From NCBI RefSeq assembly GCF_022637555.1, contig NZ_CP093342.1:248001-312000 (forward strand): a stretch of DNA of 64,000 nucleotides, written 5' to 3'. Under the pieces are notes generated by a model. That model did not search any database and was not told where the DNA came from. It saw only the letters and a list, made by a program, of their open reading frames with translations. A program made the translations under genes and the position numbers. The stretch comes from Microbacterium sp. H1-D42 (GTDB taxonomy: Bacteria; Actinomycetota; Actinomycetes; Actinomycetales; Microbacteriaceae). This document shows, one piece after another, positions 1 to 64,000 of the stretch. How positions within the stretch are numbered: the stretch's first letter is position 1; each line of letters begins with the position of its first letter.

Positions 1-1452
1 GGCCGGGGTGACGGTGAGCGATGTCACCGGCATCCACTCGCCATCGATCCGCACCTCGACGCGAGGGGCGGAGGCGAACCACCCGCCAAGTGAGTCCTGC
101 CCACCGGGGACGTAGATCAGTCTCGACATGGCGCGCGGCGACGCCCACTCGTAGCCCCAGACGTCGTCGCCGCTGCCGGGGCCGAACGCCGAGTCCTCGG
201 CGATCGTGCGATCGCCGTCGTTCAGCACGACTTCCTGCCCCTCGCGCACGCGTGACACCAGTGGCGTCGCGCCGTCGAGGGCGAGGTTGCCGGACGCCTC
301 GGCGACAGCATCCGATCCCGGGTCGAACACCACGCGACGCAGGCCGAAGCAGTACGCGCGGCCGCCGCGGGACGACGCCGGCACGAACCAGTTGCTCTGC
401 AGCCACATCTCGGTGCCGTCAGCCGAGAGGTACTTCGACGGCATCGTCGGGGCGTAGCCGCCATGCTTGGCGAGCGGTGAGCGTGGGCCGTGCCAGGGGA
501 AGTGCCCGAAGTCGTGACTGTGCAGCAGTCGCCACGGCCCCCAGGGTGTCGGCGCCTCGAAGAACTCGAAGGTGTACTCACTCCATGTCGAATACAGGTA
601 GCGGCCGAGGCCGGGGTTCCAGATCACGGACCCCTGCGCGATGCAGGTGAAGTCGTGCGCCGTCATGCCGAACGCGGGTGTCGGGTAGAAGCGCCGCTCG
701 TCGACGAGAACCGGCTGCTTGTCGGCGATCGCAGAGGACCAGGTCGGGCCCTCGTCAGACGCGTCGGCGTAGAACTCCCATGCGCCGATGTCCTGCACCC
801 GATCCGCGCGCACCCGCCCGAGGAACAGCTCGGTCGGATCCGGCACCCGCTTCGAGAACGAGGTGCGCCAGTTGCCGTCGATGCCGTAGGCGTAGACGTA
901 CTCGGATCCGCCGTTCGCCTGGCCGAGGTCGAGGAACATCACCGTCGTGAAGACGTGATCGTGGAACATCGGCTCATCCGGCCAGGTCCAGGTGCGGCCG
1001 AGGTCATCACTGCGGACGATCGTCGCCGTGGGCGCCTCGTTGAACGTGTCGGGGGAGTCTCCGCAGCGCAGATCCTGCACCGCGAGAAAGAGCACGTCGC
1101 GCCCGTCGAGGTTCACGCACACCATGCCGGTCGGCTTGCGGTTGAATCGCGCTGGATCCCAGATCGGGGCGACCGCGTCGCCGTCGGCGAGGCGCTCTCC
1201 GGTGAGTCCGGTCTGCGGCGTCCCATCGATCCGGTTCACCAGGATGTCGCTCCAGCCGTGCCGCGCGAAGCCGGTGCCGTCCCCGGCGGCGGCGTACAGC
1301 GCGCCGTCGGATGCCCAGGCCGATGGCCACAGGTCTCCGTCGCTGGCCGTGAGCACAGTGTTCGCCTGGTCGACGTGCGCGATTCGCAGTCGCAGGGGAG
1401 CGGATGCCGGATTCACCGGCGCCCCATCGATGATCGGGTGGCGTTCATTCAT
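1..1452 (-). CDS. GH183 (DUF4185) endo-D-arabinanase-like protein, partial
   Basis: This is an open frame that runs off the window; 484 residues are visible and the C-terminus is missing. It belongs to the DUF4185 family, now GH183, whose characterised members are endo-D-arabinofuranases that cut the D-arabinan of mycobacterial arabinogalactan. It shares with the next gene the acidic N-terminal block (SDGDLWP, then GDGTGF), the NxKPTGM block, YVYAYG, DPTELFLGRV, YLYSTWSEYTFEFFEAP and a C-terminal MWLQSN block. After about residue 375 an extra module begins (GYEW, PGG, GGWF, GEWMPV), reminiscent of discoidin-like jelly-roll carbohydrate-binding domains. No signal peptide is visible, unlike its paralogue. 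The ATG lies 8 nt inside the end of the preceding gene (ATGAATGA), so translation is coupled. Family call is firm; substrate is inferred from context. Confidence 0.85.
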   Translation of the reverse strand, partial: MNERHPIIDGAPVNPASAPLRLRIAHVDQANTVLTASDGDLWPSAWASDGALYAAAGDGTGFARHGWSDILVNRIDGTPQTGLTGERLADGDAVAPIWDPARFNRKPTGMVCVNLDGRDVLFLAVQDLRCGDSPDTFNEAPTATIVRSDDLGRTWTWPDEPMFHDHVFTTVMFLDLGQANGGSEYVYAYGIDGNWRTSFSKRVPDPTELFLGRVRADRVQDIGAWEFYADASDEGPTWSSAIADKQPVLVDERRFYPTPAFGMTAHDFTCIAQGSVIWNPGLGRYLYSTWSEYTFEFFEAPTPWGPWRLLHSHDFGHFPWHGPRSPLAKHGGYAPTMPSKYLSADGTEMWLQSNWFVPASSRGGRAYCFGLRRVVFDPGSDAVAEASGNLALDGATPLVSRVREGQEVVLNDGDRTIAEDSAFGPGSGDDVWGYEWASPRAMSRLIYVPGGQDSLGGWFASAPRVEVRIDGEWMPVTSLTVTPA

Positions 1453-2557
1453 CGGCAAGGCTCATCTCGCGCAGCCCGAACCAGTAGGACGTGATGCCGG
1501 CGGGGGCGCAGGGGCACACGTTGGACTGCAGCCACATCGTGGTCTCGTCGCCCGAGACGAACTTCGACGGAACCGTGGTCGCGTAGCCGCCGATGCGGTC
1601 GGCCTGCCACGGGTACTCGCCGAAGTCCTCTGACAGGATCGGGGTCCACGGTCCCCACGGCTGCGGCGCCTCGTAGAACTCGAACGTGTACTCGGTCCAC
1701 GAGGTGTACAGGTAGCGATCGCGCCCAGGCAGGTACGTCACCCCGCCCTGCGAGATCACGCTCATGTCGTACGCACTGCGGCGCTCGTCGACGAGCACGG
1801 GCTGCTTCTTCGCCACGTCGCGGGTCCAGATCGCGTCGGCGGCACCCGGTTCCCCGGCGTAGAACTCCCACTTCGAGCCGTCCTGCACGGCGGCGACCGG
1901 GACCCTGGCCAGGAACAGCTCAGTCGGATCGGGTACGACGTCGGTGAACGAGTCGCGCCAGTTGCCATCAAGGCCGTAGGCGTAGACGTAGTCCTTGTCC
2001 GGGCGGTGCTCCGCGTCCTTGCCGTAGTCGGCGAACCAGACTGTGGTGAAGACCCCGTCGGCGAACATCGGCGCCTTCTGATCCCATGACCAGGTCTCAC
2101 CGTGGTCGTCGCTGCGCGCGATCGTCGCGTTCGGCGCGGCATTGAAATCGGCCGCGAGATCCTGCACCGCCAGGTACAGCGTGTCTTCGATGCACAGCAT
2201 GCCGGTGGGCTTTCGGGTGACGCCCTCGTCGCTGCTCCAGACCTGACCGAGTGCGTCGCCGGTCGCGAGACCGGCGCCGGCGAGATCATCGGATGCCGGC
2301 GACCCGGTGATCCGGTTCATGACGATGTCGCTGGTGACGCTGCCGAACCCCGCCCCGTCGCCGTTCGCGGAGTAGAGCGCGTCATCGCCCGACCAGCAGT
2401 TCGGCCAGAGGTCTCCGTCGGAGACGCCGATCGCCGTCGGGGCGTCGGCGACGGATGCCGTCAGCGGGCCGGCATCCGCCGCTGCGCAGCCTGCCGTGAG
2501 AAGCAGACCCGCCGCAGCGATCGCTGCTCCGACGCCCTTCGCTCTGAGCGCGCTCAT
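1445..2557 (-). CDS. GH183 (DUF4185) endo-D-arabinanase-like lipoprotein
   Basis: This 370-residue protein is a paralogue of the neighbouring GH183. It begins with a lipoprotein signal: positive MSALRAKG, hydrophobic stretch, lipobox LTAGC at about residue 20, so it should be anchored outside the membrane. Family blocks follow: SDGDLWPNCW, NGDGAGFG, RKPTGML, YVYAYGLDGNW, DPTELFLARV, YLYTSWTEYTFEFYEAPQPWGPW, MWLQSN. The start was set at 2557 rather than 2593 because it places the signal peptide correctly and falls 1 nt after the SDR stop codon. Known family activity is endo-cleavage of D-arabinan. The inferred role is to cut the polymer at the cell surface before uptake. It sits third in the minus-strand operon. 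Confidence 0.88.
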   Translation of the reverse strand: MSALRAKGVGAAIAAAGLLLTAGCAAADAGPLTASVADAPTAIGVSDGDLWPNCWSGDDALYSANGDGAGFGSVTSDIVMNRITGSPASDDLAGAGLATGDALGQVWSSDEGVTRKPTGMLCIEDTLYLAVQDLAADFNAAPNATIARSDDHGETWSWDQKAPMFADGVFTTVWFADYGKDAEHRPDKDYVYAYGLDGNWRDSFTDVVPDPTELFLARVPVAAVQDGSKWEFYAGEPGAADAIWTRDVAKKQPVLVDERRSAYDMSVISQGGVTYLPGRDRYLYTSWTEYTFEFYEAPQPWGPWTPILSEDFGEYPWQADRIGGYATTVPSKFVSGDETTMWLQSNVCPCAPAGITSYWFGLREMSLADE

Positions 2558-2558
2558 C

Positions 2559-3308
2559 TCACCAGACCGTGTACCCGCCATCGGCGAGCACATCCGACCC
2601 GGTCATGAAGCTGGATGCGTCCGAGGCGAGGAACAGGATCACCGATGCCACCTCGTCGGGCGTGCCGAGGCGGCCCATCGGCGTGCGCTCGCGCCATGTC
2701 TCGCCGAGCGCCGGGTCATCGGCCAGCACCTGAGCCGTGAGATCGGTGCCGATGTAGCCAGGCGACACCGAGTTCACGCGCACTCCACGAGAGGCCCATT
2801 CGCCGGCGAGCGTCTTCGTGAGGTGCACGACGCCCGCCTTCGCGGCGTTGTAGCTGGACTGCTTCTGGGGGAAGTTGCTGATGCTGCCGCTCATCGATGC
2901 GATGTTCACGATCGCGCCGTGGCCGGCATCGAGCATGTGGCGCCCGAACGCCTGGCAGACGTAGAAGGTGCCGGACAGGTCGATGTCGACGACCCGCTGC
3001 CAGTCTGTGACGGTCATGTCCTCCGCGCTCGCCGAGCGGACGATCCCAGCCGCGTTGAGCACGATGTCGGGAGCACCCCTGCGCGCTACGAGGTCATCGG
3101 CGACGGATGTCACCGCGGCAGCATCCGTCACATCCACCTTCACGAACTCGACGTCGTCGAGGGCAGCGGTCATCGCGAGATCGAGCACGACGACCTGCGC
3201 GCCCTGTGCGAGGAACCGCCGCACGGTCGCCAGGCCGATGCCGCGCCCGCCGCCGGTGACGACGACGAGCTTCGCGCGCAGATCGGGATAATTCGCAGTC
3301 TCGGACAT
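2559..3308 (-). CDS. SDR-family oxidoreductase (D-arabitol/D-ribulose dehydrogenase-like)
   Basis: Classical short-chain dehydrogenase of 249 residues. The NAD(P)-binding motif TGGGRGIG spans residues 18-25, NAAG is at about 85-88, and the catalytic triad is S138/S140, Y153 and K157 (YNAAK). The stretch around residue 145 (SNFPQ) resembles D-arabitol 2-dehydrogenases and related polyol/sugar SDRs. In this operon a D-arabitol/D-ribulose or D-arabinose redox step fits, but SDR substrate specificity cannot be read from sequence. It lies 15 nt after the GH172 gene and 1 nt before the GH183 lipoprotein gene, so it is part of the same transcript. Confidence 0.82.
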   Translation of the reverse strand: MSETANYPDLRAKLVVVTGGGRGIGLATVRRFLAQGAQVVVLDLAMTAALDDVEFVKVDVTDAAAVTSVADDLVARRGAPDIVLNAAGIVRSASAEDMTVTDWQRVVDIDLSGTFYVCQAFGRHMLDAGHGAIVNIASMSGSISNFPQKQSSYNAAKAGVVHLTKTLAGEWASRGVRVNSVSPGYIGTDLTAQVLADDPALGETWRERTPMGRLGTPDEVASVILFLASDASSFMTGSDVLADGGYTVW

Positions 3309-3323
3309 GTATGCGTCCTGTCG

Positions 3324-4445
3324 TCAGCTCTGCGGTGCCCGCGGGGGCGTTGCGCCGATGTCAGGCACTGGGGCGGTACCTAAGTGAACCTCCAGGTCAT
3401 CGGCACTCGGCGACTTCGGGCGACGGGCAGTCGGCCGGTCGAGATAGAACATCGCGGTCGATGCGATGTCGTCGCGCAGGGGCAGGTAGCGCCAGCCGCT
3501 GCGCCAGCCGAGCGCCTGGATGTCGACCTTCGGAATGCCGGTGGCGAAGTGGATCGGGTCCTGCAGATGCCAGCGGTACATGCCGAACCGCTGCTGTGAG
3601 ACGTAGAGCCCGTCGGGGCGGATCACCTGGGGCATCCCGAGGTACGGCGTGGAGAACTCGGTGTAGCCCTTGCCAGGGATGTCGAAGTTCCACGCGCCGC
3701 CGAAGTAGTCTTCGGTGCCGGTGCCGGCAATGGTCGGGTAGTCGGTGTCGTCATCGAGGTAGAACTTGATCTCGCCCTCTCCCCACCAGCCATTGGAGTT
3801 CACACCCCACGCGATGTAGGTGCCGACGTACTGCCCTTCGCCCTCGATGCCCTCCAGGAGCACGTGCGGGGTGCGGTCCTCGAGCGGGTTCGACCGCCGC
3901 CACTGCGCGTGGAAGTAGCCGTCGTTCGAGTGGTCACCGCCGGTCTCGTAGGTGATCTGGTAGTACACCCGCACGTCGACGACGGAGGTGTTCTCGATCG
4001 TCATGCGGGCGCCGTCGCGGAACGGCATCGGCCAGTACGAGTTGAAGCCGCCGTGCGGGTTGGCCGCGATCGCCTGCGAGTTCACCTGTGCGAACACGCC
4101 CCAGCCGTTGCAGAAGAAGTCACCGTACGGCACTTCGACGGCGGGCTCCTCCGCACCGTCCCAGTACGCGCGCAGGATCAGCGTGCGCCAGTTGTCGGTG
4201 TGCGTCGTGATCCAGATGTGCGTGATCTTGCCTGCGCCGGCGATGGATGCCAGCTCGAACGTCTCACCGGCCTTGATGTCGACGCTGGGTGAGATCTTCC
4301 ACCCTGGGCCGAGATCGCGAGCGCAGTCTGCTCCGGTACCTTCGGTGGCGCGCGCCCCGCCACCGACCGCCCCGTCGAAGTTCTCGGGAGAGATCGAGCG
4401 CGTCTGCACCTTCCGCAGCGCGGAGATGGAATTGAGATCGGACAT
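3324..4445 (-). CDS. GH172 (DUF2961) exo-alpha-D-arabinofuranosidase-like
   Basis: This 373-residue DUF2961 protein belongs to GH172, which includes alpha-D-fructofuranosidase/difructose-anhydride enzymes and exo-alpha-D-arabinofuranosidases. Family blocks include THIWITT (75-81), YGDFFCNGWG (107-116), GEGEIKFYLDDD (222-233) and GTGTEDYFGG (241-250). Glutamates in the last two blocks (E223 or E225, and E245) are the likely catalytic pair, by analogy with the characterised family member. There is no signal peptide, so it probably acts in the cytoplasm on imported oligosaccharides. The start has an AGGAAG ribosome site 7 nt upstream. The frame extends much further upstream, but that part reads through the LacI gene and was discarded. 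It is first in a four-gene operon driven by the TTGCAA-N17-TACTGT promoter at 4485-4513. Confidence 0.9.
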   Translation of the reverse strand: MSDLNSISALRKVQTRSISPENFDGAVGGGARATEGTGADCARDLGPGWKISPSVDIKAGETFELASIAGAGKITHIWITTHTDNWRTLILRAYWDGAEEPAVEVPYGDFFCNGWGVFAQVNSQAIAANPHGGFNSYWPMPFRDGARMTIENTSVVDVRVYYQITYETGGDHSNDGYFHAQWRRSNPLEDRTPHVLLEGIEGEGQYVGTYIAWGVNSNGWWGEGEIKFYLDDDTDYPTIAGTGTEDYFGGAWNFDIPGKGYTEFSTPYLGMPQVIRPDGLYVSQQRFGMYRWHLQDPIHFATGIPKVDIQALGWRSGWRYLPLRDDIASTAMFYLDRPTARRPKSPSADDLEVHLGTAPVPDIGATPPRAPQS

Positions 4446-4484
4446 GCAGGCACTTCCTCGTGTCGGGCTTGTGGGTGTTCCGCC

Positions 4485-4534
4485 ACAGTATCGATTCGCC
4501 GCCCCTGTTGCAATCGATTTCAAGGGGATACTGT
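4485..4534. promoter_or_regulatory. Divergent promoter and LacI-type operator between GH172 and lacI genes
   Basis: A 16-bp near-palindrome TTGCAATCGATTTCAA lies at 4508-4523, and a second ATCGAT core at 4490-4495 is centred 23 bp away. The palindromic TTGCAA (4508-4513) serves as -35 for the minus-strand GH172 operon, with TACTGT at 4490-4485 after 17 bp. Facing the other way it lies 15 bp from TACTGT at 4529-4534 for the regulator. ACAGTATC (4485-4492) and GATACTGT (4527-4534) form an outer inverted repeat. The layout suggests that the adjacent LacI protein represses both directions; this is inferred from sequence. Confidence 0.75.
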
Positions 4535-4562
4535 TGTAAAGCGCAGAGGTGCAGGGGGATAT

Positions 4563-5540
4563 GTGGCCACGATCTACGACGTAGCAGAGCTCGCAGGAGT
4601 CTCTCCGGCGACCGTGTCGCGCGTGTTCAACGGCGTGGGGGTGTCGGCCACCAAGAGCGCGGCGGTGCGCGCCGCCGCCGAGCAGCTGAACTTCACCCCG
4701 AACCGCGCCGCCCGCACCCTGCGCCGGCAGAGCTCCGAGGTGATCGCGCTGATCATCCCCGACATCGAGAACCCCTACTTCACCGAGATGGCCCGCGGTG
4801 TGGAGGACGTCGCGAGCGAGGCCGGCTACTCGGTGGTGCTGTGCAATTCCGACGCCCAGCTCGACAAGGAGCTGACGTATCTGCGGATCGCGATCGCCGA
4901 GAACATGTCCGGGATCATCCTTGCGGCAGCATCCGACTCCACGGATCTCGACGAGATCCTCGCCACAGGCCGCCCCGTGGTGGCCGTCGACCGCGGGGTC
5001 GGCCACGATGTCGACGGGGTCGTGATGGCGAACCGTGATGCCGGGCGCCTCGCGACCGAGCATCTTCTGCAGACGTACCGCCGTGTCGCCTACATCGGCG
5101 GGCCGGAGCATATCGAGACCTCGTCCGATCGCGCCGAGGGGTGGCGGCTCGCGCACCGCGCTGCAGGTGCGGATGCGCCGCTGGAGCTGTTGCGGTTCTC
5201 GTCGTTCCGCGTCGATGGCGGTCGAGAGGCCATGGAAGAGCTGCTGGCCCTGCCCGAACCGCCCGATGCCGTGGTGGCCGGCAACAACCTCATCGGAGTC
5301 GGCGCGATCCAGGTGCTCACCGAGCACGCACTGACCCCGCCGAAGATCGGCGTCGCCGTGATCGGCGGACTGCCGTTCACCACGCTGTCGCCGAGCGCGG
5401 TGACGGTCGTGCGGCTACCCGCGCGGCACATGGGTGTGACGGCAGCGCGGATGCTGCTTGAGCGCATCCGCGGCGATGAGCAGCCGGCGCGCACGATCGT
5501 GCTGCGCAACGAACTGCAGGCGGCGTCAGCGCGGCCCTGA
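4563..5540 (+). CDS. LacI-family regulator of the D-arabinan locus
   Basis: LacI/GalR repressor of 325 residues. The N-terminal helix-turn-helix and hinge begin at once (TIYDVAELAGVSPATVSRVF, residues 2-21), followed by a periplasmic-binding-protein-like sensor domain from about residue 60 to the end (VIALIIPDIENPYF onward). The GTG start is preceded by an AGGGGGA ribosome site. The gene lies between two arms whose promoters contain ATCGAT-centred palindromes, the kind of site LacI proteins bind. It most likely represses both arms until an arabinan-derived sugar binds. The ligand is unknown; D-arabinose, D-ribulose or an oligosaccharide are candidates. Confidence 0.9.
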   Translation: MATIYDVAELAGVSPATVSRVFNGVGVSATKSAAVRAAAEQLNFTPNRAARTLRRQSSEVIALIIPDIENPYFTEMARGVEDVASEAGYSVVLCNSDAQLDKELTYLRIAIAENMSGIILAAASDSTDLDEILATGRPVVAVDRGVGHDVDGVVMANRDAGRLATEHLLQTYRRVAYIGGPEHIETSSDRAEGWRLAHRAAGADAPLELLRFSSFRVDGGREAMEELLALPEPPDAVVAGNNLIGVGAIQVLTEHALTPPKIGVAVIGGLPFTTLSPSAVTVVRLPARHMGVTAARMLLERIRGDEQPARTIVLRNELQAASARP

Positions 5541-5656
5541 GCCGCCGATCCGGCTCGCAGAGTCAGGCGCCCTTTCGGCGAGCGCATCGACTTCGCGTCC
5601 TGTGCCTCGCTGGGCGCCCAGCTCTGCGTGGACGTTGTGTGCGCTGCGCGAGAGCC

Positions 5657-5686
5657 TTGCAACATGAAATCGATTTCGCGTACGCT
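5657..5686 (+). promoter_or_regulatory. Promoter and LacI operator of the kinase-GH116-isomerase operon
   Basis: TTGCAA (5657-5662) and TACGCT (5681-5686) are spaced by 18 bp. The perfect 12-bp palindrome GAAATCGATTTC (5666-5677) lies inside the spacer and matches the operator at 4508-4523. Binding there would block RNA polymerase. The remaining upstream sequence (5541-5656) shows nothing else recognisable. Confidence 0.78.
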
Positions 5687-5717
5687 GGGTGCAGCTTGTC
5701 ATATCAAGGAGGACGAC

Positions 5718-7220
5718 ATGCGCTGCACCCTTGGGGTGGATATCGGAACGTCGAGCAGCAAGGGCGTGCTCGTCGCCGAAGACGGGTCGATCCTCGCTTC
5801 GGCGACGCGCGCACACGCCGTCGACCGACCCCACACGGGGTGGGTCGAGATGGACGCGCACATCTGGTGGGACGAGTTCGTCGCGATCACGCGTGAGCTG
5901 TCTGCCGCGGTGTCGGATGCTGAGATCACTGCCGTCGGCGTGAGCGGCATGGGCCCGTGCGTCCTGCTCGCAGACGACGACGACGAGCCCGTGCGCCCCG
6001 CCATTCTCTACGGGGTCGACACCCGAGCCACCGAGCAGATCGCCTGCCTCACCGACGAGCTCGGCGAGGACGAGATCACCCGCATCGGCGGCTCCACCCT
6101 CACCTCGCAGGCCGCCGGCGCGAAGATCGCCTGGGTCGCGGACGAGGAGCCGGACGCCTGGGCCCGAGCGAAGCGCCTGTTCATGCCCGCATCCTGGCTG
6201 GCACGCAAGCTCACGGGGGCGTACGTGCTCGACCACCAGTCGGCCAGCCAGACCTCGCCGCTGTACGACATCGAGAACGAGCACTGGCACGACCCGTGGT
6301 GGCAGCGCTATGCGGCCCCCATCGCCCAGCCGCAGCTGACCTGGGCCGGCAATATCGCTGGAGCGGTCACGCAGGCAGCATCCGACCTCACCGGCATCCC
6401 CGAGGGCACGCCCGTCATCACCGGCACCATCGACGCATGGTCGGAGGCGGTCAGTGTCGGCGCGCACGAAGTGGGCGACCTCATGCTGATGTACGGCACC
6501 ACGATGTTCCTGATCGCGACCGGCGAGCAGACGCTGCGCACCCCCTCGATGTGGACCACTGCCGGAGCCTTCGCCGGCACCCGCAACCTCGCCGGTGGGC
6601 TGTCGACCTCAGGGGCGCTGACCGCGTGGCTCAAGGACCTGACCGACGCCGACTACCCGCAGCTGCTCGCCGAAGCGGCCGAGTCCGGCCCCGGCGCGCG
6701 CGGACTCGTCATGCTGCCGTACTTCGCGGGGGAGCGCACCCCGATCCAGGACCCGGATGCCCGCGGCGTCATCGCCGGGCTCACACTGAGCCACGGGCGC
6801 GGAGACCTCTACCGGGCAGCCCTCGAGGCCACAGCGCTCGGCGTGCGCCACAACGTCGAGACCATGCGGGCGGCCGGCGCCGACATCCGCCGCATCGTCG
6901 CCGTCGGCGGCGGCACGCAGGGGCGGCTCTGGCTGCAGATCGTGTCGGATGCCACCGGCCTCGTCCAAGAGGTGCCGGCCACCACGATCGGCGCCAGCTA
7001 CGGAGCGGCCTTCCTGGCAGCATCCGCCGTCGCCGACAGCGCATCCGGTGCTGTGCGGCCGCAGATCGGCGACTGGAACCCCGTCGCCGACACCATCACG
7101 CCCGATCCGGCCGCGAAGCCCGTCTACGACGCCCTCTTCGACCGCTACCTGCGGCTCTACGACGGCACGCGCGACGTCGTGCACGAACTCGCCGACACGC
7201 AGCGCAAGGAGCGATCATGA
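5718..7220 (+). CDS. FGGY-family carbohydrate kinase (probable D-ribulokinase)
   Basis: FGGY kinase of 500 residues. The N-terminal phosphate-binding motif is VDIGTSSSKG, the probable catalytic base is D239 in TGTIDAWSE, and a second ATPase-fold domain contains FAGERTP, ALEATALGVRHNVE and VAVGGGTQG. The ATG was chosen over longer frames because a perfect AAGGAGG lies 5 nt upstream and the family N-terminus starts here. Relatives phosphorylate xylulose, ribulose, fuculose or glycerol. Beside a D-arabinose-type isomerase, D-ribulose to D-ribulose 5-phosphate is the most economical reading. First gene of a three-gene operon; its stop overlaps the next start (ATGA). Confidence 0.88.
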   Translation: MRCTLGVDIGTSSSKGVLVAEDGSILASATRAHAVDRPHTGWVEMDAHIWWDEFVAITRELSAAVSDAEITAVGVSGMGPCVLLADDDDEPVRPAILYGVDTRATEQIACLTDELGEDEITRIGGSTLTSQAAGAKIAWVADEEPDAWARAKRLFMPASWLARKLTGAYVLDHQSASQTSPLYDIENEHWHDPWWQRYAAPIAQPQLTWAGNIAGAVTQAASDLTGIPEGTPVITGTIDAWSEAVSVGAHEVGDLMLMYGTTMFLIATGEQTLRTPSMWTTAGAFAGTRNLAGGLSTSGALTAWLKDLTDADYPQLLAEAAESGPGARGLVMLPYFAGERTPIQDPDARGVIAGLTLSHGRGDLYRAALEATALGVRHNVETMRAAGADIRRIVAVGGGTQGRLWLQIVSDATGLVQEVPATTIGASYGAAFLAASAVADSASGAVRPQIGDWNPVADTITPDPAAKPVYDALFDRYLRLYDGTRDVVHELADTQRKERS

Positions 7221-9784
7221 CGCGGCGCACCCGCCCGATCCCGCACACCGCCCAGCGTGCCGCCTTCCCGCTCGGCGGCATCGGCACCGGCAACGTCTCA
7301 CTGGGAGCGCGGGGTGAACTGCGCGACTGGGAGTTCGAGAACCTTCCGGACAAGGGGCGCACCAACCCGCGCTCGTTCTTCGCCATCCACGCTGCGCCCG
7401 AAGGCGGCGAGGCCGTCACCCGCGTGCTCGAGGCCCGCCACACCGGTCGCCATGACCTGGATGCCGGGTACAGCTTCGACGACCTTGCCGGCCTGCCCAG
7501 ACTCGATGCCGCAGAGCTGCACGGCGAGTACCCGATCGCCGAGATCGACTTCACCGACAGCGCCCTCCCCGTCGAGGTCTCGCTTCGCGCGTTCACCCCA
7601 CTCGTGCCGCTGGACCCTGACGCCTCCGGCATTCCGGCCGCGGTGCTGCGGTACCGGGTCACCAACCCCGGCGCCACCGCGGTGACCGTCACCGTCGTCG
7701 GCAGCATGAGCCACACCGCCGGACGAGGCACCCCCGGCCCTGACGCACCGTGGGGCATGCGCGGGACGCAGTCCGTGCGCTGGCGTGAGGACGAGGGCAT
7801 CCGAGGTCTCGACTTCGACATCGATCTGCCGCACGACGATCCGGGCTACGGCACCATGAGCCTCACCACGACGGATGCGTCGACGACGGTCAAGCCGCAG
7901 TGGGTGACCAGCTACTGGCCTGACGGCGGACGCCTGTTCTGGGACGACCTCACCGCAGACGGCCTTCTGTCCGCCGAGCCGCGGCTGACGCTCGAGGACA
8001 AGCCGCGTGGTCTGTTCGCCGAGCGCGACGCCGACGCGGGTGCCGTGCTCACCGAAGAGCAGATGATGGCGAAGCTGCCCCGCGTGCGCACCGGCTCGCT
8101 CGGCATCGTGCACACCCTCGCCCCCGGAGAGGCGCGCGACTTCGAATTCGTGCTGTCGTGGAGCTTCCCGAACCGTCGGCGCGGCTGGCACGGGCACATC
8201 GTGTTCGATGACGCTCTGGAGGACGGAACGCCCGACCTGCGCGATGAGCTCGATCCGATCGTGCGCAATCACTACGCCACGCTGTGGGCAGACGCGTGGG
8301 CGGCGGGCGCGCACCTGCACCGTGAGCTGCCGGCGCTGGAAGCGGCGTCGGATGCCTTCGTCGAGGCCCTCTACGGCGGCACGCTCGACCCGGTGCTCGC
8401 CGATGCGATCGGGGCGAACGTGGCTGCGGTCCGCTCGACCACCTGCTTCGTGCTCGAATCGCCCACGCCCGAACTCGGCGAGGGCCCGGTCTTCGCGGCC
8501 TGGGAGGGATCGTTCGATCACGGCGGGTCCTGCGAGGGCACGTGCACGCACGTCTGGTCGTACGCGCAGACGGTGGCCTGGCTGTTCCCGAGCCTCGAGC
8601 GCAGCGCGCGTCGCGCAGAGTTCCTGCTCGAGACCGACGAGGCCGGCGCGCAGAAGTTCCGCGGTAACCGCATCTGGGGCGCTCCGCGCTGGTTCATCGG
8701 CCCCGCGGTCGACGGGCAGCTCGGCACCTTCCTGCGGCTGCACCGCGAGTGGCGCTTCTCGGGCGACGATGACTTCCTGCGCGAGCTGTGGCCCGCCGCC
8801 GCCCGCAGTCTGGAGTACGCGATCCGCGAGTGGGATCGGGACGGCGACGGACTGCTCGACGGCGAGCTGCACAACACCTACGACATCGAGTTCCACGGGA
8901 TCGACCCGCTCGCGAACGGCTTCCAGCTGGCGGCGCTGCGCGCCGGAGCCCGCATGGCCGAGCACCTCGGCGAGGCCGATCGCGCGCAGCGCTGGTCGGC
9001 GCGTGCCGACGAAGCGGCAGACGCGATGGAGCGGATGCTGTGGAACGGCGAGTTCTACCGGCAGCTGATCGACGACGTCGACGCACACCGGTACCAGTAC
9101 GGCGATGGCGTCCTCTCGGACCAGCTGCTCGGCCAGTTCCACGCCTTCCTCGGCGGCCTCGGCTACCTGCTGCCAGAGGAGCACGTGCGCTCGGCGCTGG
9201 GTGCGATCGTGCGCCACAACCACCGCGACGACCTGCGCGCACATGAGAGCACGCAGCGCGTCTACGCGCTGAACGACGAGGGGGGCCTGCTGCTGGCTTC
9301 CTGGCCGAACGGCGGCCGGCCCGCGCTGCCTTTCGTCTACGCCGACGAGGTCTGGACCGGCATCGAACACCAGGTCGCGGCGACGCTGCTCTTCGCGGGC
9401 ATGCCCGACGAGGCGCTGACGATCGAACGCAGCCTGCGGGCACGATACGACGGCGAGCACCGCAATCCGTGGAACGAGATCGAGTGCGGCAACCACTATG
9501 CGCGCTCGCTCGCGTCGTGGGCGCTGCTCATCGCCGCCAGCGGCGCGCAGTGGGACGGTGTCAGCCGCACACTCGCGTTCGACCCGGTGGACGCCGATGG
9601 CGCCCAGCGCTTCCTCTTCACGACCGGCACCGGCTGGGGTCGCGTCGACATCCGGCCCGCCTCGATCACCCTGCACCTCGACGGCGGTGATCTCGACCTC
9701 GCGCAGCTGGTGCTGCGCGGCGAGGTCGTCGGCCGCAGCATCCGACTCTCTGCCGGCGGCACTCACACCGTCAGCCTTCCCTGA
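7217..9784 (+). CDS. GH116 glycosidase (probable exo-beta-D-arabinofuranosidase)
   Basis: This 855-residue GH116 protein has an N-terminal beta-rich domain (FPLGGIGTGNVSLGARGELRDWEFEN near residue 16) and a C-terminal alpha/alpha-barrel ending in the family block NPWNEIECGNHYARS. By alignment from memory with GBA2-type enzymes, the nucleophile would be E440 (CEGTCTHVW) and the acid/base D556 (HNTYDIEF). GH116 is usually annotated as glucosylceramidase, but one branch from Microbacterium is an exo-beta-D-arabinofuranosidase, and this locus carries all its published partners. No signal peptide is visible, so a cytoplasmic finishing enzyme is likely. The start ATG overlaps the kinase stop by 4 nt; the longer open frame upstream is only a shadow of the kinase. 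Confidence 0.88.
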   Translation: MTRRTRPIPHTAQRAAFPLGGIGTGNVSLGARGELRDWEFENLPDKGRTNPRSFFAIHAAPEGGEAVTRVLEARHTGRHDLDAGYSFDDLAGLPRLDAAELHGEYPIAEIDFTDSALPVEVSLRAFTPLVPLDPDASGIPAAVLRYRVTNPGATAVTVTVVGSMSHTAGRGTPGPDAPWGMRGTQSVRWREDEGIRGLDFDIDLPHDDPGYGTMSLTTTDASTTVKPQWVTSYWPDGGRLFWDDLTADGLLSAEPRLTLEDKPRGLFAERDADAGAVLTEEQMMAKLPRVRTGSLGIVHTLAPGEARDFEFVLSWSFPNRRRGWHGHIVFDDALEDGTPDLRDELDPIVRNHYATLWADAWAAGAHLHRELPALEAASDAFVEALYGGTLDPVLADAIGANVAAVRSTTCFVLESPTPELGEGPVFAAWEGSFDHGGSCEGTCTHVWSYAQTVAWLFPSLERSARRAEFLLETDEAGAQKFRGNRIWGAPRWFIGPAVDGQLGTFLRLHREWRFSGDDDFLRELWPAAARSLEYAIREWDRDGDGLLDGELHNTYDIEFHGIDPLANGFQLAALRAGARMAEHLGEADRAQRWSARADEAADAMERMLWNGEFYRQLIDDVDAHRYQYGDGVLSDQLLGQFHAFLGGLGYLLPEEHVRSALGAIVRHNHRDDLRAHESTQRVYALNDEGGLLLASWPNGGRPALPFVYADEVWTGIEHQVAATLLFAGMPDEALTIERSLRARYDGEHRNPWNEIECGNHYARSLASWALLIAASGAQWDGVSRTLAFDPVDADGAQRFLFTTGTGWGRVDIRPASITLHLDGGDLDLAQLVLRGEVVGRSIRLSAGGTHTVSLP

Positions 9785-9808
9785 ACCACCTCACAACGGA
9801 GAACACCC

Positions 9809-11440
9809 ATGGCCTACACCCTGCCGACATCGGCCCAGCGCCCGGCATCCGCCCCGAAGACCGCCTACCTGATCACCTCGGGCGACCTTCGAGAGTCGGC
9901 CAACACCGCAGGCTGGCCCACCCAGGTCGAGCTCGAGGCCGGCGTGACCGGCGTGCTCGAGGGGCTCGGCTGGAGCGTCATCCGCCCGTTCGGCGTCGAC
10001 CCGGCTACCGGCCACGGATTCATCTCAAGCCAACGCATGGGCATGGAGGTCTTCACGAAGATCCCCACAGACGCGCCGCTGGTCGTCGCGATCGCCAACT
10101 GGCAGTACTCGCACCACGTGCTCGCAGGCCTGCGCACCCACGAGGGCCCGATCCTCACCGTCGCCAACTTCGCCGGCGACTGGCCTGGCCTCGTCGGACT
10201 GCTCGGTCTGAACGCGGGACTCACCAAGATGGGCAAGTCGTACGCCACCACGTGGTCGGTCGACTTCACCGACGAGTGGTTCACCGACGGCATCCGCGAG
10301 TGGACCGAGACCGGAGCCATCGTGCACGACGACTCGCACGTGCGTCCGCTGCCCGCGCTGCCCGACAGCCCGGAGAAGCAGCTCGGTGAGGCGCTCGCCG
10401 CGCAGCTGCGCGCCGACAAGGCCATCATCGGCGTCTTCGACGAGGGCTGCATGGGCATGTACAACGCCATCTTCGATGACGAGCTGCTCAACCACACCGG
10501 CATCTATAAGGAGCGCCTGTCGCAGTCGGCGCTCTACGCCGAGATGCTCGAGGTCGCCGAGGCCGAGGCCGACGCCGCCTATGACTGGCTGATCGACCAC
10601 GGCATGACATTCCAGTACGGCGAGGATGCCGAGACCGAGCTCACCCGTGAGCAGGTGCAGTGGCAGATGAAGATGTACATCGCCGCCCTGCGGATCGCCG
10701 ATGACTTCGGGTTGGATGCTGTCGGCATCCAGTACCAGCAGGGTCTGAAGGACCTCGTGCCGGCATCCGACCTCGCTGAGGGCATCCTGAACACCACCGA
10801 GCGTCCGCCGGTGCTCTCGCGCGACGGCTCGCGCGTGCTGCACGAGGGTCGCGCGTTCCCGCACTTCAACGAGGCCGACGAGGGTGTCGCGGTCGACGCG
10901 CTGGTCACCGACCGGGTCTGGCGCGCGATGGGCCTCGTGCCAGACAACACGCTGCACGATGTGCGCTGGGGTGAGGACCACGACGGCGAATTCGTCTGGG
11001 TGTACGAGATCTCGGGCTCGGTGCCCGCGTCGCACCTCGGCGGCTGGGACAAGGCCGAGGGCTGGCGCCAGGGTCACGTGTTCTTCCCCGCCGGCGGTGC
11101 GACGATCAACGGCGTCTCCAAGCCCGGTGAGGTCGTGCTGTCGCGTGTCTTCATCGCCGACGGCGTACTGCAGGCCGATATCTTCCGGGCATCGGTCGTC
11201 GAGCTTCCCGAGGCCGAGACGCAGCGCCGCAAGGACGCCACCAACCCCGAGTGGCCGATCGCGCACGTCGTGCTGCACGGGCAGAGCCGTGACCAGTTCA
11301 TGGCGCGGCACAAGGCCAACCACGCGCAGCTCGTCTACGCCCCCGACGCCGAGACGGCCGACAAGGCCCTGATCGCCAAGGCCGCGATGTTCGCCGGCAT
11401 GGGCATCCAGGTCAACCTGGTGGGCGACGTCCGCGCCTGA
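9809..11440 (+). CDS. L-fucose/D-arabinose isomerase-family protein
   Basis: This 543-residue sugar isomerase belongs to the FucI/AraA-like superfamily. Blocks seen are NFAGDWPGLVGLLGLNAG, DEGCMGMYNAIFDDELLN, GIQYQQGLKDLVPASDLAEG and, near the C-terminus, KANHAQLVYA, which corresponds to the metal- and substrate-binding His region of FucI. FucI-type enzymes also act on D-arabinose, which matches L-fucose in its reactive stereocentres, giving D-ribulose. With the FGGY kinase two genes upstream this makes a two-step route to D-ribulose 5-phosphate. It follows GH116 by 24 nt with a CGGAG ribosome site and ends the operon. It converges on a TetR gene with only 5 nt between stops. Confidence 0.85.
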   Translation: MAYTLPTSAQRPASAPKTAYLITSGDLRESANTAGWPTQVELEAGVTGVLEGLGWSVIRPFGVDPATGHGFISSQRMGMEVFTKIPTDAPLVVAIANWQYSHHVLAGLRTHEGPILTVANFAGDWPGLVGLLGLNAGLTKMGKSYATTWSVDFTDEWFTDGIREWTETGAIVHDDSHVRPLPALPDSPEKQLGEALAAQLRADKAIIGVFDEGCMGMYNAIFDDELLNHTGIYKERLSQSALYAEMLEVAEAEADAAYDWLIDHGMTFQYGEDAETELTREQVQWQMKMYIAALRIADDFGLDAVGIQYQQGLKDLVPASDLAEGILNTTERPPVLSRDGSRVLHEGRAFPHFNEADEGVAVDALVTDRVWRAMGLVPDNTLHDVRWGEDHDGEFVWVYEISGSVPASHLGGWDKAEGWRQGHVFFPAGGATINGVSKPGEVVLSRVFIADGVLQADIFRASVVELPEAETQRRKDATNPEWPIAHVVLHGQSRDQFMARHKANHAQLVYAPDAETADKALIAKAAMFAGMGIQVNLVGDVRA

Positions 11441-11445
11441 CGCGC

Positions 11446-12015
11446 TCAGCGGGGGAGCAGGCCGTCGACCAGCGCGTCGACGACGTCGTCGGTCGGGGTG
11501 TCCGGATCGATCGATGACGTGAGCCTGTCGAAGACGAGGCCCTCGATCGCGTAGTGGAACAGGGCGATCTCCGCTCGCCCGCCGGGGAGTCCGGCGTTCT
11601 CGTTGAACGCCACGTCGGCGTCGAGGCCGGCGCGCTGCCGCTCGCCGAGGGACGCGGCGAGTTCAGGTCGGCGCGCTGCCTCGAGCCGCAGCTCGTACAG
11701 CGCGAGCGTGACCTCGCGGTTCGTCGTCAGTCGCCGCACGATGTCGCGCACGTAGTCTGCGAACAGCTCGCGGCTCGGCTGTGCGGATGCCCGTATCGCG
11801 AGATCCTCCGGCGTCGGAGCCAGGCGCTGCCAGATCCGCTCGAATAGCCCGGTGATGAGCTGCTCGCGGCTGCGGAAGTAGTTCGATGTCGTGCCGGTGG
11901 GCACCCCCGCCTCGGCGTCGACCGCGCGATGCGTGAGTCCCCGCGAGCCCTCTCGAGCCAGGACGGTGATCCCCGCATCCGCGAGCTCAATGCGTCGAGC
12001 GTCGTTCTTCGCCAT
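11446..12015 (-). CDS. TetR-family transcriptional regulator
   Basis: TetR regulator of 189 residues. The N-terminal DNA-binding domain includes ITVLAREGSRGLTHRAVDAEAG and PTGTTSNYF (residues 16-47), followed by an all-helical ligand domain. The start has a leaderless arrangement: TAGGGT (12027-12022) followed by 6 nt and ATG. It is divergent from the RibD-C-like reductase at 12089. The dyad at 12031-12079 in the gap is its probable operator, so it likely controls itself and the reductase. Confidence 0.88.
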   Translation of the reverse strand: MAKNDARRIELADAGITVLAREGSRGLTHRAVDAEAGVPTGTTSNYFRSREQLITGLFERIWQRLAPTPEDLAIRASAQPSRELFADYVRDIVRRLTTNREVTLALYELRLEAARRPELAASLGERQRAGLDADVAFNENAGLPGGRAEIALFHYAIEGLVFDRLTSSIDPDTPTDDVVDALVDGLLPR

Positions 12016-12030
12016 GGCAGGACCCTAGCG

Positions 12031-12079
12031 CAATCACGACAGTTGTTGTAGTTTCTAACCACGACAACTGTTGTGATTG
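12031..12079. promoter_or_regulatory. TetR-type operator dyad
   Basis: Two 16-nt arms, CAATCACGACAGTTGT (12031-12046) and ACAACTGTTGTGATTG (12064-12079), are inverted copies with one mismatch and a 17-nt spacer. Each arm contains the shorter near-palindrome ACAACWGTTGT. The left arm abuts the TetR -10 box and the right arm ends at the ribosome site of the reductase, so binding would affect both genes. Confidence 0.75.
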
Positions 12080-12088
12080 GAGAACACG

Positions 12089-12673
12089 GTGCGAGAACTT
12101 GTCTACTTCATCGCTGTCACCCTCGACGGATTCATCGCCGGCCCAGGGGATCAGTTCGATGGATTCGTCTACGAGGGCGACCACGTCGCGGCGATCGGTG
12201 AGAAGTACCGCGGCGCGGTGCCCACGCACCTCGCCGAGTCAGTGGGGCTCGCCACCGAAGGAGGCCCGTTCGACACGGTGCTGATGGGCTGGAACACCTA
12301 CTCGATGGGCCTGCCGGACGCACCGAGCCCGTATCGGCACCTGCGCCAGGTCGTCTTCACGCGCACCCACGCCGCACCGGCCGAAGCGGAGGGTGTCGAG
12401 TTCACCGACCGCGACCCGGTCGAGGTGGTGCGCGAGCTCAAGGCGGAGGAGGGCGGTGCGATCTGGCTCTGCGGGGGTGCCGCGCTCGCGGCGCAGCTCG
12501 TCGACGAGATCGATCGCCTCGCGCTCAAGGTGCACCCGGTGCTGTTCGGATCCGGCATCCCAGTGTTCGGCGCCCGCCCGTACGCGCCAGAGCGCTGGCA
12601 TCCGCTCTCGACCACCGCGTTCACGTCCGGTGTGACGCTGGCCGAGTACACACGCCTGGCCCCGAAGGGATAG
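12089..12673 (+). CDS. RibD C-terminal/dihydrofolate reductase-fold protein
   Basis: This 194-residue protein has the RibD_C fold. It starts LVYFIAVTLDGFIAG, carries the nucleotide-binding segment VLMGWNTYSMG and the GGAALAAQLVDEIDRL block, and ends with the usual LHPVLFGSG-type strand (VHPVLFGSGIPVFG). Such proteins are NADPH-binding reductases of unknown substrate, distinct from true FolA. The GTG start at 12089 has GGAG 6 nt upstream; a TTG 12 nt earlier is less likely. It is probably repressed by the divergent TetR. Confidence 0.82.
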   Translation: MRELVYFIAVTLDGFIAGPGDQFDGFVYEGDHVAAIGEKYRGAVPTHLAESVGLATEGGPFDTVLMGWNTYSMGLPDAPSPYRHLRQVVFTRTHAAPAEAEGVEFTDRDPVEVVRELKAEEGGAIWLCGGAALAAQLVDEIDRLALKVHPVLFGSGIPVFGARPYAPERWHPLSTTAFTSGVTLAEYTRLAPKG

Positions 12674-12693
12674 GCGCGGCGCCAGGTCGGCGG

Positions 12694-13287
12694 CTACGCC
12701 GCTGGATGGGCGAGGGATGCCACGGCCTGGGCGGCCGCGCGGACGACGTCCTCGGCGAGGGCGTCGTCGCGGTCGACCAGCCAGGTCATCGTCAACCCGT
12801 CGGTCATGGTGAGCAGCAGGCGGGCGGCGACCGGCACCGGCACCGACCACTCGTGGCCGGTGTGCGTGGCGGCGAGCTCGAGCATCGCGACGGCCATCCG
12901 GGTGTACTCGGCGTACTGCTGGCGGGCCAGCTCGGGGCGCTCGCGCAGTGCATGCTGCGTGAGTTCGAGCATGGCCTGTTCGCGGGAGGGATCGGATCGC
13001 AGGTGCGCCAGGTAGCCGCTGAGGCCCTCCGTCAGCAGCTCTGTCAGTGAGCGTCCGACGAGCTCCGCCGGCGCGATCGCCTTCTCCTCCTTCGCCAGCA
13101 CCTCGGTGATGAGCACGTCGATCAGCTCGTCGCGCGAGGTGAACGCGTAGTGGAAGCTCGCCAGAGACATGCCGGCCTCGGCGACGATCGTCCGCGTGGA
13201 CGCGCTGCTCAGGCCCCGTGCGGAGATGACCCGCAGGGTCGCGGCGATCAGCGCCTTGCGCCTCTCTTCAACCGGTGTGTGTGCCAT
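12694..13287 (-). CDS. TetR-family transcriptional regulator
   Basis: TetR regulator of 197 residues. The helix-turn-helix region is VISARGLSSASTRTIVAEAGMSLASFHYAF (residues 19-48). The long C-terminal domain resembles the subgroup with MLELTQHALRERPELA. It is divergent from the GH1 beta-glucosidase with 115 bp between. The 18-bp dyad at 13337-13354 is its likely binding site, suggesting local control of the glycosidase. The inducer is unknown. Confidence 0.88.
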   Translation of the reverse strand: MAHTPVEERRKALIAATLRVISARGLSSASTRTIVAEAGMSLASFHYAFTSRDELIDVLITEVLAKEEKAIAPAELVGRSLTELLTEGLSGYLAHLRSDPSREQAMLELTQHALRERPELARQQYAEYTRMAVAMLELAATHTGHEWSVPVPVAARLLLTMTDGLTMTWLVDRDDALAEDVVRAAAQAVASLAHPAA

Positions 13288-13336
13288 GGCATCCCCTCAC
13301 TTGCTCTGGCTCGATTCTGCTCCTAAGGTAGCGGAA

Positions 13337-13354
13337 GTGGGTCAAGTGTCCCAC
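13337..13354. promoter_or_regulatory. Probable TetR operator upstream of GH1 gene
   Basis: GTGGGTCAAGTGTCCCAC is an interrupted palindrome with 5-bp arms (GTGGG, CCCAC) around 8 bp, in the gap between the TetR gene and the beta-glucosidase. Assignment to this regulator rests only on position. Confidence 0.5.
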
Positions 13355-13402
13355 ATGAGATTTCAGATGCGGACGCAGCGGTCCGCAATACGGGAGACGA
13401 CG

Positions 13403-14830
13403 ATGCCCCTTCACAACCGACCCAGCGCCGAGGCGCTCGGCCGAAGCCTACCCGCTGGTTTCGTGATCGGCACAGCCACCGCGGCCGCGCAGATCGAGGG
13501 AGCAACCCAGGTCGGCCGCCGCACGCCGAGCGTATGGGACGCGTTCAGCGCCGAACCGGGCCGCGTGCAGGACGGCTCCACGACCGCCGTCACCGCCGAC
13601 CACTTCCACCGTCACGTCGAGGACGTGCGGTTGATGAGCGAGCTCGGCGCCGACGCCTACCGCTTCTCGCTCGGCTGGACGCGTCTGCAGCCGAACGGCC
13701 GCGGCCCGCTCGACCCCGAGGGCGTCGCGTTCTACGACCGCCTGCTCGATGAGCTGCACGAATCCGGCATCACTCCGTTCGTCACCATCTCGCACTGGGA
13801 CCTGCCCGTCGAATACGAGCAGGGCTGGCTCGACCGCGACACCGCGCACCGCCTCGGCGAATTCGCGGCCCTCGTCGGCGAGCGCTTCGGCGACCGCGTC
13901 GACTCGTGGATCACCATCAACGAACCCGCCACCGTGACGCTGAACGGCTACGCGCTCGGGCTGCACGCCCCCGGTCACTCGCTGCTGTTCGATGCTCTGC
14001 CGACCGTGCATCACCAACTGCTCAGTCACGGGCTGGCCGTGCAGGCGCTGCGGGCCGCCGGCGTGCGCGGCCAGGTGGGCATCACGAACGTGCACACCCC
14101 GGTCGTCGCCGCGAGCGGCAGCCCCGAGGATGCCATGATGGCCGCCCTCTTCGATGTCGTGCACAACCGCGTCTTCGCCGATCCCGTGCTGCTCGGCCAC
14201 TACCCGCAGGTGCCAGACGAGCTGGCGCCCATGTTCGGCGCGTTCGCCGAGGTGCCGGCCGAAGACCTCGCGGTCATCTCGCAGCCGCTGGACTTCTACG
14301 GCCTCAACTACTACATGCCCACCCGGATCGCCGCCGGCGCCGGGTCGGCCGAGAGCCCAGACGGCACCAGCGAGGCGATGACCGAGCTGCCGTTCCGCCT
14401 GGAGCCGTTCGACGAATTCCCGACCACCGGGTTCGGCTGGCCGATCTCGCCGGAGTTCTTCGGCACCGCGCTCGCCGAGGTGCAGGAGCGCTACGGCGAC
14501 GTGCTGCCCCCTGTCTACATCACCGAGAACGGCGCGAGCTTCGCCGACGAGATCGATGCCGAGACTGGCATCGTCGAGGACGATGAGCGCATCGGCTACC
14601 TCGCGGGACACCTCGAGGCCGCGATCACCGCCACGGCACCCGGCGGTGTCGCAGAGGGAATCGATCTGCGTGGGCTGTTCGTGTGGTCGCTGATGGACAA
14701 CTGGGAGTGGGCGACGGGATTCACGCAGCGCTTCGGCCTGCTTCGGGTCGACTTCGAGACCCTGGAGCGCACGCCGAAGGCGTCGTTCAACTGGCTGCAG
14801 AGCGCGCTGCGCGCCCGCGACGAGGTCTGA
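13403..14830 (+). CDS. GH1 family beta-glucosidase
   Basis: GH1 glycosidase of 475 residues, the normal length for the family. The N-terminus has FVIGTATAAAQIEGA. The acid/base is E174 in TINEP and the nucleophile is E375 in ITENG, with YRFSLGWTRLQP and the aglycone-side SLMDNWEW block also present. The frame is open 234 nt further upstream, but the ATG at 13403 has GGGAG before it and matches the family start. No signal peptide: it should hydrolyse imported beta-glucosides or disaccharides in the cytoplasm. Probably controlled by the divergent TetR. Confidence 0.92.
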   Translation: MPLHNRPSAEALGRSLPAGFVIGTATAAAQIEGATQVGRRTPSVWDAFSAEPGRVQDGSTTAVTADHFHRHVEDVRLMSELGADAYRFSLGWTRLQPNGRGPLDPEGVAFYDRLLDELHESGITPFVTISHWDLPVEYEQGWLDRDTAHRLGEFAALVGERFGDRVDSWITINEPATVTLNGYALGLHAPGHSLLFDALPTVHHQLLSHGLAVQALRAAGVRGQVGITNVHTPVVAASGSPEDAMMAALFDVVHNRVFADPVLLGHYPQVPDELAPMFGAFAEVPAEDLAVISQPLDFYGLNYYMPTRIAAGAGSAESPDGTSEAMTELPFRLEPFDEFPTTGFGWPISPEFFGTALAEVQERYGDVLPPVYITENGASFADEIDAETGIVEDDERIGYLAGHLEAAITATAPGGVAEGIDLRGLFVWSLMDNWEWATGFTQRFGLLRVDFETLERTPKASFNWLQSALRARDEV

Positions 14831-14842
14831 GCGGGGCGCTGA

Positions 14843-15427
14843 TCAGGCCGGTGGCAGCCGCAGCACGTTCGACTCGCCGGAGGTCAGATCGTCGGAGATG
14901 CGGATGCTGCGGGCCAGGTCGTCCAGCGCGCCTTCCAGTGTGCCGAAGCGCTCGCGGTCGCTGCACACCGCGTTGAGCGTGATGAGGTGGGTGCCGGTGT
15001 CCCAGGTGTAGCTGGCCGACGGCGGGGATGCCGGGTTCGGCGGCATAGGCAGGATGAGCTTCTCGCCGACGCCGAGAGGCGTCGGGAAGCTCTCGGTGTC
15101 GTCGTACTCCATCGGCATGGATGCCCGTGCCATGCGCAACTGCGCAGTGAGTTCCTGCACCGTGGCCATGGCCACGACCAACTCGGGCTCCGCCTTCCAC
15201 GTCCAGGCCAGTACGCGTCCGTCGGCCTTGCGCATGGCCAGCGGAATAGCCTGGCTCGCGAGCCAGGCGCCTACCCGGGAACCTGGCACCCCATCGCGTC
15301 CGAGCGACGAATTGGCCTGCGCCATCAGCATCCGAACCGCCGCCTTGCGGTGCCGCCGGCCGCGTAGCCCGAGCGAGCCGGTCACGGGAATCCACAGGGC
15401 CGGGTCGGCGGAGGAGGTCAGGCGCAT
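14843..15427 (-). CDS. Hypothetical protein
   Basis: A 194-residue protein that I do not recognise. It has no signal peptide or transmembrane segment, a basic N-terminal region (GRRHRKAAVRML), and a C-terminal half with VTQ/TWDTGTHLITLN-like strands ending in ESNVLRLPPA. The ATG at 15427 is favoured over a GTG two codons upstream because TAGCGT (15439-15434) lies exactly 6 nt before it, matching the leaderless starts elsewhere in the window. It converges on the GH1 gene. Confidence 0.7.
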   Translation of the reverse strand: MRLTSSADPALWIPVTGSLGLRGRRHRKAAVRMLMAQANSSLGRDGVPGSRVGAWLASQAIPLAMRKADGRVLAWTWKAEPELVVAMATVQELTAQLRMARASMPMEYDDTESFPTPLGVGEKLILPMPPNPASPPSASYTWDTGTHLITLNAVCSDRERFGTLEGALDDLARSIRISDDLTSGESNVLRLPPA

Positions 15428-15551
15428 GCTCACACGCTACGCGAGCACCCCTGCGTCCGGCTGAGAGCGGCACGGCCCCGCTGCCGGGCCACCACAGTCC
15501 CCTCAGGTAGAGTTGCCAGCGCTCAGCGCTTACAGATTGGCAGCTTCTTCC

Positions 15552-16772
15552 GTGACATCCTCCCCTGACGAACACCCCGCCTCGACGGGCTCTGCGAATT
15601 CCGGGCGTCCCCTGAAGATCCTCATCGGCTGTGACACCTTCGCCCCCGACATCAACGGCGCAGCCCGGTTCGCCGAGCGCCTCGCTGCCGGCCTTGTCGA
15701 ACGCGGCCACGACGTGCACGTCGTCGCGCCCAACGATCACTACCGCCGATCACCTGCGCACACCGAGATCATCGAGGGCCAACCGATGACAATGCACCGG
15801 CTGCCCGCCGTACGGTGGCTGCCGCACGACTGGGTGCGCTTCGTCTGGCCGTGGCGCTCGAAGTACTACGCCCGCCGCGTGCTCGACGACGTCCAGCCCG
15901 ACATCGTGCACATCCAGTCGCACATCATCATCGGGCGGGGACTCAGCCGCATCGCGCATCAGCGCGGCATACCGATCGTCGCGACGAACCACGTGATGGC
16001 CGAGAACATCCTTGACCACACCGCCATGCCGAAGTTCATCAACGGCCCTGTGCTGAAACTCGCATGGGCCGATGCGAAGCGCACCTTCGACCTGACCCGC
16101 GCCGTGACGACGCCCACTCGCAAAGCTGCTGAGTTCCTTGAGCGCACGATCGACAGCACCGGCGTGATCCCGGTCTCGTGCGGGATCGATCGCCGCAACT
16201 ACACGCCGATCGTCGGTCCGCGCGAGAAGAACCGCATCCTGTTCGTCGGGCGTCTCACCGGCGAGAAGCACGTCGACGTGGTGCTGCAGGCGATGACCAA
16301 GCTCGACCCCGCCCTCGACGTCACGTTCGACATCGCCGGCGGCGGCGACCAGCGCAAGGCTCTGGAGAGCCTCGCCGCGCATCTGGGGCTGTCCGACCGG
16401 GTCACCTTCCACGGGCGCGTGACCGACGAGCAGCTGCGCGAGCTCTACTCCAGGGCATCCGTCTTCGCGATCGCGTCGATCGCCGAGCTGCAGTCCATCG
16501 TGACGATGGAGGCCATGGCATCCGCGCTTCCCGTCGTCGGTGCGAACGCGGTCGCGCTGCCGCACCTCGTGCACGACGGAGAGAACGGCTACCTGTTCGG
16601 GCCGGGCGATGTCGACGACCTCGCCGACAAGCTCACGCGCGTGCTCACCGCGCCGCCCGAGGAGTACGAGCGGATGCAGCGTGCCTCGCTCGACGGCGTC
16701 GCGGTGCACGACATCAACCGCACCCTCGACACGTTCGAAGCCCTCTACCGGGACGAGCCGCTGCCCGAGTAG
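15552..16772 (+). CDS. GT4-family glycosyltransferase
   Basis: Retaining glycosyltransferase of about 406 residues with a GT-B fold. The N-terminal domain begins KILIGCDTFAPDINGAARFAERLAAGL and the C-terminal nucleotide-sugar domain carries RILFVGRLTGEKHVD, then the conserved ELQSIVTMEAMASALPVVG with the EX7E-type glutamates. It resembles GDP-mannose or UDP-sugar transferases acting on lipid or cell-wall acceptors; the donor is not clear. GTG 15552 is chosen because a -10-like TAGAGT (15508-15513) overlaps the alternative TTG at 15513; TTG 15537 remains possible. Confidence 0.82.
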   Translation: MTSSPDEHPASTGSANSGRPLKILIGCDTFAPDINGAARFAERLAAGLVERGHDVHVVAPNDHYRRSPAHTEIIEGQPMTMHRLPAVRWLPHDWVRFVWPWRSKYYARRVLDDVQPDIVHIQSHIIIGRGLSRIAHQRGIPIVATNHVMAENILDHTAMPKFINGPVLKLAWADAKRTFDLTRAVTTPTRKAAEFLERTIDSTGVIPVSCGIDRRNYTPIVGPREKNRILFVGRLTGEKHVDVVLQAMTKLDPALDVTFDIAGGGDQRKALESLAAHLGLSDRVTFHGRVTDEQLRELYSRASVFAIASIAELQSIVTMEAMASALPVVGANAVALPHLVHDGENGYLFGPGDVDDLADKLTRVLTAPPEEYERMQRASLDGVAVHDINRTLDTFEALYRDEPLPE

Positions 16773-16801
16773 GCAACGGCTCGTACGGCGTGAAGCGGCG
16801 C

Positions 16802-17152
16802 CTACTTCAGGGCGAGGCCCTTCAGGCGCAGGAACTCCTCGCCCGAGATCGTTCCGGCATCCACCAGCGCCTGTGCATCGGCGATCTGCTGCGCAGGGCT
16901 CTTCGAACCGTCCGCTGCGGGTGCACCGGCATAGCGTGCGTCTTCAGCCGTCTTGTCGGCGAAGCCGCCCACGATCAGCCAGATCAACAGTGACACCAGC
17001 GGAAGAATGAACAGCAGCACCACCCAGACGGCCTTCATCCAGCCGCTCAGGCTGCTGCGAAAAAGGTCACGCAGCACATGCAGCAGCGCGAGAAGATACG
17101 AGACGATCAGCGCGCCCCAAAGCAGATATCCGACGAATTCCCAGAGGCTCAT
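16802..17152 (-). CDS. Small membrane protein with PLD-nuclease-N-like and SHOCT domains
   Basis: A 116-residue protein with two hydrophobic segments (about 5-27 and 40-62), the WMKAVWVVLLFILPLVSLLIW stretch being typical of the phospholipase-D nuclease N-terminal family. A C-terminal SHOCT motif follows (DAQALVDAGTISGEEFLRLKGLAL, about 92-115). It is a paralogue of the next gene in the same orientation. SHOCT domains are thought to mediate oligomerisation; the role of these small proteins is unknown. Confidence 0.78.
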   Translation of the reverse strand: MSLWEFVGYLLWGALIVSYLLALLHVLRDLFRSSLSGWMKAVWVVLLFILPLVSLLIWLIVGGFADKTAEDARYAGAPAADGSKSPAQQIADAQALVDAGTISGEEFLRLKGLALK

Positions 17153-17175
17153 CAGTTCGCCTTTCTAAAAGTCCG

Positions 17176-17209
17176 GAAGGGGCGCCGGGCGAGCGCCCGA
17201 CGCCCCTTC
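17176..17209 (-). terminator. Rho-independent-like terminator between SHOCT paralogues
   Basis: A GC-rich inverted repeat with arms GAAGGGGCG and CGCCCCTTC plus an inner CCGGGC/GCCCG stem. On the minus strand it is followed within a few bases by a TTTT run. It lies directly downstream of the gene at 17233-17607, separating it from its paralogue. Confidence 0.72.
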
Positions 17210-17232
17210 ACAGGAATGCGAAAAGTCTGAGC

Positions 17233-17607
17233 TCAGGCCAGAGCCTTGGCCTTGAGCTTCTCGTACTCCTCGGTGGTGATCGTGCCCGCGGTCAGCAGCT
17301 TGGCTGCATCCGCGATCTCGTCAGCGGCGCTCTTGCCTGCGGCCTGACGGATGTAGGCGTCGGTCGCGTCCTGCGCGGCACGCGCCTGCGAAGCGCTGCG
17401 TTCAGCCATGCCCTGGCCGCGTGCGATGAGGTACACCAGCGCGGTGAGGAACGGCACGAAGATCAAGAAGATGACCCACAGCGCCTTGAACCAGCCGTTC
17501 AGCTTGTGGTCGCGGAAGATGTCTCCGATGATCGAGAACAGCACCATCAGGTAGGCGATGAAGAAGAACGCCCAGATCATGTACCAGAAGAAATCCCAGA
17601 ATCCCAT
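17233..17607 (-). CDS. Small membrane protein with PLD-nuclease-N-like and SHOCT domains
   Basis: This 124-residue paralogue of the gene at 16802 has two membrane segments (about 4-28 and 38-60, with WFKALWVIFLIFVPFLTALVYLIA) and a C-terminal SHOCT motif (DAAKLLTAGTITTEEYEKLKAKAL). The start MGFWDFFW at 17607 is preceded by AAAGGA; the frame extends 18 codons upstream without family similarity. Tandem copies with an intervening terminator suggest independent expression. Confidence 0.8.
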   Translation of the reverse strand: MGFWDFFWYMIWAFFFIAYLMVLFSIIGDIFRDHKLNGWFKALWVIFLIFVPFLTALVYLIARGQGMAERSASQARAAQDATDAYIRQAAGKSAADEIADAAKLLTAGTITTEEYEKLKAKALA

Positions 17608-17789
17608 TTTGTAATCCTTTCGTGGGGAGAACCGGAAGCCACCGAGACTCGCGCCGACCAATTGGACGTCGAAATCAGGAGCAACACTGCCATGATGGCG
17701 CGATTGTGTGGTTCAGCGCCAGATCCAACATGCGTGTCGGCCGCGGATTCACCCATTGTGGGTGAGATCGTGACCGTCACGCGCTGCCG

Positions 17790-20114
17790 TCATTCGCGCG
17801 CGAAAGCCGCCTGCGCCTCGAGTTCGAGGTCGAGATACTGCTGTTCGCTCACGTCGATGCCGACGCCCAGCAGCTTCCCGCCCGTGAACGGGAACGGGTT
17901 GGCGTACTGGTGGCTCACGGCGTCGGCGCTGTCGAAGCCGATGCACAGGCCATCGCCGCACAGCGTGAACTTGCCGATCTGCGCCCGCATCGGCCCTTCG
18001 GCGACGACCTGATCGTCGACGTAGAGCTTGGCCGTGCCGATCGACTCGCCGTTCGCCCCCGCACTCTCGCGGATGAACTCGACTCCCAGTGCGTGTGCGC
18101 CCGGGGTGAGCGCATCCGAGGTGAACGTCTGCTCGGGCGGGATGCCCAGGAAGTTGTACACGTAGGTGAGGCGGTTGTCCTTGATGAACAGCGCGTGGCC
18201 ACCGAAGCGGGAGCCGTGTGCGAAGAGCACGCCCTGCGAATCGGCTTCCACGACCACGTCGGCGATGATCTTGAACGACCGGCCGCGCACGTTCACCGCG
18301 ACCGACTCGGGCACCGCCGTCGTGCCGGGGTAATAGACGTACCGGTTGCGCGCCGGCTCGGCCTGCGGCCGCTCGATCGTCAGCTGCTCGCGGGCCGGAC
18401 GGTCATCGAGCGGGTAGACATTGTTCTCCTGCGCCTCGACCTCGAACGCCTCGACGAGCTCCTTGAGCTTCTCGGGGTGCTCGGCTGCGACGTTCTTCGA
18501 CTCGGAGCGGTCCTCGTCGACGTGGTACAGCTCCCACTCGTCCTCCTCGAACCGGCCATGGCCGGTGAGCGGGGCGTGGATCGTGGAAGCCTTCCAGCCG
18601 TCCTTCCAGATGCCGCGAGTGCCGAGCATCGAGTAGTACTGCACCTTCTTCTCCGTGGGAGCCGTGGGCTCGGCGTCGAAGGAGTACTTCATGGAGACGC
18701 CGGGCAGCGGGCGCTGCTGCACCCCGCGGTACACGTCGGGGAACTCGATGCCGGCAGCATCCAGGATGGTCGAGACGATGTCGACGGAGTGATGGTACTG
18801 GTGGCGCACCTCGCCCTTCGCCTTGATGCCCGCTGGCCAGTGCACGATCAGCGGGTCGCACGTGCCGCCGGAGAACTGCGAGTAGCGCTTGAACATCTTG
18901 AACGGCGCGGAGAACGCCGCGGCCCAACCCGTGGGGTAGTGGTTGTACGTCTCGGCCGAGCCCAGAACGCCGATCTTGTCGAGGTTCTCCTGCAGGTCGT
19001 CGGGGAATCCGTTGAAGAACTTGTTCTCGTTCACCGAGCCATCGGGGCTGCCCTCGCCCGAGGCGCCGTTGTCTGCGCAGTAGAAGATCAGGGTGTTCTC
19101 GAGCTGGCCGGACTCCTCGAGGTAGTCGATGACCCGTCCGATCTGCACGTCCGTGTATTCGCTGAATCCGGCGAACACCTCGGCCATGCGGCTGAAAAGG
19201 CGCTTCTCATCGGGGGAGAGCGAATCCCACGGCTTGACGAAGTCGGCGGCGTTCGCCTGGTCGTCGGGCATCGGGTTGAAGGGCGTCAGGTCGGTGTCCT
19301 CGGGCATGATGCCCCGTTCGACCATGCGCTCCAGCACCCACGTGCGGTAGGCGTCGTAGCCGTCGTCGAAGAGTCCCTCGTACTTGGCGATGTACTCGTC
19401 GGGGGCCTGGTGCGGCGCGTGGTTGGCACCGGGATTGTACCAGGTGAACCACGGCTTGGAGGGGTTCGAGGACTTCTGGTCGCGGATCATGCGGATCGCC
19501 TGATCGGCCAGATCCTTCGAGAGGTGGTAGCCGTCCTCCGGCGTGTACGGCGCCTCGATGAAGCGGTTGTCCTCGACCAGGTCGGGGTACCACTGGTTGG
19601 TCTCGCCGCCCAGGAAGCCGTAGAAGCGGTCGAAGCCCATCGCGAGCGGCCACTGCGACTTGCTGCCGCCCGACGAGATGTCCTCCTCGGGTACGTTGTG
19701 GTTCTTGCCCACCCAGAACGTCGAATAGCCGTTGTCCTGCAGAACCTGGCCGACGGTCGCGCACTCAGCGGGGATGCGTCCGGAGTAGCCGGGGAAGCCG
19801 TTCGTGCCCTCCATGATCACGCCCATGCCGTTGGCGTGGTGGTTGCGACCGGTGAGGAAGGTCGAACGCGTGGACGAGCAGATCGACGTGGTGTGCCACT
19901 GGGTGTAGGTCAGACCGTTCTCGGCCAGTCGGTCGAGGGTCGGCATGTTGATGCGACCGCCGTAGGGCGACCACGAGGCCATGCCTGTGTCGTCGTACAG
20001 GATGACGAGCACGTTGGGCGCACCGTCCGGCGCCTTCTGGAGCTCGTACGGGCTCCAGTCCGCGACCGAATCACGGACGTCATGGGCGATCTTGCCCTGG
20101 AACTGCTTGCTCAT
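17790..20114 (-). CDS. Arylsulfatase-family protein with variant CSSTR active-site motif
   Basis: This 774-residue alkaline-phosphatase-superfamily sulfatase is 60-70% alike by eye to its upstream neighbour. Metal ligands appear as LYDDTG (40-44) and CADNGASGE. A C-terminal ~200-residue beta-rich domain follows (GHALFIKDNRLTYVYNFLG). The cysteine to be converted to formylglycine is C79, but the motif reads C-S-S-T-R; the usual CxPxR proline is replaced by serine. Checked at nucleotide level: TGC TCG TCC ACG CGT. It may be poorly matured or functionally altered. There is no signal peptide. It lies downstream of the hairpin at 20187-20235. Confidence 0.88.
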   Translation of the reverse strand: MSKQFQGKIAHDVRDSVADWSPYELQKAPDGAPNVLVILYDDTGMASWSPYGGRINMPTLDRLAENGLTYTQWHTTSICSSTRSTFLTGRNHHANGMGVIMEGTNGFPGYSGRIPAECATVGQVLQDNGYSTFWVGKNHNVPEEDISSGGSKSQWPLAMGFDRFYGFLGGETNQWYPDLVEDNRFIEAPYTPEDGYHLSKDLADQAIRMIRDQKSSNPSKPWFTWYNPGANHAPHQAPDEYIAKYEGLFDDGYDAYRTWVLERMVERGIMPEDTDLTPFNPMPDDQANAADFVKPWDSLSPDEKRLFSRMAEVFAGFSEYTDVQIGRVIDYLEESGQLENTLIFYCADNGASGEGSPDGSVNENKFFNGFPDDLQENLDKIGVLGSAETYNHYPTGWAAAFSAPFKMFKRYSQFSGGTCDPLIVHWPAGIKAKGEVRHQYHHSVDIVSTILDAAGIEFPDVYRGVQQRPLPGVSMKYSFDAEPTAPTEKKVQYYSMLGTRGIWKDGWKASTIHAPLTGHGRFEEDEWELYHVDEDRSESKNVAAEHPEKLKELVEAFEVEAQENNVYPLDDRPAREQLTIERPQAEPARNRYVYYPGTTAVPESVAVNVRGRSFKIIADVVVEADSQGVLFAHGSRFGGHALFIKDNRLTYVYNFLGIPPEQTFTSDALTPGAHALGVEFIRESAGANGESIGTAKLYVDDQVVAEGPMRAQIGKFTLCGDGLCIGFDSADAVSHQYANPFPFTGGKLLGVGIDVSEQQYLDLELEAQAAFARE

Positions 20115-20186
20115 GGTTCTGGTTCTCCCTCTCCAACGGCGCGCACTGGCACCCTCCGATGGGGATCACGCTAGTCACGATGCCGC

Positions 20187-20235
20187 GTCGGCAACAGGGG
20201 CTTCACCCGGCCCGGGTGAAGCCCCTGTTGCCGAC
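20187..20235. terminator. Perfect 24-bp hairpin between the sulfatase genes
   Basis: Two perfectly complementary 24-nt arms (20187-20210 and 20212-20235) flank a single C; the core is CACCCGGCCCGGGTG. It sits 8 nt after the stop codon of the upstream sulfatase. There is no T-run on either side. A U-less actinobacterial terminator or processing/attenuation hairpin is the likeliest reading. Confidence 0.65.
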
Positions 20236-20242
20236 GCCTGCG

Positions 20243-22585
20243 TCAGTCGCGCGCCATCGCGGCGGCGAGGTGCGCCTCGAGATCGATGTACACGTCGTCG
20301 CCGATGTCGAAGATCACCTTCTGGATCTCGCCGCCGGTGAAGTCGAATCCGTAGTCGTAGAGCGATGAGACCGGATCGGCGCTGTCGCGGCCGATCGTGA
20401 GCCCCTCGCCGCAGAGGGCGAAGTGCCCGAGCACGGTGCGGATCTGCGCCTCGCCGACCGGCTGGTCGTCGATGTACAGCCTCACCGGGCCCTTGGGTTC
20501 GCGGTACTCGCCGATGCCCTCCTTGATGAATTCGACGCCGATGATGTGCCGCCCAGGGGCCGGCACCGGGGCCGACACGCGGTTTTCCGGCGGGATGCCG
20601 AGGAAGTTGTACACGTAGTGCACCTGGCCATCCTTCACGACCAGCGCGTGCCCGCCGAACCGCGAGCCGTGCGCGAAGATCACGCCTTCCGTGTCGGCCG
20701 TGAACTCCACCTCGGCGGCGATCCTGTATGAGCCGCCGTGCACGTTCGCCGCTGAGCGCTCCGGGACCTCGCTCGTGCCCGGGTAGTAGACGAACTGCCC
20801 CGAGGGCGGCGCCGGCTGGTGGAACTCCATCGCGACGAAGGTCTCGAAGTCCTTCGGATTGCCGATGATCTGCAGATCGTTCAGCGGCAGCACGTCGTTG
20901 CGCTTCGCCTCCGACATCCACAGTGCCTTCAGCGCTTCGAGTTTCTCGGGGTTCTCCGCGGCCAGATCGTGCGCTTCGGACCGGTCGACATCGGTGTGGA
21001 ACAGCTGCCACCGATCCTTGTCGAACCCGCTCATGCCGCTGACGGGACCGTGTACCGTGACTGCCTTCCAGCCGTCCTGCCAGATGCCGCGGTTGCCGAA
21101 CATCTCGTAGTACTGGTGCGGCTTCTGCGTCGGGCCATCTGATTCGGCATCGAACGTGTACTTCATCGAGACGCCGTCGAGTTGGCGCTGCTTCACGCCG
21201 TTGTACTCCTCCGGCATCTCGACGCCGCAGACATCGAGGATCGTCGCGACGATGTCAGTCGAGTGGTGGTACTGGCTGCGGACTTCGCCCTTGGCCTTGA
21301 TGCCCGCCGGCCACGAGATCACCAGCGGGTCGCACACGCCGCCCTGGTAGACGTAGCGCTTGAACATTCGGTACGGAGTCGAGAAGGCCGTCGCCCAGCC
21401 ACTGGGATAGTGGTTGTAGGTGTCGGGCGATCCGAGCTTGTCGACCAGACGCAGGTTGTCCTCGAGCGAGTCGGGGTAGCCGCCGAAGATCTTGCCCTCG
21501 TTGACCGAGCCGTTCGGCGACCCCTCACCCGAGGCGCCGTTGTCGGCGGCGTAGATCACGAACGTGTTCTCGAGCTGCCCGGACTCCTCGAGGTAGTCGA
21601 TGATGCGGCCGACCTGGGCGTCGGTGTATTCGCTGAAACCAGCGTAGACCTCTGCCATGCGGCAGAACATCGCCCGCTCCTCGTCGCCGAGCTCGGCCCA
21701 GGGGCGCACCATGTCTGTCTCGCTGAAGGTCCCAGGCGGCATCGGGTTGATCGGTGTGAGGTCGGTGTCGGCCGGCAGAATGCCCTTCTCGATCATCCGC
21801 GGCAGCACCCACTCGCGATACGCCTCGTACCCATCGTCGAACTTGCCCTTGTACTTGTCGATGTACTCCTGCGGAGCATGGTGAGGGGCGTGATTGGCGC
21901 CGGGGCAGAACCAGAGGTACCAGGGCTTCGCCGGCTCGGTCTGCTTGACGTCGCGGATCATCTTCAGCGCCTGGTCGGCGAGATCCTTCGACAGGTGGTA
22001 ACCGTCCTCCGGAAGATACGGCTGGTCGATGTAGTGGTTGTCCTCGGCGAGCGACGGGTACCAGTTGTTGGTCTCGCCGCCGATGAAGCCGTAGAAGCGG
22101 TCGTAGCCCTGGGCGAGCGGCCAATTCTTCTTGTTCGCACCTGCGGTCCACTCGTCGATCGGCACGTTGTGGTTCTTGCCGACCCAGAACGTCGACCAGC
22201 CGGCATCCCTCAGGATGTTCGCCATCGTCGCGTTCGTCGGCGGGATATGCGAGTTGTACCCGGGGAAGCCGGTGGACGACTCCGAGATCGAGGCGAAGCC
22301 GTTCGCGTGGTGGTTCCGCCCGGTCAGGAACGTCGACCGAGTCGGCGAGCACAGCGCCGTGGTGTGCCACTGGGAGTACGTCAGACCGTTCTCGGCGAGC
22401 CGGTCCATGGTCGGCATGTTGATCCGGCCGCCATACGGCGACCAGGCGGCCGTGCCGGTGTCGTCGTAGAGCACGACCAGCACGTTCGGTGCCCCTTCCG
22501 GCGCCTTGTCCGAGAGGAAGGCACCCCAGTCGCCCACCGAATCGCGGACATCCAGCTCGATCTTTCCCTGAAATTCTCTTGCCAT
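20243..22585 (-). CDS. Arylsulfatase
   Basis: Type I sulfatase of 780 residues with an intact formylglycine motif C79-S-P-T-R83, metal-binding LYDDTG (40-44) and AADNGASGEGSPNGS, and a C-terminal beta-rich extension shared with its paralogue. Length and layout resemble the large AtsA-type arylsulfatases of actinobacteria. It should hydrolyse sulfate esters; the natural substrate is unknown. No signal peptide was seen. The gene lies 84 bp downstream of the formylglycine-generating enzyme gene and upstream of the variant sulfatase, an arrangement that pairs enzyme with its activator. Confidence 0.93.
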   Translation of the reverse strand: MAREFQGKIELDVRDSVGDWGAFLSDKAPEGAPNVLVVLYDDTGTAAWSPYGGRINMPTMDRLAENGLTYSQWHTTALCSPTRSTFLTGRNHHANGFASISESSTGFPGYNSHIPPTNATMANILRDAGWSTFWVGKNHNVPIDEWTAGANKKNWPLAQGYDRFYGFIGGETNNWYPSLAEDNHYIDQPYLPEDGYHLSKDLADQALKMIRDVKQTEPAKPWYLWFCPGANHAPHHAPQEYIDKYKGKFDDGYEAYREWVLPRMIEKGILPADTDLTPINPMPPGTFSETDMVRPWAELGDEERAMFCRMAEVYAGFSEYTDAQVGRIIDYLEESGQLENTFVIYAADNGASGEGSPNGSVNEGKIFGGYPDSLEDNLRLVDKLGSPDTYNHYPSGWATAFSTPYRMFKRYVYQGGVCDPLVISWPAGIKAKGEVRSQYHHSTDIVATILDVCGVEMPEEYNGVKQRQLDGVSMKYTFDAESDGPTQKPHQYYEMFGNRGIWQDGWKAVTVHGPVSGMSGFDKDRWQLFHTDVDRSEAHDLAAENPEKLEALKALWMSEAKRNDVLPLNDLQIIGNPKDFETFVAMEFHQPAPPSGQFVYYPGTSEVPERSAANVHGGSYRIAAEVEFTADTEGVIFAHGSRFGGHALVVKDGQVHYVYNFLGIPPENRVSAPVPAPGRHIIGVEFIKEGIGEYREPKGPVRLYIDDQPVGEAQIRTVLGHFALCGEGLTIGRDSADPVSSLYDYGFDFTGGEIQKVIFDIGDDVYIDLEAHLAAAMARD

Positions 22586-22669
22586 GACACCCTCCGAAGT
22601 GCGCGCTGAGATTCCTCACCCGAACAGTAGCGTCCGGGGAGGTGGCGCGAAAGAGTGGGTAACCGCCGG

Positions 22670-23581
22670 TCAGAGATCGGATGCCAGGCGGAAGCCGACA
22701 TGCGACATGCCAGTGTCCTCCGCCTGAGGCGAGCGCGCGGCCGGCCGGAAGCGCAGACAGTAGTCCGGCGAGCACAGGAACGAGCCGCCCTTGAGCACCC
22801 GGCGCGGGATCTGCTCTCCTTCGCGCGCGGAGGCGACGGCCAGCAGATTCTGCCGCTTTCCAGCATCCACCGTCTGCGCCAACGGCACGACGTGCCGCGG
22901 CGAGTAGTAGTCGGTGGTCCACTCCCAGGTGTTGCCGATCATGTCGTACAGGCCGTACCCGTTCTCGGGGTACGAGCCGACTGGCGCCGTGCCGCCCACG
23001 CCGCGGTTGTCGTACGGGAAGCGTCCGAGCCAGGAGTTCGCGAGGGCCCGACCGCCGGGGTACGCCTCCTCACCCCATGCGAACCGCGCGCCGTCCACGC
23101 CACCACGCGCGGCGTACTCGTACTCCACCTCACTGGGCAGCCGCCCTCCCGCCCATTCGGCGTAGGCGACGGCATCGTCGTACGCGATGTGCACGACGGG
23201 ATGGTCCATGCTGCTGTCGATCGAGGACGTCCTGCCGAACGGGGCCCGCCAGTGCGCCCCCGGCTCCCACCGCCACCACTGGCGCCAGTCGCGCAGGTCG
23301 ACGGGCCCCTTGGTCGGCGTGAACACCATCGCTCCGGGTACGAGGTCCTCGGTGGCGACGCCGGGGTACGCGGCCGCATCGAGCGGCCGCTCAGCCACCG
23401 TGACATACCCGGTCTCGTCGACGAAAGCCGCGTAGTCGGCGTTCGTGACCGCGAACCGGTCGATGCGGAACGACTCCACCCGGCGCTCGTGCACCGGGCG
23501 CTCATCCGGGTAGAACTCGTCGGATCCCATCTGGAAGGTGCCACCGGGAATCTCGATCATCGCGCGCAGGTCATCCGCCAT
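22670..23581 (-). CDS. Formylglycine-generating enzyme (sulfatase activator)
   Basis: FGE/SUMF1-family protein of 303 residues. It contains IPGGTFQMGSDEFYPDERP near the N-terminus, the GGRLPSEVEYEYAARGG block, GNTWEWTTDYY, and near the C-terminus GGSFLC-SPDY-C, giving the redox/copper cysteine pair C270 and C275 five residues apart, then RPAARSP and HVGFR. It oxidises the CxPxR cysteine of sulfatases to formylglycine. The start at 23581 is favoured over 23623 because TACGGT (23593-23588) precedes it by exactly 6 nt (leaderless). Its substrates are evidently the two downstream sulfatases. Confidence 0.93.
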   Translation of the reverse strand: MADDLRAMIEIPGGTFQMGSDEFYPDERPVHERRVESFRIDRFAVTNADYAAFVDETGYVTVAERPLDAAAYPGVATEDLVPGAMVFTPTKGPVDLRDWRQWWRWEPGAHWRAPFGRTSSIDSSMDHPVVHIAYDDAVAYAEWAGGRLPSEVEYEYAARGGVDGARFAWGEEAYPGGRALANSWLGRFPYDNRGVGGTAPVGSYPENGYGLYDMIGNTWEWTTDYYSPRHVVPLAQTVDAGKRQNLLAVASAREGEQIPRRVLKGGSFLCSPDYCLRFRPAARSPQAEDTGMSHVGFRLASDL

Positions 23582-23587
23582 GCATCC

Positions 23588-23626
23588 ACCGTAGTCTTCC
23601 TCGAACCGCCGGCTTGCTGACATGAT
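23588..23626. promoter_or_regulatory. Divergent leaderless promoters, FGE and K+ channel
   Basis: TACGGT (23593-23588, minus) plus 6 nt leads to the FGE ATG, and CATGAT (23621-23626, plus) plus 6 nt leads to the channel GTG. The two -10 boxes are only 27 bp apart, so the -35 regions must interleave and the two promoters probably compete. Confidence 0.55.
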
Positions 23627-23632
23627 GTCGTC

Positions 23633-24370
23633 GTGGATGAGACGACCTGGCGACGTCGCACGGGCCCGGCACTGCTCGCCGCCTCGATAGCGTTCCTGCT
23701 CGCTTACTCATGGCGGGTGATCACTGCGGCCGATGGGCCTGCCGCGCTCGTCGCGAACATCGTGATCATCGTCACCTGGGCGGCGTTCGTCGTGGACTAC
23801 CTCGTACGGCTGGCCATCGCGCCGCGCAAGTGGCCGTGGTTCCGCCGGCATCTCCCAGATCTCGCAATCACCCTGATCCCGGTGCTGCGACTGGTGCGAG
23901 TGGCGAAGATCCTCACCCGACTGCCCGGCCGGCGACGCACGCACGCGGCGGCGCTGCGTACCCGGATCATGGTCTACGGTCTTGCCTCGACGGCGATCCT
24001 GATCTACATCGCCTCCCTGCAGGTGCTCGACGCTGAACGCCACGCCGATGGGGCGACGATCATCAGCTTCGGCGATGCCCTGTGGTGGGCGTGCGTGACC
24101 GCCACGACAACGGGGTTCGGCGACCTGACGCCGGTGACGACGACTGGCAAGCTCGTCGGGGTCGTGCTGATGTTCGGCGGCGTCGCGCTCGCCGGAATCA
24201 TCACCGCCACCCTCGCCTCGTGGGTGGTCGAGCGCGGTGCGCGTGGAGATGATGCGGCGGCCACCGCGACGCGGAGTGACATCCACGCTCTGCAAGCGGA
24301 GATCGCAGCACTCCGCTCCTCGCTCGAATCGGGTGAGTCGGAGGGTGGCGATGATCGCACGGTGTCGTAA
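23633..24370 (+). CDS. Voltage-gated-type potassium channel
   Basis: A 245-residue ion channel. Hydrophobic segments near 12-30, 38-62, 75-95 and 112-132 precede a pore loop with selectivity filter TTTGFGD (a TVGYGD variant) and a final transmembrane helix (LVGVVLMFGGVALAGIITATL). A C-terminal cytoplasmic tail shows a short coiled-coil-like segment (DIHALQAEIAALRSSLE). The GTG start is leaderless-type. It should be a tetrameric K+ channel. Confidence 0.85.
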   Translation: MDETTWRRRTGPALLAASIAFLLAYSWRVITAADGPAALVANIVIIVTWAAFVVDYLVRLAIAPRKWPWFRRHLPDLAITLIPVLRLVRVAKILTRLPGRRRTHAAALRTRIMVYGLASTAILIYIASLQVLDAERHADGATIISFGDALWWACVTATTTGFGDLTPVTTTGKLVGVVLMFGGVALAGIITATLASWVVERGARGDDAAATATRSDIHALQAEIAALRSSLESGESEGGDDRTVS

Positions 24371-24399
24371 CCTGACGGCATCACCACTGGAGGAGCGCC

Positions 24400-25332
24400 A
24401 TGACCAATCTGCCCTCGTGGCGTGAGACCGCCACTCGCCGGACGATCATCGACTTCGTCGAATCGGTCACCACCGGCCCCGACGCCGTGCCCGTCGATGA
24501 GCGCATCGCCGTGTTCGACAACGACGGCACGCTGTGGTCGGAGAAGCCGGTGATCATCCAGCTCGACTACATCATCGGGCAGTGGAAGGCAGAGCTGCAG
24601 GCCGATCCCTCGCTCGCCGAGCGGCAACCGTACACGGCCGTCGCCACGGGAGACCTCGCCTGGATCGGCGGGGCCGTCGAGAAGCACTACGGCGGTGACG
24701 ACTCGGACCTGCAGGTGCTGCTGGGGGCCCTGATCGGGCTGACCGACGGGGTGTCGGTGGCCGACTATGCAGCATCCGTCGCCGACTTCTTCCGCACCGC
24801 GACGCACCCCACCCTCGGCACGCCCTTCTCGGGTGCCGTGTATCAGCCGATGCGCGAACTGCTGCGCTACCTCGAGGCGCACGGCTTCACCTGTTACATC
24901 GCGTCCGCCGGTGAGCGGGACTTCATGCGCAGCGTCACCCAGGAGTACTACGGCATCCCGCCGGAGCGGGTGATCGGCTCGGCGTACGGGCTCACCTACG
25001 ACGCCGAGACTCGCACGGTGCGGTACTCGGCGAACCTCGACTTCCTCGACGACGGGCAGATCAAGCCGGTGCGCATCTGGAGCCGCACGGGCCGACGCCC
25101 ACTGCTCGCGGCGGGCAACGCCAACGGCGACCTGCCGATGCTGCAGTTCGCGGTCGGCGACGGCACCGGACGCCGTGGCCTCGGCCTGCTCGTGCACCAC
25201 GACGACCAATCCGGCCGCGGCGACCAGCCGTACGACAAGGGTGCCGAACTGGCGCTCGCAGCCGAGGACATCACGGTGATCAGCGTCGCCGACGACTGGT
25301 CGCAGGTGTTCCCCACGCAGGACGAGGGATGA
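24400..25332 (+). CDS. HAD-family hydrolase (phosphoserine-phosphatase-like)
   Basis: A 310-residue haloacid-dehalogenase-superfamily phosphatase. Motif I is D40-N-D-G-T (VFDNDGTLW), motif II lies in YIASAGERDFM, and motif III/IV in LLAAGNANGDLPML. GGAGGAGC precedes the ATG. The stop overlaps the start of the SulP transporter by 4 nt (ATGA), so the two are translated together. The substrate is not evident; the pairing with an anion transporter suggests hydrolysis of a phosphorylated or transported compound, as inference only. Confidence 0.85.
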   Translation: MTNLPSWRETATRRTIIDFVESVTTGPDAVPVDERIAVFDNDGTLWSEKPVIIQLDYIIGQWKAELQADPSLAERQPYTAVATGDLAWIGGAVEKHYGGDDSDLQVLLGALIGLTDGVSVADYAASVADFFRTATHPTLGTPFSGAVYQPMRELLRYLEAHGFTCYIASAGERDFMRSVTQEYYGIPPERVIGSAYGLTYDAETRTVRYSANLDFLDDGQIKPVRIWSRTGRRPLLAAGNANGDLPMLQFAVGDGTGRRGLGLLVHHDDQSGRGDQPYDKGAELALAAEDITVISVADDWSQVFPTQDEG

Positions 25333-26972
25333 CCTCGAGGACGCCGCCCGCGGCATCCGATTCCACTTCTCGAGACTGGCTCGCGCCCACACTGCACCGC
25401 TACCGGCGCGAGTGGATCGCACGCGACATCGTCGCCGGCCTCTCGGCCGGCGCCGTCGTCGTACCGCAGGCGATGGCCTACGCGACCATCGCGAACATGC
25501 CAGTGCAGATCGGCCTGTACACGTGCATGGTTCCGATGCTCGTGTACGCATTGCTGGGCGGATCGCGCGCGATGAGCGTGTCGACCACGTCGACGATCGC
25601 GACACTGACGGCGACCACGCTGGTATCGGCCGGCGTCGCAGCGAACTCCGAGAACCCGGTGCCCGACCTGATGGCGCTCACCCTGATGGTCGGCGTGATC
25701 CTGGTGCTGGCGCGGCTGCTGCGTCTCGGCAGCACCGTGGGGTACATCTCCAAGCCGACGATGCTGGGCGTGCAGGTCGGTGTGGGTGCGACCGTCGCCG
25801 CAGGGCAACTGCCCAAACTGCTCGGCGTCGACAGCGAGTACTCCGGGCATGGCTTCATTCGCTCGGTCATCGGCGCGATCGAGGCGATTCCAGCGGCCAA
25901 CGTGCCGACCATGCTGCTCTCGGTCGGGTCGATACTCGCTCTCATCCTGTTCACCCGATTCCTGCCGCGCGTGCCCGGCCCGCTGGTCGTGGTGGCCGTC
26001 GGCATCCTGCTGATCGCGCTCACGGGCCTGAATGATGCTGGCGTCGCGCTCATCTCACCGGTGCCCCAGGGGTTCCCGCCGTTCGAGCTTCCGTCGTTCG
26101 CGCACATCGGCGGATTGCTCCCCGGTGCGCTGGCGATCGCCGTGATGGCCTTCCTGGAGTCCAGCGCGGTGGCGCGCGGCATCCGCGAGGTGGGGGAGCC
26201 GCAGATCGACAGCAACCGCGAACTGTTCGCCACCGGTGCTGCGAACGTGATCGGCGGATTCTTCCAGGTGCTCCCGGCGGCCGGCGGCTTCTCCCAGAGT
26301 GCGGTGAACAAGGCGGCGGGGGCGAGGTCGCAACTCGCCTCGATCGTCACCGTGCTGCTCGCAGTGCTGGTCGCAGTGTTCCTCGGGCCCGTGCTCAGCC
26401 TCATGCCGCAGGCCACGCTCGCCGCACTCGTGTTCGTGGCCGTGGCCGGGTTGATCGACCTGCCAGGGCTTGCACGGTTGTGGCGTCTGAACCGCACCGA
26501 CTTCTGGATCGCCGCGTTCACAGCGTTCGTCGGTCTCACCGCCGGCCTGCTGCTCGCGGTCGCCGTCGGGGTGTTCGGTACCTTTCTCGCGATATTCCGC
26601 GAGCTCAACCGCATCCGTCTCGACGTCGGCGAGGTGCGCGACGGCGTGCTGCCGGTGCGGCTGCAGGGGCCGATGTACACCGCGAACGTGCTGCCGTACG
26701 AGAATGCGATGCTGGCCGCAGCCGACGCTGCTCCCGGCCTGCGAGCGCTCGCGCTGGATGCAGGGGAGATGCGTGTGCTGCCGGTCACCGTGCTCGACAC
26801 CCTCACGGATCTCGACCAGGAGCTCGCCGCGCGCGGCATCGAGCTGCGGCTCGCCTCGGTACCCGAGACCGCCGCGCTGGTCGCACGCCGCGGCGGCTGG
26901 TTCTCAGCGCTGGAACAGCATGGGCGGGTGTACGGCACGCTCGATGCCGCAATGCGCGGACGCGGCGACTGA
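25329..26972 (+). CDS. SulP-family anion (sulfate) permease
   Basis: A 547-residue SulP transporter. The signature VPQAMAYATIANMPVQIGLYT sits near residue 45, about 10-12 hydrophobic segments follow to residue ~430, and a STAS domain ends the protein (VRLQGPMYTANVLPYENAML, then RALALDAGEMRVLPVTVLDTL). SulP proteins carry sulfate, bicarbonate or dicarboxylates. With sulfatases and their activator 2 kb away, sulfate is an attractive substrate but not proven. Coupled to the HAD gene by ATGA overlap. Confidence 0.9.
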   Translation: MTSRTPPAASDSTSRDWLAPTLHRYRREWIARDIVAGLSAGAVVVPQAMAYATIANMPVQIGLYTCMVPMLVYALLGGSRAMSVSTTSTIATLTATTLVSAGVAANSENPVPDLMALTLMVGVILVLARLLRLGSTVGYISKPTMLGVQVGVGATVAAGQLPKLLGVDSEYSGHGFIRSVIGAIEAIPAANVPTMLLSVGSILALILFTRFLPRVPGPLVVVAVGILLIALTGLNDAGVALISPVPQGFPPFELPSFAHIGGLLPGALAIAVMAFLESSAVARGIREVGEPQIDSNRELFATGAANVIGGFFQVLPAAGGFSQSAVNKAAGARSQLASIVTVLLAVLVAVFLGPVLSLMPQATLAALVFVAVAGLIDLPGLARLWRLNRTDFWIAAFTAFVGLTAGLLLAVAVGVFGTFLAIFRELNRIRLDVGEVRDGVLPVRLQGPMYTANVLPYENAMLAAADAAPGLRALALDAGEMRVLPVTVLDTLTDLDQELAARGIELRLASVPETAALVARRGGWFSALEQHGRVYGTLDAAMRGRGD

Positions 26973-26986
26973 CGGCGGGAGCGGGG

Positions 26987-28273
26987 ATGAGCGACGCGGG
27001 CGAGAGCATTACCGGACCGCGGCGAGCCACACGGGCACGTCGGCTGATGGTGATGGCCGTGCCGGCGATTGCCGTCGGCATCGGTTCCGCTCTGATGCTG
27101 TGGGTGCTCGACCTGGTGTCGGGCGGCCTGCAGAACGTGCTCTGGGAATTCCTTCCCGGGGCATTCGGGTTCGGCCCCGACAACCCGTTCTGGGTCTTCG
27201 GCGTGCTCACCCTGACCGGCGCGGCGGTCGGGGCGGCCGTGCGCTACCTGCCAGGACACGGCGGGCCCGATTCCGCCGTGGGTGAGTTGGATGCTGAACC
27301 ACCGAAGCTCATCGCGCTGCCCTCGCTGGCGATCGCCGTCGTGCTCGGACTGGCAGGAGGGGTGAGCCTCGGTCCGGAGAACCCAATCATCGGCATCAAC
27401 AGCGCATTGGCCGTCGCGCTGCTAGCCCGCTTTGCAGCAGGCGTACCACCGAAGCTGGCCGCGGTCTTCGCCATGGCCGCGACGATCGGTGCACTCTTCG
27501 GCACTCCTGTCGCTGCTGCTCTCGTGCTCACCGGTGCAGTCGGCGCGATCAAGGGCGAGGGAGCACTGTGGGACAAGCTCTTCCTGCCGCTCGCTGCGGC
27601 GGCATCCGGCGCGATCACGACGAAGCTGCTCGGCGCGCACGCCATGACCTTCACTCTTCCTCCGGTCGGGGAGCTCGATGTCGTCGACGCGCTGGTGGGT
27701 ACCGGCATCGCGATCGGCGCGGCGCTGATCGTCATCGTCGGGGCGATGTTGCTGCCGATCGTGCATCGAGCGTTCCACGCGCTGGGCAACCCACTGCTGT
27801 TCACCACGCTCGGCGGTGCCCTGCTCGGTGTGCTCGCCGTCATCGGCGGTCCGATGACGATGTTCAAGGGGCTGAATGAGACCGGTGCCCTGCTCGCCGA
27901 TCCCGGAGCCTACTCAGTGGGGCAGCTGGCACTGTTCGCCGGGGTGAAGCTGCTCGCCCTGGTCATCGCAGCGGCAGCGGGTTTCCGTGGCGGTCGGGTG
28001 TTCCCCATCGTGTTCATCGGCGTCGCACTCGGCCTGCTGGCCGCAGCGCTGTTCCCCGGGACGCCGCTGGCGCTCGCTGTCGCCTGCGCCGTGCTCGGCG
28101 CAACGCTCGTGGCGACGCACGACGGATGGATCGCACTGTTCCTCGGTGTCGTGCTGGTGGGTGACATCCACGTGCTTCCGATGCTGTGCGTGATCGTCCT
28201 GCCGGTCTGGCTGGTGGTGACGGCATCGCCCGAGCTGATCGCGCGTCCCGCGGACGAGACGCCTGCGACCTGA
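26987..28273 (+). CDS. ClC/YfeO-like ion channel protein
   Basis: A 428-residue polytopic membrane protein of the chloride-channel superfamily. It has GGVSLGPENPIIGIN (the ClC GxEGP-like motif, about 118-132), GTPVAAALVLTGAVG and a second-half GFRGGRVFPIVFIGVALG matching the GXFXP region. It resembles E. coli YfeO. GGGAGCGGGG precedes the ATG at 26987, 14 bp after the SulP stop. The long frame starting inside SulP was rejected. Ion selectivity and gating cannot be told. Confidence 0.85.
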   Translation: MSDAGESITGPRRATRARRLMVMAVPAIAVGIGSALMLWVLDLVSGGLQNVLWEFLPGAFGFGPDNPFWVFGVLTLTGAAVGAAVRYLPGHGGPDSAVGELDAEPPKLIALPSLAIAVVLGLAGGVSLGPENPIIGINSALAVALLARFAAGVPPKLAAVFAMAATIGALFGTPVAAALVLTGAVGAIKGEGALWDKLFLPLAAAASGAITTKLLGAHAMTFTLPPVGELDVVDALVGTGIAIGAALIVIVGAMLLPIVHRAFHALGNPLLFTTLGGALLGVLAVIGGPMTMFKGLNETGALLADPGAYSVGQLALFAGVKLLALVIAAAAGFRGGRVFPIVFIGVALGLLAAALFPGTPLALAVACAVLGATLVATHDGWIALFLGVVLVGDIHVLPMLCVIVLPVWLVVTASPELIARPADETPAT

Positions 28274-28286
28274 TCAGGTCGCCGAT

Positions 28287-28454
28287 TCAGCGGTACGTCG
28301 TGCCGACCTCGGCGCGGTGCAGTGGATCGAGTCCGGTATCGGGAATGCGCGACCAGTCGGTCGGCGTGCGTCGGTAGCCGTCTCGGCGGAGGTCGACGAT
28401 GGTGGCGATGAGGCCCCAGAGGGCCAGGGCTGCGATGATGATGACGATGAACAT
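28287..28454 (-). CDS. Small single-pass membrane protein
   Basis: A 55-residue protein with one N-terminal hydrophobic helix (MFIVIIIAALALWGLIATIV) and a polar C-terminal tail rich in Arg and Asp (DLRRDGYRRTPTDWSRIPDTGLDPL). TAGTCT (28467-28462) lies 7 nt before the ATG, the leaderless pattern. Function unknown. Confidence 0.72.
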   Translation of the reverse strand: MFIVIIIAALALWGLIATIVDLRRDGYRRTPTDWSRIPDTGLDPLHRAEVGTTYR

Positions 28455-28557
28455 GGCAGAAAGACTATGATCGGATGAAATCAGCCACGAGTGGCAGGAC
28501 GGACATGGTTCGTCGGAAAACTGCCAACGTGGCCCGTGCTGCCGAGGAGGGACGTCG

Positions 28558-29526
28558 ATGAAGACCGTGGCCTGTGTGATCGATGAGGGCTTCGCGCCCT
28601 TCGAGTTCGGTGTGGCCTGCGAGGTGTTCGGGCTCGACCGCAGCGCCGACGGGGTGCCGAACTTCGACTTCCGCGTCGTCGCACCGCAGCCGGGGGCCGT
28701 GCGGTCGAAGCTCGGCTTCTCGGTGAACGTCGAGCACGACCTCTCCTTCGCCCACGAGGCCGACATCGTGGTTTTCTGCCCTCTGCCTCGCGAGAGCTGG
28801 GCGCACATCGATGCGCGCCTGATCGACCTCGCCGTCGCCGCCGTCACGAGGGATGCCTGGGTGGTGAGCGTCTGCAGTGGAGTGTTCGTGCTGGCGGCAT
28901 CCGGACAGCTCGACGGTCGCAGGGCGACGACGCACTGGATGTACGCGTCCACGCTCGCGGCCATGTACCCGCAGATCGAGGTCGACCCCGACGTGCTCTT
29001 CGTGCAGGACGGGCGCATCATCACCTCGGCCGGCACCGCGGCCGGCATCGATGCGTGCCTGCATCTGCTGCGCATCGAGCTGGGTGCGGAGATGGCGAAC
29101 CGCATCGCGAAGCGGATGGTCGTCCCGCCGCAGCGCGACGGCGGCCAGGCGCAGTACGTCGACCGCCCGCTGCTCGAGGTCTCCAGCGACTCCCTCTCAG
29201 GCGTCGCCGGCTGGGCCGTGCAGAATCTTCGCGACGAGCTGACCGTCGAGGAGATGTCCGCTCACGCGCTCATGTCGCCCCGCACGTTCGCGCGCCGCTT
29301 CAAGTCGGAGTTCGGCACGACCCCCGCCTCGTGGCTCAACCGCCAGCGGGTCATCCACGCACAGCGCATGCTGGAGCGCACGGATCTGAGCCTGGAGCAG
29401 ATCGCGCAGGAGTGCGGATTCGGGTCCGCCGCCGTGCTGCGGCAGAGCTTCGCCCGCGTGCTCGACACCACGCCCACGGCCTACCGCGCGCGCTTCACTT
29501 GTGCGGTTCCGGCGGAGGTCGCGTAG
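28558..29526 (+). CDS. GlxA-type AraC-family transcriptional regulator
   Basis: A 322-residue regulator with an N-terminal DJ-1/PfpI-like domain (residues 1-190; SVCSGVFVLAASGQLDGRRATTHW contains the usual cysteine region) and a C-terminal AraC double helix-turn-helix (about 220-315; MSPRTFARRFKSEFGTTPASWL and LEQIAQECGFGSAAVLRQSF). GAGGAGGGA lies upstream of the ATG. Such GlxA/FtrA proteins regulate stress or amine/redox catabolism genes; the target is not visible here. Confidence 0.88.
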   Translation: MKTVACVIDEGFAPFEFGVACEVFGLDRSADGVPNFDFRVVAPQPGAVRSKLGFSVNVEHDLSFAHEADIVVFCPLPRESWAHIDARLIDLAVAAVTRDAWVVSVCSGVFVLAASGQLDGRRATTHWMYASTLAAMYPQIEVDPDVLFVQDGRIITSAGTAAGIDACLHLLRIELGAEMANRIAKRMVVPPQRDGGQAQYVDRPLLEVSSDSLSGVAGWAVQNLRDELTVEEMSAHALMSPRTFARRFKSEFGTTPASWLNRQRVIHAQRMLERTDLSLEQIAQECGFGSAAVLRQSFARVLDTTPTAYRARFTCAVPAEVA

Positions 29527-29538
29527 GACGCGCGGCCG

Positions 29539-30237
29539 TCAGTTCCAGTGGCCGGGACGCGACAGGATGTGCGAGCCGGCGTTCACGACCTCGGAGCCGA
29601 CCTCGGCCGTGACGTACAGCAGCGAGAGCGTCGGATAGCCGTGTCCGCGGTTGTCGCGGATGATGGCCCGATCGTCGGTCGGGTCGAGTGAGGTCGTCTC
29701 GGCGAGCAGGTCGATCCAGTGGGATGCCCAGTCAGGGGCATCCGACGTCTCCCGCGCCTCGGCGCGGAACCGGGGCAGCCACTTCTCGATGCGCGGTGTC
29801 GCGGCATCGTCGAGGTCGTCGTGCGCGATCATGTGCACGCCAGGGGTGACCGGCGTCTCGCGCAGTGCGGCGCCGTTCCAGGTGAGCACGCGGGAGTGCT
29901 CGGGCGAGACTTCGAGCAGGTTGAAACCGTGTGTGCGGGGCGTGCCCTCGGGCGAGCGCCCGGCGACGGACTCGAGCACCACGGCGCCGCGGGAGGCCAG
30001 CTGATCCGCGGGCACGTCGAGCAGGTCGGCGCGGTTCAGCAGCACGGCCAGGCGCCCCGCCTCGGGGTCGTAGGCCAGCCAGGCGCCGCCGGCGCGGCGG
30101 TCCCGGATGCCGATCACGTCCGGATACGTCTCCGGCCACCACGGGCCGAGATCATCCCAGTCGCGCTGCGGATCCTCGTCGCGCACGGCCAGCATCCGCA
30201 CATCGCCCAGTTCGACATCGATGATCACGGTGCACAT
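29539..30237 (-). CDS. NRDE/TANGO2-family protein
   Basis: A 232-residue protein beginning MCTVIIDV with the invariant second-position cysteine and containing LAVRDEDPQRDWD (the NRDE-type motif) and LLNRADLLD. Eukaryotic TANGO2 is linked to haem or lipid handling; bacterial roles are unclear. TAGACT (30250-30245) precedes the ATG by 7 nt, indicating leaderless transcription divergent from coaBC. Confidence 0.82.
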   Translation of the reverse strand: MCTVIIDVELGDVRMLAVRDEDPQRDWDDLGPWWPETYPDVIGIRDRRAGGAWLAYDPEAGRLAVLLNRADLLDVPADQLASRGAVVLESVAGRSPEGTPRTHGFNLLEVSPEHSRVLTWNGAALRETPVTPGVHMIAHDDLDDAATPRIEKWLPRFRAEARETSDAPDWASHWIDLLAETTSLDPTDDRAIIRDNRGHGYPTLSLLYVTAEVGSEVVNAGSHILSRPGHWN

Positions 30238-30334
30238 GCTGCCGAGTCTATGGCGGGCCCGATCCGAGTCGGCTCGCAGAACGTCAGTCGGAATCGGATG
30301 CCCGGCACCGGCGCCCTGGGGCAGAATCGGAGGC

Positions 30335-31570
30335 GTGAACATCGTCGTCGCAGTGACAGGCGGCATCGCCGCGTACAAGTCGGTGCATCTGGTGCGCCTG
30401 CTCATCAAGGCAGGACACGAGGTGACCGTCGTGCCCACCGAGGACGCACTGCGCTTCGTCGGCCTGCCCACGTGGGAGGCGATCAGCCGCAACCAGGTCA
30501 CCACCAGTGTGCACGAGGACGTCGCGCGGGTGCGCCACGTCGCGCTCGGCCAGGCCGCCGAACTGATCATCGTGGCCCCGGCCACCGCGAACACCATCGC
30601 GAAGATGGCGGCGGGGCTGGCCGACGACCTGGTCGGCACGACTCTGCTCGCCACGACCGCGCCCGTCGCGATCGCGCCGGCCATGCACACCGAGATGTGG
30701 CGGCATCCGGCGACCCAGGCGAACGTCGCGACGCTGCGCGCACGCGGGGTGGCCGTGCTCGGCCCCGACTCGGGGGAGCTCACCGGCGGTGACTCCGGGC
30801 CGGGGCGGATGCTGGAGCCCGAGCAGATCGTCGAGGCGGCGCTCGCCATCGTCGGCGACCGCGATCTCGGCTTGCGGGATCTCGACGGCGAGCAGGACCT
30901 CGACGGCCTGCGGGCCATTGTCTCGGCTGGAGGAACCCGCGAGCCGATCGATCCGGTCCGCTATCTCGGCAACCGCTCCAGCGGTCGGCAGGGGGTCGCA
31001 TTGGCGATCGCCGCGGCCGAGCGCGGCGCCGAGGTGGTGCTCGTGTGCGCGAACGTCGACGATTCCGTGCTGTCGGATGCTGCGCAGCATCCGCTCATCC
31101 GCATCGAGCACGCCGGAACCGCGGCCGAGCTCGGCGCCGTCATGCGATCGTTGGCTGACGATGCGGCCGTGATCGTGATGGCGGCGGCGGTGGCGGACTA
31201 CCGCCCGGTCGACGTGTCGGAGGGCAAGCTCACCAAGGAGTCCGGCGGGCTGGAGAGCATCGAGCTGATCGAGACCGAGGACATCGTCTCGGGCCTGGCC
31301 GCACGCCGCCAGCCCGGGCAGCTCATCGTGGCGTTCGCCGCCGAGACTCCGGACGACCACGCCGAGTTGCTCGCCCGCGCGCGGCGCAAGCGCGAGCGCA
31401 AGGGCGTGGACCTGCTCGTGGTGAACGAGGTCGGCTGGGACCGCGGTTTCGAGGCGGCCGAGAACGCCGTGCAGGTGATCGGGGATGACGGGGCGGTCGT
31501 GGCGACGGCATCCGGAGCGAAGCGCGTCGTCGCCGACGCGATCTGGGATGCCATCGCCGAAGGGCTCTGA
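30335..31570 (+). CDS. coaBC: Phosphopantothenoylcysteine decarboxylase/phosphopantothenate-cysteine ligase
   Basis: A 411-residue bifunctional CoA-biosynthesis enzyme. The N-terminal flavodoxin-like CoaC domain ([46 protein letters not shown]) is followed from about residue 195 by the CoaB domain ([25 protein letters not shown] and [11 protein letters not shown]). It decarboxylates and ligates on the route from 4'-phosphopantothenate to 4'-phosphopantetheine. GTG 30335 is chosen: CAGAAT (30322-30327) plus 7 nt, with GGAGG directly before it. The longer frame upstream belongs to the divergent gene's antisense. Confidence 0.95.
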
Positions 31571-31581
31571 TCCGGGCGCGT

Positions 31582-32220
31582 TCAGTCCGCTCTCGCGTGC
31601 AGAGCCCGCAGCGTCTGCTCGATCTCGGCGGTGGCGTCGTTCATCGTGCGATCGGCTGCCGTCAGCGCGCCGGTCATGCTGTCGTGTGCAGCCCGATCGG
31701 TGGGGGCGGATTCGGCGGCCAGTACGGCGTCGCGAGCCACATCCAACTGGAGGGCGAGCCTGGCGATGTGGTCCATCAGCCTGCGCACGTCGGCGCTGGA
31801 GGCCAGGAAGCCAGCCCAGCGCGCCAGCGCGTCGGTGACGCTCCTGCGCGCCTCCGAGATGGCGATCAGCACCGCATCGTGGTCGGTGGTCTCCGCGGTC
31901 GTGATCGAACGCGGCACGGCGACGCCGCGGCTGACCATGCTGCGCTCGTCGTCACAGAGCGCGTGCAGCAGGTCCGTGAGCGCGAGATGTGTGACGGGGT
32001 ACCAGCGCTGGTGTGCTGCGTTGGCCGTCCATCGGTCGAAGAACAGCGAGGTGAGCAGGAACGTGAGGAGGCCGGCGGCGATGCCGGAGATGATGACCGC
32101 CTGCTGCCATATCCCGGTCGCGAGGTCGATCCAGATGGCCGCGACGAACAGCGCGGTTACGCCTGCTGTGCCCGCGATGCGGGCGAGACGCCGGCGACGG
32201 CGCATCCGCTGGTGCTCCAT
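31582..32220 (-). CDS. Hypothetical membrane protein with two N-terminal helices
   Basis: A 212-residue protein with a basic N-terminus ([12 protein letters not shown]) and two hydrophobic segments (about 19-36 and 42-62), then a long helical soluble part ([28 protein letters not shown]). I do not recognise a family. The start at 32220 is supported by TATGGT (32233-32228) 7 nt upstream; a further ATG 12 nt earlier overlaps that box. Confidence 0.65.
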
Positions 32221-32325
32221 GCCGCTCACCATAGCCGGGATCGCCGGGGCACGAGGGCCGGGCGCGGGGTGGTCGGCGGTTGGGGGTGCGCGGCCGCTCC
32301 GGTGCGCTGTTCCGTACGTCTGCGC

Positions 32326-32375
32326 TTGCCAATCCGGGCTGCGCTCCTGCTAAACTTGAGTCATCACCACTCAAC
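32326..32375 (+). promoter_or_regulatory. clpB promoter with HAIR (HspR) operator
   Basis: CTTGAGT (32355-32361) and ACTCAAC (32369-32375) with a 7-nt spacer match the HspR-associated inverted repeat CTTGAGT-N7-ACTCAAG at 13 of 14 positions. The left arm overlaps a -10-like TAAACT (32351-32356), 19 bp after TTGCCA (32326-32331). HspR binding would repress clpB until heat shock. Confidence 0.85.
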
Positions 32376-32403
32376 TTTGAAGGAGTCTCCCCAGGAGGAA
32401 CGA

Positions 32404-34554
<2,151 letters not shown>

Positions 34555-34595
34555 CCAGTGCCGTCCGGCCCGACCGGCCGACCCGACCACCCGCG

Positions 34596-34680
34596 GTACG
34601 GATGGCGGGAAAATGTACGGATGGCGGGGAGATACCTCGGCGTGTTGCCCGCCACACGTACACGCTCCCGCCATCCGTAC
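34596..34680. repeat. Nested direct and inverted repeats between clpB and zwf
   Basis: GTACGGATGGCGGGA (34596-34610) is repeated at 34615-34629. Inverted partners follow at 34646-34661 (GCCCGCCACACGTAC, imperfect) and 34666-34680 (TCCCGCCATCCGTAC, perfect). The four arms can pair as a nested hairpin or in alternative ways. It lies between two convergent genes and may be a two-way terminator or a dispersed palindromic repeat. Confidence 0.6.
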
Positions 34681-34685
34681 CAGAG

Positions 34686-36050
34686 TCAGGCTTGTGAGGT
34701 GGCCCACGCGGCCGGGCCCGGTGACCCGGCCGCGTACTCCTCGATTGGCACCGCATCGGATGCCCACGCATCGCGCACCGGCTGGATGATGCGCCAGCAC
34801 TCCTCAGCCTCATCGGCGCGCACCGACAGCGCGACGTCACCGTCGAGCAATTCGTCGAGCACCTCCTCATAGGAGCGCTGCTGGCCTTCGCCGAGGTCGG
34901 CCAGCAGGTTCTCCTCGCGCAGCGCGAACGGATCATCGCCGCCGGTCACATGCAGCCGCAGCGACATCTCGTCCGGGCCGAGCGAGAACGTCAGGCGTCC
35001 GCCATCCGCCGGCACGCCAGACAGGCCAGGCGGCAGGTGCCGCACCGGCTTGAACGTCACCACGACCTCGGAGCACTTCTTCGGCAGCGCCTTTCCCGAG
35101 CGCAGCACGAACGGCACCCCCGCCCAGCGGTCGCTCGCCACCTCGAACACGACCTCGGCGAGGGTCTCCGTCTGGCGAGCGGCATCCACGCCGTCTTCAT
35201 CCCGGTACGCGGGCAGATCGCGGTCGCCCACCCGCCCCGCGGTGTACTGGGCGCGCCGCGTCGACTCGTTCACGTCATCACCGAACACGTGCGTCGCCCG
35301 CAGCACGGCCGCCTTCGCGTCACGCAGATCGCGCTCGTCGAGCGTCGCCGGCGGATCCATCGCCAGCAGCGCGAGCACCTGCAGCAGGTGGCTCTGGATC
35401 ATGTCGATCATGGCGCCGGCCTTGTCGTAGTAGCGCGCGCGACCCTCCAGCGCCACGCTCTCATCGAACCGGATCAGCACCGCCTGAATGTGCTCGGCTG
35501 ACCACACCGGCTCCCAGATGCGGTTCGCGAGGCGCACGCCGAGCAGGTTCAGCAGCGTCGACCGGCCCAGGAAGTGATCGACGCGGAAGACCTGCTGCTC
35601 CGGCACCAGCGCCAGCAGCTTCTCGTTCAGCGCCCGCGCGCTGGCCTCGTCCTCGCCGAACGGCTTCTCCATCGCCAGCACTGTCCCCGCCGGCAGCGTC
35701 AGCCCCGCCATGGCGTCGATGGCCGCAGCGGTCACGGCCGGAGGCAGCGCGAAGTACAGCACCGTCGACGGCTCGAGGCTCTCGACGAGGGATGCGACGG
35801 CACCAGCATCCGTCACATCAGCCTGCCGATAGTCCGAGAGCGTGACGTGCGCCAGGGCCTCCGGCGCGTCGGTGAACGCCTCGGTCACCGCCGCGCGCCA
35901 CGTCGTCGCATCCCAGTCCTCGCTGCCGGCGCCGCGCAGGATCACCTTTCGCTTGGGATGCTTCGACATCAGCGCCGCGAGCGAGGGCAGCAGCAGCCGC
36001 GAGGTGAGGTCGCCCGAGGCTCCGAGGATGAAAAGGGTCGTGGTCGGCAT
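34686..36050 (-). CDS. zwf: Glucose-6-phosphate dehydrogenase
   Basis: A 454-residue G6PDH-family enzyme. The NADP-binding motif is ILGASGDLTSR (8-18), MEKPFGED binds cofactor/substrate, and the active-site block is FRVDHFLGRSTLLNL. The SGKALPKKCSEVVVTF and GPDEMSLRL segments belong to the C-terminal domain. It oxidises glucose 6-phosphate to 6-phosphogluconolactone. The start at 36050 is leaderless: TATCGT (36063-36058) plus 7 nt. The frame stays open far upstream only opposite the GH15 gene. It stands alone, not beside tal/tkt or pgl, so it may be a secondary copy. Confidence 0.92.
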   Translation of the reverse strand: MPTTTLFILGASGDLTSRLLLPSLAALMSKHPKRKVILRGAGSEDWDATTWRAAVTEAFTDAPEALAHVTLSDYRQADVTDAGAVASLVESLEPSTVLYFALPPAVTAAAIDAMAGLTLPAGTVLAMEKPFGEDEASARALNEKLLALVPEQQVFRVDHFLGRSTLLNLLGVRLANRIWEPVWSAEHIQAVLIRFDESVALEGRARYYDKAGAMIDMIQSHLLQVLALLAMDPPATLDERDLRDAKAAVLRATHVFGDDVNESTRRAQYTAGRVGDRDLPAYRDEDGVDAARQTETLAEVVFEVASDRWAGVPFVLRSGKALPKKCSEVVVTFKPVRHLPPGLSGVPADGGRLTFSLGPDEMSLRLHVTGGDDPFALREENLLADLGEGQQRSYEEVLDELLDGDVALSVRADEAEECWRIIQPVRDAWASDAVPIEEYAAGSPGPAAWATSQA

Positions 36051-36057
36051 GGGGCAG

Positions 36058-36175
36058 ACGATAGTCGCCTCAGCGGTGAAGCGCACGCCGTGACCCGGCG
36101 AGCATCCCACGACAGCAGTGCCGAGTTCTTCCTGAACGCCCGATGCTGGCATCCGATCCCCCTGCGTGGAAGACT
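36058..36175. promoter_or_regulatory. Divergent leaderless promoters of zwf and the GH15 gene
   Basis: TATCGT (36063-36058, minus) is 7 nt before the zwf ATG, and AAGACT (36170-36175, plus) is 7 nt before the GH15 GTG. No other regulatory palindrome was seen in the 132-bp gap. Confidence 0.5.
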
Positions 36176-36182
36176 GCGGAAG

Positions 36183-37979
36183 GTGGCTTCGCGCATCGAG
36201 GATTACGCCCTTCTCAGCAACTGCCGCACCGCGGCGCTGGTCTCGCGGGAGGGGAGCGTCGACTGGCTCTGCCTGCCAAGACTCGACTCGCCCAGCACCT
36301 TCGCGGCGCTGCTCGGCGACGAGGATCACGGCCGCTGGGAACTGCGCCCGACCGATCCCGACGCGACCAGCTCTCGTCGCTACGACGACGACACCTTCGT
36401 GCTGATCACTCGCTGGGAGGTCGGCGATGCCGTCGCCGAGGTGCATGACTTCATGCCGATCGACCCCGACCCTGGTGTCCACCTGCGCCGCACCGACCTG
36501 ATCAGGCGCGTGATCGGCGTGCGGGGGAGCATGACGCTGCGGCAGCAGCTCAGCATCCGATTCGACTACTCCCGCGCCCTGCCATGGGTGCGGCAGACCG
36601 GCACGCGCGCGCATCCCGAGGTCGTGGCGATGGCGGGACCGGACGCTCTGGTGCTGCGTGGCGGGGCGCTGCGCGCGAAAGGGCACCAGCACGTCGGTGA
36701 GGTGACGGTGGGGGCCGGCCAGACACGCGATCTGCACCTGACGTGGTTCCCGTCGTACTACCCCGCGCCCGCCGCGCTCGAGGTCGATGAGGCGCTGGAG
36801 GTCACCAAGGGCTGGTGGCAGAGCTGGGCCGACGAGATCGAGCACAGCGGCCCTCATCACGAGGACGTCGTGCGGTCGCTGCTGATCCTGCGTGCGTTGA
36901 CCAATCACGTCACTGGAGGCATCGCGGCGGCCGCGACGATGGCCCTGCCAGAGGAGATCGGCGGCGAGCGCAACTGGGACTATCGCTACGTGTGGCTGCG
37001 CGACGCCGCCCTCACGCTCGAGGCGCTGCTCGACCACGGCTTCGTCGCGCTCGCCGAGCACTGGCGAGAATGGCTGCTGCGGGCGGTCGCCGGTGACCCG
37101 GCCGATCTGCAGATCATGTACGGACTGGCCGGCGAGCGGGGTCTCACCGAGTACACGCTCAGCTCCCTGCCCGGCTACGAGGGGTCATCGCCGGTGCGGG
37201 TCGGCAACGGCGCGGCGGCGCAGTACCAGGCGGACGTGGTCGGCGAGGTGCTCGTGACCCTGTCCGCCGCGCGGGCGGCTGGACTCACCGAGACGCAGTT
37301 CTCGTGGCCGCTGGAGCGCAAACTGCTGCAGTTCGCCGCTGAGGCGATGGATCGGCCGGATCACGGGCTGTGGGAGATCCGCGGCGAGCCGCACCTGTTC
37401 ACGCATTCGCGCGCGATGATCTGGGCGGCGTTCGATCGCGGGGTGCGCGCCGTAGAGGAGCACGGGCTGGACGGTCCTGTCGATCGCTGGCGCGCGCTGC
37501 GCGACCGGATGCGCGCTGAGATCGACAGTCAGGGCGTCACCGACGGGTACTTCACGCAGTACTACGGCTCGACCGAGGTCGACGCGTCGTTGCTGCTGCT
37601 GGCCGAGGTCGGCTTCTGCACGCCGGATGACCCGCGGATGCTGGCGACTGTCGAGCAGATCGAGAAGACGCTTCTGCACGATGGGCTCGTGCACCGCTAC
37701 CGCACCGACACGGGAGTCGACGGGCTGACCGGGGGAGAGAGCCCATTCCTGGCCTGCTCGTTCTGGCTGGTCGAGCAGTACGCCGCGACCGGGCGCCGCG
37801 ACGAGGCCGAGGCGCTGATGGCGCGGCTGTGCGCGCTGACGAACGACGTGGGGATGCTGGCCGAGGAGTACGATCCGGTCGCGGGCCGTCAGCTCGGCAA
37901 CACCCCGCAGGCGTTCAGCCACCTGGCGCTGGTGCGCGCCGCGGATGCCCTCACCCGCACCGAGCTGCGCCCGCGGTAG
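36183..37979 (+). CDS. GH15-family glycoside hydrolase (trehalase/glucoamylase-like)
   Basis: A 598-residue GH15 protein. The N-terminal domain starts ASRIEDYALLSNCRTAALVSREGSVDWLCLPRLDSPSTFAALLGD, as in actinobacterial trehalases and glucoamylases. The alpha/alpha-barrel carries GERNWDYRYVWLRDAALTLEALL, and the C-terminus LACSFWLVEQYA and EEYDPVAGRQLGNTPQAFSHLALV. Mycobacterial relatives are acid trehalases; glucoamylase or isomaltodextranase-like activity is also possible. No signal peptide, hence cytoplasmic. GTG 36183 matches the family N-terminus. Confidence 0.88.
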   Translation: MASRIEDYALLSNCRTAALVSREGSVDWLCLPRLDSPSTFAALLGDEDHGRWELRPTDPDATSSRRYDDDTFVLITRWEVGDAVAEVHDFMPIDPDPGVHLRRTDLIRRVIGVRGSMTLRQQLSIRFDYSRALPWVRQTGTRAHPEVVAMAGPDALVLRGGALRAKGHQHVGEVTVGAGQTRDLHLTWFPSYYPAPAALEVDEALEVTKGWWQSWADEIEHSGPHHEDVVRSLLILRALTNHVTGGIAAAATMALPEEIGGERNWDYRYVWLRDAALTLEALLDHGFVALAEHWREWLLRAVAGDPADLQIMYGLAGERGLTEYTLSSLPGYEGSSPVRVGNGAAAQYQADVVGEVLVTLSAARAAGLTETQFSWPLERKLLQFAAEAMDRPDHGLWEIRGEPHLFTHSRAMIWAAFDRGVRAVEEHGLDGPVDRWRALRDRMRAEIDSQGVTDGYFTQYYGSTEVDASLLLLAEVGFCTPDDPRMLATVEQIEKTLLHDGLVHRYRTDTGVDGLTGGESPFLACSFWLVEQYAATGRRDEAEALMARLCALTNDVGMLAEEYDPVAGRQLGNTPQAFSHLALVRAADALTRTELRPR

Positions 37980-38033
37980 TTCGCTTCGTCCCTGCCCCTG
38001 TTCATCGCCCCCGCCCCTGTCTGTCGACGTAAG

Positions 38034-38121
38034 CCAGGAGGGGCGGCGACGGCCAGGAGGGGCGGCGACGGCCAGGAGGAGCGGTGACCAGGAGGAGCGG
38101 TGACCAGGAGGGCGGCGGCGA
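38034..38121. repeat. Short tandem repeat array
   Basis: Five head-to-tail units start with CCAGGAGG: two identical 19-mers (38034-38071, CCAGGAGGGGCGGCGACGG), two identical 16-mers (38072-38103, CCAGGAGGAGCGGTGA) and one degenerate unit. They fill the gap between the convergent GH15 and nitroreductase genes. Probably slippage-generated; not CRISPR-like because there are no spacers. Confidence 0.75.
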
Positions 38122-38145
38122 CAGGGAGCTCGGCGGCGAGCGGCA

Positions 38146-38733
38146 TCAGGCGTTGACGAGCAGGGTCTCGTCGATCGGGCGGCGGGTGCGCGGGGCGACC
38201 TCGCGTTCCTGCAGCGCCTCGGGCAGCCGTGTCGCATCGCCGAGGTCGCCGAGCGCGAGCACCGTCATCGGGGTCAGACGCTCGTCGATCCCGAAGGTCT
38301 CGCGCAGCTGGTCAGCGACGAAGCCGCTCATCTGGTGCACGTGCAGACCGTCGTGGTGCGCCTGCACCGAGAGGTGCGCGACGGCCTGACCGAGGTCGTA
38401 GACCGCGTGGCTGATCGGGGCGCCGTCGGCGTCAGTGGTCTCGGTGATCGCGACGATCAGCACGGCGGCGTCGCCGGCCCACACCTGGTTGAAGCCCATC
38501 AGCGCCGAGTGGATGCCGTGGTGCGCGGCCGATCCGCGCCGAGCCACGATGAACCGCCAGGGCTGCGAGTTGCTCGCGCTCGGCGACCAGCGGGCGGCCT
38601 CGAGAGCGGATGCCAGCTTCGCCTCATCGATGGGAGTCTCGGCGTCGTAGGCGCGGGGGCTCCAGCGCTCGGCGAGCACGTCGAGCACGGGGTGCTCGGT
38701 CTGGGCGGCGCGGTCGATGACGGTGTTGCTCAT
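38146..38733 (-). CDS. Nitroreductase-family protein
   Basis: A 195-residue FMN-dependent nitroreductase-fold protein. RWSPRAYD near residue 23 and ARWSPSASNSQPWRFIVA (about 47-64) are the phosphate/FMN-binding blocks, and DLGQAVAHLSVQAHHDGLHVHQMSGF lies at the dimer interface. It likely uses NAD(P)H to reduce quinones, nitro groups or similar compounds. A 13-bp inverted repeat in its leader (38738-38776) may be regulatory. Confidence 0.87.
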   Translation of the reverse strand: MSNTVIDRAAQTEHPVLDVLAERWSPRAYDAETPIDEAKLASALEAARWSPSASNSQPWRFIVARRGSAAHHGIHSALMGFNQVWAGDAAVLIVAITETTDADGAPISHAVYDLGQAVAHLSVQAHHDGLHVHQMSGFVADQLRETFGIDERLTPMTVLALGDLGDATRLPEALQEREVAPRTRRPIDETLLVNA

Positions 38734-38737
38734 GTGG

Positions 38738-38776
38738 GATGAGGCCTTTCAAGTAGTGCAGCGAAAGGACCTCATC
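38738..38776. promoter_or_regulatory. Inverted repeat upstream of nitroreductase gene
   Basis: GATGAGGCCTTTC (38738-38750) and GAAAGGACCTCATC (38763-38776) are complementary except for one bulged A, with a 12-nt loop. On the minus strand the AAAGGCCTC just before the start codon lies inside the stem, so folding could hide the ribosome site; it could also be a regulator site. Confidence 0.45.
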
Positions 38777-38830
38777 GTCCACAATCACCCCAGTCTATTC
38801 GTCCGCATGTTCCTGTTGCTGATCGTGCTG

Positions 38831-39910
38831 TCAGCCGCGCAGCGCCTCGCCCAGCTTCACGCGCGCACCCATCCGCAGCAGCGAGTTCTCGTAGATCTTC
38901 GCGGCGACCCAGATGGCACCGACACAGCTGGCGATGAGGATCGCGAGCGAGAGCAGCGCCTCCCACCACTGCGCCTCGCCGACGAACAGGCGCATCGGCA
39001 TGCCCACAGGCGCCGAGAACGGCACGTACGACAGGATCGTCAGCACGACGGGGTTGTCGTTGAAGAAGATCACCAGGAAGTACGGCAGCATCACCAGCAT
39101 GATCAGCGGCATGGTGGTCGAGCCGATGTCCTCCTGCCGCGACACCATCGACGCCGCCGCCGCGTACAGCGAGGCGAGCAGGATGAACCCGAACAGGAAG
39201 AACACCGCGAACCACAGGATCGGCGCGCCGATGCCACTGAGCAGCTCCTGCTGCCCTGTGACGATCAGGCCGACCACGGCGATCGCGGCGAGCAGGATGA
39301 TCTGCGCCATCGCCAGGATCGTGTTGCCGATCACCTTGCCGGCCAGCAGCACCCGGGTGGGGATCGCCGAGATCAGCAGCTCGACCACGCGGGTCTGCTT
39401 CTCTTCCACCACGCTCTGCGCGATCGTGCCGCCGAAGGTCGATGCGGCCATCAGGAAGACCAGACCGAAGCCGAGGGCGACGATGTAGCGCACCAGCGGA
39501 TCGGTTCCGGCGGGCTCGAGGATCTCGACGGTGGGCGTCTGCGACAGCGCCATCAACAGGCTCGTCGGCGCGTCCTCCTTCGCCAGCAGCACGTATCCGA
39601 AGCCGGACTCGTCGCCGGGGATCACCGCAGCGATGACATCGCCGGACTTCACGAGCTTCTCGGCCTCGGCGCGGTCATCGACCTCGGTCACCTTGGTGTT
39701 CGGCACGGCTTCGACGATCGACGCGGTCTGCGCGGTCGCGGCGACCGCGTCGGGCTCCGGCGACGCGCTGTTGAACCCGCCGATGAGCACGCCGACGAGG
39801 GCTGCGAGCAGCAGGATGCCGGTGGAGATCATGAACGCCTTGCTGCGCAGCTTCGAGGCGATCTCGCGCTCGGCGACGAGCCACACGGCCTGGGGGGTCG
39901 AGTTGGTCAT
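38831..39910 (-). CDS. ABC-2-type permease (NatB-like)
   Basis: A 359-residue membrane protein. One helix near residue 28-45 is followed by a large extracytoplasmic loop (about 50-150) and five to six more helices (150-345), with VVEEKQTRVVELLISAIPTRVLLAGKVIGN typical of NatB/ABC-2 permeases. It pairs with the overlapping ATPase gene upstream (ATGA at 39907-39910). These systems export Na+, drugs or lipids; the substrate is not evident. Confidence 0.87.
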   Translation of the reverse strand: MTNSTPQAVWLVAEREIASKLRSKAFMISTGILLLAALVGVLIGGFNSASPEPDAVAATAQTASIVEAVPNTKVTEVDDRAEAEKLVKSGDVIAAVIPGDESGFGYVLLAKEDAPTSLLMALSQTPTVEILEPAGTDPLVRYIVALGFGLVFLMAASTFGGTIAQSVVEEKQTRVVELLISAIPTRVLLAGKVIGNTILAMAQIILLAAIAVVGLIVTGQQELLSGIGAPILWFAVFFLFGFILLASLYAAAASMVSRQEDIGSTTMPLIMLVMLPYFLVIFFNDNPVVLTILSYVPFSAPVGMPMRLFVGEAQWWEALLSLAILIASCVGAIWVAAKIYENSLLRMGARVKLGEALRG

Positions 39911-40800
39911 GCGATGACCTCCTTGAAGATCTGAGCGAGCGAAGGATGCTGGGGTGCGAACGTCGTGACCGCGCCGCGGGTGACGGCCTGCTGCAGCACG
40001 CGCTGCGCTGTATCGGGGGAGTCGACATCGAACAGGGCCGAACCGCCCTCGAAGTCGAGCACCGTCACGCCGGGCTGTGTGCGCAGCCAGCCGACATCGG
40101 CCGACGACTGCAGCTCGTACTGCAGCGTGGAGTGCTGCGCGCGCAGCTGCTCGCGGGACCCGGCGGCGCGGATCGTGCCGTCGGCGATGATGATCAGGTC
40201 ATCGCACAGCCGCTCGACGACATCGAGCTGGTGTGACGAGAACAGGATCGCGGCGCCCTGCGCGGCACGGGCCTGCAGCACGCCGGCGACGACGTCGACC
40301 GCGATCGGGTCGAGGCCCGAGAACGGCTCGTCGAGGATGAGCACCTCGGGGTCGTGCACGATGGCGGCGGCGATCTGCGCGCGCTGCTGGTTGCCGAGCG
40401 ACAGCGACTCGATCTTGTCCTCTAGGCGCTCGCCGAGTCCGAGTTCGGTCAGCAGTGCGGTGGCGCGCTCGGTGGCATCCGACTTCGCGAAGCCGTGCAG
40501 GCGCGCGAGATACACGATCTGCTCGAGCACCTTCATCTTCGGGTACAGCCCTCGTTCCTCCGGCATGTAGCCGAAGAGGCGGCGGTCGGATGCTGTCACC
40601 GCCGTGCCGTCCAGGGTGACGGTGCCGCCGTCGGCGGCCAGCACACCGAGGATGATGCGCATCGTGGTCGTCTTGCCCGCACCGTTGCCGCCGACGAATC
40701 CGGTCAGTCGGCCTGGAGCGACCTCGAACCGGATGCCATCGAGCACGGTCCGCGAGCCGTAGCTCTTGGTGATCCCGTCGAGACTCAGTTGTCCTTGCAT
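39907..40800 (-). CDS. ABC transporter ATP-binding protein (NatA-like)
   Basis: A 297-residue ATPase: Walker A GGNGAGKTTT (38-47), signature LSLGNQQRAQIA, Walker B EVLILDEPFSGLDP, and the H-loop SSHQLD. A ~80-residue C-terminal extension (DUF4162-like) is typical of exporters of the NatA/CcmA group. The start has TAACGT (40812-40807) 6 nt upstream and GGAGGT abutting the ATG. Forms an exporter with the next gene. Confidence 0.92.
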   Translation of the reverse strand: MQGQLSLDGITKSYGSRTVLDGIRFEVAPGRLTGFVGGNGAGKTTTMRIILGVLAADGGTVTLDGTAVTASDRRLFGYMPEERGLYPKMKVLEQIVYLARLHGFAKSDATERATALLTELGLGERLEDKIESLSLGNQQRAQIAAAIVHDPEVLILDEPFSGLDPIAVDVVAGVLQARAAQGAAILFSSHQLDVVERLCDDLIIIADGTIRAAGSREQLRAQHSTLQYELQSSADVGWLRTQPGVTVLDFEGGSALFDVDSPDTAQRVLQQAVTRGAVTTFAPQHPSLAQIFKEVIA

Positions 40801-40914
40801 ACCTCCACGTTATGGAGGCGAGTGGATGCCGGGCATCCCCCCTGCGGTGGATTGTGGGGACTCCGCCGTCCGGCGGACCGGCCCAGCGAGCCCGGGGGCG
40901 GGCATGGGGCGAGG

Positions 40915-42093
40915 TCAGCGCCGGCCGAGGTGCAGCACGGCCCGCACGAGCAGTCCCGCCACCAGCGACCAGAACGCGGCGCTGATGCCGAACAGGGCGA
41001 TGCCGGATGCTGCCACCAGGAACGTCACGACGGCGGGCATCCGCTCGCCGGGGTCATCGATCGCCTGCTGCACCGACGAGCCGAACGCGGCGAACAGTGC
41101 GAGGCCGGCGACTGCCGGGATCACCGCGGCTGGCGCCAGCAGCACCAGTGCCGCGAACACCGCCGAGAACGCGCCGAGCACGATGTACGAGATGCCGGTC
41201 GAGACGCCGGCCACCCACCGCCTGGCAGGGTCGGGCTCAGCGTCGGGGGCTGCGGCGAGAGCAGCGCTGATCGCGGCGAGGTTGATGGCGTGCCCGCCGA
41301 ACGGAGCGCCGATGGCCGAGCCGACGCCGGTGACGAGCATCGCCGGGCGCCACGGCACCTCGTAGCCATAGCTGCGCATCACGGCGATGCCCGGTACGTT
41401 CTGTGACGCCATCGTCACGATGAACAGCGGAAGTGCGATGCCGATGCTCGACCCGAGCGTGAAGGTGGGGGAGGTGAACTCCAGCGTGGGGATGAGCAGG
41501 GCAGGGTCGACGACCGTGTCGGATGCTGCGATGCCGACGATCACGACGACTGTGGCGGCCACGAACGCCAGCGGCACCGCCCAGCGTGGTGCGATCCGCG
41601 CGAACACCAGCCACGTCAGCACGACGGGGACGACGCCCCACGGGTTGGCGACGAGTCCGGTGATCGGGGCGAGGCACAGCGGCAGCAGGACGCCGGCGAG
41701 CATGGCCTGAGCGATCGACGGGGGGATCGTGGCGATCAGAGCCCCGATCCGGGGGACGAGGGCGGTCAGCAGGATGAGCGCGGCGACGACGATGAACGCA
41801 CCGACCGCGGCCGGCCATCCGCCTTCCACTGCGCTGACCGCGGCCAGCAGCGCGGCGCCAGGCGTCGACCAGGCGGCGGTGATCGGCATCCGATATCTCC
41901 ACGCCAGGATCACGCACGCGATGCCCATCGTGAGACTGAGGATCAGCAGGCCGCTGGCGGCCTGTGCGGGGCTGGCGCCGACCGCATCGAGGCCGGTGAG
42001 CACGACCGCGAACGAACTCGTGAAGCCCACCAGGGCGGTGACGACACCGGCCGTGATCGGGCGCGACAGAGAGGTGCGGGCGGCGTCTGTCAT
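40915..42093 (-). CDS. BenE/YdcO-family transporter
   Basis: A 392-residue polytopic protein with about 11-12 helices. The motifs ITAAWSTPGAALL (about 70) and NVPGIAVMRSYGYEVPWRPAML with APFGGHAINLAAISAAL are hallmarks of the benzoate transporter BenE family. It should be an aromatic acid/H+ symporter or related purine-like carrier. No benzoate catabolic gene is present nearby. It begins 3 nt after the stop of the upstream gene, so the two form an operon. Confidence 0.87.
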   Translation of the reverse strand: MTDAARTSLSRPITAGVVTALVGFTSSFAVVLTGLDAVGASPAQAASGLLILSLTMGIACVILAWRYRMPITAAWSTPGAALLAAVSAVEGGWPAAVGAFIVVAALILLTALVPRIGALIATIPPSIAQAMLAGVLLPLCLAPITGLVANPWGVVPVVLTWLVFARIAPRWAVPLAFVAATVVVIVGIAASDTVVDPALLIPTLEFTSPTFTLGSSIGIALPLFIVTMASQNVPGIAVMRSYGYEVPWRPAMLVTGVGSAIGAPFGGHAINLAAISAALAAAPDAEPDPARRWVAGVSTGISYIVLGAFSAVFAALVLLAPAAVIPAVAGLALFAAFGSSVQQAIDDPGERMPAVVTFLVAASGIALFGISAAFWSLVAGLLVRAVLHLGRR

Positions 42094-42096
42094 GCG

Positions 42097-43947
42097 TCAC
42101 TTCACCGTCGCGGTGATCATCGGGTGATCCGACAGGTGCGACTCGACGACCTCGGCATCCGTGACGCTCATGCCCGAGAGCAGCAGATGATCGATCTGCG
42201 CTTTCTCGCTGGCGTCAGCGAAGGCATCTTCGGCGCCGGATGCCATCAGCGTGGCCCACGCGGCGGAACCACGCGTCGTATTGAGGTCACCGCCGGCGAT
42301 GACCGGACTGTCCGCCGACGTGATGGCATCCGCGAACAGAGCGGCCTGCCGATCGGTGGCATCCGTCTCGTTGCCGTCGGGCTGCAGGTGCGTGGCGATG
42401 ACGCTGACGTCCTTGCCGTCCCAGGTCACCGTGGCCGAGGTGTACGCAGCGCCGGTGAGCGCGTCGAACATCGGGTACTTCGTGGACGAGGCATCCGACA
42501 TCGGCAGATCGGTGAGGATCGCATCGCCCCACACCGGGTCGGCGGCGGGGCCGAAGACCACGCGCATGTCCAGCATCCGAGCCAGGATCGACAGCTGATC
42601 CTGCCCGCCGTTGAGCAGCCACCCGCGATCGACCTCGCTGAGCAGCACCACGTGCGCTCCAGAGGAGCGGATCTGCTCGGCCACCGCGATCGGGTCGAAC
42701 CGGCCATCGAGGCCGTAGCCCATCCGCACGTTGTAGGCCGTGACGCTGAGCTCGTCGTCAGCCGCGGCTGGGCGCGCGTCGACCGTGGGGACCGTCACGA
42801 ACGGTGCGACCAGGGCGACGGCGGTCGCCGCCACCGCGCCCACCGCGACACCGGCGACGGCCCTGGCACCCGAATCGTCCATCCTGCGCTCGGCGGCCCG
42901 CTCGTCAGCATCCGACATCTCGCCCCCGGCGCGGTAGGCGAGCACCCACGCCGCCATCGCGACCGCCGCCACGACGATCACGAGGTCGGCCCGGTAGCCG
43001 AGGTCGTAGCCGGCGTAGTACGCGAAGAACAGCGCCGTCCAGATCACCGAGCCGATTCCCGCTCCCAGCGCCGACAGGCGAACCGAGTGCCCAGGGCCCG
43101 CGAACAGCAGCATCCGAGCGGCCGCCGCTGGGCCCACAGCGAACGCGATCAGCGCCCACGGGGTGAGCGACCCCTCGAATCCGGCGCGATCGACCTCGAC
43201 CAGCAGTGACACGGCGAGCGACGCGACCAACAGCGCGGCGGCGATCCAGGGACGCTGCCGCGGCGACGGCAGCAGCGCGACGACGGCCGTCGCTCCCGTC
43301 CCGATCACGACCACTGACGGGCCCCATACGGTGTCGATCGTCGACGCGCGGCCGACATTGCCGAGTGCGAGCAGTACCAGCAGCAGCGTGGGCAGCAGCA
43401 GAACAGCCGTGCGCGGCGAGACCGGCTCCCGAGGGGCGTCGGATGCCCCTCGCACCGCGAACGCGAGAAGCACGGCCTGCACGATGAGGAGGCCGATGTC
43501 CCAGGCATCCGATCGCCACACTGCGCCGTACCCGCCCAGCATCGCATGCGTCGCCGTGCTCACGGCGACCCCGACGAACACGCTCGGAACCAGCGTGCGG
43601 CCGAGCGCCCCGGCGCACAGGCACAGCACAGCGACGACGAGGAGCACGCCGATCGAGCTGCCGTAGAGCTGCACGTCACCGCCGACCGGATTCATGCGGG
43701 TGACGATGCGCACGGCGAACGCGGCGATGAGCAGCCACGCCGCGAGCACAGGGGCCGGGCGCGACACGAACGCCACCACCACGAGCGGCGCTGCCATCAC
43801 CGCCAGCGCGAACGCGCCCATGATCTCGGGCGGAGTCTCGGCGGCCTGCCCGAAGAGCGTGATGAGCGACGGCGTCCACAGCCGCCAGAAGTCGATGAGC
43901 AGCCACGCGGCGACGATGCCGACCAGGCTGAGAGAGAGCCTTCGCAT
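42097..43947 (-). CDS. Membrane-anchored endonuclease/exonuclease/phosphatase-fold protein
   Basis: A 616-residue protein. Residues 1-~350 form about ten hydrophobic helices. After a further helix near 365-385 comes an EEP-fold domain: LSVTAYNVRMG (~400), VVLLSEVDRG, VIATHLQP, VIAGGDLNTT and the terminal HLSDHPMI. This domain, likely outside the membrane, would cleave phosphodiesters or phospholipid head groups. CAGACT (43959-43954) precedes the ATG by 6 nt. Substrate unknown. Confidence 0.82.
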   Translation of the reverse strand: MRRLSLSLVGIVAAWLLIDFWRLWTPSLITLFGQAAETPPEIMGAFALAVMAAPLVVVAFVSRPAPVLAAWLLIAAFAVRIVTRMNPVGGDVQLYGSSIGVLLVVAVLCLCAGALGRTLVPSVFVGVAVSTATHAMLGGYGAVWRSDAWDIGLLIVQAVLLAFAVRGASDAPREPVSPRTAVLLLPTLLLVLLALGNVGRASTIDTVWGPSVVVIGTGATAVVALLPSPRQRPWIAAALLVASLAVSLLVEVDRAGFEGSLTPWALIAFAVGPAAAARMLLFAGPGHSVRLSALGAGIGSVIWTALFFAYYAGYDLGYRADLVIVVAAVAMAAWVLAYRAGGEMSDADERAAERRMDDSGARAVAGVAVGAVAATAVALVAPFVTVPTVDARPAAADDELSVTAYNVRMGYGLDGRFDPIAVAEQIRSSGAHVVLLSEVDRGWLLNGGQDQLSILARMLDMRVVFGPAADPVWGDAILTDLPMSDASSTKYPMFDALTGAAYTSATVTWDGKDVSVIATHLQPDGNETDATDRQAALFADAITSADSPVIAGGDLNTTRGSAAWATLMASGAEDAFADASEKAQIDHLLLSGMSVTDAEVVESHLSDHPMITATVK

Positions 43948-44076
43948 CCCCCGAGTCTGGCCTGCCCCGCCGTAGGCGCCGCGCGCCGCGCCGCGTGCGC
44001 GAAGAGGGGATTGACAGAGCGGATGCCGGGTGTGAGTGTCAACGGGTCAGCAACGACCATCGATAGGGAGGTCATC

Positions 44077-44700
44077 ATGACCGGCCGCATCATCATCGAC
44101 ATGTTCACCACGCTCGACGGCGTCGCCCAGGCGCCGGGCGGTCCGGAGGAGGACCCCAGCGACGGCTTCCCGTTCGGCGGCTGGCAGGCCCCGCTGCCCA
44201 GTGAGGCGGTCGGCCGCAGCGTCGACGAGGGCATGAAGACCCTTGACGCGCTGCTGCTCGGTCGTCGCACCTACGACATCTTCGCGGGGTACTGGCCGAA
44301 CCACACGAGCGGGCCGGAGGGGTTCATCGGACAGCTCTTCGACCGGGTGCCGAAGTACGTCGCGTCGCGTGACGCCGACATCCGCCTGGACTGGCAGGGG
44401 AGCACCAGGGTGGGTGCGGACCTGGCGTCGGAGATCGCGGCACTGCGTGAGAAGCACAACGACGTGCACGTGATCGGCAGCATCGACTTCGTGCAGACGC
44501 TGCTCACCGAGAAGCTCTACGACGAGCTGCAGCTGTGGGTCTATCCGATCGTGCTCGGGCAGGGCAAGAAGGTGTTCCCCGAAGGGGCTGCGCCCGCGAA
44601 CCTGCGGCTGCTGCATGCCGAGGCCGGCGACGGAGGCGCCCTGCTGCTGCGCTACGCGCCGCTCCCCGGCGAGGTGCAGACCGGCGTCATGGGCGACTGA
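44077..44700 (+). CDS. RibD C-terminal/dihydrofolate reductase-fold protein
   Basis: A 207-residue RibD_C-like protein: IIIDMFTTLDGVAQAPGG, then LLLGRRTYDIFAGYWP (nucleotide-binding block), VHVIGSIDFVQTLLTEKLYDELQLWVYPIVLGQGKKVFPEG. It is in the same family as the gene at 12089 but of a different subgroup. It is an NADPH-dependent reductase with unknown substrate. AGGGAGG lies before the ATG, and TTGACA at 44011-44016 is a possible -35. The 129-bp gap to the divergent upstream gene holds nothing else recognisable. Confidence 0.83.
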   Translation: MTGRIIIDMFTTLDGVAQAPGGPEEDPSDGFPFGGWQAPLPSEAVGRSVDEGMKTLDALLLGRRTYDIFAGYWPNHTSGPEGFIGQLFDRVPKYVASRDADIRLDWQGSTRVGADLASEIAALREKHNDVHVIGSIDFVQTLLTEKLYDELQLWVYPIVLGQGKKVFPEGAAPANLRLLHAEAGDGGALLLRYAPLPGEVQTGVMGD

Positions 44701-44760
44701 CGCCCGCCGCCGTCCGCTCGCCCAGCGGGATCGGGCGCGGGAGCGCAGGGAGCGGTCAGG

Positions 44761-45456
44761 TCAGGTCAGGTTGTGGCGGTGGGCCAGGACGACGGCCTGC
44801 ACGCGGTCGCGCGCGCCGAGCTTCTGCAGCACCCGCGACACGTGCGTCTTGACCGTCGCCTCGCCGATGAACAGCGCGCCGGCGATCTCGGCGTTGCTGC
44901 GGGCATCGGCCATCAGCGTCAGCACTTCGCTCTCGCGCTCGGTGAGGGGCTCGCTCAGCACTCCAGCGGTCGAACCCGCGCGGGCGACAGCTGTCGGCGT
45001 CGCCGTGAGAGGCGCCGAGCTGGATGCTGCGAAGCGGGCCAGCACGCGGCGCGTGACCTCTGGCGCCAGCATCCCGTCGCCGGAGGCGAGAGCGCGCACG
45101 GCCGTGATCAGCTCTTCGGGGCCGGCGTTCTTGAGCAGGAATCCGCTCGCGCCGGCATCCAGGGCCTCGAACAGGTACTCGTCGCGGTCGAAGGTCGTCA
45201 CGATCGCGACGGCGGATGCCAGGTCACTGTCCGCCACGATCAGGCGGGTCGCTTCGAGACCGTCCATGTCGGGCATCTGCACGTCCATCGTGATGACGTC
45301 GGGGCGCAGCCGCCGTGCGAGCTCCACACCCTCGGCCCCTGTGGCGGCCTCGCCGATCACCTCGATGTCGGGCTGCGTGCCGAGGATGGTGCGGAAGCCG
45401 GCGCGCAGCATCGCGTGGTCGTCGACGAGCAGAACGCGGATGGGAGTGTCAGGCAT
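44761..45456 (-). CDS. NarL/FixJ-type response regulator
   Basis: A 231-residue response regulator. The receiver domain has D12-D13 and the phosphoacceptor D58 (ITMDVQMPDMDG), with K in GFLLKNAG. A C-terminal LuxR helix-turn-helix spans about 165-230 (LTERESEVLTLMADARSNAEIAGALFIGEATVKTHV). It is partner of the histidine kinase encoded 46 nt upstream. Targets unknown. Confidence 0.93.
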   Translation of the reverse strand: MPDTPIRVLLVDDHAMLRAGFRTILGTQPDIEVIGEAATGAEGVELARRLRPDVITMDVQMPDMDGLEATRLIVADSDLASAVAIVTTFDRDEYLFEALDAGASGFLLKNAGPEELITAVRALASGDGMLAPEVTRRVLARFAASSSAPLTATPTAVARAGSTAGVLSEPLTERESEVLTLMADARSNAEIAGALFIGEATVKTHVSRVLQKLGARDRVQAVVLAHRHNLT

Positions 45457-45502
45457 GTCGGCTTTCCGTCGAGGCGAGAGTCGAGTGGGGGGAGAGAGTT
45501 GC

Positions 45503-46753
45503 TCACGAGGCGGCGGTGAGGGGGATGCTGGCGCGTACCCGGAATCCGCCCTGCGGGCGCGGCAGCAGCTCGATCGACCCGCCGGATGCCAGTGCGCGCT
45601 CGCGCATGCCCAGCTGGCCGAGGCCGGGTCGGGGCGCCGCCGTGACCCGACCGGAGTTCACGATCTCGAGTTCGACAGCATCCGACTCGTACCGCACGCG
45701 CACGTCAGCCGTCGCGCCGACGCCGGCGTGACGGCGGGCGTTGGTCAGCGCCTCCTGAGCGATGCGGTACAGGTTCACGCCCACAGTGCTCGACACCGGC
45801 ACGGGGGTTCCGATCACCGTGTAGTCGGTGGGCAGCCCGGCATCCCGCGACGACTGCGCGAGCAGCCCGATGTCGGCCAGGCCGAGCATCGTCGCAAACT
45901 CCTCGTCTTCGCCGCCCGGCGCCCGAAGAGTCTCGAGCAGTCGGCGGAAGTCGCCGATCGCCTCGCGCGAGGCCTCCTCGACACTGGTCATGATGGCTCT
46001 CGCGCGCTCGGGGTCCTGATCGACGACCAGGCGTGCGGCACCTGCCTGCACCCCCATCACCGACACATGGTGCGCGACGACGTCATGCAGCTCGCGCGCG
46101 ATGCGCACCCGATCGAGCGCGACAGCCTGCGCAGCGGTCACCTCGCGCTCGCGCTCGAGCTCGTGAGTGCGCTGCTCCAGCGCGAAGCGCTGCTCGGCGG
46201 CGTGCCAGGAGCGCTCGCCGAAGTAGTACGCACCGCCGAAGTAGAGTCCGTTCAGCAGCAGCTGGATCATCATGAACGCCAGCACCGGCGAGAACGCCCC
46301 TGCTGCGACATCGGCATCGGCCGCACCGCTGATCGCCTCGCCGTACATCACGGCCAGCAGCCAGATGAACATGCCGACGATGATCCCGATGCGCACCCAC
46401 ATGGCCGCCCGCCGGTCGTTCATCCATGCGCCCACCGTGTACATCGCGATGAACATCGTGATCTGCACGACGTAGACCTCTGGCACCTTCAGCGACACGC
46501 TCGCGAAGAAGACGACGGCGATGAAGACCGCGACCGGTGCGGGCCAGCGCCGTCGCACGGCCAGCGGAGCGGCGACGCCGAGCACGACCAGCAGCGCAGA
46601 CCACAGCGGCGCCTGGTCCTCGCCGTACATCTGCGCGATCGATGACAGGCCGGCGCTGATGACACCGCCCACGAGCATGACCGCCGCGAGCAATACGTCC
46701 TGTCGCAGGTCACGCGGCGTGGGGGTGCGCGTGAATGAAGCGGATGCGGGCAT
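45503..46753 (-). CDS. NarL-type sensor histidine kinase
   Basis: A 416-residue kinase with about five to six N-terminal membrane helices (25-190), a HisKA_3 dimerisation segment whose phosphorylated histidine is in RIARELHDVVAHH, and a degenerate-ended ATPase domain (LYRIAQEALTNARRHAG; GLGQLGMRERALASGGSIEL). The start is set at 46753 because TACGGT (46765-46760) precedes it by 6 nt and the frame upstream adds no family sequence. Transcribed with the response regulator. Confidence 0.92.
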   Translation of the reverse strand: MPASASFTRTPTPRDLRQDVLLAAVMLVGGVISAGLSSIAQMYGEDQAPLWSALLVVLGVAAPLAVRRRWPAPVAVFIAVVFFASVSLKVPEVYVVQITMFIAMYTVGAWMNDRRAAMWVRIGIIVGMFIWLLAVMYGEAISGAADADVAAGAFSPVLAFMMIQLLLNGLYFGGAYYFGERSWHAAEQRFALEQRTHELEREREVTAAQAVALDRVRIARELHDVVAHHVSVMGVQAGAARLVVDQDPERARAIMTSVEEASREAIGDFRRLLETLRAPGGEDEEFATMLGLADIGLLAQSSRDAGLPTDYTVIGTPVPVSSTVGVNLYRIAQEALTNARRHAGVGATADVRVRYESDAVELEIVNSGRVTAAPRPGLGQLGMRERALASGGSIELLPRPQGGFRVRASIPLTAAS

Positions 46754-46776
46754 GCTCCTACCGTAGAGCGGAGCGA

Positions 46777-46803
46777 CCCCCGCCCACATCCGTCGAGCGG
46801 GGG
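46777..46803 (-). terminator. Possible terminator after ridA-like gene
   Basis: CCCCCGC (46777-46783) and GCGGGGG (46797-46803) form a 7-bp GC stem with a 13-nt loop, downstream of the D-amino-acid operon. No T-run follows, so the call is tentative. Confidence 0.35.
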
Positions 46804-46881
46804 ATGCGCCGCCGCGCCCGGCCTGCGCAGCCCGGTGCCTGACTCAGACGACGGTGCCTGAATCCGATGACGCGGGCTGAT

Positions 46882-47283
46882 TCAGACGACCGCGAGCGCG
46901 TCGATCTCGACGAGCATCTCGGGATGCGGCAGCCCTACGAACACCGTCGTGCGGCACGGCAGCTCGCCGCTCGGCACGTGCTTGTGCACGAAGTCGCCGT
47001 AGGCCTCGTTCATGCCGGGGAAGAGGCTCTGCTCGGTGAGGTAGACGCGGAACATCAGCACGTCGGCGACCGAGGCTCCGCCGGCCTCGAGGATCGCCCG
47101 CACGTTCTCGAGCGTGCGCATCGTCTGTGCGTACACATCGCCCTCTGCGATGTAGGCGTTGGTCGCCGGATCCATCGGGCCCTGCCCCGAGACCTGAAGC
47201 ATGTTGCCCTTGCGCAGTCCCTGTGAGAAGACGTGGGCCGGGGCGGGGGCGTCGTCGGTGCGGATGACGGTGGTTTCGGTCAT
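46882..47283 (-). CDS. RidA-family enamine/imine deaminase
   Basis: A 133-residue RidA/YjgF protein with the trimer-interface strand VSGQGPMDP and the catalytic arginine R111 in PCRTTVFVGLPHPEMLVEIDALA. RidA hydrolyses reactive 2-aminoacrylate released by PLP serine/threonine dehydratases. It follows a D-serine/D-threonine PLP enzyme by 38 nt, so it fits as the detoxifying last step of that pathway. GGAGAG ribosome site. Confidence 0.88.
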   Translation of the reverse strand: MTETTVIRTDDAPAPAHVFSQGLRKGNMLQVSGQGPMDPATNAYIAEGDVYAQTMRTLENVRAILEAGGASVADVLMFRVYLTEQSLFPGMNEAYGDFVHKHVPSGELPCRTTVFVGLPHPEMLVEIDALAVV

Positions 47284-47321
47284 TTCTCTCCGGAGTGGGG
47301 ATCGGATGGAGGCCAGGCAGT

Positions 47322-48611
47322 TCAGGTGAAGTGCAGCCGGATCAGGTCGCGCACGCGCAGCTCGTCGTCCACCAGAGGCACGAGACCCCAGCGGTCGAGC
47401 GTCGTGCAGGGGTGCGAGATGCCCAACTCGACGAGATCGCCGACCCGAGGTGGGGCGCCGGCGCCGGCAGCATCCGCATCGAATTCGATGAACGCATGCT
47501 GGTCGGCGAGCTTGGCCACGCGCCCGACGAATCCGCGTGCGGCGGAGCCGTCGCGCCCGCGCACCCCGCGCACCCCGCGCACCGAAGGCAGGTCCTGATC
47601 GAAGCCGACATCGCGTCGCCCGCAGAGCGCGACAGCGAGGCCGGGCTCGGGGATGCTGAGCACCGGCGCCCACACGCGGATCGCCGACAGCAGGTCCGGT
47701 GCGCCGTCGCTGCCGCGTGCGCCAGGGGTGGTGCGCGCGTACAGCCCATCGTCGTGAGTGAGGTACGCGCCGCTGCGCAGCAGGATGCGCGCAGCCGGGA
47801 TGCCGGCGGCGAGCAGCTCGTCGACCGCGACGTCGAAGTACGCGCTGCCGCCGAGGGAGATGATGCTGTCGGCGGGGAGCAGGCCTTCGGCTTCGAGGGT
47901 GGATGCCGACGCGGCGAGCTCGCGCACGAAGGCGTGCACCTTCTGCACCTTCTCGCCCTCGGTCTCGCCGCCGAGAGTGCCCTCGTAGGTCGCGAGGCCG
48001 ATCACGCGGATGCCAGGGGCGTGCGCAGCTTGCGCGGCCAGTTCCCGAAGGGCGTCGAGTCCGCGCACGCCGGTGCGGCCGCCAGGATGTCCGACCTCGA
48101 GCAGCACGTCGATCGGGCGCGCCCCCGCTGCGGGTGGGGCGGATGTCGTCGCCGAGGCGGGTTCTGCGAGCAGCGCGAGCCCAGCGGCCGAGTCGGCGTA
48201 CACCGGGCACACGAAGTGCGGATCGGCGGCGAGCTCGGCACGCAGCCACGCGATCGCACCGGGCTCGACGAGCTGGTTGGCCAGCAGCAGATGCTCGATC
48301 CCCGCCGCCCGGTACACCCGCAGCTGTGTCGGCGTTGCCGCCGTGATGCCCCAGGCTCCTGCATCCACCTGCCACTGCGCGAGCTTCGGCGACATCGCGG
48401 TCTTGCCGTGCGGGGCGAGCGCTACCCCGCGCGAGCGGACGTACGCCATCATGGCGTCGATGTTGTGCAGGATGGCACTCTCGCTCAGCGCGAGCTGGGG
48501 GAAGTCGCGATCAGAGGCGAACAGCGACGTGCCGGCGAGGTCGGTGGTGCCAGCGTCATCGAGCGCCGGGCCGAGACCCTTGGTGAGCGAGAGCGGAGAC
48601 GATTCGATCAT
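47322..48611 (-). CDS. PLP-dependent D-serine dehydratase/D-threonine aldolase-like enzyme
   Basis: A 429-residue fold-III (alanine-racemase-like) enzyme. The PLP lysine is K70 in APHGKTAMSP, LLEVGHPGGRTGV lies in the barrel, and the C-terminal zinc-binding motif SHPCTTLDRW gives H400 and C402. This layout is that of eukaryotic-type D-serine dehydratase and D-threonine aldolase. Neighbouring RidA favours an ammonia-lyase releasing aminoacrylate. Start overlaps the upstream deacylase stop (ATGA, 48608-48611). Confidence 0.85.
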   Translation of the reverse strand: MIESSPLSLTKGLGPALDDAGTTDLAGTSLFASDRDFPQLALSESAILHNIDAMMAYVRSRGVALAPHGKTAMSPKLAQWQVDAGAWGITAATPTQLRVYRAAGIEHLLLANQLVEPGAIAWLRAELAADPHFVCPVYADSAAGLALLAEPASATTSAPPAAGARPIDVLLEVGHPGGRTGVRGLDALRELAAQAAHAPGIRVIGLATYEGTLGGETEGEKVQKVHAFVRELAASASTLEAEGLLPADSIISLGGSAYFDVAVDELLAAGIPAARILLRSGAYLTHDDGLYARTTPGARGSDGAPDLLSAIRVWAPVLSIPEPGLAVALCGRRDVGFDQDLPSVRGVRGVRGRDGSAARGFVGRVAKLADQHAFIEFDADAAGAGAPPRVGDLVELGISHPCTTLDRWGLVPLVDDELRVRDLIRLHFT

Positions 48612-50200
48612 GATGACGGCCTTCCTGTGGTGACGGGCTCTTTCATCATGCACGGCTCGCCGCCGGCGAGGACAGGCCTTCCCGCGACGATCACGTCGGC
48701 GATCCCGTCGGCCAGCAGTGTGGGGGAGTCGTAGGTGGCGCGGTCGGCGAGACTGTGCGGGTCGACGAGGCAGAAATCTGCGATGGATGCCAGTCGCACG
48801 ACACCACGATCGCCGAAGCCGAACCGGCGCGCGGCGCGCCACGACAGGTGCTCGGCGGCTTCAGACCAAGACCAGTCCTGCCAACCCAGGACGTGCCGCC
48901 GCAGCATCCGAGCGAAGCTCCCCCACGCGCGGGGGTGGGGATGGGTGCCGAGGAAGATGCCGTCTGAGCTGCCGAGGTGTGCAGGGTGATTCGCGATCGC
49001 GCGCACGTCGGCCTCGCCGTTCGCGGCGGGCTGGCGCACGATGACGCCGGCGCCGAGCCCCGTGTCGACGATGAGGTCGCACACAGCCCGACCGATCGAG
49101 CGTCCGGCGCGCTCGGCGACGGTCGTCAGCGTCAGGCCCTCGGCCCACGCCCAGTCCGGGTGATCGGCGACGCTGATGGTGAGGCGGGAGAGCAGCTCGG
49201 CGAGCGTGGGGAACCAGTCGCGATCGAGCTGTGCGCGGGTCGCGGGGTCCGCGAGTCGCGCGAGTGTCTGATCCGGGCCGTCCTGCTGCAGCTCGGCGGG
49301 GAGGGCGAGCATCGCGAGGATCGTGTTGCCGCGACGGTAGGGGTAGGAGTCGAAGGTGAGGTCGATGCCGTTGCCGAGCGCGGCATCCACGATCGGGAGC
49401 GCGAGTGCGGCGGGGGCGTGCAGGTGGGCGACATGCACCGCGGCGCCGGTCTCGCGGGCCAGCGCAATCAGCTCGCCGAGACCGCGCGGAGCATCAGCCT
49501 CGTAGCCGCGCACATGTGCGACGAGGGGCAGCCCGGTGTCGGCCGCGATCGTGGCGTAGCGGTGCAGCTCGGCGGCGTCGGCGAAGCTGCCCGGCACGTA
49601 TTCGAGACCCAGTGAGATGCCGGTGGCGCCTTCGGCGATGGCCGTGCGGGTGATGTCCTCGGACTGATCGAGCTGCCGGGCGGTGAGCGGCGCGGCGGAG
49701 AAGCCGTTGATCGTGGTGCGCACAGTGCCCGCTGGCACGAGCATCCTGCACGTCAGGCGCGAGACGCGGGCGTAATGGGCGAGCAGCTGCGCGACGCTCA
49801 AGCCGCTCTCGTGACCGCTGGGAAGCGGGCCGTTGATGGCCGCAAAGTAGCGCTCGTTCAGAGCGGCGGAAGCTGGTGTCGTCGGTGCGAACGAGATGCC
49901 GTCCTGGCCGAGCACGACCCCGGTCACGCCCTGCCGCAGCAGTCCGTGCTCGCGATCATCTCGACCGAGGGCGCCTTCGCCGTGACTGTGCGCATCGATG
50001 AAGCCCGGCATCAGGATGCGACCGTCGGCCTCGATGACGTCGGAGCCCGTGGGGAGGTGCGCTGCGTCGATGTCGGGCGGGTGGATGCCGGCGACCTGGC
50101 CCTCCGCGATGAGCACGGTGCCGCGTTCGAGGTCAGTGCGCCCCGGGAGGGGGAAGCGCGCGTTCCGGATGGCGAGCGGCCGCTGTGCCGACGTGACCAC
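48608..50200 (-). CDS. N-acyl-D-amino-acid deacylase
   Basis: A 530-residue amidohydrolase of the D-aminoacylase family. The metal motif H71-x-H73 is in GFIDAHSHGEG, with LEYVPGSFADAAEL, HVAHLHAP and DLTFDSYPYRRGNT in the barrel, and a closing ADFCLVDP strand. It releases D-amino acids from N-acyl derivatives, which would feed the coupled D-serine/D-threonine enzyme. GTG start with GGGGAG 6 nt upstream. First gene of the three-gene operon; the 171-bp gap upstream shows no clear operator. Confidence 0.88.
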   Translation of the reverse strand: MVTSAQRPLAIRNARFPLPGRTDLERGTVLIAEGQVAGIHPPDIDAAHLPTGSDVIEADGRILMPGFIDAHSHGEGALGRDDREHGLLRQGVTGVVLGQDGISFAPTTPASAALNERYFAAINGPLPSGHESGLSVAQLLAHYARVSRLTCRMLVPAGTVRTTINGFSAAPLTARQLDQSEDITRTAIAEGATGISLGLEYVPGSFADAAELHRYATIAADTGLPLVAHVRGYEADAPRGLGELIALARETGAAVHVAHLHAPAALALPIVDAALGNGIDLTFDSYPYRRGNTILAMLALPAELQQDGPDQTLARLADPATRAQLDRDWFPTLAELLSRLTISVADHPDWAWAEGLTLTTVAERAGRSIGRAVCDLIVDTGLGAGVIVRQPAANGEADVRAIANHPAHLGSSDGIFLGTHPHPRAWGSFARMLRRHVLGWQDWSWSEAAEHLSWRAARRFGFGDRGVVRLASIADFCLVDPHSLADRATYDSPTLLADGIADVIVAGRPVLAGGEPCMMKEPVTTGRPSS

Positions 50201-50371
50201 GATCGCTCCCCAGTTTGTTAGATGCGTGAACTTACTGTGTCACATCTCGGCGGGGCATCGCAAACGCCCGAGCAATCGCGCTGCGGGGTCGATTGTGCAG
50301 GCTCGAGGACCCGGGCGGGGGGCACCCTCGACCTGGCACCGTGGCAGTTCGGCGCCGTCCGTAGGAAGGCG

Positions 50372-51214
50372 TCAGGCGCCCAGCACGCGCTCGATGACGA
50401 TGGCGACGCCGTCGTCATCGTTAGATGGCGCGATCTCGTCGGCGGCATCGCGCACCGCGTCAACCGCGTTCGCCACGGCGACGCCGTGCCCGGCCCACTG
50501 CAGCATCTCGAGGTCGTTGAGGGCGTCGCCGAAGGCGAGCACCTCGCCGCGGTCGATGCCGAGCCGGGTGCAGACCTGCGCGAGTCCGGTGGCCTTGGTC
50601 ACGCCCTCGGCCATCACCTCGACGAACGGCGCGCCCGAGAGGGTGGCTTCGAAACCTGTCAGCCCCAGCGACTGCAGTGCCGCGAAGATCTCGGGGATCG
50701 GCACGGATGAGTGCCTGATCACCAGCTTCAGGCTCGGGGCGCCCACGACCTCGGCCAGCGGCACACCGCCCATCGACTCGGGGTGTCGCTTGTGGTCGCT
50801 CAGATCGGCGATCGCCGCGTAGCCCTCCTGCGCGACGAATCCCTCGCCGGCATCGCGGACACTCGCGAACAGCAGATCGGGGATGACGGTCTGCAGCGCG
50901 TCGGCGAGTTCCTGCTGCACTGTCGACGGGATCTGCTCGGCGAACAGGTGCTCGCCGGTCGTGAGGTGCACGCCGTAGGCGCCGTTTCCGCACAGTGCCC
51001 AGTCGGCGAAGCCGGCCTGCTCGGCTATGGGCCGAAGGCCGATCGGCTGGCGCGCGGTGACAGGGACGGTCGCGATTCCGGCTTCCCGTGCCGCATCGAA
51101 CGCTGCGCGCGTGCGCGCTGAGACGCGGCCGGCGCTGTCGAGGATCGTGCCGTCGAGATCTGTGGCGATGAGACGGATGCCCGTTGGCCCGTCCGCTGCG
51201 CCCGACTCGCTCAC
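50372..51214 (-). CDS. Cof-type HAD-superfamily hydrolase
   Basis: A 280-residue HAD phosphatase with a C2-type cap. The catalytic aspartates are D19 and D21 (ATDLDGTIL), with motif III/IV in EVLAFGDALNDLEML. It resembles Cof/YidA sugar-phosphate phosphatases. The GTG start overlaps the xthA stop by 4 nt, so it is translated after XthA, although no functional link is obvious. Confidence 0.9.
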   Translation of the reverse strand: MSESGAADGPTGIRLIATDLDGTILDSAGRVSARTRAAFDAAREAGIATVPVTARQPIGLRPIAEQAGFADWALCGNGAYGVHLTTGEHLFAEQIPSTVQQELADALQTVIPDLLFASVRDAGEGFVAQEGYAAIADLSDHKRHPESMGGVPLAEVVGAPSLKLVIRHSSVPIPEIFAALQSLGLTGFEATLSGAPFVEVMAEGVTKATGLAQVCTRLGIDRGEVLAFGDALNDLEMLQWAGHGVAVANAVDAVRDAADEIAPSNDDDGVAIVIERVLGA

Positions 51215-52056
51215 GCGAAGATCATCGGCATGTCGTCGTCATCGTCCTCGCCGCCGAGGTCGAGTTCGACGACCACCGGCACGTGGTCACTCGGCTGCTC
51301 GCCCTTGCGCTCCTCGCGATGGATGGACGCCCCCGACACAGCATCTGCGAAGGGCTGCGATCCGAGGATGAAGTCGATGCGCACGCCCTCGTTGCGGGGG
51401 AACTTCAGCCGCTGGTAGTCCCAGTACGTGAACCCCTCGGGGATCAGCGGGCGCACCACATCGGTGAGCCCGGCCGATTCGAGTGCAAAGAATGCTGCGC
51501 GCTCTTCAGGGGAGACGTGCGTCGAGCGGCCCTCGACGATGTCGGGGTCGCCGTTGTCCAAGGCGTACGGAATGATGTTGAAATCGCCGACCAGGGCGAG
51601 CGGGCGGCTCGGGTTGGCGGCGATCTCGGCCGCGGTGGCCGTGCGCAGCGCCTCGAGCCAGTGCAGCTTGTAGTCCAGGTGGGGGTCGCCGAGGGCCCGG
51701 CCGTTGGGCACGTAAAGGCTCCACACCCGCACGCCGCCCACGGTCACGCCGAGCGCGCGGGCTTCCAGCGGGGCGTCGGGACCCTCATGACCCTTCGCGA
51801 AGCCGGGCATCCCGTCGAACGACGTCGACACCTCAGTGATCGGCTCGCGGCTGGCGATCGCCACGCCGTTCCACTGATTCAGGCCATGCACCTCGACGTG
51901 GTACCCGGCCTCTTCGAACGGCGCATAGGGGAACTGCTCCGGCTTGCACTTGATTTCCTGGAAGGCGAGCACGTCGATGTCCTCGCGCACGGCGAAGTCG
52001 ACGGCACGCCCGACGCGGGTGCGGATCGAGTTGATGTTCCAGGTGGCCAGACGCAT
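51211..52056 (-). CDS. xthA: Exodeoxyribonuclease III
   Basis: A 281-residue AP endonuclease/exonuclease of the EEP fold: ATWNINSIR (4-12), metal ligand E34 in QEIKC, YVPNGRALGDP, GDFNIIP and the terminal SDHVPVV. It repairs abasic sites in DNA. The usual length is ~265; the C-terminus has an acidic tail (GGEDDDDDMPMIFA). TAGGCT (52068-52063) precedes the ATG by 6 nt, a leaderless start. Confidence 0.94.
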   Translation of the reverse strand: MRLATWNINSIRTRVGRAVDFAVREDIDVLAFQEIKCKPEQFPYAPFEEAGYHVEVHGLNQWNGVAIASREPITEVSTSFDGMPGFAKGHEGPDAPLEARALGVTVGGVRVWSLYVPNGRALGDPHLDYKLHWLEALRTATAAEIAANPSRPLALVGDFNIIPYALDNGDPDIVEGRSTHVSPEERAAFFALESAGLTDVVRPLIPEGFTYWDYQRLKFPRNEGVRIDFILGSQPFADAVSGASIHREERKGEQPSDHVPVVVELDLGGEDDDDDMPMIFA

Positions 52057-52100
52057 GCATCCAGCCTAGGCGGGGGAGGGGACACCGGCCGTCCGGCAGC

Positions 52101-55058
52101 TCACCCCTGCCGGTGGAAGATCGCCGCCGCTTCGGTGCGGTTGGCTGCGCCGACCTTCGTGAGGATCGCCGACACGTGCACGGAGGCGGTTTTCGGTGAG
52201 ATGAACAGGCGCTGTCCGATCTCGGGGTTGGTCAGCCCCTCGGCGACCAGTTCCAGAACCTGGCGCTCTCGGGCGGTCAACTGGGGCAGGCCGCCGGTGT
52301 CGGCATCCGCGAGCCCGGCGCGGGCGGCGAGTTCGCGCGCCCAGCGGGCGACGACGTCGATGCCGTGCGCGGGGGCGCCGTCGCCGATCATCTCCAACAG
52401 GGCCGACGCCTCGTCGCGTTCGCCGGCATCCAGCAGCGCCTCGGCGAGGCGGTAGCGCGCGTACCAGAGCTGGCGCACCGGGACGAAGCCGTCGGCGGCG
52501 AGGTCGGATGCTGCCCGCCAGGCATCCACGGTCTCCGACGGCGTCCCGGCTGTGCCGCGCGCGGTCTCCGCGGCGACGAGGGCTGCAATGGCCGGGCTCG
52601 CCTCATCGGCGCCGTGCCGGTCGAGCACGTCGGCGATCATGGCGCGGACCGGCTCCAGCGCCTCGGCATCCATCCCGGCGTGCATGGCATCGGCGAGCGC
52701 CCGCGCGGCCCCGACGACGTGCGGGCGGGAGATGCCGGGCTCCAGCTTCGCCCGCACGATGTCGAGCGCTCCCTCGAATGCCTTCTCGGCCGTGCGGGTG
52801 CGCTCGCCGGCATCCCGTGCGATCTCGGCGAGGTTCAGCAGTCGCTCCAGGGTGCAGGTGCCCCAGCCTGCGAGCTCCTCGCCGTCTTCGGCGGTGAGCG
52901 CGTCGATCTCGGTACGGAGCTGTTCGAAGCGCTGCCGTGCGAGCTCGGCCCTGTCAGACCAGATGTCAGCGAGACCCAGCAAGCGCCAGCCGTACGACAC
53001 CATGATCTGAAGGCCGACGATGCCGTCGAGTCCGCGTTCCGCCGTGCGCCGTCCGTCCTCAGCCCGTCCCAGGCAGAACAGCGCCTCGGCATGATTGAGC
53101 TCGACGAAGTGCAGTCCGTCGATGTCACGCGGCAGGCCCCGCACGTTCTGCACGGTGGTCTCGTCGGCCTCGGCGTACCGACCCAGGCGCACGAGCACGT
53201 CCTGCTCGGAGATGAACAGCACCAGCTCCGTCCGGTTGGTCGGCGCATGAACGAGGTGAGCGCGGAGCCTGTCGAGCGCCCCATGGAGGCTGCCCGCAAG
53301 GCAGAGCAGCACGGCCGCGGCGTCGACCACCCGGGACTGCAGGATCGGGTCGTCCATACGCAGGGTGAGGGAGATCGCCTCGTCGGTGAGGCGCTGCAGC
53401 TCGGGGAAGTCGTCGCGCCGCAGCGATAATGCGGCTCCGCGCACCCGCGAGAGCAGGCATTCTGCCAGCAGCTCATGCTGGGACGGATCGTCGCGGTCGA
53501 GCAGTTCGAGCGCCTCGATGATGCTGTCGCGCGATGCGGCCGCATCACCGAGGATCGACAGGGCGTACGAGGCGATGTTCAGCAGCGCTGCCCTATCCGT
53601 GCGGTGCTCGGGAGGCGTCTCGAGCAGCCCCGAGCGGGCGATGCGCAGTGCGCGCCGGGGGTCGTCCAGACCGTCCTCGGCGGTCCGCGCGCAGAACCGC
53701 GACCGCGACATGCCGACCCGATCGGCGGCATCCGGGATCTGCGCCCACATCTCCAGCATCCGCTCGCCGATCTGCGACGCCACCATCTCGGGGGCGGTGT
53801 CGGTCGCGAATCCACGGGCGACGATGAGCGCGTCGAATGCGCGCACGCTGTCGCGCGCCTGCGCCCAGTGCTCAGCCACCTCTGCGGCCAGTTCGCGGTG
53901 CCCCTCGACGAGCCGGACGTCGAGCACGCCGGCGAAGCGGGCGTGCAGCCCGGAGCGGATGCTGGGCAGCACGTCATCGTGCACGGCCTCCTGCAGCAGC
54001 GCGTGACGGAAGCCGTATCCGGTGGAATCGGTCACCAGGATGTTCGCGGCCAGCGCCTCGCGCAGCCCGCCGTGCAGACGGTCGCGTTCGATCCAGCCCT
54101 GTGCGGCCTCGTCGAGCAGGTCGCTGTCGATGTGCACACCGCCGACGGCCAGCAGGTCGACGGCATCGCGGGCGCCGGTGCTGAGGGATTCGACTCTGGC
54201 GAGCAGCAGATCGCGCAGTGTCTCCGGCAGACGATCCTCGTGCAGAGCGACGAGCTCCTCGATAAAGAAGGGCAGACCGTCGCTGCGTTCGACGATGCGC
54301 TGGACGGCGGTGGCATCGAGCTCGGGGGCGAGCATGCGGGTCAGCGCCGCCGCGTCGTCTTGGGCGAGGCGCTCGAGGTCGATGAAGGTGACGGCGCGGT
54401 TGCGCTCGAGGTCGGCGAGCACGCCGCGCAGCGGATGCCCGCGCCCCACGTCGTCCGTGCGATAGGTCATCACGAGGGTGAGATGCTCACCGCGAAGCGT
54501 GAACGAGAGAGTCTTCAGCAGCGCGAGGGTGGCCGTATCCGACCAGTGCAGATCCTCGATGAGCAGGACCAGATGTCGGTCGTGACTGACGGTGTCGAGC
54601 AGTGCGCCGAGCGCGTCGGAGACGGTGTCGGCGTCGGATGCTGTGGCGCCGGATGCTGCGGGTGCGGCGATCTCGGGAAGGAGCCCGCGCAGCGCCAGAC
54701 GGGCGCTCGGTGTGGCGGCGCTGAGGAGCTCGTCGCCGAGTCGGGAATGCAGGTCGCGGAGCAGCCGGCGGATCGGGGTGTACGGGCTGCCGATCTCGCC
54801 CATGTCGACGCACTGGCCGGTCGCGAAGACGGCTTCGGCGTCGAGGATCGTCAACTCGCGGTGGAACTCCTGCAGCAGGCGGGTCTTGCCGATGCCGGCC
54901 TCGCCGCGGACGATCACGATCTGCGGCGTGCCCTCGCGGCCGGCGTCGAAGGCCTGTCGGAGGGTGGATGCTGCCTCATCGCGGACGATGAGGACTGTCG
55001 ACGGTGACATGGCCATGGCCCATGGTGACATGGCCGGCTCGGCCGGGCCAGAGGTCAC
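52101..55058 (-). CDS. LAL-type LuxR-family ATP-binding regulator
   Basis: A 985-residue large regulator. The AAA-like ATPase has Walker A RGEAGIGKT (about 51-59) and Walker B LVLLIEDLHWSD. A long TPR-like helical middle follows, then a C-terminal LuxR helix-turn-helix (about 920-980; LTARERQVLELVAEGLTNPEIGQRLF). The STAND family typically activates sugar or secondary-metabolism genes on ligand binding. GTG 55058 overlaps the stop of the 69-residue gene (GTGA), supporting that start; three ATGs within 48 nt are alternatives. Target unknown. Confidence 0.88.
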   Translation of the reverse strand: MTSGPAEPAMSPWAMAMSPSTVLIVRDEAASTLRQAFDAGREGTPQIVIVRGEAGIGKTRLLQEFHRELTILDAEAVFATGQCVDMGEIGSPYTPIRRLLRDLHSRLGDELLSAATPSARLALRGLLPEIAAPAASGATASDADTVSDALGALLDTVSHDRHLVLLIEDLHWSDTATLALLKTLSFTLRGEHLTLVMTYRTDDVGRGHPLRGVLADLERNRAVTFIDLERLAQDDAAALTRMLAPELDATAVQRIVERSDGLPFFIEELVALHEDRLPETLRDLLLARVESLSTGARDAVDLLAVGGVHIDSDLLDEAAQGWIERDRLHGGLREALAANILVTDSTGYGFRHALLQEAVHDDVLPSIRSGLHARFAGVLDVRLVEGHRELAAEVAEHWAQARDSVRAFDALIVARGFATDTAPEMVASQIGERMLEMWAQIPDAADRVGMSRSRFCARTAEDGLDDPRRALRIARSGLLETPPEHRTDRAALLNIASYALSILGDAAASRDSIIEALELLDRDDPSQHELLAECLLSRVRGAALSLRRDDFPELQRLTDEAISLTLRMDDPILQSRVVDAAAVLLCLAGSLHGALDRLRAHLVHAPTNRTELVLFISEQDVLVRLGRYAEADETTVQNVRGLPRDIDGLHFVELNHAEALFCLGRAEDGRRTAERGLDGIVGLQIMVSYGWRLLGLADIWSDRAELARQRFEQLRTEIDALTAEDGEELAGWGTCTLERLLNLAEIARDAGERTRTAEKAFEGALDIVRAKLEPGISRPHVVGAARALADAMHAGMDAEALEPVRAMIADVLDRHGADEASPAIAALVAAETARGTAGTPSETVDAWRAASDLAADGFVPVRQLWYARYRLAEALLDAGERDEASALLEMIGDGAPAHGIDVVARWARELAARAGLADADTGGLPQLTARERQVLELVAEGLTNPEIGQRLFISPKTASVHVSAILTKVGAANRTEAAAIFHRQG

Positions 55059-55264
55059 GCGTGACGGACCGCGCGCTGCGTGGCGGTGTGCCGGCGAGCG
55101 GCGGGCCGCGCGAACAGGGCGGTGATGCGCCTGGCGGCGCTGGGGCGGTCGACGGTCAGCGTGCCGCGCTCCAGGGCGATGCGACGGCGCTCGAGTTGAC
55201 GGTTGATGTCTGCGGTGCGCTGCGCGTCGATCATCGATGCGACGTAGAGGCCTGACTGGATCAT
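55055..55264 (-). CDS. Small hypothetical protein coupled to LuxR regulator
   Basis: A 69-residue, very basic protein (MIQSGLYVASMIDAQRTADIN, then Arg-rich: RQLERRRIALERG and RRITALFARPAARRHTATQ). AAGGAG lies 6 nt upstream. Its stop overlaps the LuxR start, suggesting it is translated to feed the regulator's translation or that the two proteins work together. No family recognised. Confidence 0.65.
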   Translation of the reverse strand: MIQSGLYVASMIDAQRTADINRQLERRRIALERGTLTVDRPSAARRITALFARPAARRHTATQRAVRHA

Positions 55265-55378
55265 GATGTTCTCCTTGTTCGGTCCCGCGTGCTGCGGGAG
55301 GTCGATGAGAACGACGATCCTCTCTGAGGGGTGGGTGCCGAATCGGGCGAGTGCCTTATCTTCGGGCACGCGAAATGT

Positions 55379-55414
55379 CTTAGGGGGCGGATTCCACAGC
55401 ATCCGCCCCCTAAG
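55379..55414 (-). terminator. Hairpin terminator after PEBP gene
   Basis: Perfect 14-bp stem with arms CTTAGGGGGCGGAT and ATCCGCCCCCTAAG and an 8-nt loop, 17 bp after the stop of the gene at 55431. On the minus strand it is followed by ACATTT. The rest of 55265-55378 shows no clear promoter. Confidence 0.65.
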
Positions 55415-55430
55415 ACCGGCCTACTCGCCG

Positions 55431-55967
55431 TCAGCGCTGGGCGGGGTCGCCGGTGCCGATCAGGATGCCGCGGGCCAGCGTGTGGAAGTGCCGATTGAAG
55501 CCCAGCACGCCCGGCGTCGCTCCGACCTCGAGGTCGAGATGGTCGACGTCAAGCGCGTCGACCACGAAGAAGTAGCGGTGCACGCCAGTGCCGGCAGGCG
55601 GTGCGGCGCCGATGTAGCGCTCCAGACGCGCTTCGTTCGGCAGCACCCTGCTGCCTGCGGGCAGGCTCTTCGCCGTGCCGTCGCCGCTGGGCAATGAGCG
55701 GGTGCTCTCCGGCAGGTTGTACGCGGCCCAGTGCCAGAAACCAGAGCCGGTCGGGGCATCAGGGTCGAAGCACGAGATGGCGAAGCTGAGTGTGCCGGCC
55801 GGTGGCTGCGACCACTGCAGGGTCGGATGACGGTCTTCACCTGCCCGCTCTGTCGACCATGCGAATCCCGGCAGCGGACCGCCCGGCTCGAAGTCGGGGC
55901 TGGTCAGCTCGAGCGGCGCGACGGGGCGCAGCACGGCGAGGGCGGCATACGGATCGTACGAGAACAT
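55431..55967 (-). CDS. YbhB/YbcL-family PEBP-like protein
   Basis: A 178-residue phosphatidylethanolamine-binding-protein fold: ELTSPDFEPGGPLP, PTLQWSQPPAGTLSFAISCFDPDAPTGSGFWHW and GVHRYFFVVDALDV. Bacterial members are small cytoplasmic proteins of unclear function, possibly kinase modulators. AGGAGG lies 6 nt before ATG 55967; longer frames lack similarity. Confidence 0.87.
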   Translation of the reverse strand: MFSYDPYAALAVLRPVAPLELTSPDFEPGGPLPGFAWSTERAGEDRHPTLQWSQPPAGTLSFAISCFDPDAPTGSGFWHWAAYNLPESTRSLPSGDGTAKSLPAGSRVLPNEARLERYIGAAPPAGTGVHRYFFVVDALDVDHLDLEVGATPGVLGFNRHFHTLARGILIGTGDPAQR

Positions 55968-56043
55968 GTGGAGCCTCCTGCCTTCACGGTAGGCCAGCAC
56001 CGGGCATCCGATGCGGGAACCCACGCCGAATACACTGGATGCC

Positions 56044-56604
56044 GTGACGAATCTCGCCGAAGACCGCAAGGCCCTGCTCGACCTGATCACCGCGGAGGCC
56101 GTGTTCCACGGCGACTTCACGCTGTCCAGCGGAAAGCAGGCGACGTACTACGTCGACATGCGCAAGCTCACGCTCGATCACCGGGCGGCTCCCGCCATCG
56201 GGCGCATCATGCTCGACCTGATCAAGGAGCATGACGTCTCCGCCGTCGGCGGGCTCACGCTCGGCGCCGACCCGATCGCGAACTCGGTGATGCACGCCTC
56301 GGTCGGCACGGACCGCCCGCTGGACGCGTTCGTCGTGCGCAAGGAGCCCAAGGATCACGGCCGCGGCCGTCAGGTTGAGGGTGCCGACATCGCCGGCAAG
56401 CGCGTCGTCGTGCTGGAGGACACCTCCACCACCGGCCAGTCGGCTCTGAAGGCCGTCGAGGTGCTGCGCCGTGAGGGTGCTGAGGTCGTCGCCGTTGCCG
56501 TGATCGTCGACCGCAAGACCGGTGCGCAGGCGGCGATCGAGGCCGAAGGCCTGCAGTGGCTGGCCGCATTCGACCTGGATGACCTGGGGCTCGCCCCGCA
56601 GTAA
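56044..56604 (+). CDS. pyrE: Orotate phosphoribosyltransferase
   Basis: A 186-residue OPRTase with FTLSSGKQATYYVDMRKLTLDH, GGLTLGADPIA and the PRPP-binding motif VVVLEDTSTTGQSA. It converts orotate and PRPP to OMP in pyrimidine synthesis. GTG 56044 follows TACACT (56031-56036) by 7 nt (GGATGCC), so the message is leaderless; an earlier ATG at 56011 would lie upstream of that promoter. It stands apart from other pyr genes. Confidence 0.94.
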   Translation: MTNLAEDRKALLDLITAEAVFHGDFTLSSGKQATYYVDMRKLTLDHRAAPAIGRIMLDLIKEHDVSAVGGLTLGADPIANSVMHASVGTDRPLDAFVVRKEPKDHGRGRQVEGADIAGKRVVVLEDTSTTGQSALKAVEVLRREGAEVVAVAVIVDRKTGAQAAIEAEGLQWLAAFDLDDLGLAPQ

Positions 56605-56651
56605 CCTCGCGCTGGGCGCTTTTCGCGTGTTCGCCGGGCGGAGGCCAACCG

Positions 56652-57221
56652 CTACGGCCGGCGACCCTCCGCCGCGTCGGCGACCAGTTTCGCGATGCGG
56701 TTGGCGCGCGTCTCGGGGCGCTTGGCGATCGCGATCTGAGTGAGGCCGAGCTTCTTCGCGGACTTCGGGAACCCGTCCCAGGCTGCCCTGGCGGCTGGCG
56801 CCGCGTCGAGGGCAGTTGTCAGATCGTCGGGTTCGATGCCGGCCTCGGGACCGTCGAGCACCGTCCACGATCCGTCGGCCTTGGCGGCCTCGATCACGCG
56901 GATGCCGGCGGCGGCGAGCAGCCCCGCAGCCTCGAGCTCTATCAGGCGTGCCTTGTTCGTCGCCGCCCAACCACTGCCGCGGCGGCGCGGCGAGAACCAC
57001 TGCCCGACGCTGCCGTCGTCGAAGGTGCGCACCGGCCCGTCGATCCACCCGAAGCAGAGCGCCTGCCGCACGGCGTCCTCGTACCCGATCCCGTCCGACG
57101 CGGCCCGCCGCACATGCAGCAGCCATACCCCGGTTGCCGTCTCGTGGTTGTCGGTCATCCAGGCTCGCCAGTCGGCAGCATCCGCCGCTGTCACCCGCTC
57201 GCCGTCGTCGAGAGCTCCCAT
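56652..57221 (-). CDS. YdeI/OmpD-associated family protein
   Basis: A 189-residue protein with TGVWLLHVRR, YEDAVRQALCFGWIDG and WFSPRRRGSGWAATNKARLIELEAAG, the YdeI-family signature. The C-terminal part (ALDAAPAARAAWDGFPKSAKK) is the usual extension linked to antimicrobial-peptide/bacteriocin protection in other bacteria. TAGGCT (57233-57228) lies 6 nt before the ATG. Confidence 0.85.
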   Translation of the reverse strand: MGALDDGERVTAADAADWRAWMTDNHETATGVWLLHVRRAASDGIGYEDAVRQALCFGWIDGPVRTFDDGSVGQWFSPRRRGSGWAATNKARLIELEAAGLLAAAGIRVIEAAKADGSWTVLDGPEAGIEPDDLTTALDAAPAARAAWDGFPKSAKKLGLTQIAIAKRPETRANRIAKLVADAAEGRRP

Positions 57222-57274
57222 GCGGTCAGCCTAGATCCTCACCCGCTGCTGCTTCCGGGCGCCACGTTCTGGAC

Positions 57275-57290
57275 TTGGCAACGTTTTCAT
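57275..57290. promoter_or_regulatory. LacI operator upstream of lacI2
   Basis: TTGGCAACGTTTTCAT with a central AACGTT matches the sequence at 58379-58393 over 15 bases. It lies 16 bp before the regulator's start, indicating autoregulation. Confidence 0.75.
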
Positions 57291-57305
57291 GGAACCCTGC
57301 CTCGT

Positions 57306-58340
57306 ATGGGGAAGAAGAGCGGCGCGGACGCGGCGGGGCGGCCGACGATGAAGGACGTCGCGGCGCGCGCCGACGTCGGGCTCTCGACGGTGTCGCGAGT
57401 GGTCTCGGGCAAGGGCGGCGTCAGCCGTGCGAAGCGTCAGGCCGTCGAGAAGGCCGTCGCAGCCCTCGGCTACAGCCGCAACGACTTCGCGCACACCCTG
57501 CGCACGGGATCTGCGCGCACGATCGGCGTCGTCGTCACGCGCATCTCCGACCCGTTCTACGCCGAGATCATCGAGGCCGTCGAGTCGCGCGCGCAGGAGC
57601 GTGAGCTGCTGGTGCTCGTCGCCTCAGCGGGCGATGACTCCGACGAGAGCGAGCAGGTGATCAAGCGGATGCTGAATCGCCGGCTCGACGGCTTCATCGT
57701 CGTCGCTCCGGAAGAGGCCGACATGTCGTTCCTCGACGCGGAGCGCGCGGTCGGCACCCCGATCGTGTTCATCGACCGGCCGCCACGCGGGCTGCACGCC
57801 GACGTCGTGCTGGTCGACAACGAGCGCGGTTCCACCGATGCCGTGCGCCACCTGGCACGGGCGGGGCACCGCAGCATCGCCTGCATCGCACACGTCTCGG
57901 GCCGCTACACGTCCGAGCGCCGTCAGTCGGGCTTCCGCAAAGGGGTGCGCGATTGCGGCCTCGCCGATCGCGCCGAGCTCATCGTCGCCGTCGACGATGA
58001 GGTGGATGCCTGTGTCGAAGCGCTGCGCGAACTGTTCTCACTGCCCGATCCGCCGACCGCGCTGTTCACCACCAACAGTCGCACCACCAAGGCCGTGCTC
58101 GGCGCGCTGCGGCTGATGCACGCGCAGCCCGCACTCGTCGGCTTCGACGACTTCCCGCTCGCCGAGCTGCTCAACCCGCCGGTGACGACGATCGCTCAGG
58201 ATCCGTGGACGATGGGAGAGGCTGCAGCCGACCTGCTGTTCGATCGGATCGCCGGCCTGCCAGGACCGGAGCGACACATCATGCTCGGCACCCGACTGAT
58301 CACCCGCGGGTCGGGAGAGCAGTCGCCGAGCGGGACCTGA
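57306..58340 (+). CDS. LacI-family regulator of sugar ABC transporter
   Basis: A 344-residue LacI repressor. The helix-turn-helix is TMKDVAARADVGLSTVSRVV (residues 14-33), and the sensor domain starts about residue 70 (TIGVVVTRISDPFYAEII). The same TTGGCAACGTTTTCA element lies before this gene and in the promoter of the ABC operon 40 bp downstream, so it likely represses both. ATG 57306 is the first start consistent with the family N-terminus. Confidence 0.92.
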   Translation: MGKKSGADAAGRPTMKDVAARADVGLSTVSRVVSGKGGVSRAKRQAVEKAVAALGYSRNDFAHTLRTGSARTIGVVVTRISDPFYAEIIEAVESRAQERELLVLVASAGDDSDESEQVIKRMLNRRLDGFIVVAPEEADMSFLDAERAVGTPIVFIDRPPRGLHADVVLVDNERGSTDAVRHLARAGHRSIACIAHVSGRYTSERRQSGFRKGVRDCGLADRAELIVAVDDEVDACVEALRELFSLPDPPTALFTTNSRTTKAVLGALRLMHAQPALVGFDDFPLAELLNPPVTTIAQDPWTMGEAAADLLFDRIAGLPGPERHIMLGTRLITRGSGEQSPSGT

Positions 58341-58378
58341 ACGGCCGTTACGCGGTTGTGATTGCGGGCCTGTTGATT

Positions 58379-58393
58379 TTGGCAACGTTTTCA
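58379..58393. promoter_or_regulatory. LacI operator in ABC transporter promoter
   Basis: TTGGCAACGTTTTCA lies in the 17-bp spacer between TTGATT (58373-58378) and a weak TTTCAT (58396-58401). Binding would block transcription of the transporter genes. A second half-site-like TTTTCATGGCAAC follows at 58395. Confidence 0.72.
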
Positions 58394-58451
58394 GTTTTCA
58401 TGGCAACAGGTCCGCGGATCTCCGCGGAACACAGTTCCAATGGAGGATCAC

Positions 58452-59738
58452 ATGCGCAAAGCACTTGCAGCAGTCGCAGGTCTTGCCGTTGCGGGTCTGG
58501 TGCTTGCCGGGTGCTCCGGCAACGCCGACAGCGGCGACTCGGGCGGCTCGAACGACGCCAGCGAAGTCGAGGTGTTCACCTGGTGGGCGGCAGGTTCTGA
58601 GAAGGCCGGTCTGGATGCCCTCGTCAAGGTGTTCAACGAGCAGTACCCCGACACGAAGTTCGTCAACGCGGCCGTCGCCGGCGGCGCCGGCTCGAACGCC
58701 AAGAACGCGCTCGCATCGCGCCTGAAGGCCAACAACCCGCCGGACTCGTTCCAGGCGCACGCCGGTGCCGAGCTCACCGACTACATCGAGGCCGACAAGC
58801 TCGAGGACCTCAGCGGGTTCTACAAGGACAACGGCCTGAACGACGCCTTCCCCTCGACGCTTCTCGACCGCCTCACCGTCGACGGCAAGATCTACTCGGT
58901 GCCGAGCAACATCCACCGCGCGAACGTCGTCTGGCTGAACACGTCTCTGCTGACCGACGCCGGCATCGACCCGACCAAGGCGCCAGCAGACATCGACGCC
59001 TGGCTCGCCGACATGAAGACGCTCAAGGCGAACGGCGTCGAGACCCCGCTGTCGGTCGCCACCGACTGGACCCAGGTGCAGCTGTTCGAGAACGTGCTGC
59101 TCTCGGTGCTCGGCGCCGACGGCTACTCCGGACTGTGGGACGGCAAGACGAAGTTCGACGACGCCAAGGTCACCACCGCGATCGACAAGTACACCGAGCT
59201 GCTCACCTACGCGAACACCGACGGCACCGGTCAGGACTGGCCCGTCGCGACCGACATGGTGATCGACGGCACGGCCGCCTACAACGTCATGGGCGACTGG
59301 GCGCTGGCCGAGTTCGACGCCAAGGGCAAGGTCTACGGCACGGACTACACCACGTGGCCGACCCCCGGCACCGATGGCATGTTCGACTTCCTCGCCGACT
59401 CGTTCACGCTTCCGGTCGGTGCACCGCACGCCGGTGGCGCGAAGAACTGGCTGAAGACGATCAGTTCGGCCGACGGCCAGAAGGCGTTCAACCTCGCCAA
59501 GGGCTCGATCCCGGCGCGCACCGACGCCGACCCGGCCGACTACCCGGAGTACCAGCAGGGTGCGATGGCCTCGTTCGCGAAGGACACCGTGGTCAGCTCG
59601 CTGGCACACGGCGCCGCCGTGAAGGTCTCGTGGCTGAACGACATCACCTCGGCCATCGGACAGTTCGTCTCGACCAAGGATGGCGCGACGCTGCAGGACG
59701 CGCTGGTTCAGGCGCAGACCAAGGCGCTCGGCGAGTAG
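58452..59738 (+). CDS. Sugar ABC transporter substrate-binding lipoprotein
   Basis: A 428-residue solute-binding protein. The lipoprotein signal has lipobox LAGC at residue 21-24, followed by a Gly/Ser-rich linker. VEVFTWWAAGSEKAGLDALVKVFNEQYP and the AGGAGSNAKNALASRL block resemble glucose/mannose-binding GtsA-type proteins of family 1. TGGAGG lies before the ATG. It delivers a monosaccharide to the two permeases that follow. Confidence 0.9.
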   Translation: MRKALAAVAGLAVAGLVLAGCSGNADSGDSGGSNDASEVEVFTWWAAGSEKAGLDALVKVFNEQYPDTKFVNAAVAGGAGSNAKNALASRLKANNPPDSFQAHAGAELTDYIEADKLEDLSGFYKDNGLNDAFPSTLLDRLTVDGKIYSVPSNIHRANVVWLNTSLLTDAGIDPTKAPADIDAWLADMKTLKANGVETPLSVATDWTQVQLFENVLLSVLGADGYSGLWDGKTKFDDAKVTTAIDKYTELLTYANTDGTGQDWPVATDMVIDGTAAYNVMGDWALAEFDAKGKVYGTDYTTWPTPGTDGMFDFLADSFTLPVGAPHAGGAKNWLKTISSADGQKAFNLAKGSIPARTDADPADYPEYQQGAMASFAKDTVVSSLAHGAAVKVSWLNDITSAIGQFVSTKDGATLQDALVQAQTKALGE

Positions 59739-59808
59739 CATCCGAACCACCTGCGGGGCGGCGTGAATGCGCCGCCCCGCACACACGCTCGCGTCAAGGA
59801 GGACACCG

Positions 59809-60699
59809 ATGCGCAAAGGCATCCGCAACTGGGGGCCCCCGCTGCTGCTGATCTCGCCGACGATCGTGCTGCTGGGCATCTTCGTCTACGCGCTCATCGG
59901 CGTGAACTTCTCCACCGCCATGACGAAGGACTCGGCGCTGAGCGCCTCGGAATTCGTCGGGCTGCAGAACTTCGTCGATCTGCTGACCGAGCCGCGCTTC
60001 CTGCACTCGCTCGCCAACCTCGGCATCTTCACCCTGGTGTTCATGACCGGCACGATGCTGTTCGGCTTCCTGTGGGCGTGGATGCTCGACAAGGGCGTGA
60101 CCGCAGAAGGCGCGTTCCGCTCGATCTACCTCTTCCCCATGGCCGTCTCGTTCGTGGCATCCGGAGTCGTGTGGCGCTGGCTGCTCAGCTCGGCGACCGG
60201 CGATCGCGCCTCCGGTCTGAACCGCCTGCTCGACTCGATCGGCCTCGGCGCCCTGCAGAACGACTGGTACAACCAGCCGCTCTGGGGCATGGCGGCCATG
60301 GCGATGCCTGCCATCTGGCAGCTCGCCGGCTACGTGATGGCGCTGTTCCTCGCCGGCTTCCGCGGAATCCCCGAAGAACTGCGCGAGGCCGCCCGCATGG
60401 ACGGTGCCAGCGAATGGAAGCTGTACCGGCACGTGGTCTTCCCGCAGCTGCACCCCGTGGCGCTGTCGGCCCTCGTGATCGTCGCGCACATGTCGCTGAA
60501 GGTGTTCGACCTGATCATGGCGATCACCGGGCCGGTCTACGTCACCGAGGTGCCGGCCACCTACATGTGGATCGCACTGACCGGCGGCGAGTACGGCAAG
60601 GCATCCGCCATCGCCACCGTGCTGCTGCTGCTGGTGTGCATCTTCATCATCCCGTACCTGATCTCCACAGCCCGCGCCGAGAGGAAGGTGCGCAGATGA
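59809..60699 (+). CDS. Sugar ABC transporter permease 1
   Basis: A 296-residue MalF-type permease with six helices and the EAA loop EELREAARMDGASEWKLYRHVVFPQL. AAGGAGG precedes ATG 59809; a longer upstream frame is disregarded. It forms a heterodimer with the next product, whose start overlaps its stop (ATGA). Confidence 0.92.
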   Translation: MRKGIRNWGPPLLLISPTIVLLGIFVYALIGVNFSTAMTKDSALSASEFVGLQNFVDLLTEPRFLHSLANLGIFTLVFMTGTMLFGFLWAWMLDKGVTAEGAFRSIYLFPMAVSFVASGVVWRWLLSSATGDRASGLNRLLDSIGLGALQNDWYNQPLWGMAAMAMPAIWQLAGYVMALFLAGFRGIPEELREAARMDGASEWKLYRHVVFPQLHPVALSALVIVAHMSLKVFDLIMAITGPVYVTEVPATYMWIALTGGEYGKASAIATVLLLLVCIFIIPYLISTARAERKVRR

Positions 60700-61613
60700 G
60701 CGTCACAACCGGCATCGAGCGCCGCACCACCCCCGCCGCGCGCATCCCCACCGCGCACAAGGGCAGGGCCCGCATCGGACGCACCGCAAAGTACGTGCTG
60801 CTGGTGCTCTTCGTCGTCATCGTGCTGATGCCGGTGTACGTGCTGGTGGTGACGAGTCTGAAGCCGCCGTCGGACGTCAGCGCGGTCAGCTCGTGGGCGC
60901 TGCCCTCGCTGTGGCCGTGGCAGGCGGATGCCGATGGCGCGACCGGCTTCGGCAACTGGTCCGACGCGTGGAGCACTCTCGCAGCTCCCATCGGCCGCAC
61001 GTTCCTGCTGGCGATCCCGGCGGCGCTGATCTCGGCGATGCTCGGCTCGATGAACGGGTTCGTGCTCTCGCGCTGGAAGTTCCCGTACGCGAACGTCGTG
61101 TTCACGCTGATCCTGTTCGGCATGTTCATCCCGTACCAGGCCATCATGGTGCCGCTGGTGCAGATGAAGACCTCGCTCGGCATGCCGAGCAACATCGTCA
61201 CGCTGCTGATCGTGCACATCATCTACGGTCTGCCGATCTGCACGCTGATCTTCCGCAACTACTACGAGGGCGTGCCTGAAGAGCTGATGGAGGCCTCGCG
61301 CGTCGACGGCGCCGGCATGCTCGCCTCGTACTGGCGGATCATCCTGCCGCTGTCGCTGCCCGGGTTCGTCGTGACGATCATCTGGCAGTTCACCTCGGCG
61401 TGGAACGACTACCTGTTCGCACTGTTCCTCTCGGATGCCAACCAGGGGCCGGTGTCGCTGTCTCTGGTGAACCTGTCGCAGGGCGCCCAGCTGTCGAACT
61501 ACGGTGCGTCGATGGCGGGTGCGCTGATCGCGTCGCTGCCGACGCTGCTGGTCTACATCATCCTCGGCAAGTACTTCATCGGCGGTCTGATGAGCGGATC
61601 GGTCAAGTCGTAG
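60696..61613 (+). CDS. Sugar ABC transporter permease 2
   Basis: A 305-residue MalG-type permease with six helices and the EAA loop EELMEASRVDGAGMLASYWRIILPL. No ATP-binding protein follows; as in other actinobacteria a shared MsiK-type ATPase elsewhere would energise it. Confidence 0.92.
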   Translation: MSVTTGIERRTTPAARIPTAHKGRARIGRTAKYVLLVLFVVIVLMPVYVLVVTSLKPPSDVSAVSSWALPSLWPWQADADGATGFGNWSDAWSTLAAPIGRTFLLAIPAALISAMLGSMNGFVLSRWKFPYANVVFTLILFGMFIPYQAIMVPLVQMKTSLGMPSNIVTLLIVHIIYGLPICTLIFRNYYEGVPEELMEASRVDGAGMLASYWRIILPLSLPGFVVTIIWQFTSAWNDYLFALFLSDANQGPVSLSLVNLSQGAQLSNYGASMAGALIASLPTLLVYIILGKYFIGGLMSGSVKS

Positions 61614-61672
61614 GGAAAAGATAGGTAGTTCTCCCGATGCCGTCGCGGGCGACGCCGAGAAGAGTGGATGCC

Positions 61673-63049
61673 ATGACACTGGCATCCACGACCGACGCTC
61701 TGCGCGCCATTCCAGGACTGCACTTCCCAGACGAGCCCGGTTACGACGAGCACCGGCAGGCCTGGAATCTGCTCGCCGATCAGCATCCACTCGCGATCGC
61801 CGTTCCCGACACCATCGATGACGCTGTGCGGGTGGTCCGCGCTGTCACGGACGCCGGCCTTCGGATCGCGCCGCAGGCCAGCGGGCACGGGGCGGCGGCG
61901 ATCGACGGCGACGCGCTGCGCGATGCGGTGCTGCTGCGGCTGCACCGACTGACCGGGGTCGAGGTCGACGCCGAGAACCGCAGTGCGCGCGTGCTGGGCG
62001 GCACCCTCTGGAACGAGGTCATCGCCGCGGCAGCGCCGCACGGACTCACGGCGCTGCACGGCAGCGCCGGAGATGTCTCGGTGACCGGATACATCCTCGG
62101 CGCCGGCATCTCCTTCTATGGACGCACGCACGGACTCGCCACGCACCGGATGAGCGCCGTCGAACTGATCACCGCCACGGGCGAGGTCGTACGGGCGACC
62201 GCCGACGAGCACAGTGACCTGTTCTGGGCGCTGCGCGGGGGTGGCGGGAACTTCGGCGCGGTCGTCGCCGTCGAGATCGACCTGCTGCCGATCCCCGACG
62301 TGCAGGCGGGGTTCCTGCTGTGGGACATCGTGGCGGCATCCGACGTCATCCCCGCCTGGCGGGACTGGACTCGCGGGCTCGACAGGGCGGCGACCACGGC
62401 GCTGCGCCTGTTCCGCTTCCCGCCGCTGCCCGAGCTGCCGCCGTTCCTCTCCGGACGCTCGCTCGTCATCATCGACGGGGCGATCCTCGGCGACGACGCG
62501 CTCGCCGCCGAGCTGCTCGAACCGCTGCGCGCGCTGCGCCCCGAGATGGACACGTTCGCGCGGATCCCAGCGCAGGCGCTGCTCGAGGTGCACATGGATC
62601 CGCCGATGCCGTCGGCCGCGGTCACGGATCACCTCATGTTCGGCGATCTCACCGACGCTGCCGTCACCGCGCTGCTCGATGCGGCGGGACCCGGCGCGGA
62701 AGCGGCGCCGATGGTCGTCGAACTGCGGCACCTCGGTGGCGCACTCGGGGACGCGCAGGATTCCGCCGTGCGCTGCTTCGACGGGGAGTACGCGCTGGTC
62801 GCCGTGCAGGTGGTTCCGGTGCCCGAATTCGCCCCGCAGGCGGTCAGACTGGTCGACGAAGTGGTCGAGACGCTGCGGCCGTGGGCAGACTGCGCGCCCT
62901 ACCTGAACTTCGTCGATGTGCCGGTGGGCGCAGAGGTCGGCTTCGACGCCGAGACCATCGAGCGGCTGCGCCGAGTGCGCGAGATGTACGACCCGAACCG
63001 GGTGTGGGTGGCCGCGCACGCGCTGCCGGACCCGGCTGTCGCCGTGTGA
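61673..63049 (+). CDS. FAD-binding oxidoreductase (berberine-bridge/PCMH type)
   Basis: A 458-residue flavoprotein. The FAD-binding PCMH domain spans about 30-215: PQASGHGAAAI contains a His suited to covalent FAD attachment, then VLGGTLWNEVI and TGYILGAGISFYGRTHGLATHRM. The C-terminal BBE-like segment is CAPYLNFVD and YDPNRVW. It oxidises a sugar or other alcohol. ATG 61673 follows AAGAGT plus 7 nt (GGATGCC); an ATG at 61637 is the alternative. It lies 59 bp after the ABC genes and may process the imported sugar. Confidence 0.85.
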   Translation: MTLASTTDALRAIPGLHFPDEPGYDEHRQAWNLLADQHPLAIAVPDTIDDAVRVVRAVTDAGLRIAPQASGHGAAAIDGDALRDAVLLRLHRLTGVEVDAENRSARVLGGTLWNEVIAAAAPHGLTALHGSAGDVSVTGYILGAGISFYGRTHGLATHRMSAVELITATGEVVRATADEHSDLFWALRGGGGNFGAVVAVEIDLLPIPDVQAGFLLWDIVAASDVIPAWRDWTRGLDRAATTALRLFRFPPLPELPPFLSGRSLVIIDGAILGDDALAAELLEPLRALRPEMDTFARIPAQALLEVHMDPPMPSAAVTDHLMFGDLTDAAVTALLDAAGPGAEAAPMVVELRHLGGALGDAQDSAVRCFDGEYALVAVQVVPVPEFAPQAVRLVDEVVETLRPWADCAPYLNFVDVPVGAEVGFDAETIERLRRVREMYDPNRVWVAAHALPDPAVAV

Positions 63050-63057
63050 CGGCCGGG

Positions 63058-63222
63058 TCAGCCGCGCGGGCCTCGGGGGCGATCGTCGTCGTCCCAGGGG
63101 CCCTCGTACCACTCGCCGCGATTGTCCCTCTTGTCGCGGCGCAGCAGGCGGAACGAGAACAGGCCGAGTCCGGCCAGCCCGGTGCTGATCAGCACCAGGA
63201 ACAGCAAGTCGTCCTGAGTCAT
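63058..63222 (-). CDS. Small membrane protein
   Basis: A 54-residue protein: MTQDDLLFLVLISTGLAGLGLF forms one membrane helix, followed by a charged tail (RRDKRDNRGEWYEGPWDDDD). TAGGCT (63234-63229) precedes ATG by 6 nt, so it is likely expressed. Function unknown. Confidence 0.68.
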   Translation of the reverse strand: MTQDDLLFLVLISTGLAGLGLFSFRLLRRDKRDNRGEWYEGPWDDDDRPRGPRG

Positions 63223-63264
63223 GGGTTCAGCCTACGTCCCGCGGCTATGCGCTGAGCGGGATTC

Positions 63265-63897
63265 TCAGGCGCTGAGCCAGACGGCATCTCCGGCGCCGTC
63301 CGGCAGGGGGTGTCGGATGCCATCGAGCACGATCCCGTCGGCATCCGCCAGCGCAGGCGCCCCGACGGTCACGCCGATGCCCTCCAGCTGCTGCAGCAGT
63401 TCAGGATCGCGATCGCTGACCCGCAGCACGCGGCCGCTGTGCCCCTGCGCGGCGTCGGCGAGCAGCACGAACGGCTCGCGCACGACGTTGCCGTCGGCAT
63501 CGGGAATCGCATCGCCGTGCGGGTCGAATCGCGGACGCCCGAGGCGCTGGTCGATGGCATCCAGCATCCGATCGCTGATGGTGTGCTCGAGAACCTCGGC
63601 CTCGTCGTGCACCTCATGCCAGGCGTAGTCGAACTCGCGCACCAGCCACGTCTCGATCAGTCGGTGGCGACGCAGCATCTGCAGCGCGCGCTCGCGCCCG
63701 GCATCCGTCAGCTTCACCGCGCCGTACGGCACGTGCGAGACGAGACCTGCGGCCGCGAGCTTCTTGACCATCTCGGTGACGCTCGACGGCGCGATGCCGA
63801 GAGCGGCGGCGAGCTGCGACGGGGTGATCGGCGCGTCCTGCCACTCGGTGTGCGAGTAGACGGTCTTGAGATAGTCGTCGAACGCGGGGGATGCCAC
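63265..63897 (-). CDS. DtxR/MntR-family metal-dependent regulator
   Basis: A 210-residue regulator. The winged helix (PITPSQLAAALGIAPSSVTEMVKKLAAAGLVSH, about 22-55) is followed by the metal-binding dimerisation domain with HRLIETWLV, W-HEVHDEAEVLEHTIS (His and Glu ligands) and a C-terminal SH3-like domain (LVLADAAQGHSGRVLRV-type). Mn or Fe is the likely co-repressor. GTG start 3 nt after the stop of the upstream membrane protein gene, so co-transcribed. Confidence 0.9.
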   Translation of the reverse strand: MASPAFDDYLKTVYSHTEWQDAPITPSQLAAALGIAPSSVTEMVKKLAAAGLVSHVPYGAVKLTDAGRERALQMLRRHRLIETWLVREFDYAWHEVHDEAEVLEHTISDRMLDAIDQRLGRPRFDPHGDAIPDADGNVVREPFVLLADAAQGHSGRVLRVSDRDPELLQQLEGIGVTVGAPALADADGIVLDGIRHPLPDGAGDAVWLSA

Positions 63898-63900
63898 GGA

Positions 63901-64000
63901 TCAGCCTCCCAGCGAGACCAGCACCTTGAAGGCCGCGTTCCCCGCGAAGAACAGGATCGCGAATCCGCCCAGCGCCGCCAGCAGCGACAGGCGGCCGTCG
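63901..64000 (-). CDS. C-terminal fragment of a membrane protein (possible Mn transporter)
   Basis: Only the last 32 residues are visible: a hydrophobic helix LSLLAALGGFAILFFAGNAAFKVLVSL ending in GG. It is placed directly upstream of, and co-transcribed with, the DtxR/MntR regulator, which suggests a metal transporter such as an Nramp protein, but the fragment is too short to assign. Confidence 0.5.
   Translation of the reverse strand, partial: DGRLSLLAALGGFAILFFAGNAAFKVLVSLGG

Follow-up and report, generated by a model that had tools for sequence, protein, structure and literature searches.

We found that the stretch of 64,000 nucleotides of Microbacterium sp. H1-D42 analysed here (the window, genome 248001-312000) carries the right half of a gene cluster which is very probably (probability of about 0.8) a polysaccharide-utilisation locus for D-arabinan, the orthologue of the one in Mi. 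arabinogalactanolyticum JCM 9171 (MIAR_33170-33320; PMC10509167) and working through the pathway, the LacI control and the contribution of two divergent GH183 proteins, J and K, proposed below. Gene content, orthology, operator conservation, the J/K clade and its residue pattern were established computationally. D-arabinan is a hallmark polymer of the mycobacterial wall, and few enzymes able to cleave it are available as tools for the analysis of arabinogalactan and lipoarabinomannan. The core of the locus is already known from the sister species and is not new; our analysis adds to it J and K, an altered branch of the cutting-enzyme family as judged from their sequences, and a putative LacI-type operator.

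The locus occupies genome 236305-259440, with about 11.7 kb lying further left of the window. The first-pass annotation had started it at window base 1 and considered the full system to be encoded there; its true left end is genome 236305, and the EndoMA1 orthologue and the importer sit outside the window. To the left we located a third GH183, a solute-binding protein (SBP), two permeases and the EndoMA1 orthologue, with an ABC exporter pair between the importer genes and the latter. No match to this pair was found in the Mi. arabinogalactanolyticum stretch (L007/L121, one and the same contig). Searches of Pfam, NCBIfam and PDB did not assign gene A to a family. Within the window, the gene content stood as annotated, with two DUF4185 proteins, an SDR, a DUF2961/GH172, a LacI regulator, an FGGY kinase, a GH116 and an isomerase of FucI fold in two divergent groups (Table 1), for which we infer an operon structure. 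GH183, GH172 and ExoMA2-type GH116 genes are clustered with an SBP-permease importer, an isomerase and a kinase, as in a utilisation locus, about half of it lying left of the window. The whole genome has four GH183s, none of them EndoMA2-like, and one MalK-type ATPase. The start of gene O was placed at the ATG preceded by a ribosome-binding-site-like AAGGAGG, and Pfam was run on the longer ORF.

Table 1. Genes and putative operators of the locus within the window
Feature	Position in window	Strand	Evidence
Gene J, divergent GH183/DUF4185, 533 aa	1..1458, cut at window edge (genome 247857-249458)	-	PF13810 39.8 bits
Gene K, divergent GH183/DUF4185, lipoprotein-like, 382 aa as called	1445..2593; later ATG at 2557	-	PF13810 57.0 bits
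Gene L, SDR-family dehydrogenase	2559..3308	-	PF13561 214 bits
Gene M, probable GH172 exo-alpha-D-arabinofuranosidase, ExoMA1 orthologue	3324..4445	-	PDB 8IC8 844 bits
Putative operator GCAATCGATTTC, between GH172 and LacI	4510..4521	+	kept in related spacers
Gene N, LacI-family regulator	4563..5540	+	PF00356 + PF00532
Putative operator GAAATCGATTTC, perfect palindrome, upstream of kinase unit	5666..5677	+	kept in related loci
Gene O, FGGY sugar kinase, proposed D-ribulokinase	5718..7220 (ORF from 5628)	+	PF00370 + PF02782
Gene P, probable GH116 exo-beta-D-arabinofuranosidase, ExoMA2 orthologue	7217..9784	+	PDB 8IC6 1638 bits
Gene Q, D-arabinose isomerase candidate, FucI/AraA fold, 543 aa	9809..11440	+	predicted fold

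Best segments match the published locus at 79-94% (GH172 94%, isomerase 93%, EndoMA1 85%, GH116 83%). The two loci share the orders GH172-SDR-K-EndoMA1 and LacI-kinase-GH116-isomerase as well as the operator (L007, genome G790), but in our genome J is added between K and EndoMA1, the EndoMA2-like GH183 is missing and the ABC exporter pair is extra. The first-pass annotation had presented the intracellular steps as an addition to the known system; however, in PMC10509167 the published locus already includes an isomerase and a kinase, and its induction by D-arabinose and by mycobacterial extract is reported. A GH183/GH172 locus of Dysgonomonas gadei has the same enzyme families for the same polymer but is a Bacteroidota system, and we found no J/K-type gene described for it in the accessible part of PMC10115798.

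It is barely credible that the locus serves another furanoside or glucoside such as a fructan, a difructose anhydride or glucosylceramide. GH172 does include alphaFFase1 and GH116 glucosylceramidases, but the top PDB match of the DUF2961-containing M is ExoMA1 (8IC8, 844 bits vs 114 bits for the next) and that of P is ExoMA2 (8IC6, 1638 bits vs 97 bits). M keeps Asn253, which blocks fructofuranose in ExoMA1 according to the text accessible in PMC10509167, and P keeps the equivalents of E431, H446, R483 and D557 as its residues 430, 445, 482 and 556. The concern that these genes might fall on the glucosidase or fructofuranosidase side was thus not borne out, and their sequences support M as an exo-alpha- and P as an exo-beta-D-arabinofuranosidase, activities which they would presumably have in the host. 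With an orthologous locus, conserved GH172 and GH116 residues and an isomerase, a kinase and a LacI regulator present, the D-arabinan reading of the first-pass annotation is upheld.

The annotation of gene Q as a FucI-type isomerase held at the level of the predicted fold and is weak at the level of sequence. In Pfam only the C-terminal fucose-isomerase model matched, no PDB sequence matched at E 0.001 and the profile match to 3A9R was weak (E 0.11, C-terminal part); the assignment was therefore settled by the fold, which is that of FucI/AraA with 17-19% identity, aligned over model residues 182-543. Compared with FucI/D-arabinose isomerase (PDB 1FUI, 3A9R), Q is a distant branch. Its metal ligands, expected from sequence motifs to be a Glu, an Asp and a His, may be E355 and D384, both invariant in alignment A2, and H505, nearly so. 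The kinase O has FGGY domains; its score with the XylB model (309 bits) is under the cut-off of 380, and no NCBIfam model exceeds its cut-off. For the SDR, gene L, the best NCBIfam model is the GolD/DthD family, also under its cut-off. The SDR and K are not a fixed pair, since an SDR gene occurs without K in one related stretch (L011).

We propose that exported GH183s, the EndoMA1 orthologue and the second GH183 just left of the window, would cut mycobacterial arabinogalactan and lipoarabinomannan, and that the SBP-permease ABC importer, probably powered by the single MalK-type ATPase, would take up the oligosaccharides. In the cytoplasm, GH172 at alpha ends and GH116 at beta ends would release D-arabinose, which the isomerase would convert to D-ribulose and the FGGY kinase to D-ribulose 5-phosphate. 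A surface-located K and a cytoplasmic J may take as substrates those D-arabino-oligosaccharides, be they short, branched or capped, that ordinary GH183s leave behind. Scavenging of the arabinan of other organisms, as suggested in the first-pass annotation, fits the genome having no match to the Emb-type family PF14896. PMC10115798 suggests that mycobacterial GH183s modify and/or degrade the wall; a role in remodelling the wall of the host itself is however very improbable here, since the GH183 genes sit beside an importer, an isomerase and a kinase and the genome gave no Arabino_trans_C (PF14896) match, with a positive control in C. glutamicum (one family, one genome).

The two GH183s of the window had been equated with the reported endo-enzymes, but they are neither EndoMA1 nor EndoMA2. 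J and K, 56% identical to each other, scored low against the DUF4185 Pfam family (57.0 bits for K and 39.8 bits, barely over the cut-off of 39.5, for J) and fall in a clade of it separate from EndoMA1. In comparison with EndoMA1 (PDB 8HHV/8IC1) they show about 20% identity, have lost W138-P141, carry Gln, residue 282 in K, in place of the essential Glu243 and, for J, have no export signal. We observed Gln in the Glu243 column in 36/36 J/K members and Glu in 56/56 ordinary GH183s (29 + 20 + seven further distinct ones), and the EndoMA1-type Glu is replaced by Gln in all J/K in each of four alignments. These counts exclude fifteen weak DUF4185-like ORFs (31-57 bits), poorly aligned, with T in seven, E in seven, A in one and Gln in none; three additional J/K genes (L179/L193, L191, L192) were not added, as the counts already contain J/K genes of the same loci. 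W138 and P141 are each kept in 44/56 ordinary GH183s and in none of the 36 J/K (P141 in 4/36 in another alignment), and at the Leu292 place all 36 have Gly.

The acid/base Asp51 is Asp in all J/K in the four alignments. At the place of the nucleophile Asp33, two alignments put D61 of K, invariant in 33/33, and the other two slip three residues upstream of it, beside an invariant DGD motif. In J/K an Asp thus lies at the Asp33 place or next to it. An Arg likewise lies at the Arg198 place or next to it, and the exact position of both is alignment-dependent. D79, D269 and E301 are likewise invariant in 33/33. The structure model, made for K only, is a five-bladed propeller of GH183 fold with EndoMA1 as best match at about 20% identity. 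J carries a C-terminal extension of about 150 aa without Pfam match, and a hydrophobic N-terminus and a lipobox were absent in the 10/10 J proteins tested; this test used a loose lipobox pattern, some K starts in it lie too far upstream (L120, L125, L134), and the J of L126 and L135 and the K of L138 (<85% coverage) were left out. K looks like a lipoprotein, which with the lack of signal in J suggests a surface and a cytoplasmic location, respectively. By gene order K is probably the counterpart of MIAR_33220, which was insoluble and not assayed according to the text accessible in PMC10509167.

We cautiously put forward that they are a new GH183 subfamily, with Gln for Glu243, K at the surface and J in the cytoplasm, hydrolysing a part of D-arabinan that characterised enzymes leave untouched, for example branched or capped termini, and that they belong to a LacI regulon specific for D-arabinan, whose operator would suffice to locate it; we hold this as a possible reading, short of even odds. 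If J were hydrolytic in the cytoplasm, it would be the first intracellular GH183 to our knowledge. The clade is a concrete candidate for an activity absent from the current enzyme set.

That J and K are ordinary endo-D-arabinanases which add capacity, neighbouring invariant acids such as E301 or D269 replacing Glu243, is a rather doubtful alternative. It agrees with the retained Asp51, the invariant DGD motif at or near the Asp33 place, the invariant Arg at or near the Arg198 place, the fold of K and the occurrence of J/K with or without an EndoMA2-like gene. However, it leaves the uniform exchange of Glu for Gln, the loss of W138/P141 and the Gly at the Leu292 place unaccounted for, and J should not meet extracellular polymer because it has no export signal. 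The EndoMA1 E243Q mutant is almost dead, as the accessible text of PMC10509167 reports, so J and K may be inactive on ordinary D-arabinan. Going further, they might be non-hydrolytic, with K binding D-arabinan at the surface as a lipoprotein and J serving in the cytoplasm as a sensor or binding protein, which the loss of this essential residue and the extra C-terminal stretch of J would suit; we regard this as unlikely, since invariant D61 and D79 are unusual in a pseudoenzyme. J/K are a natural swap of the residue whose change nearly kills EndoMA1, and they test the role of Glu243 in GH183. Our literature searches found no description of this Gln clade.

J/K are present in 21/295 genomes of the genus, 20 of which are also GH116-positive, two of them (G692, G824) only through a GH116 of 35-37%. 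All 20 J/K loci examined in this respect have GH172 and LacI, other D-arabinan genes are close by at every locus examined, and an EndoMA2-like gene is present in some of the loci and absent from others. A family search with K was positive in 6/299, strongly in our own genome, G280 and G203 and weakly in three (E 9e-8 to 5e-4). In the phylum (396 genomes, 1e-20) no J/K was detected beyond our own genome; this is a lower bound, because only a small number of candidates was scored in each genome (three in those listed) and a search of a class sample and relatives gave J-like genes in G1069, G1040 and G1105.

Gene N has a LacI HTH and a sugar-binding domain, and we propose that it keeps the units repressed by acting on TGNAATCGATTTCA-type operators, D-arabinose or a derivative probably relieving the repression. 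The predicted operator GNAATCGATTTC, to which this LacI would bind, has four sites in the 3.66-Mb genome, all within the locus, and 0 in the reversed control. A conserved palindrome with a central CG, a trait of LacI-family operators, lies at the regulator's own promoter. With two mismatches allowed, a scan of the window gave 4 matches vs 0.85 expected; two of these, inside the GH116 gene, look like chance.

The operator was present in all 46 core loci (132 sites), vs 2 sites in 51 non-core loci and 0 in both controls; the same-contig pairs L007/L121, L015/L119 and L021/L123 were counted once (counted twice, 49 loci and 142 sites). It was also present in 44/44 divergent GH172/LacI spacers. No match was detected in the L198 locus of G1105, which has a J-like gene, or in the stretch examined of G868, which has a 49% GH172. 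Literature searches found no description of this operator. In the genus sample (n=295), at least three matches on one strand occurred in 56/58 GH116-positive vs 14/237 GH116-negative genomes; the genome lists were compiled by eye, and p = 2.6e-44 takes no account of genome relatedness and should not be read as a true probability. Nor is the operator exclusive to these genomes: at least one match occurs in 132/295, including 75/237 GH116-negative ones. Among the 14 operator-rich, GH116-negative genomes, six gave no GH172 at 1e-20, whereas in seven a GH172 at ≥84% was present; operators were seen in all six of those seven that were newly examined. The operator is a sequence handle for D-arabinan loci, having flagged these seven genomes with a close GH172, which had escaped the GH116 search at 1e-100.

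The first-pass annotation read this region as a D-arabinan pathway, and its strongest claim is correct, as orthologues of ExoMA1 and ExoMA2 are present with their key residues kept. The GH172 (gene M) scores 844 bits against ExoMA1 (PDB 8IC8) and keeps Asn253, said to block fructofuranose in PMC10509167, and the GH116 (gene P) scores 1638 bits against ExoMA2 (PDB 8IC6) with equivalents of Glu431, His446, Arg483 and Asp557. The same locus is found in Mi. arabinogalactanolyticum JCM 9171 (G790, NZ_BRZC01000007), of the same genus; the best tblastn segments against the contig of that species are 94% identical for GH172, 93% for the isomerase, 89% for LacI, 85% for EndoMA1, 83% for GH116, 81% for the SDR, 80% for the kinase and 79% for K. 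The D-arabinan core is already published and is hence not new (PMC10509167). According to passages of that paper, the sister locus holds the isomerase and kinase and is induced by D-arabinose and mycobacterial extract; the word LacI is absent from its main text. The additions to the published pathway are an operator with its regulon and an altered GH183 pair, J and K, which carry Gln in place of the Glu243 essential in EndoMA1. No earlier report of these was found in the literature searched (open-licence papers only).

The chromosome is a single contig of 3.66 Mb, of which the window covers bases 248001-312000, and the complete locus spans genome 236305-259440. All genes named by the first-pass annotation were found in the window, but the full system is not contained there, about half of the pathway lying off its left side. 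Gene A, without a family match in Pfam, NCBIfam or PDB, was found (identity of at least 45%) in 17 members of the core set of 46 D-arabinan loci, which combine a GH172 of more than 65% identity with a LacI of more than 55%, and in the own genome it has one operator region in common with B. Gene F gave no match in Pfam and NCBIfam and has a counterpart in 12 of the 46. The genome has four GH183s in total, none EndoMA2-like.

Operator sites and locus genes left of the window (L005, the stretch around the locus in the own genome)
Feature	Position	Description
Operator	genome 237292	between A and B
Operator	genome 238517	ahead of likely SBP start
Operator	genome 252510 (window 4510)	GH172/LacI spacer
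Operator	genome 253666 (window 5666)	ahead of kinase
Gene A	genome 236305-237288 (L005:8305-9288)	327 aa
Gene B	left of window	GH183, 388 aa, 283 bits vs PF13810
Gene C	left of window	solute-binding protein
Genes D, E	left of window	permeases; E also matched in other loci
Gene F	genome 241938-242573 (L005:13938-14573)	211 aa, P-loop-like start, after second permease
Genes G, H	genome 242671-246302 (L005:14671-18302)	heterodimeric ABC exporter pair, flanked by importer genes and EndoMA1
Gene I	left of window	EndoMA1 orthologue, 960 bits vs PDB 8HHV

The GH172/LacI spacers compared have AATCGATTTCA in common. The pattern GNAATCGATTTC has four sites genome-wide, every one inside the locus, and its reversed form, used as a control, had no match in the whole genome. 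Gene spacing and strand suggest the units A, B, C-D-E-F, M-L-K-J-I, N and O-P-Q, with the sites lying upstream of them; no operator site belongs to the exporter pair G-H itself. On the right flank (window 11446-14830), two TetR regulators, a RibD_C-domain protein and a GH1 enzyme were observed; no operator match was found there and the flank is thus probably outside the regulon.

The operator was counted in 97 loci (80 plus 20, minus three duplicates). It is present in 46 of 46 core loci, with 132 sites over a total of 926 kb, whereas the 51 non-core loci have 2 over 899 kb, and the reversed pattern gave none in either set; all 44 divergent GH172/LacI spacers carry it. Among 295 genomes of the genus, at least three hits on a strand were observed in 56 of the 58 GH116-positive genomes (match at E 1e-100) versus 14 of the 237 GH116-negative ones, the two positive exceptions (G791 and G846) coming from assemblies that are 79% and 76% complete. 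The motif is not confined to GH116 carriers, since at least one hit occurs in 132 of the 295, including 75 GH116-negative genomes. Based on position, palindrome type and co-conservation, we infer that LacI is the operator's binder.

Seven of these 14 GH116-negative genomes carry a GH172 of at least 84%; six have no GH172 at 1e-20, and G868 has a 49% GH172 without operator. Six of the seven close-GH172 loci (L143-L148) all have the same operator, the seventh being that of G820 (L138); five of the six have a GH116 only 31-34% identical plus another importer, and the sixth is a 6.3-kb contig. The operator thus located variant loci missed by the enzyme search. Loci L143-L146, L148, L129, L136 and L138 are a second D-arabinan locus type: close GH172 with operator, distant GH116 (31-37%), an often different importer, and LacI where the stretch extends far enough.

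J/K genes were found in 21 of the 295 genomes, 20 of which are also on the GH116 list, and GH172 and LacI lie in the same stretch in all 20 non-own loci examined. K is present in 23 of the 46 core loci, in 19 of them as a co-directional neighbour of GH172, and J is present in 11; in the own genome J lies between K and the EndoMA1 gene. By gene order (33200 GH172, 33220, 33230 EndoMA1), K would be the counterpart of MIAR_33220, whose product was insoluble according to a passage of PMC10509167. The same paper describes a MIAR_33220 homologue as missing from the putative D-arabinan loci that it compared in other members of Microbacterium; here, K-type genes were also found in M. barkeri, M. murale, an Agromyces and MAGs. 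Outside the genus, the family member G203 has a J-type gene beside GH172 (79%), LacI (61%), isomerase (70%) and kinase (56%) with four operators and no GH116 in the 20-kb stretch. The J-type gene of G1069 (class) occurs with GH172 (61%), GH183s, an importer and one operator, and that of G1105 (order) with GH172 (71%) and no operator match; in G1040 it is located at the edge of a contig, accompanied by LacI, a GH183 and two operators, GH172 not being found within 20 kb.

In the mechanism that we propose, B, I and K would attack arabinogalactan and lipoarabinomannan outside the cell, and the products would enter via the C-D-E importer, whose likely motor is the single MalK-type ATPase that the genome encodes (1018370). 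Inside, GH172 and GH116 would trim, J may take oligosaccharides beyond their reach, and isomerase and kinase would lead to the pentose phosphate pathway, LacI keeping the units off until D-arabinose or a derivative is present. No Emb-type match was found in this genome, which fits scavenging rather than self-remodelling.

Exporter pairs resembling G-H were also observed in loci L013, L026, L027 and L129, and a single half in L036, a 7.7-kb contig of a Fimbriimonadaceae MAG. Part of the locus, actinobacterial in appearance, is found on this contig (GH172 83%, isomerase 72%, three operators), possibly through mis-binning or transfer. In addition, two adjoining sulfatases and a formylglycine-generating-enzyme-like protein are encoded at window 17790-20114, 20243-22585 and 22670-23623 (-).
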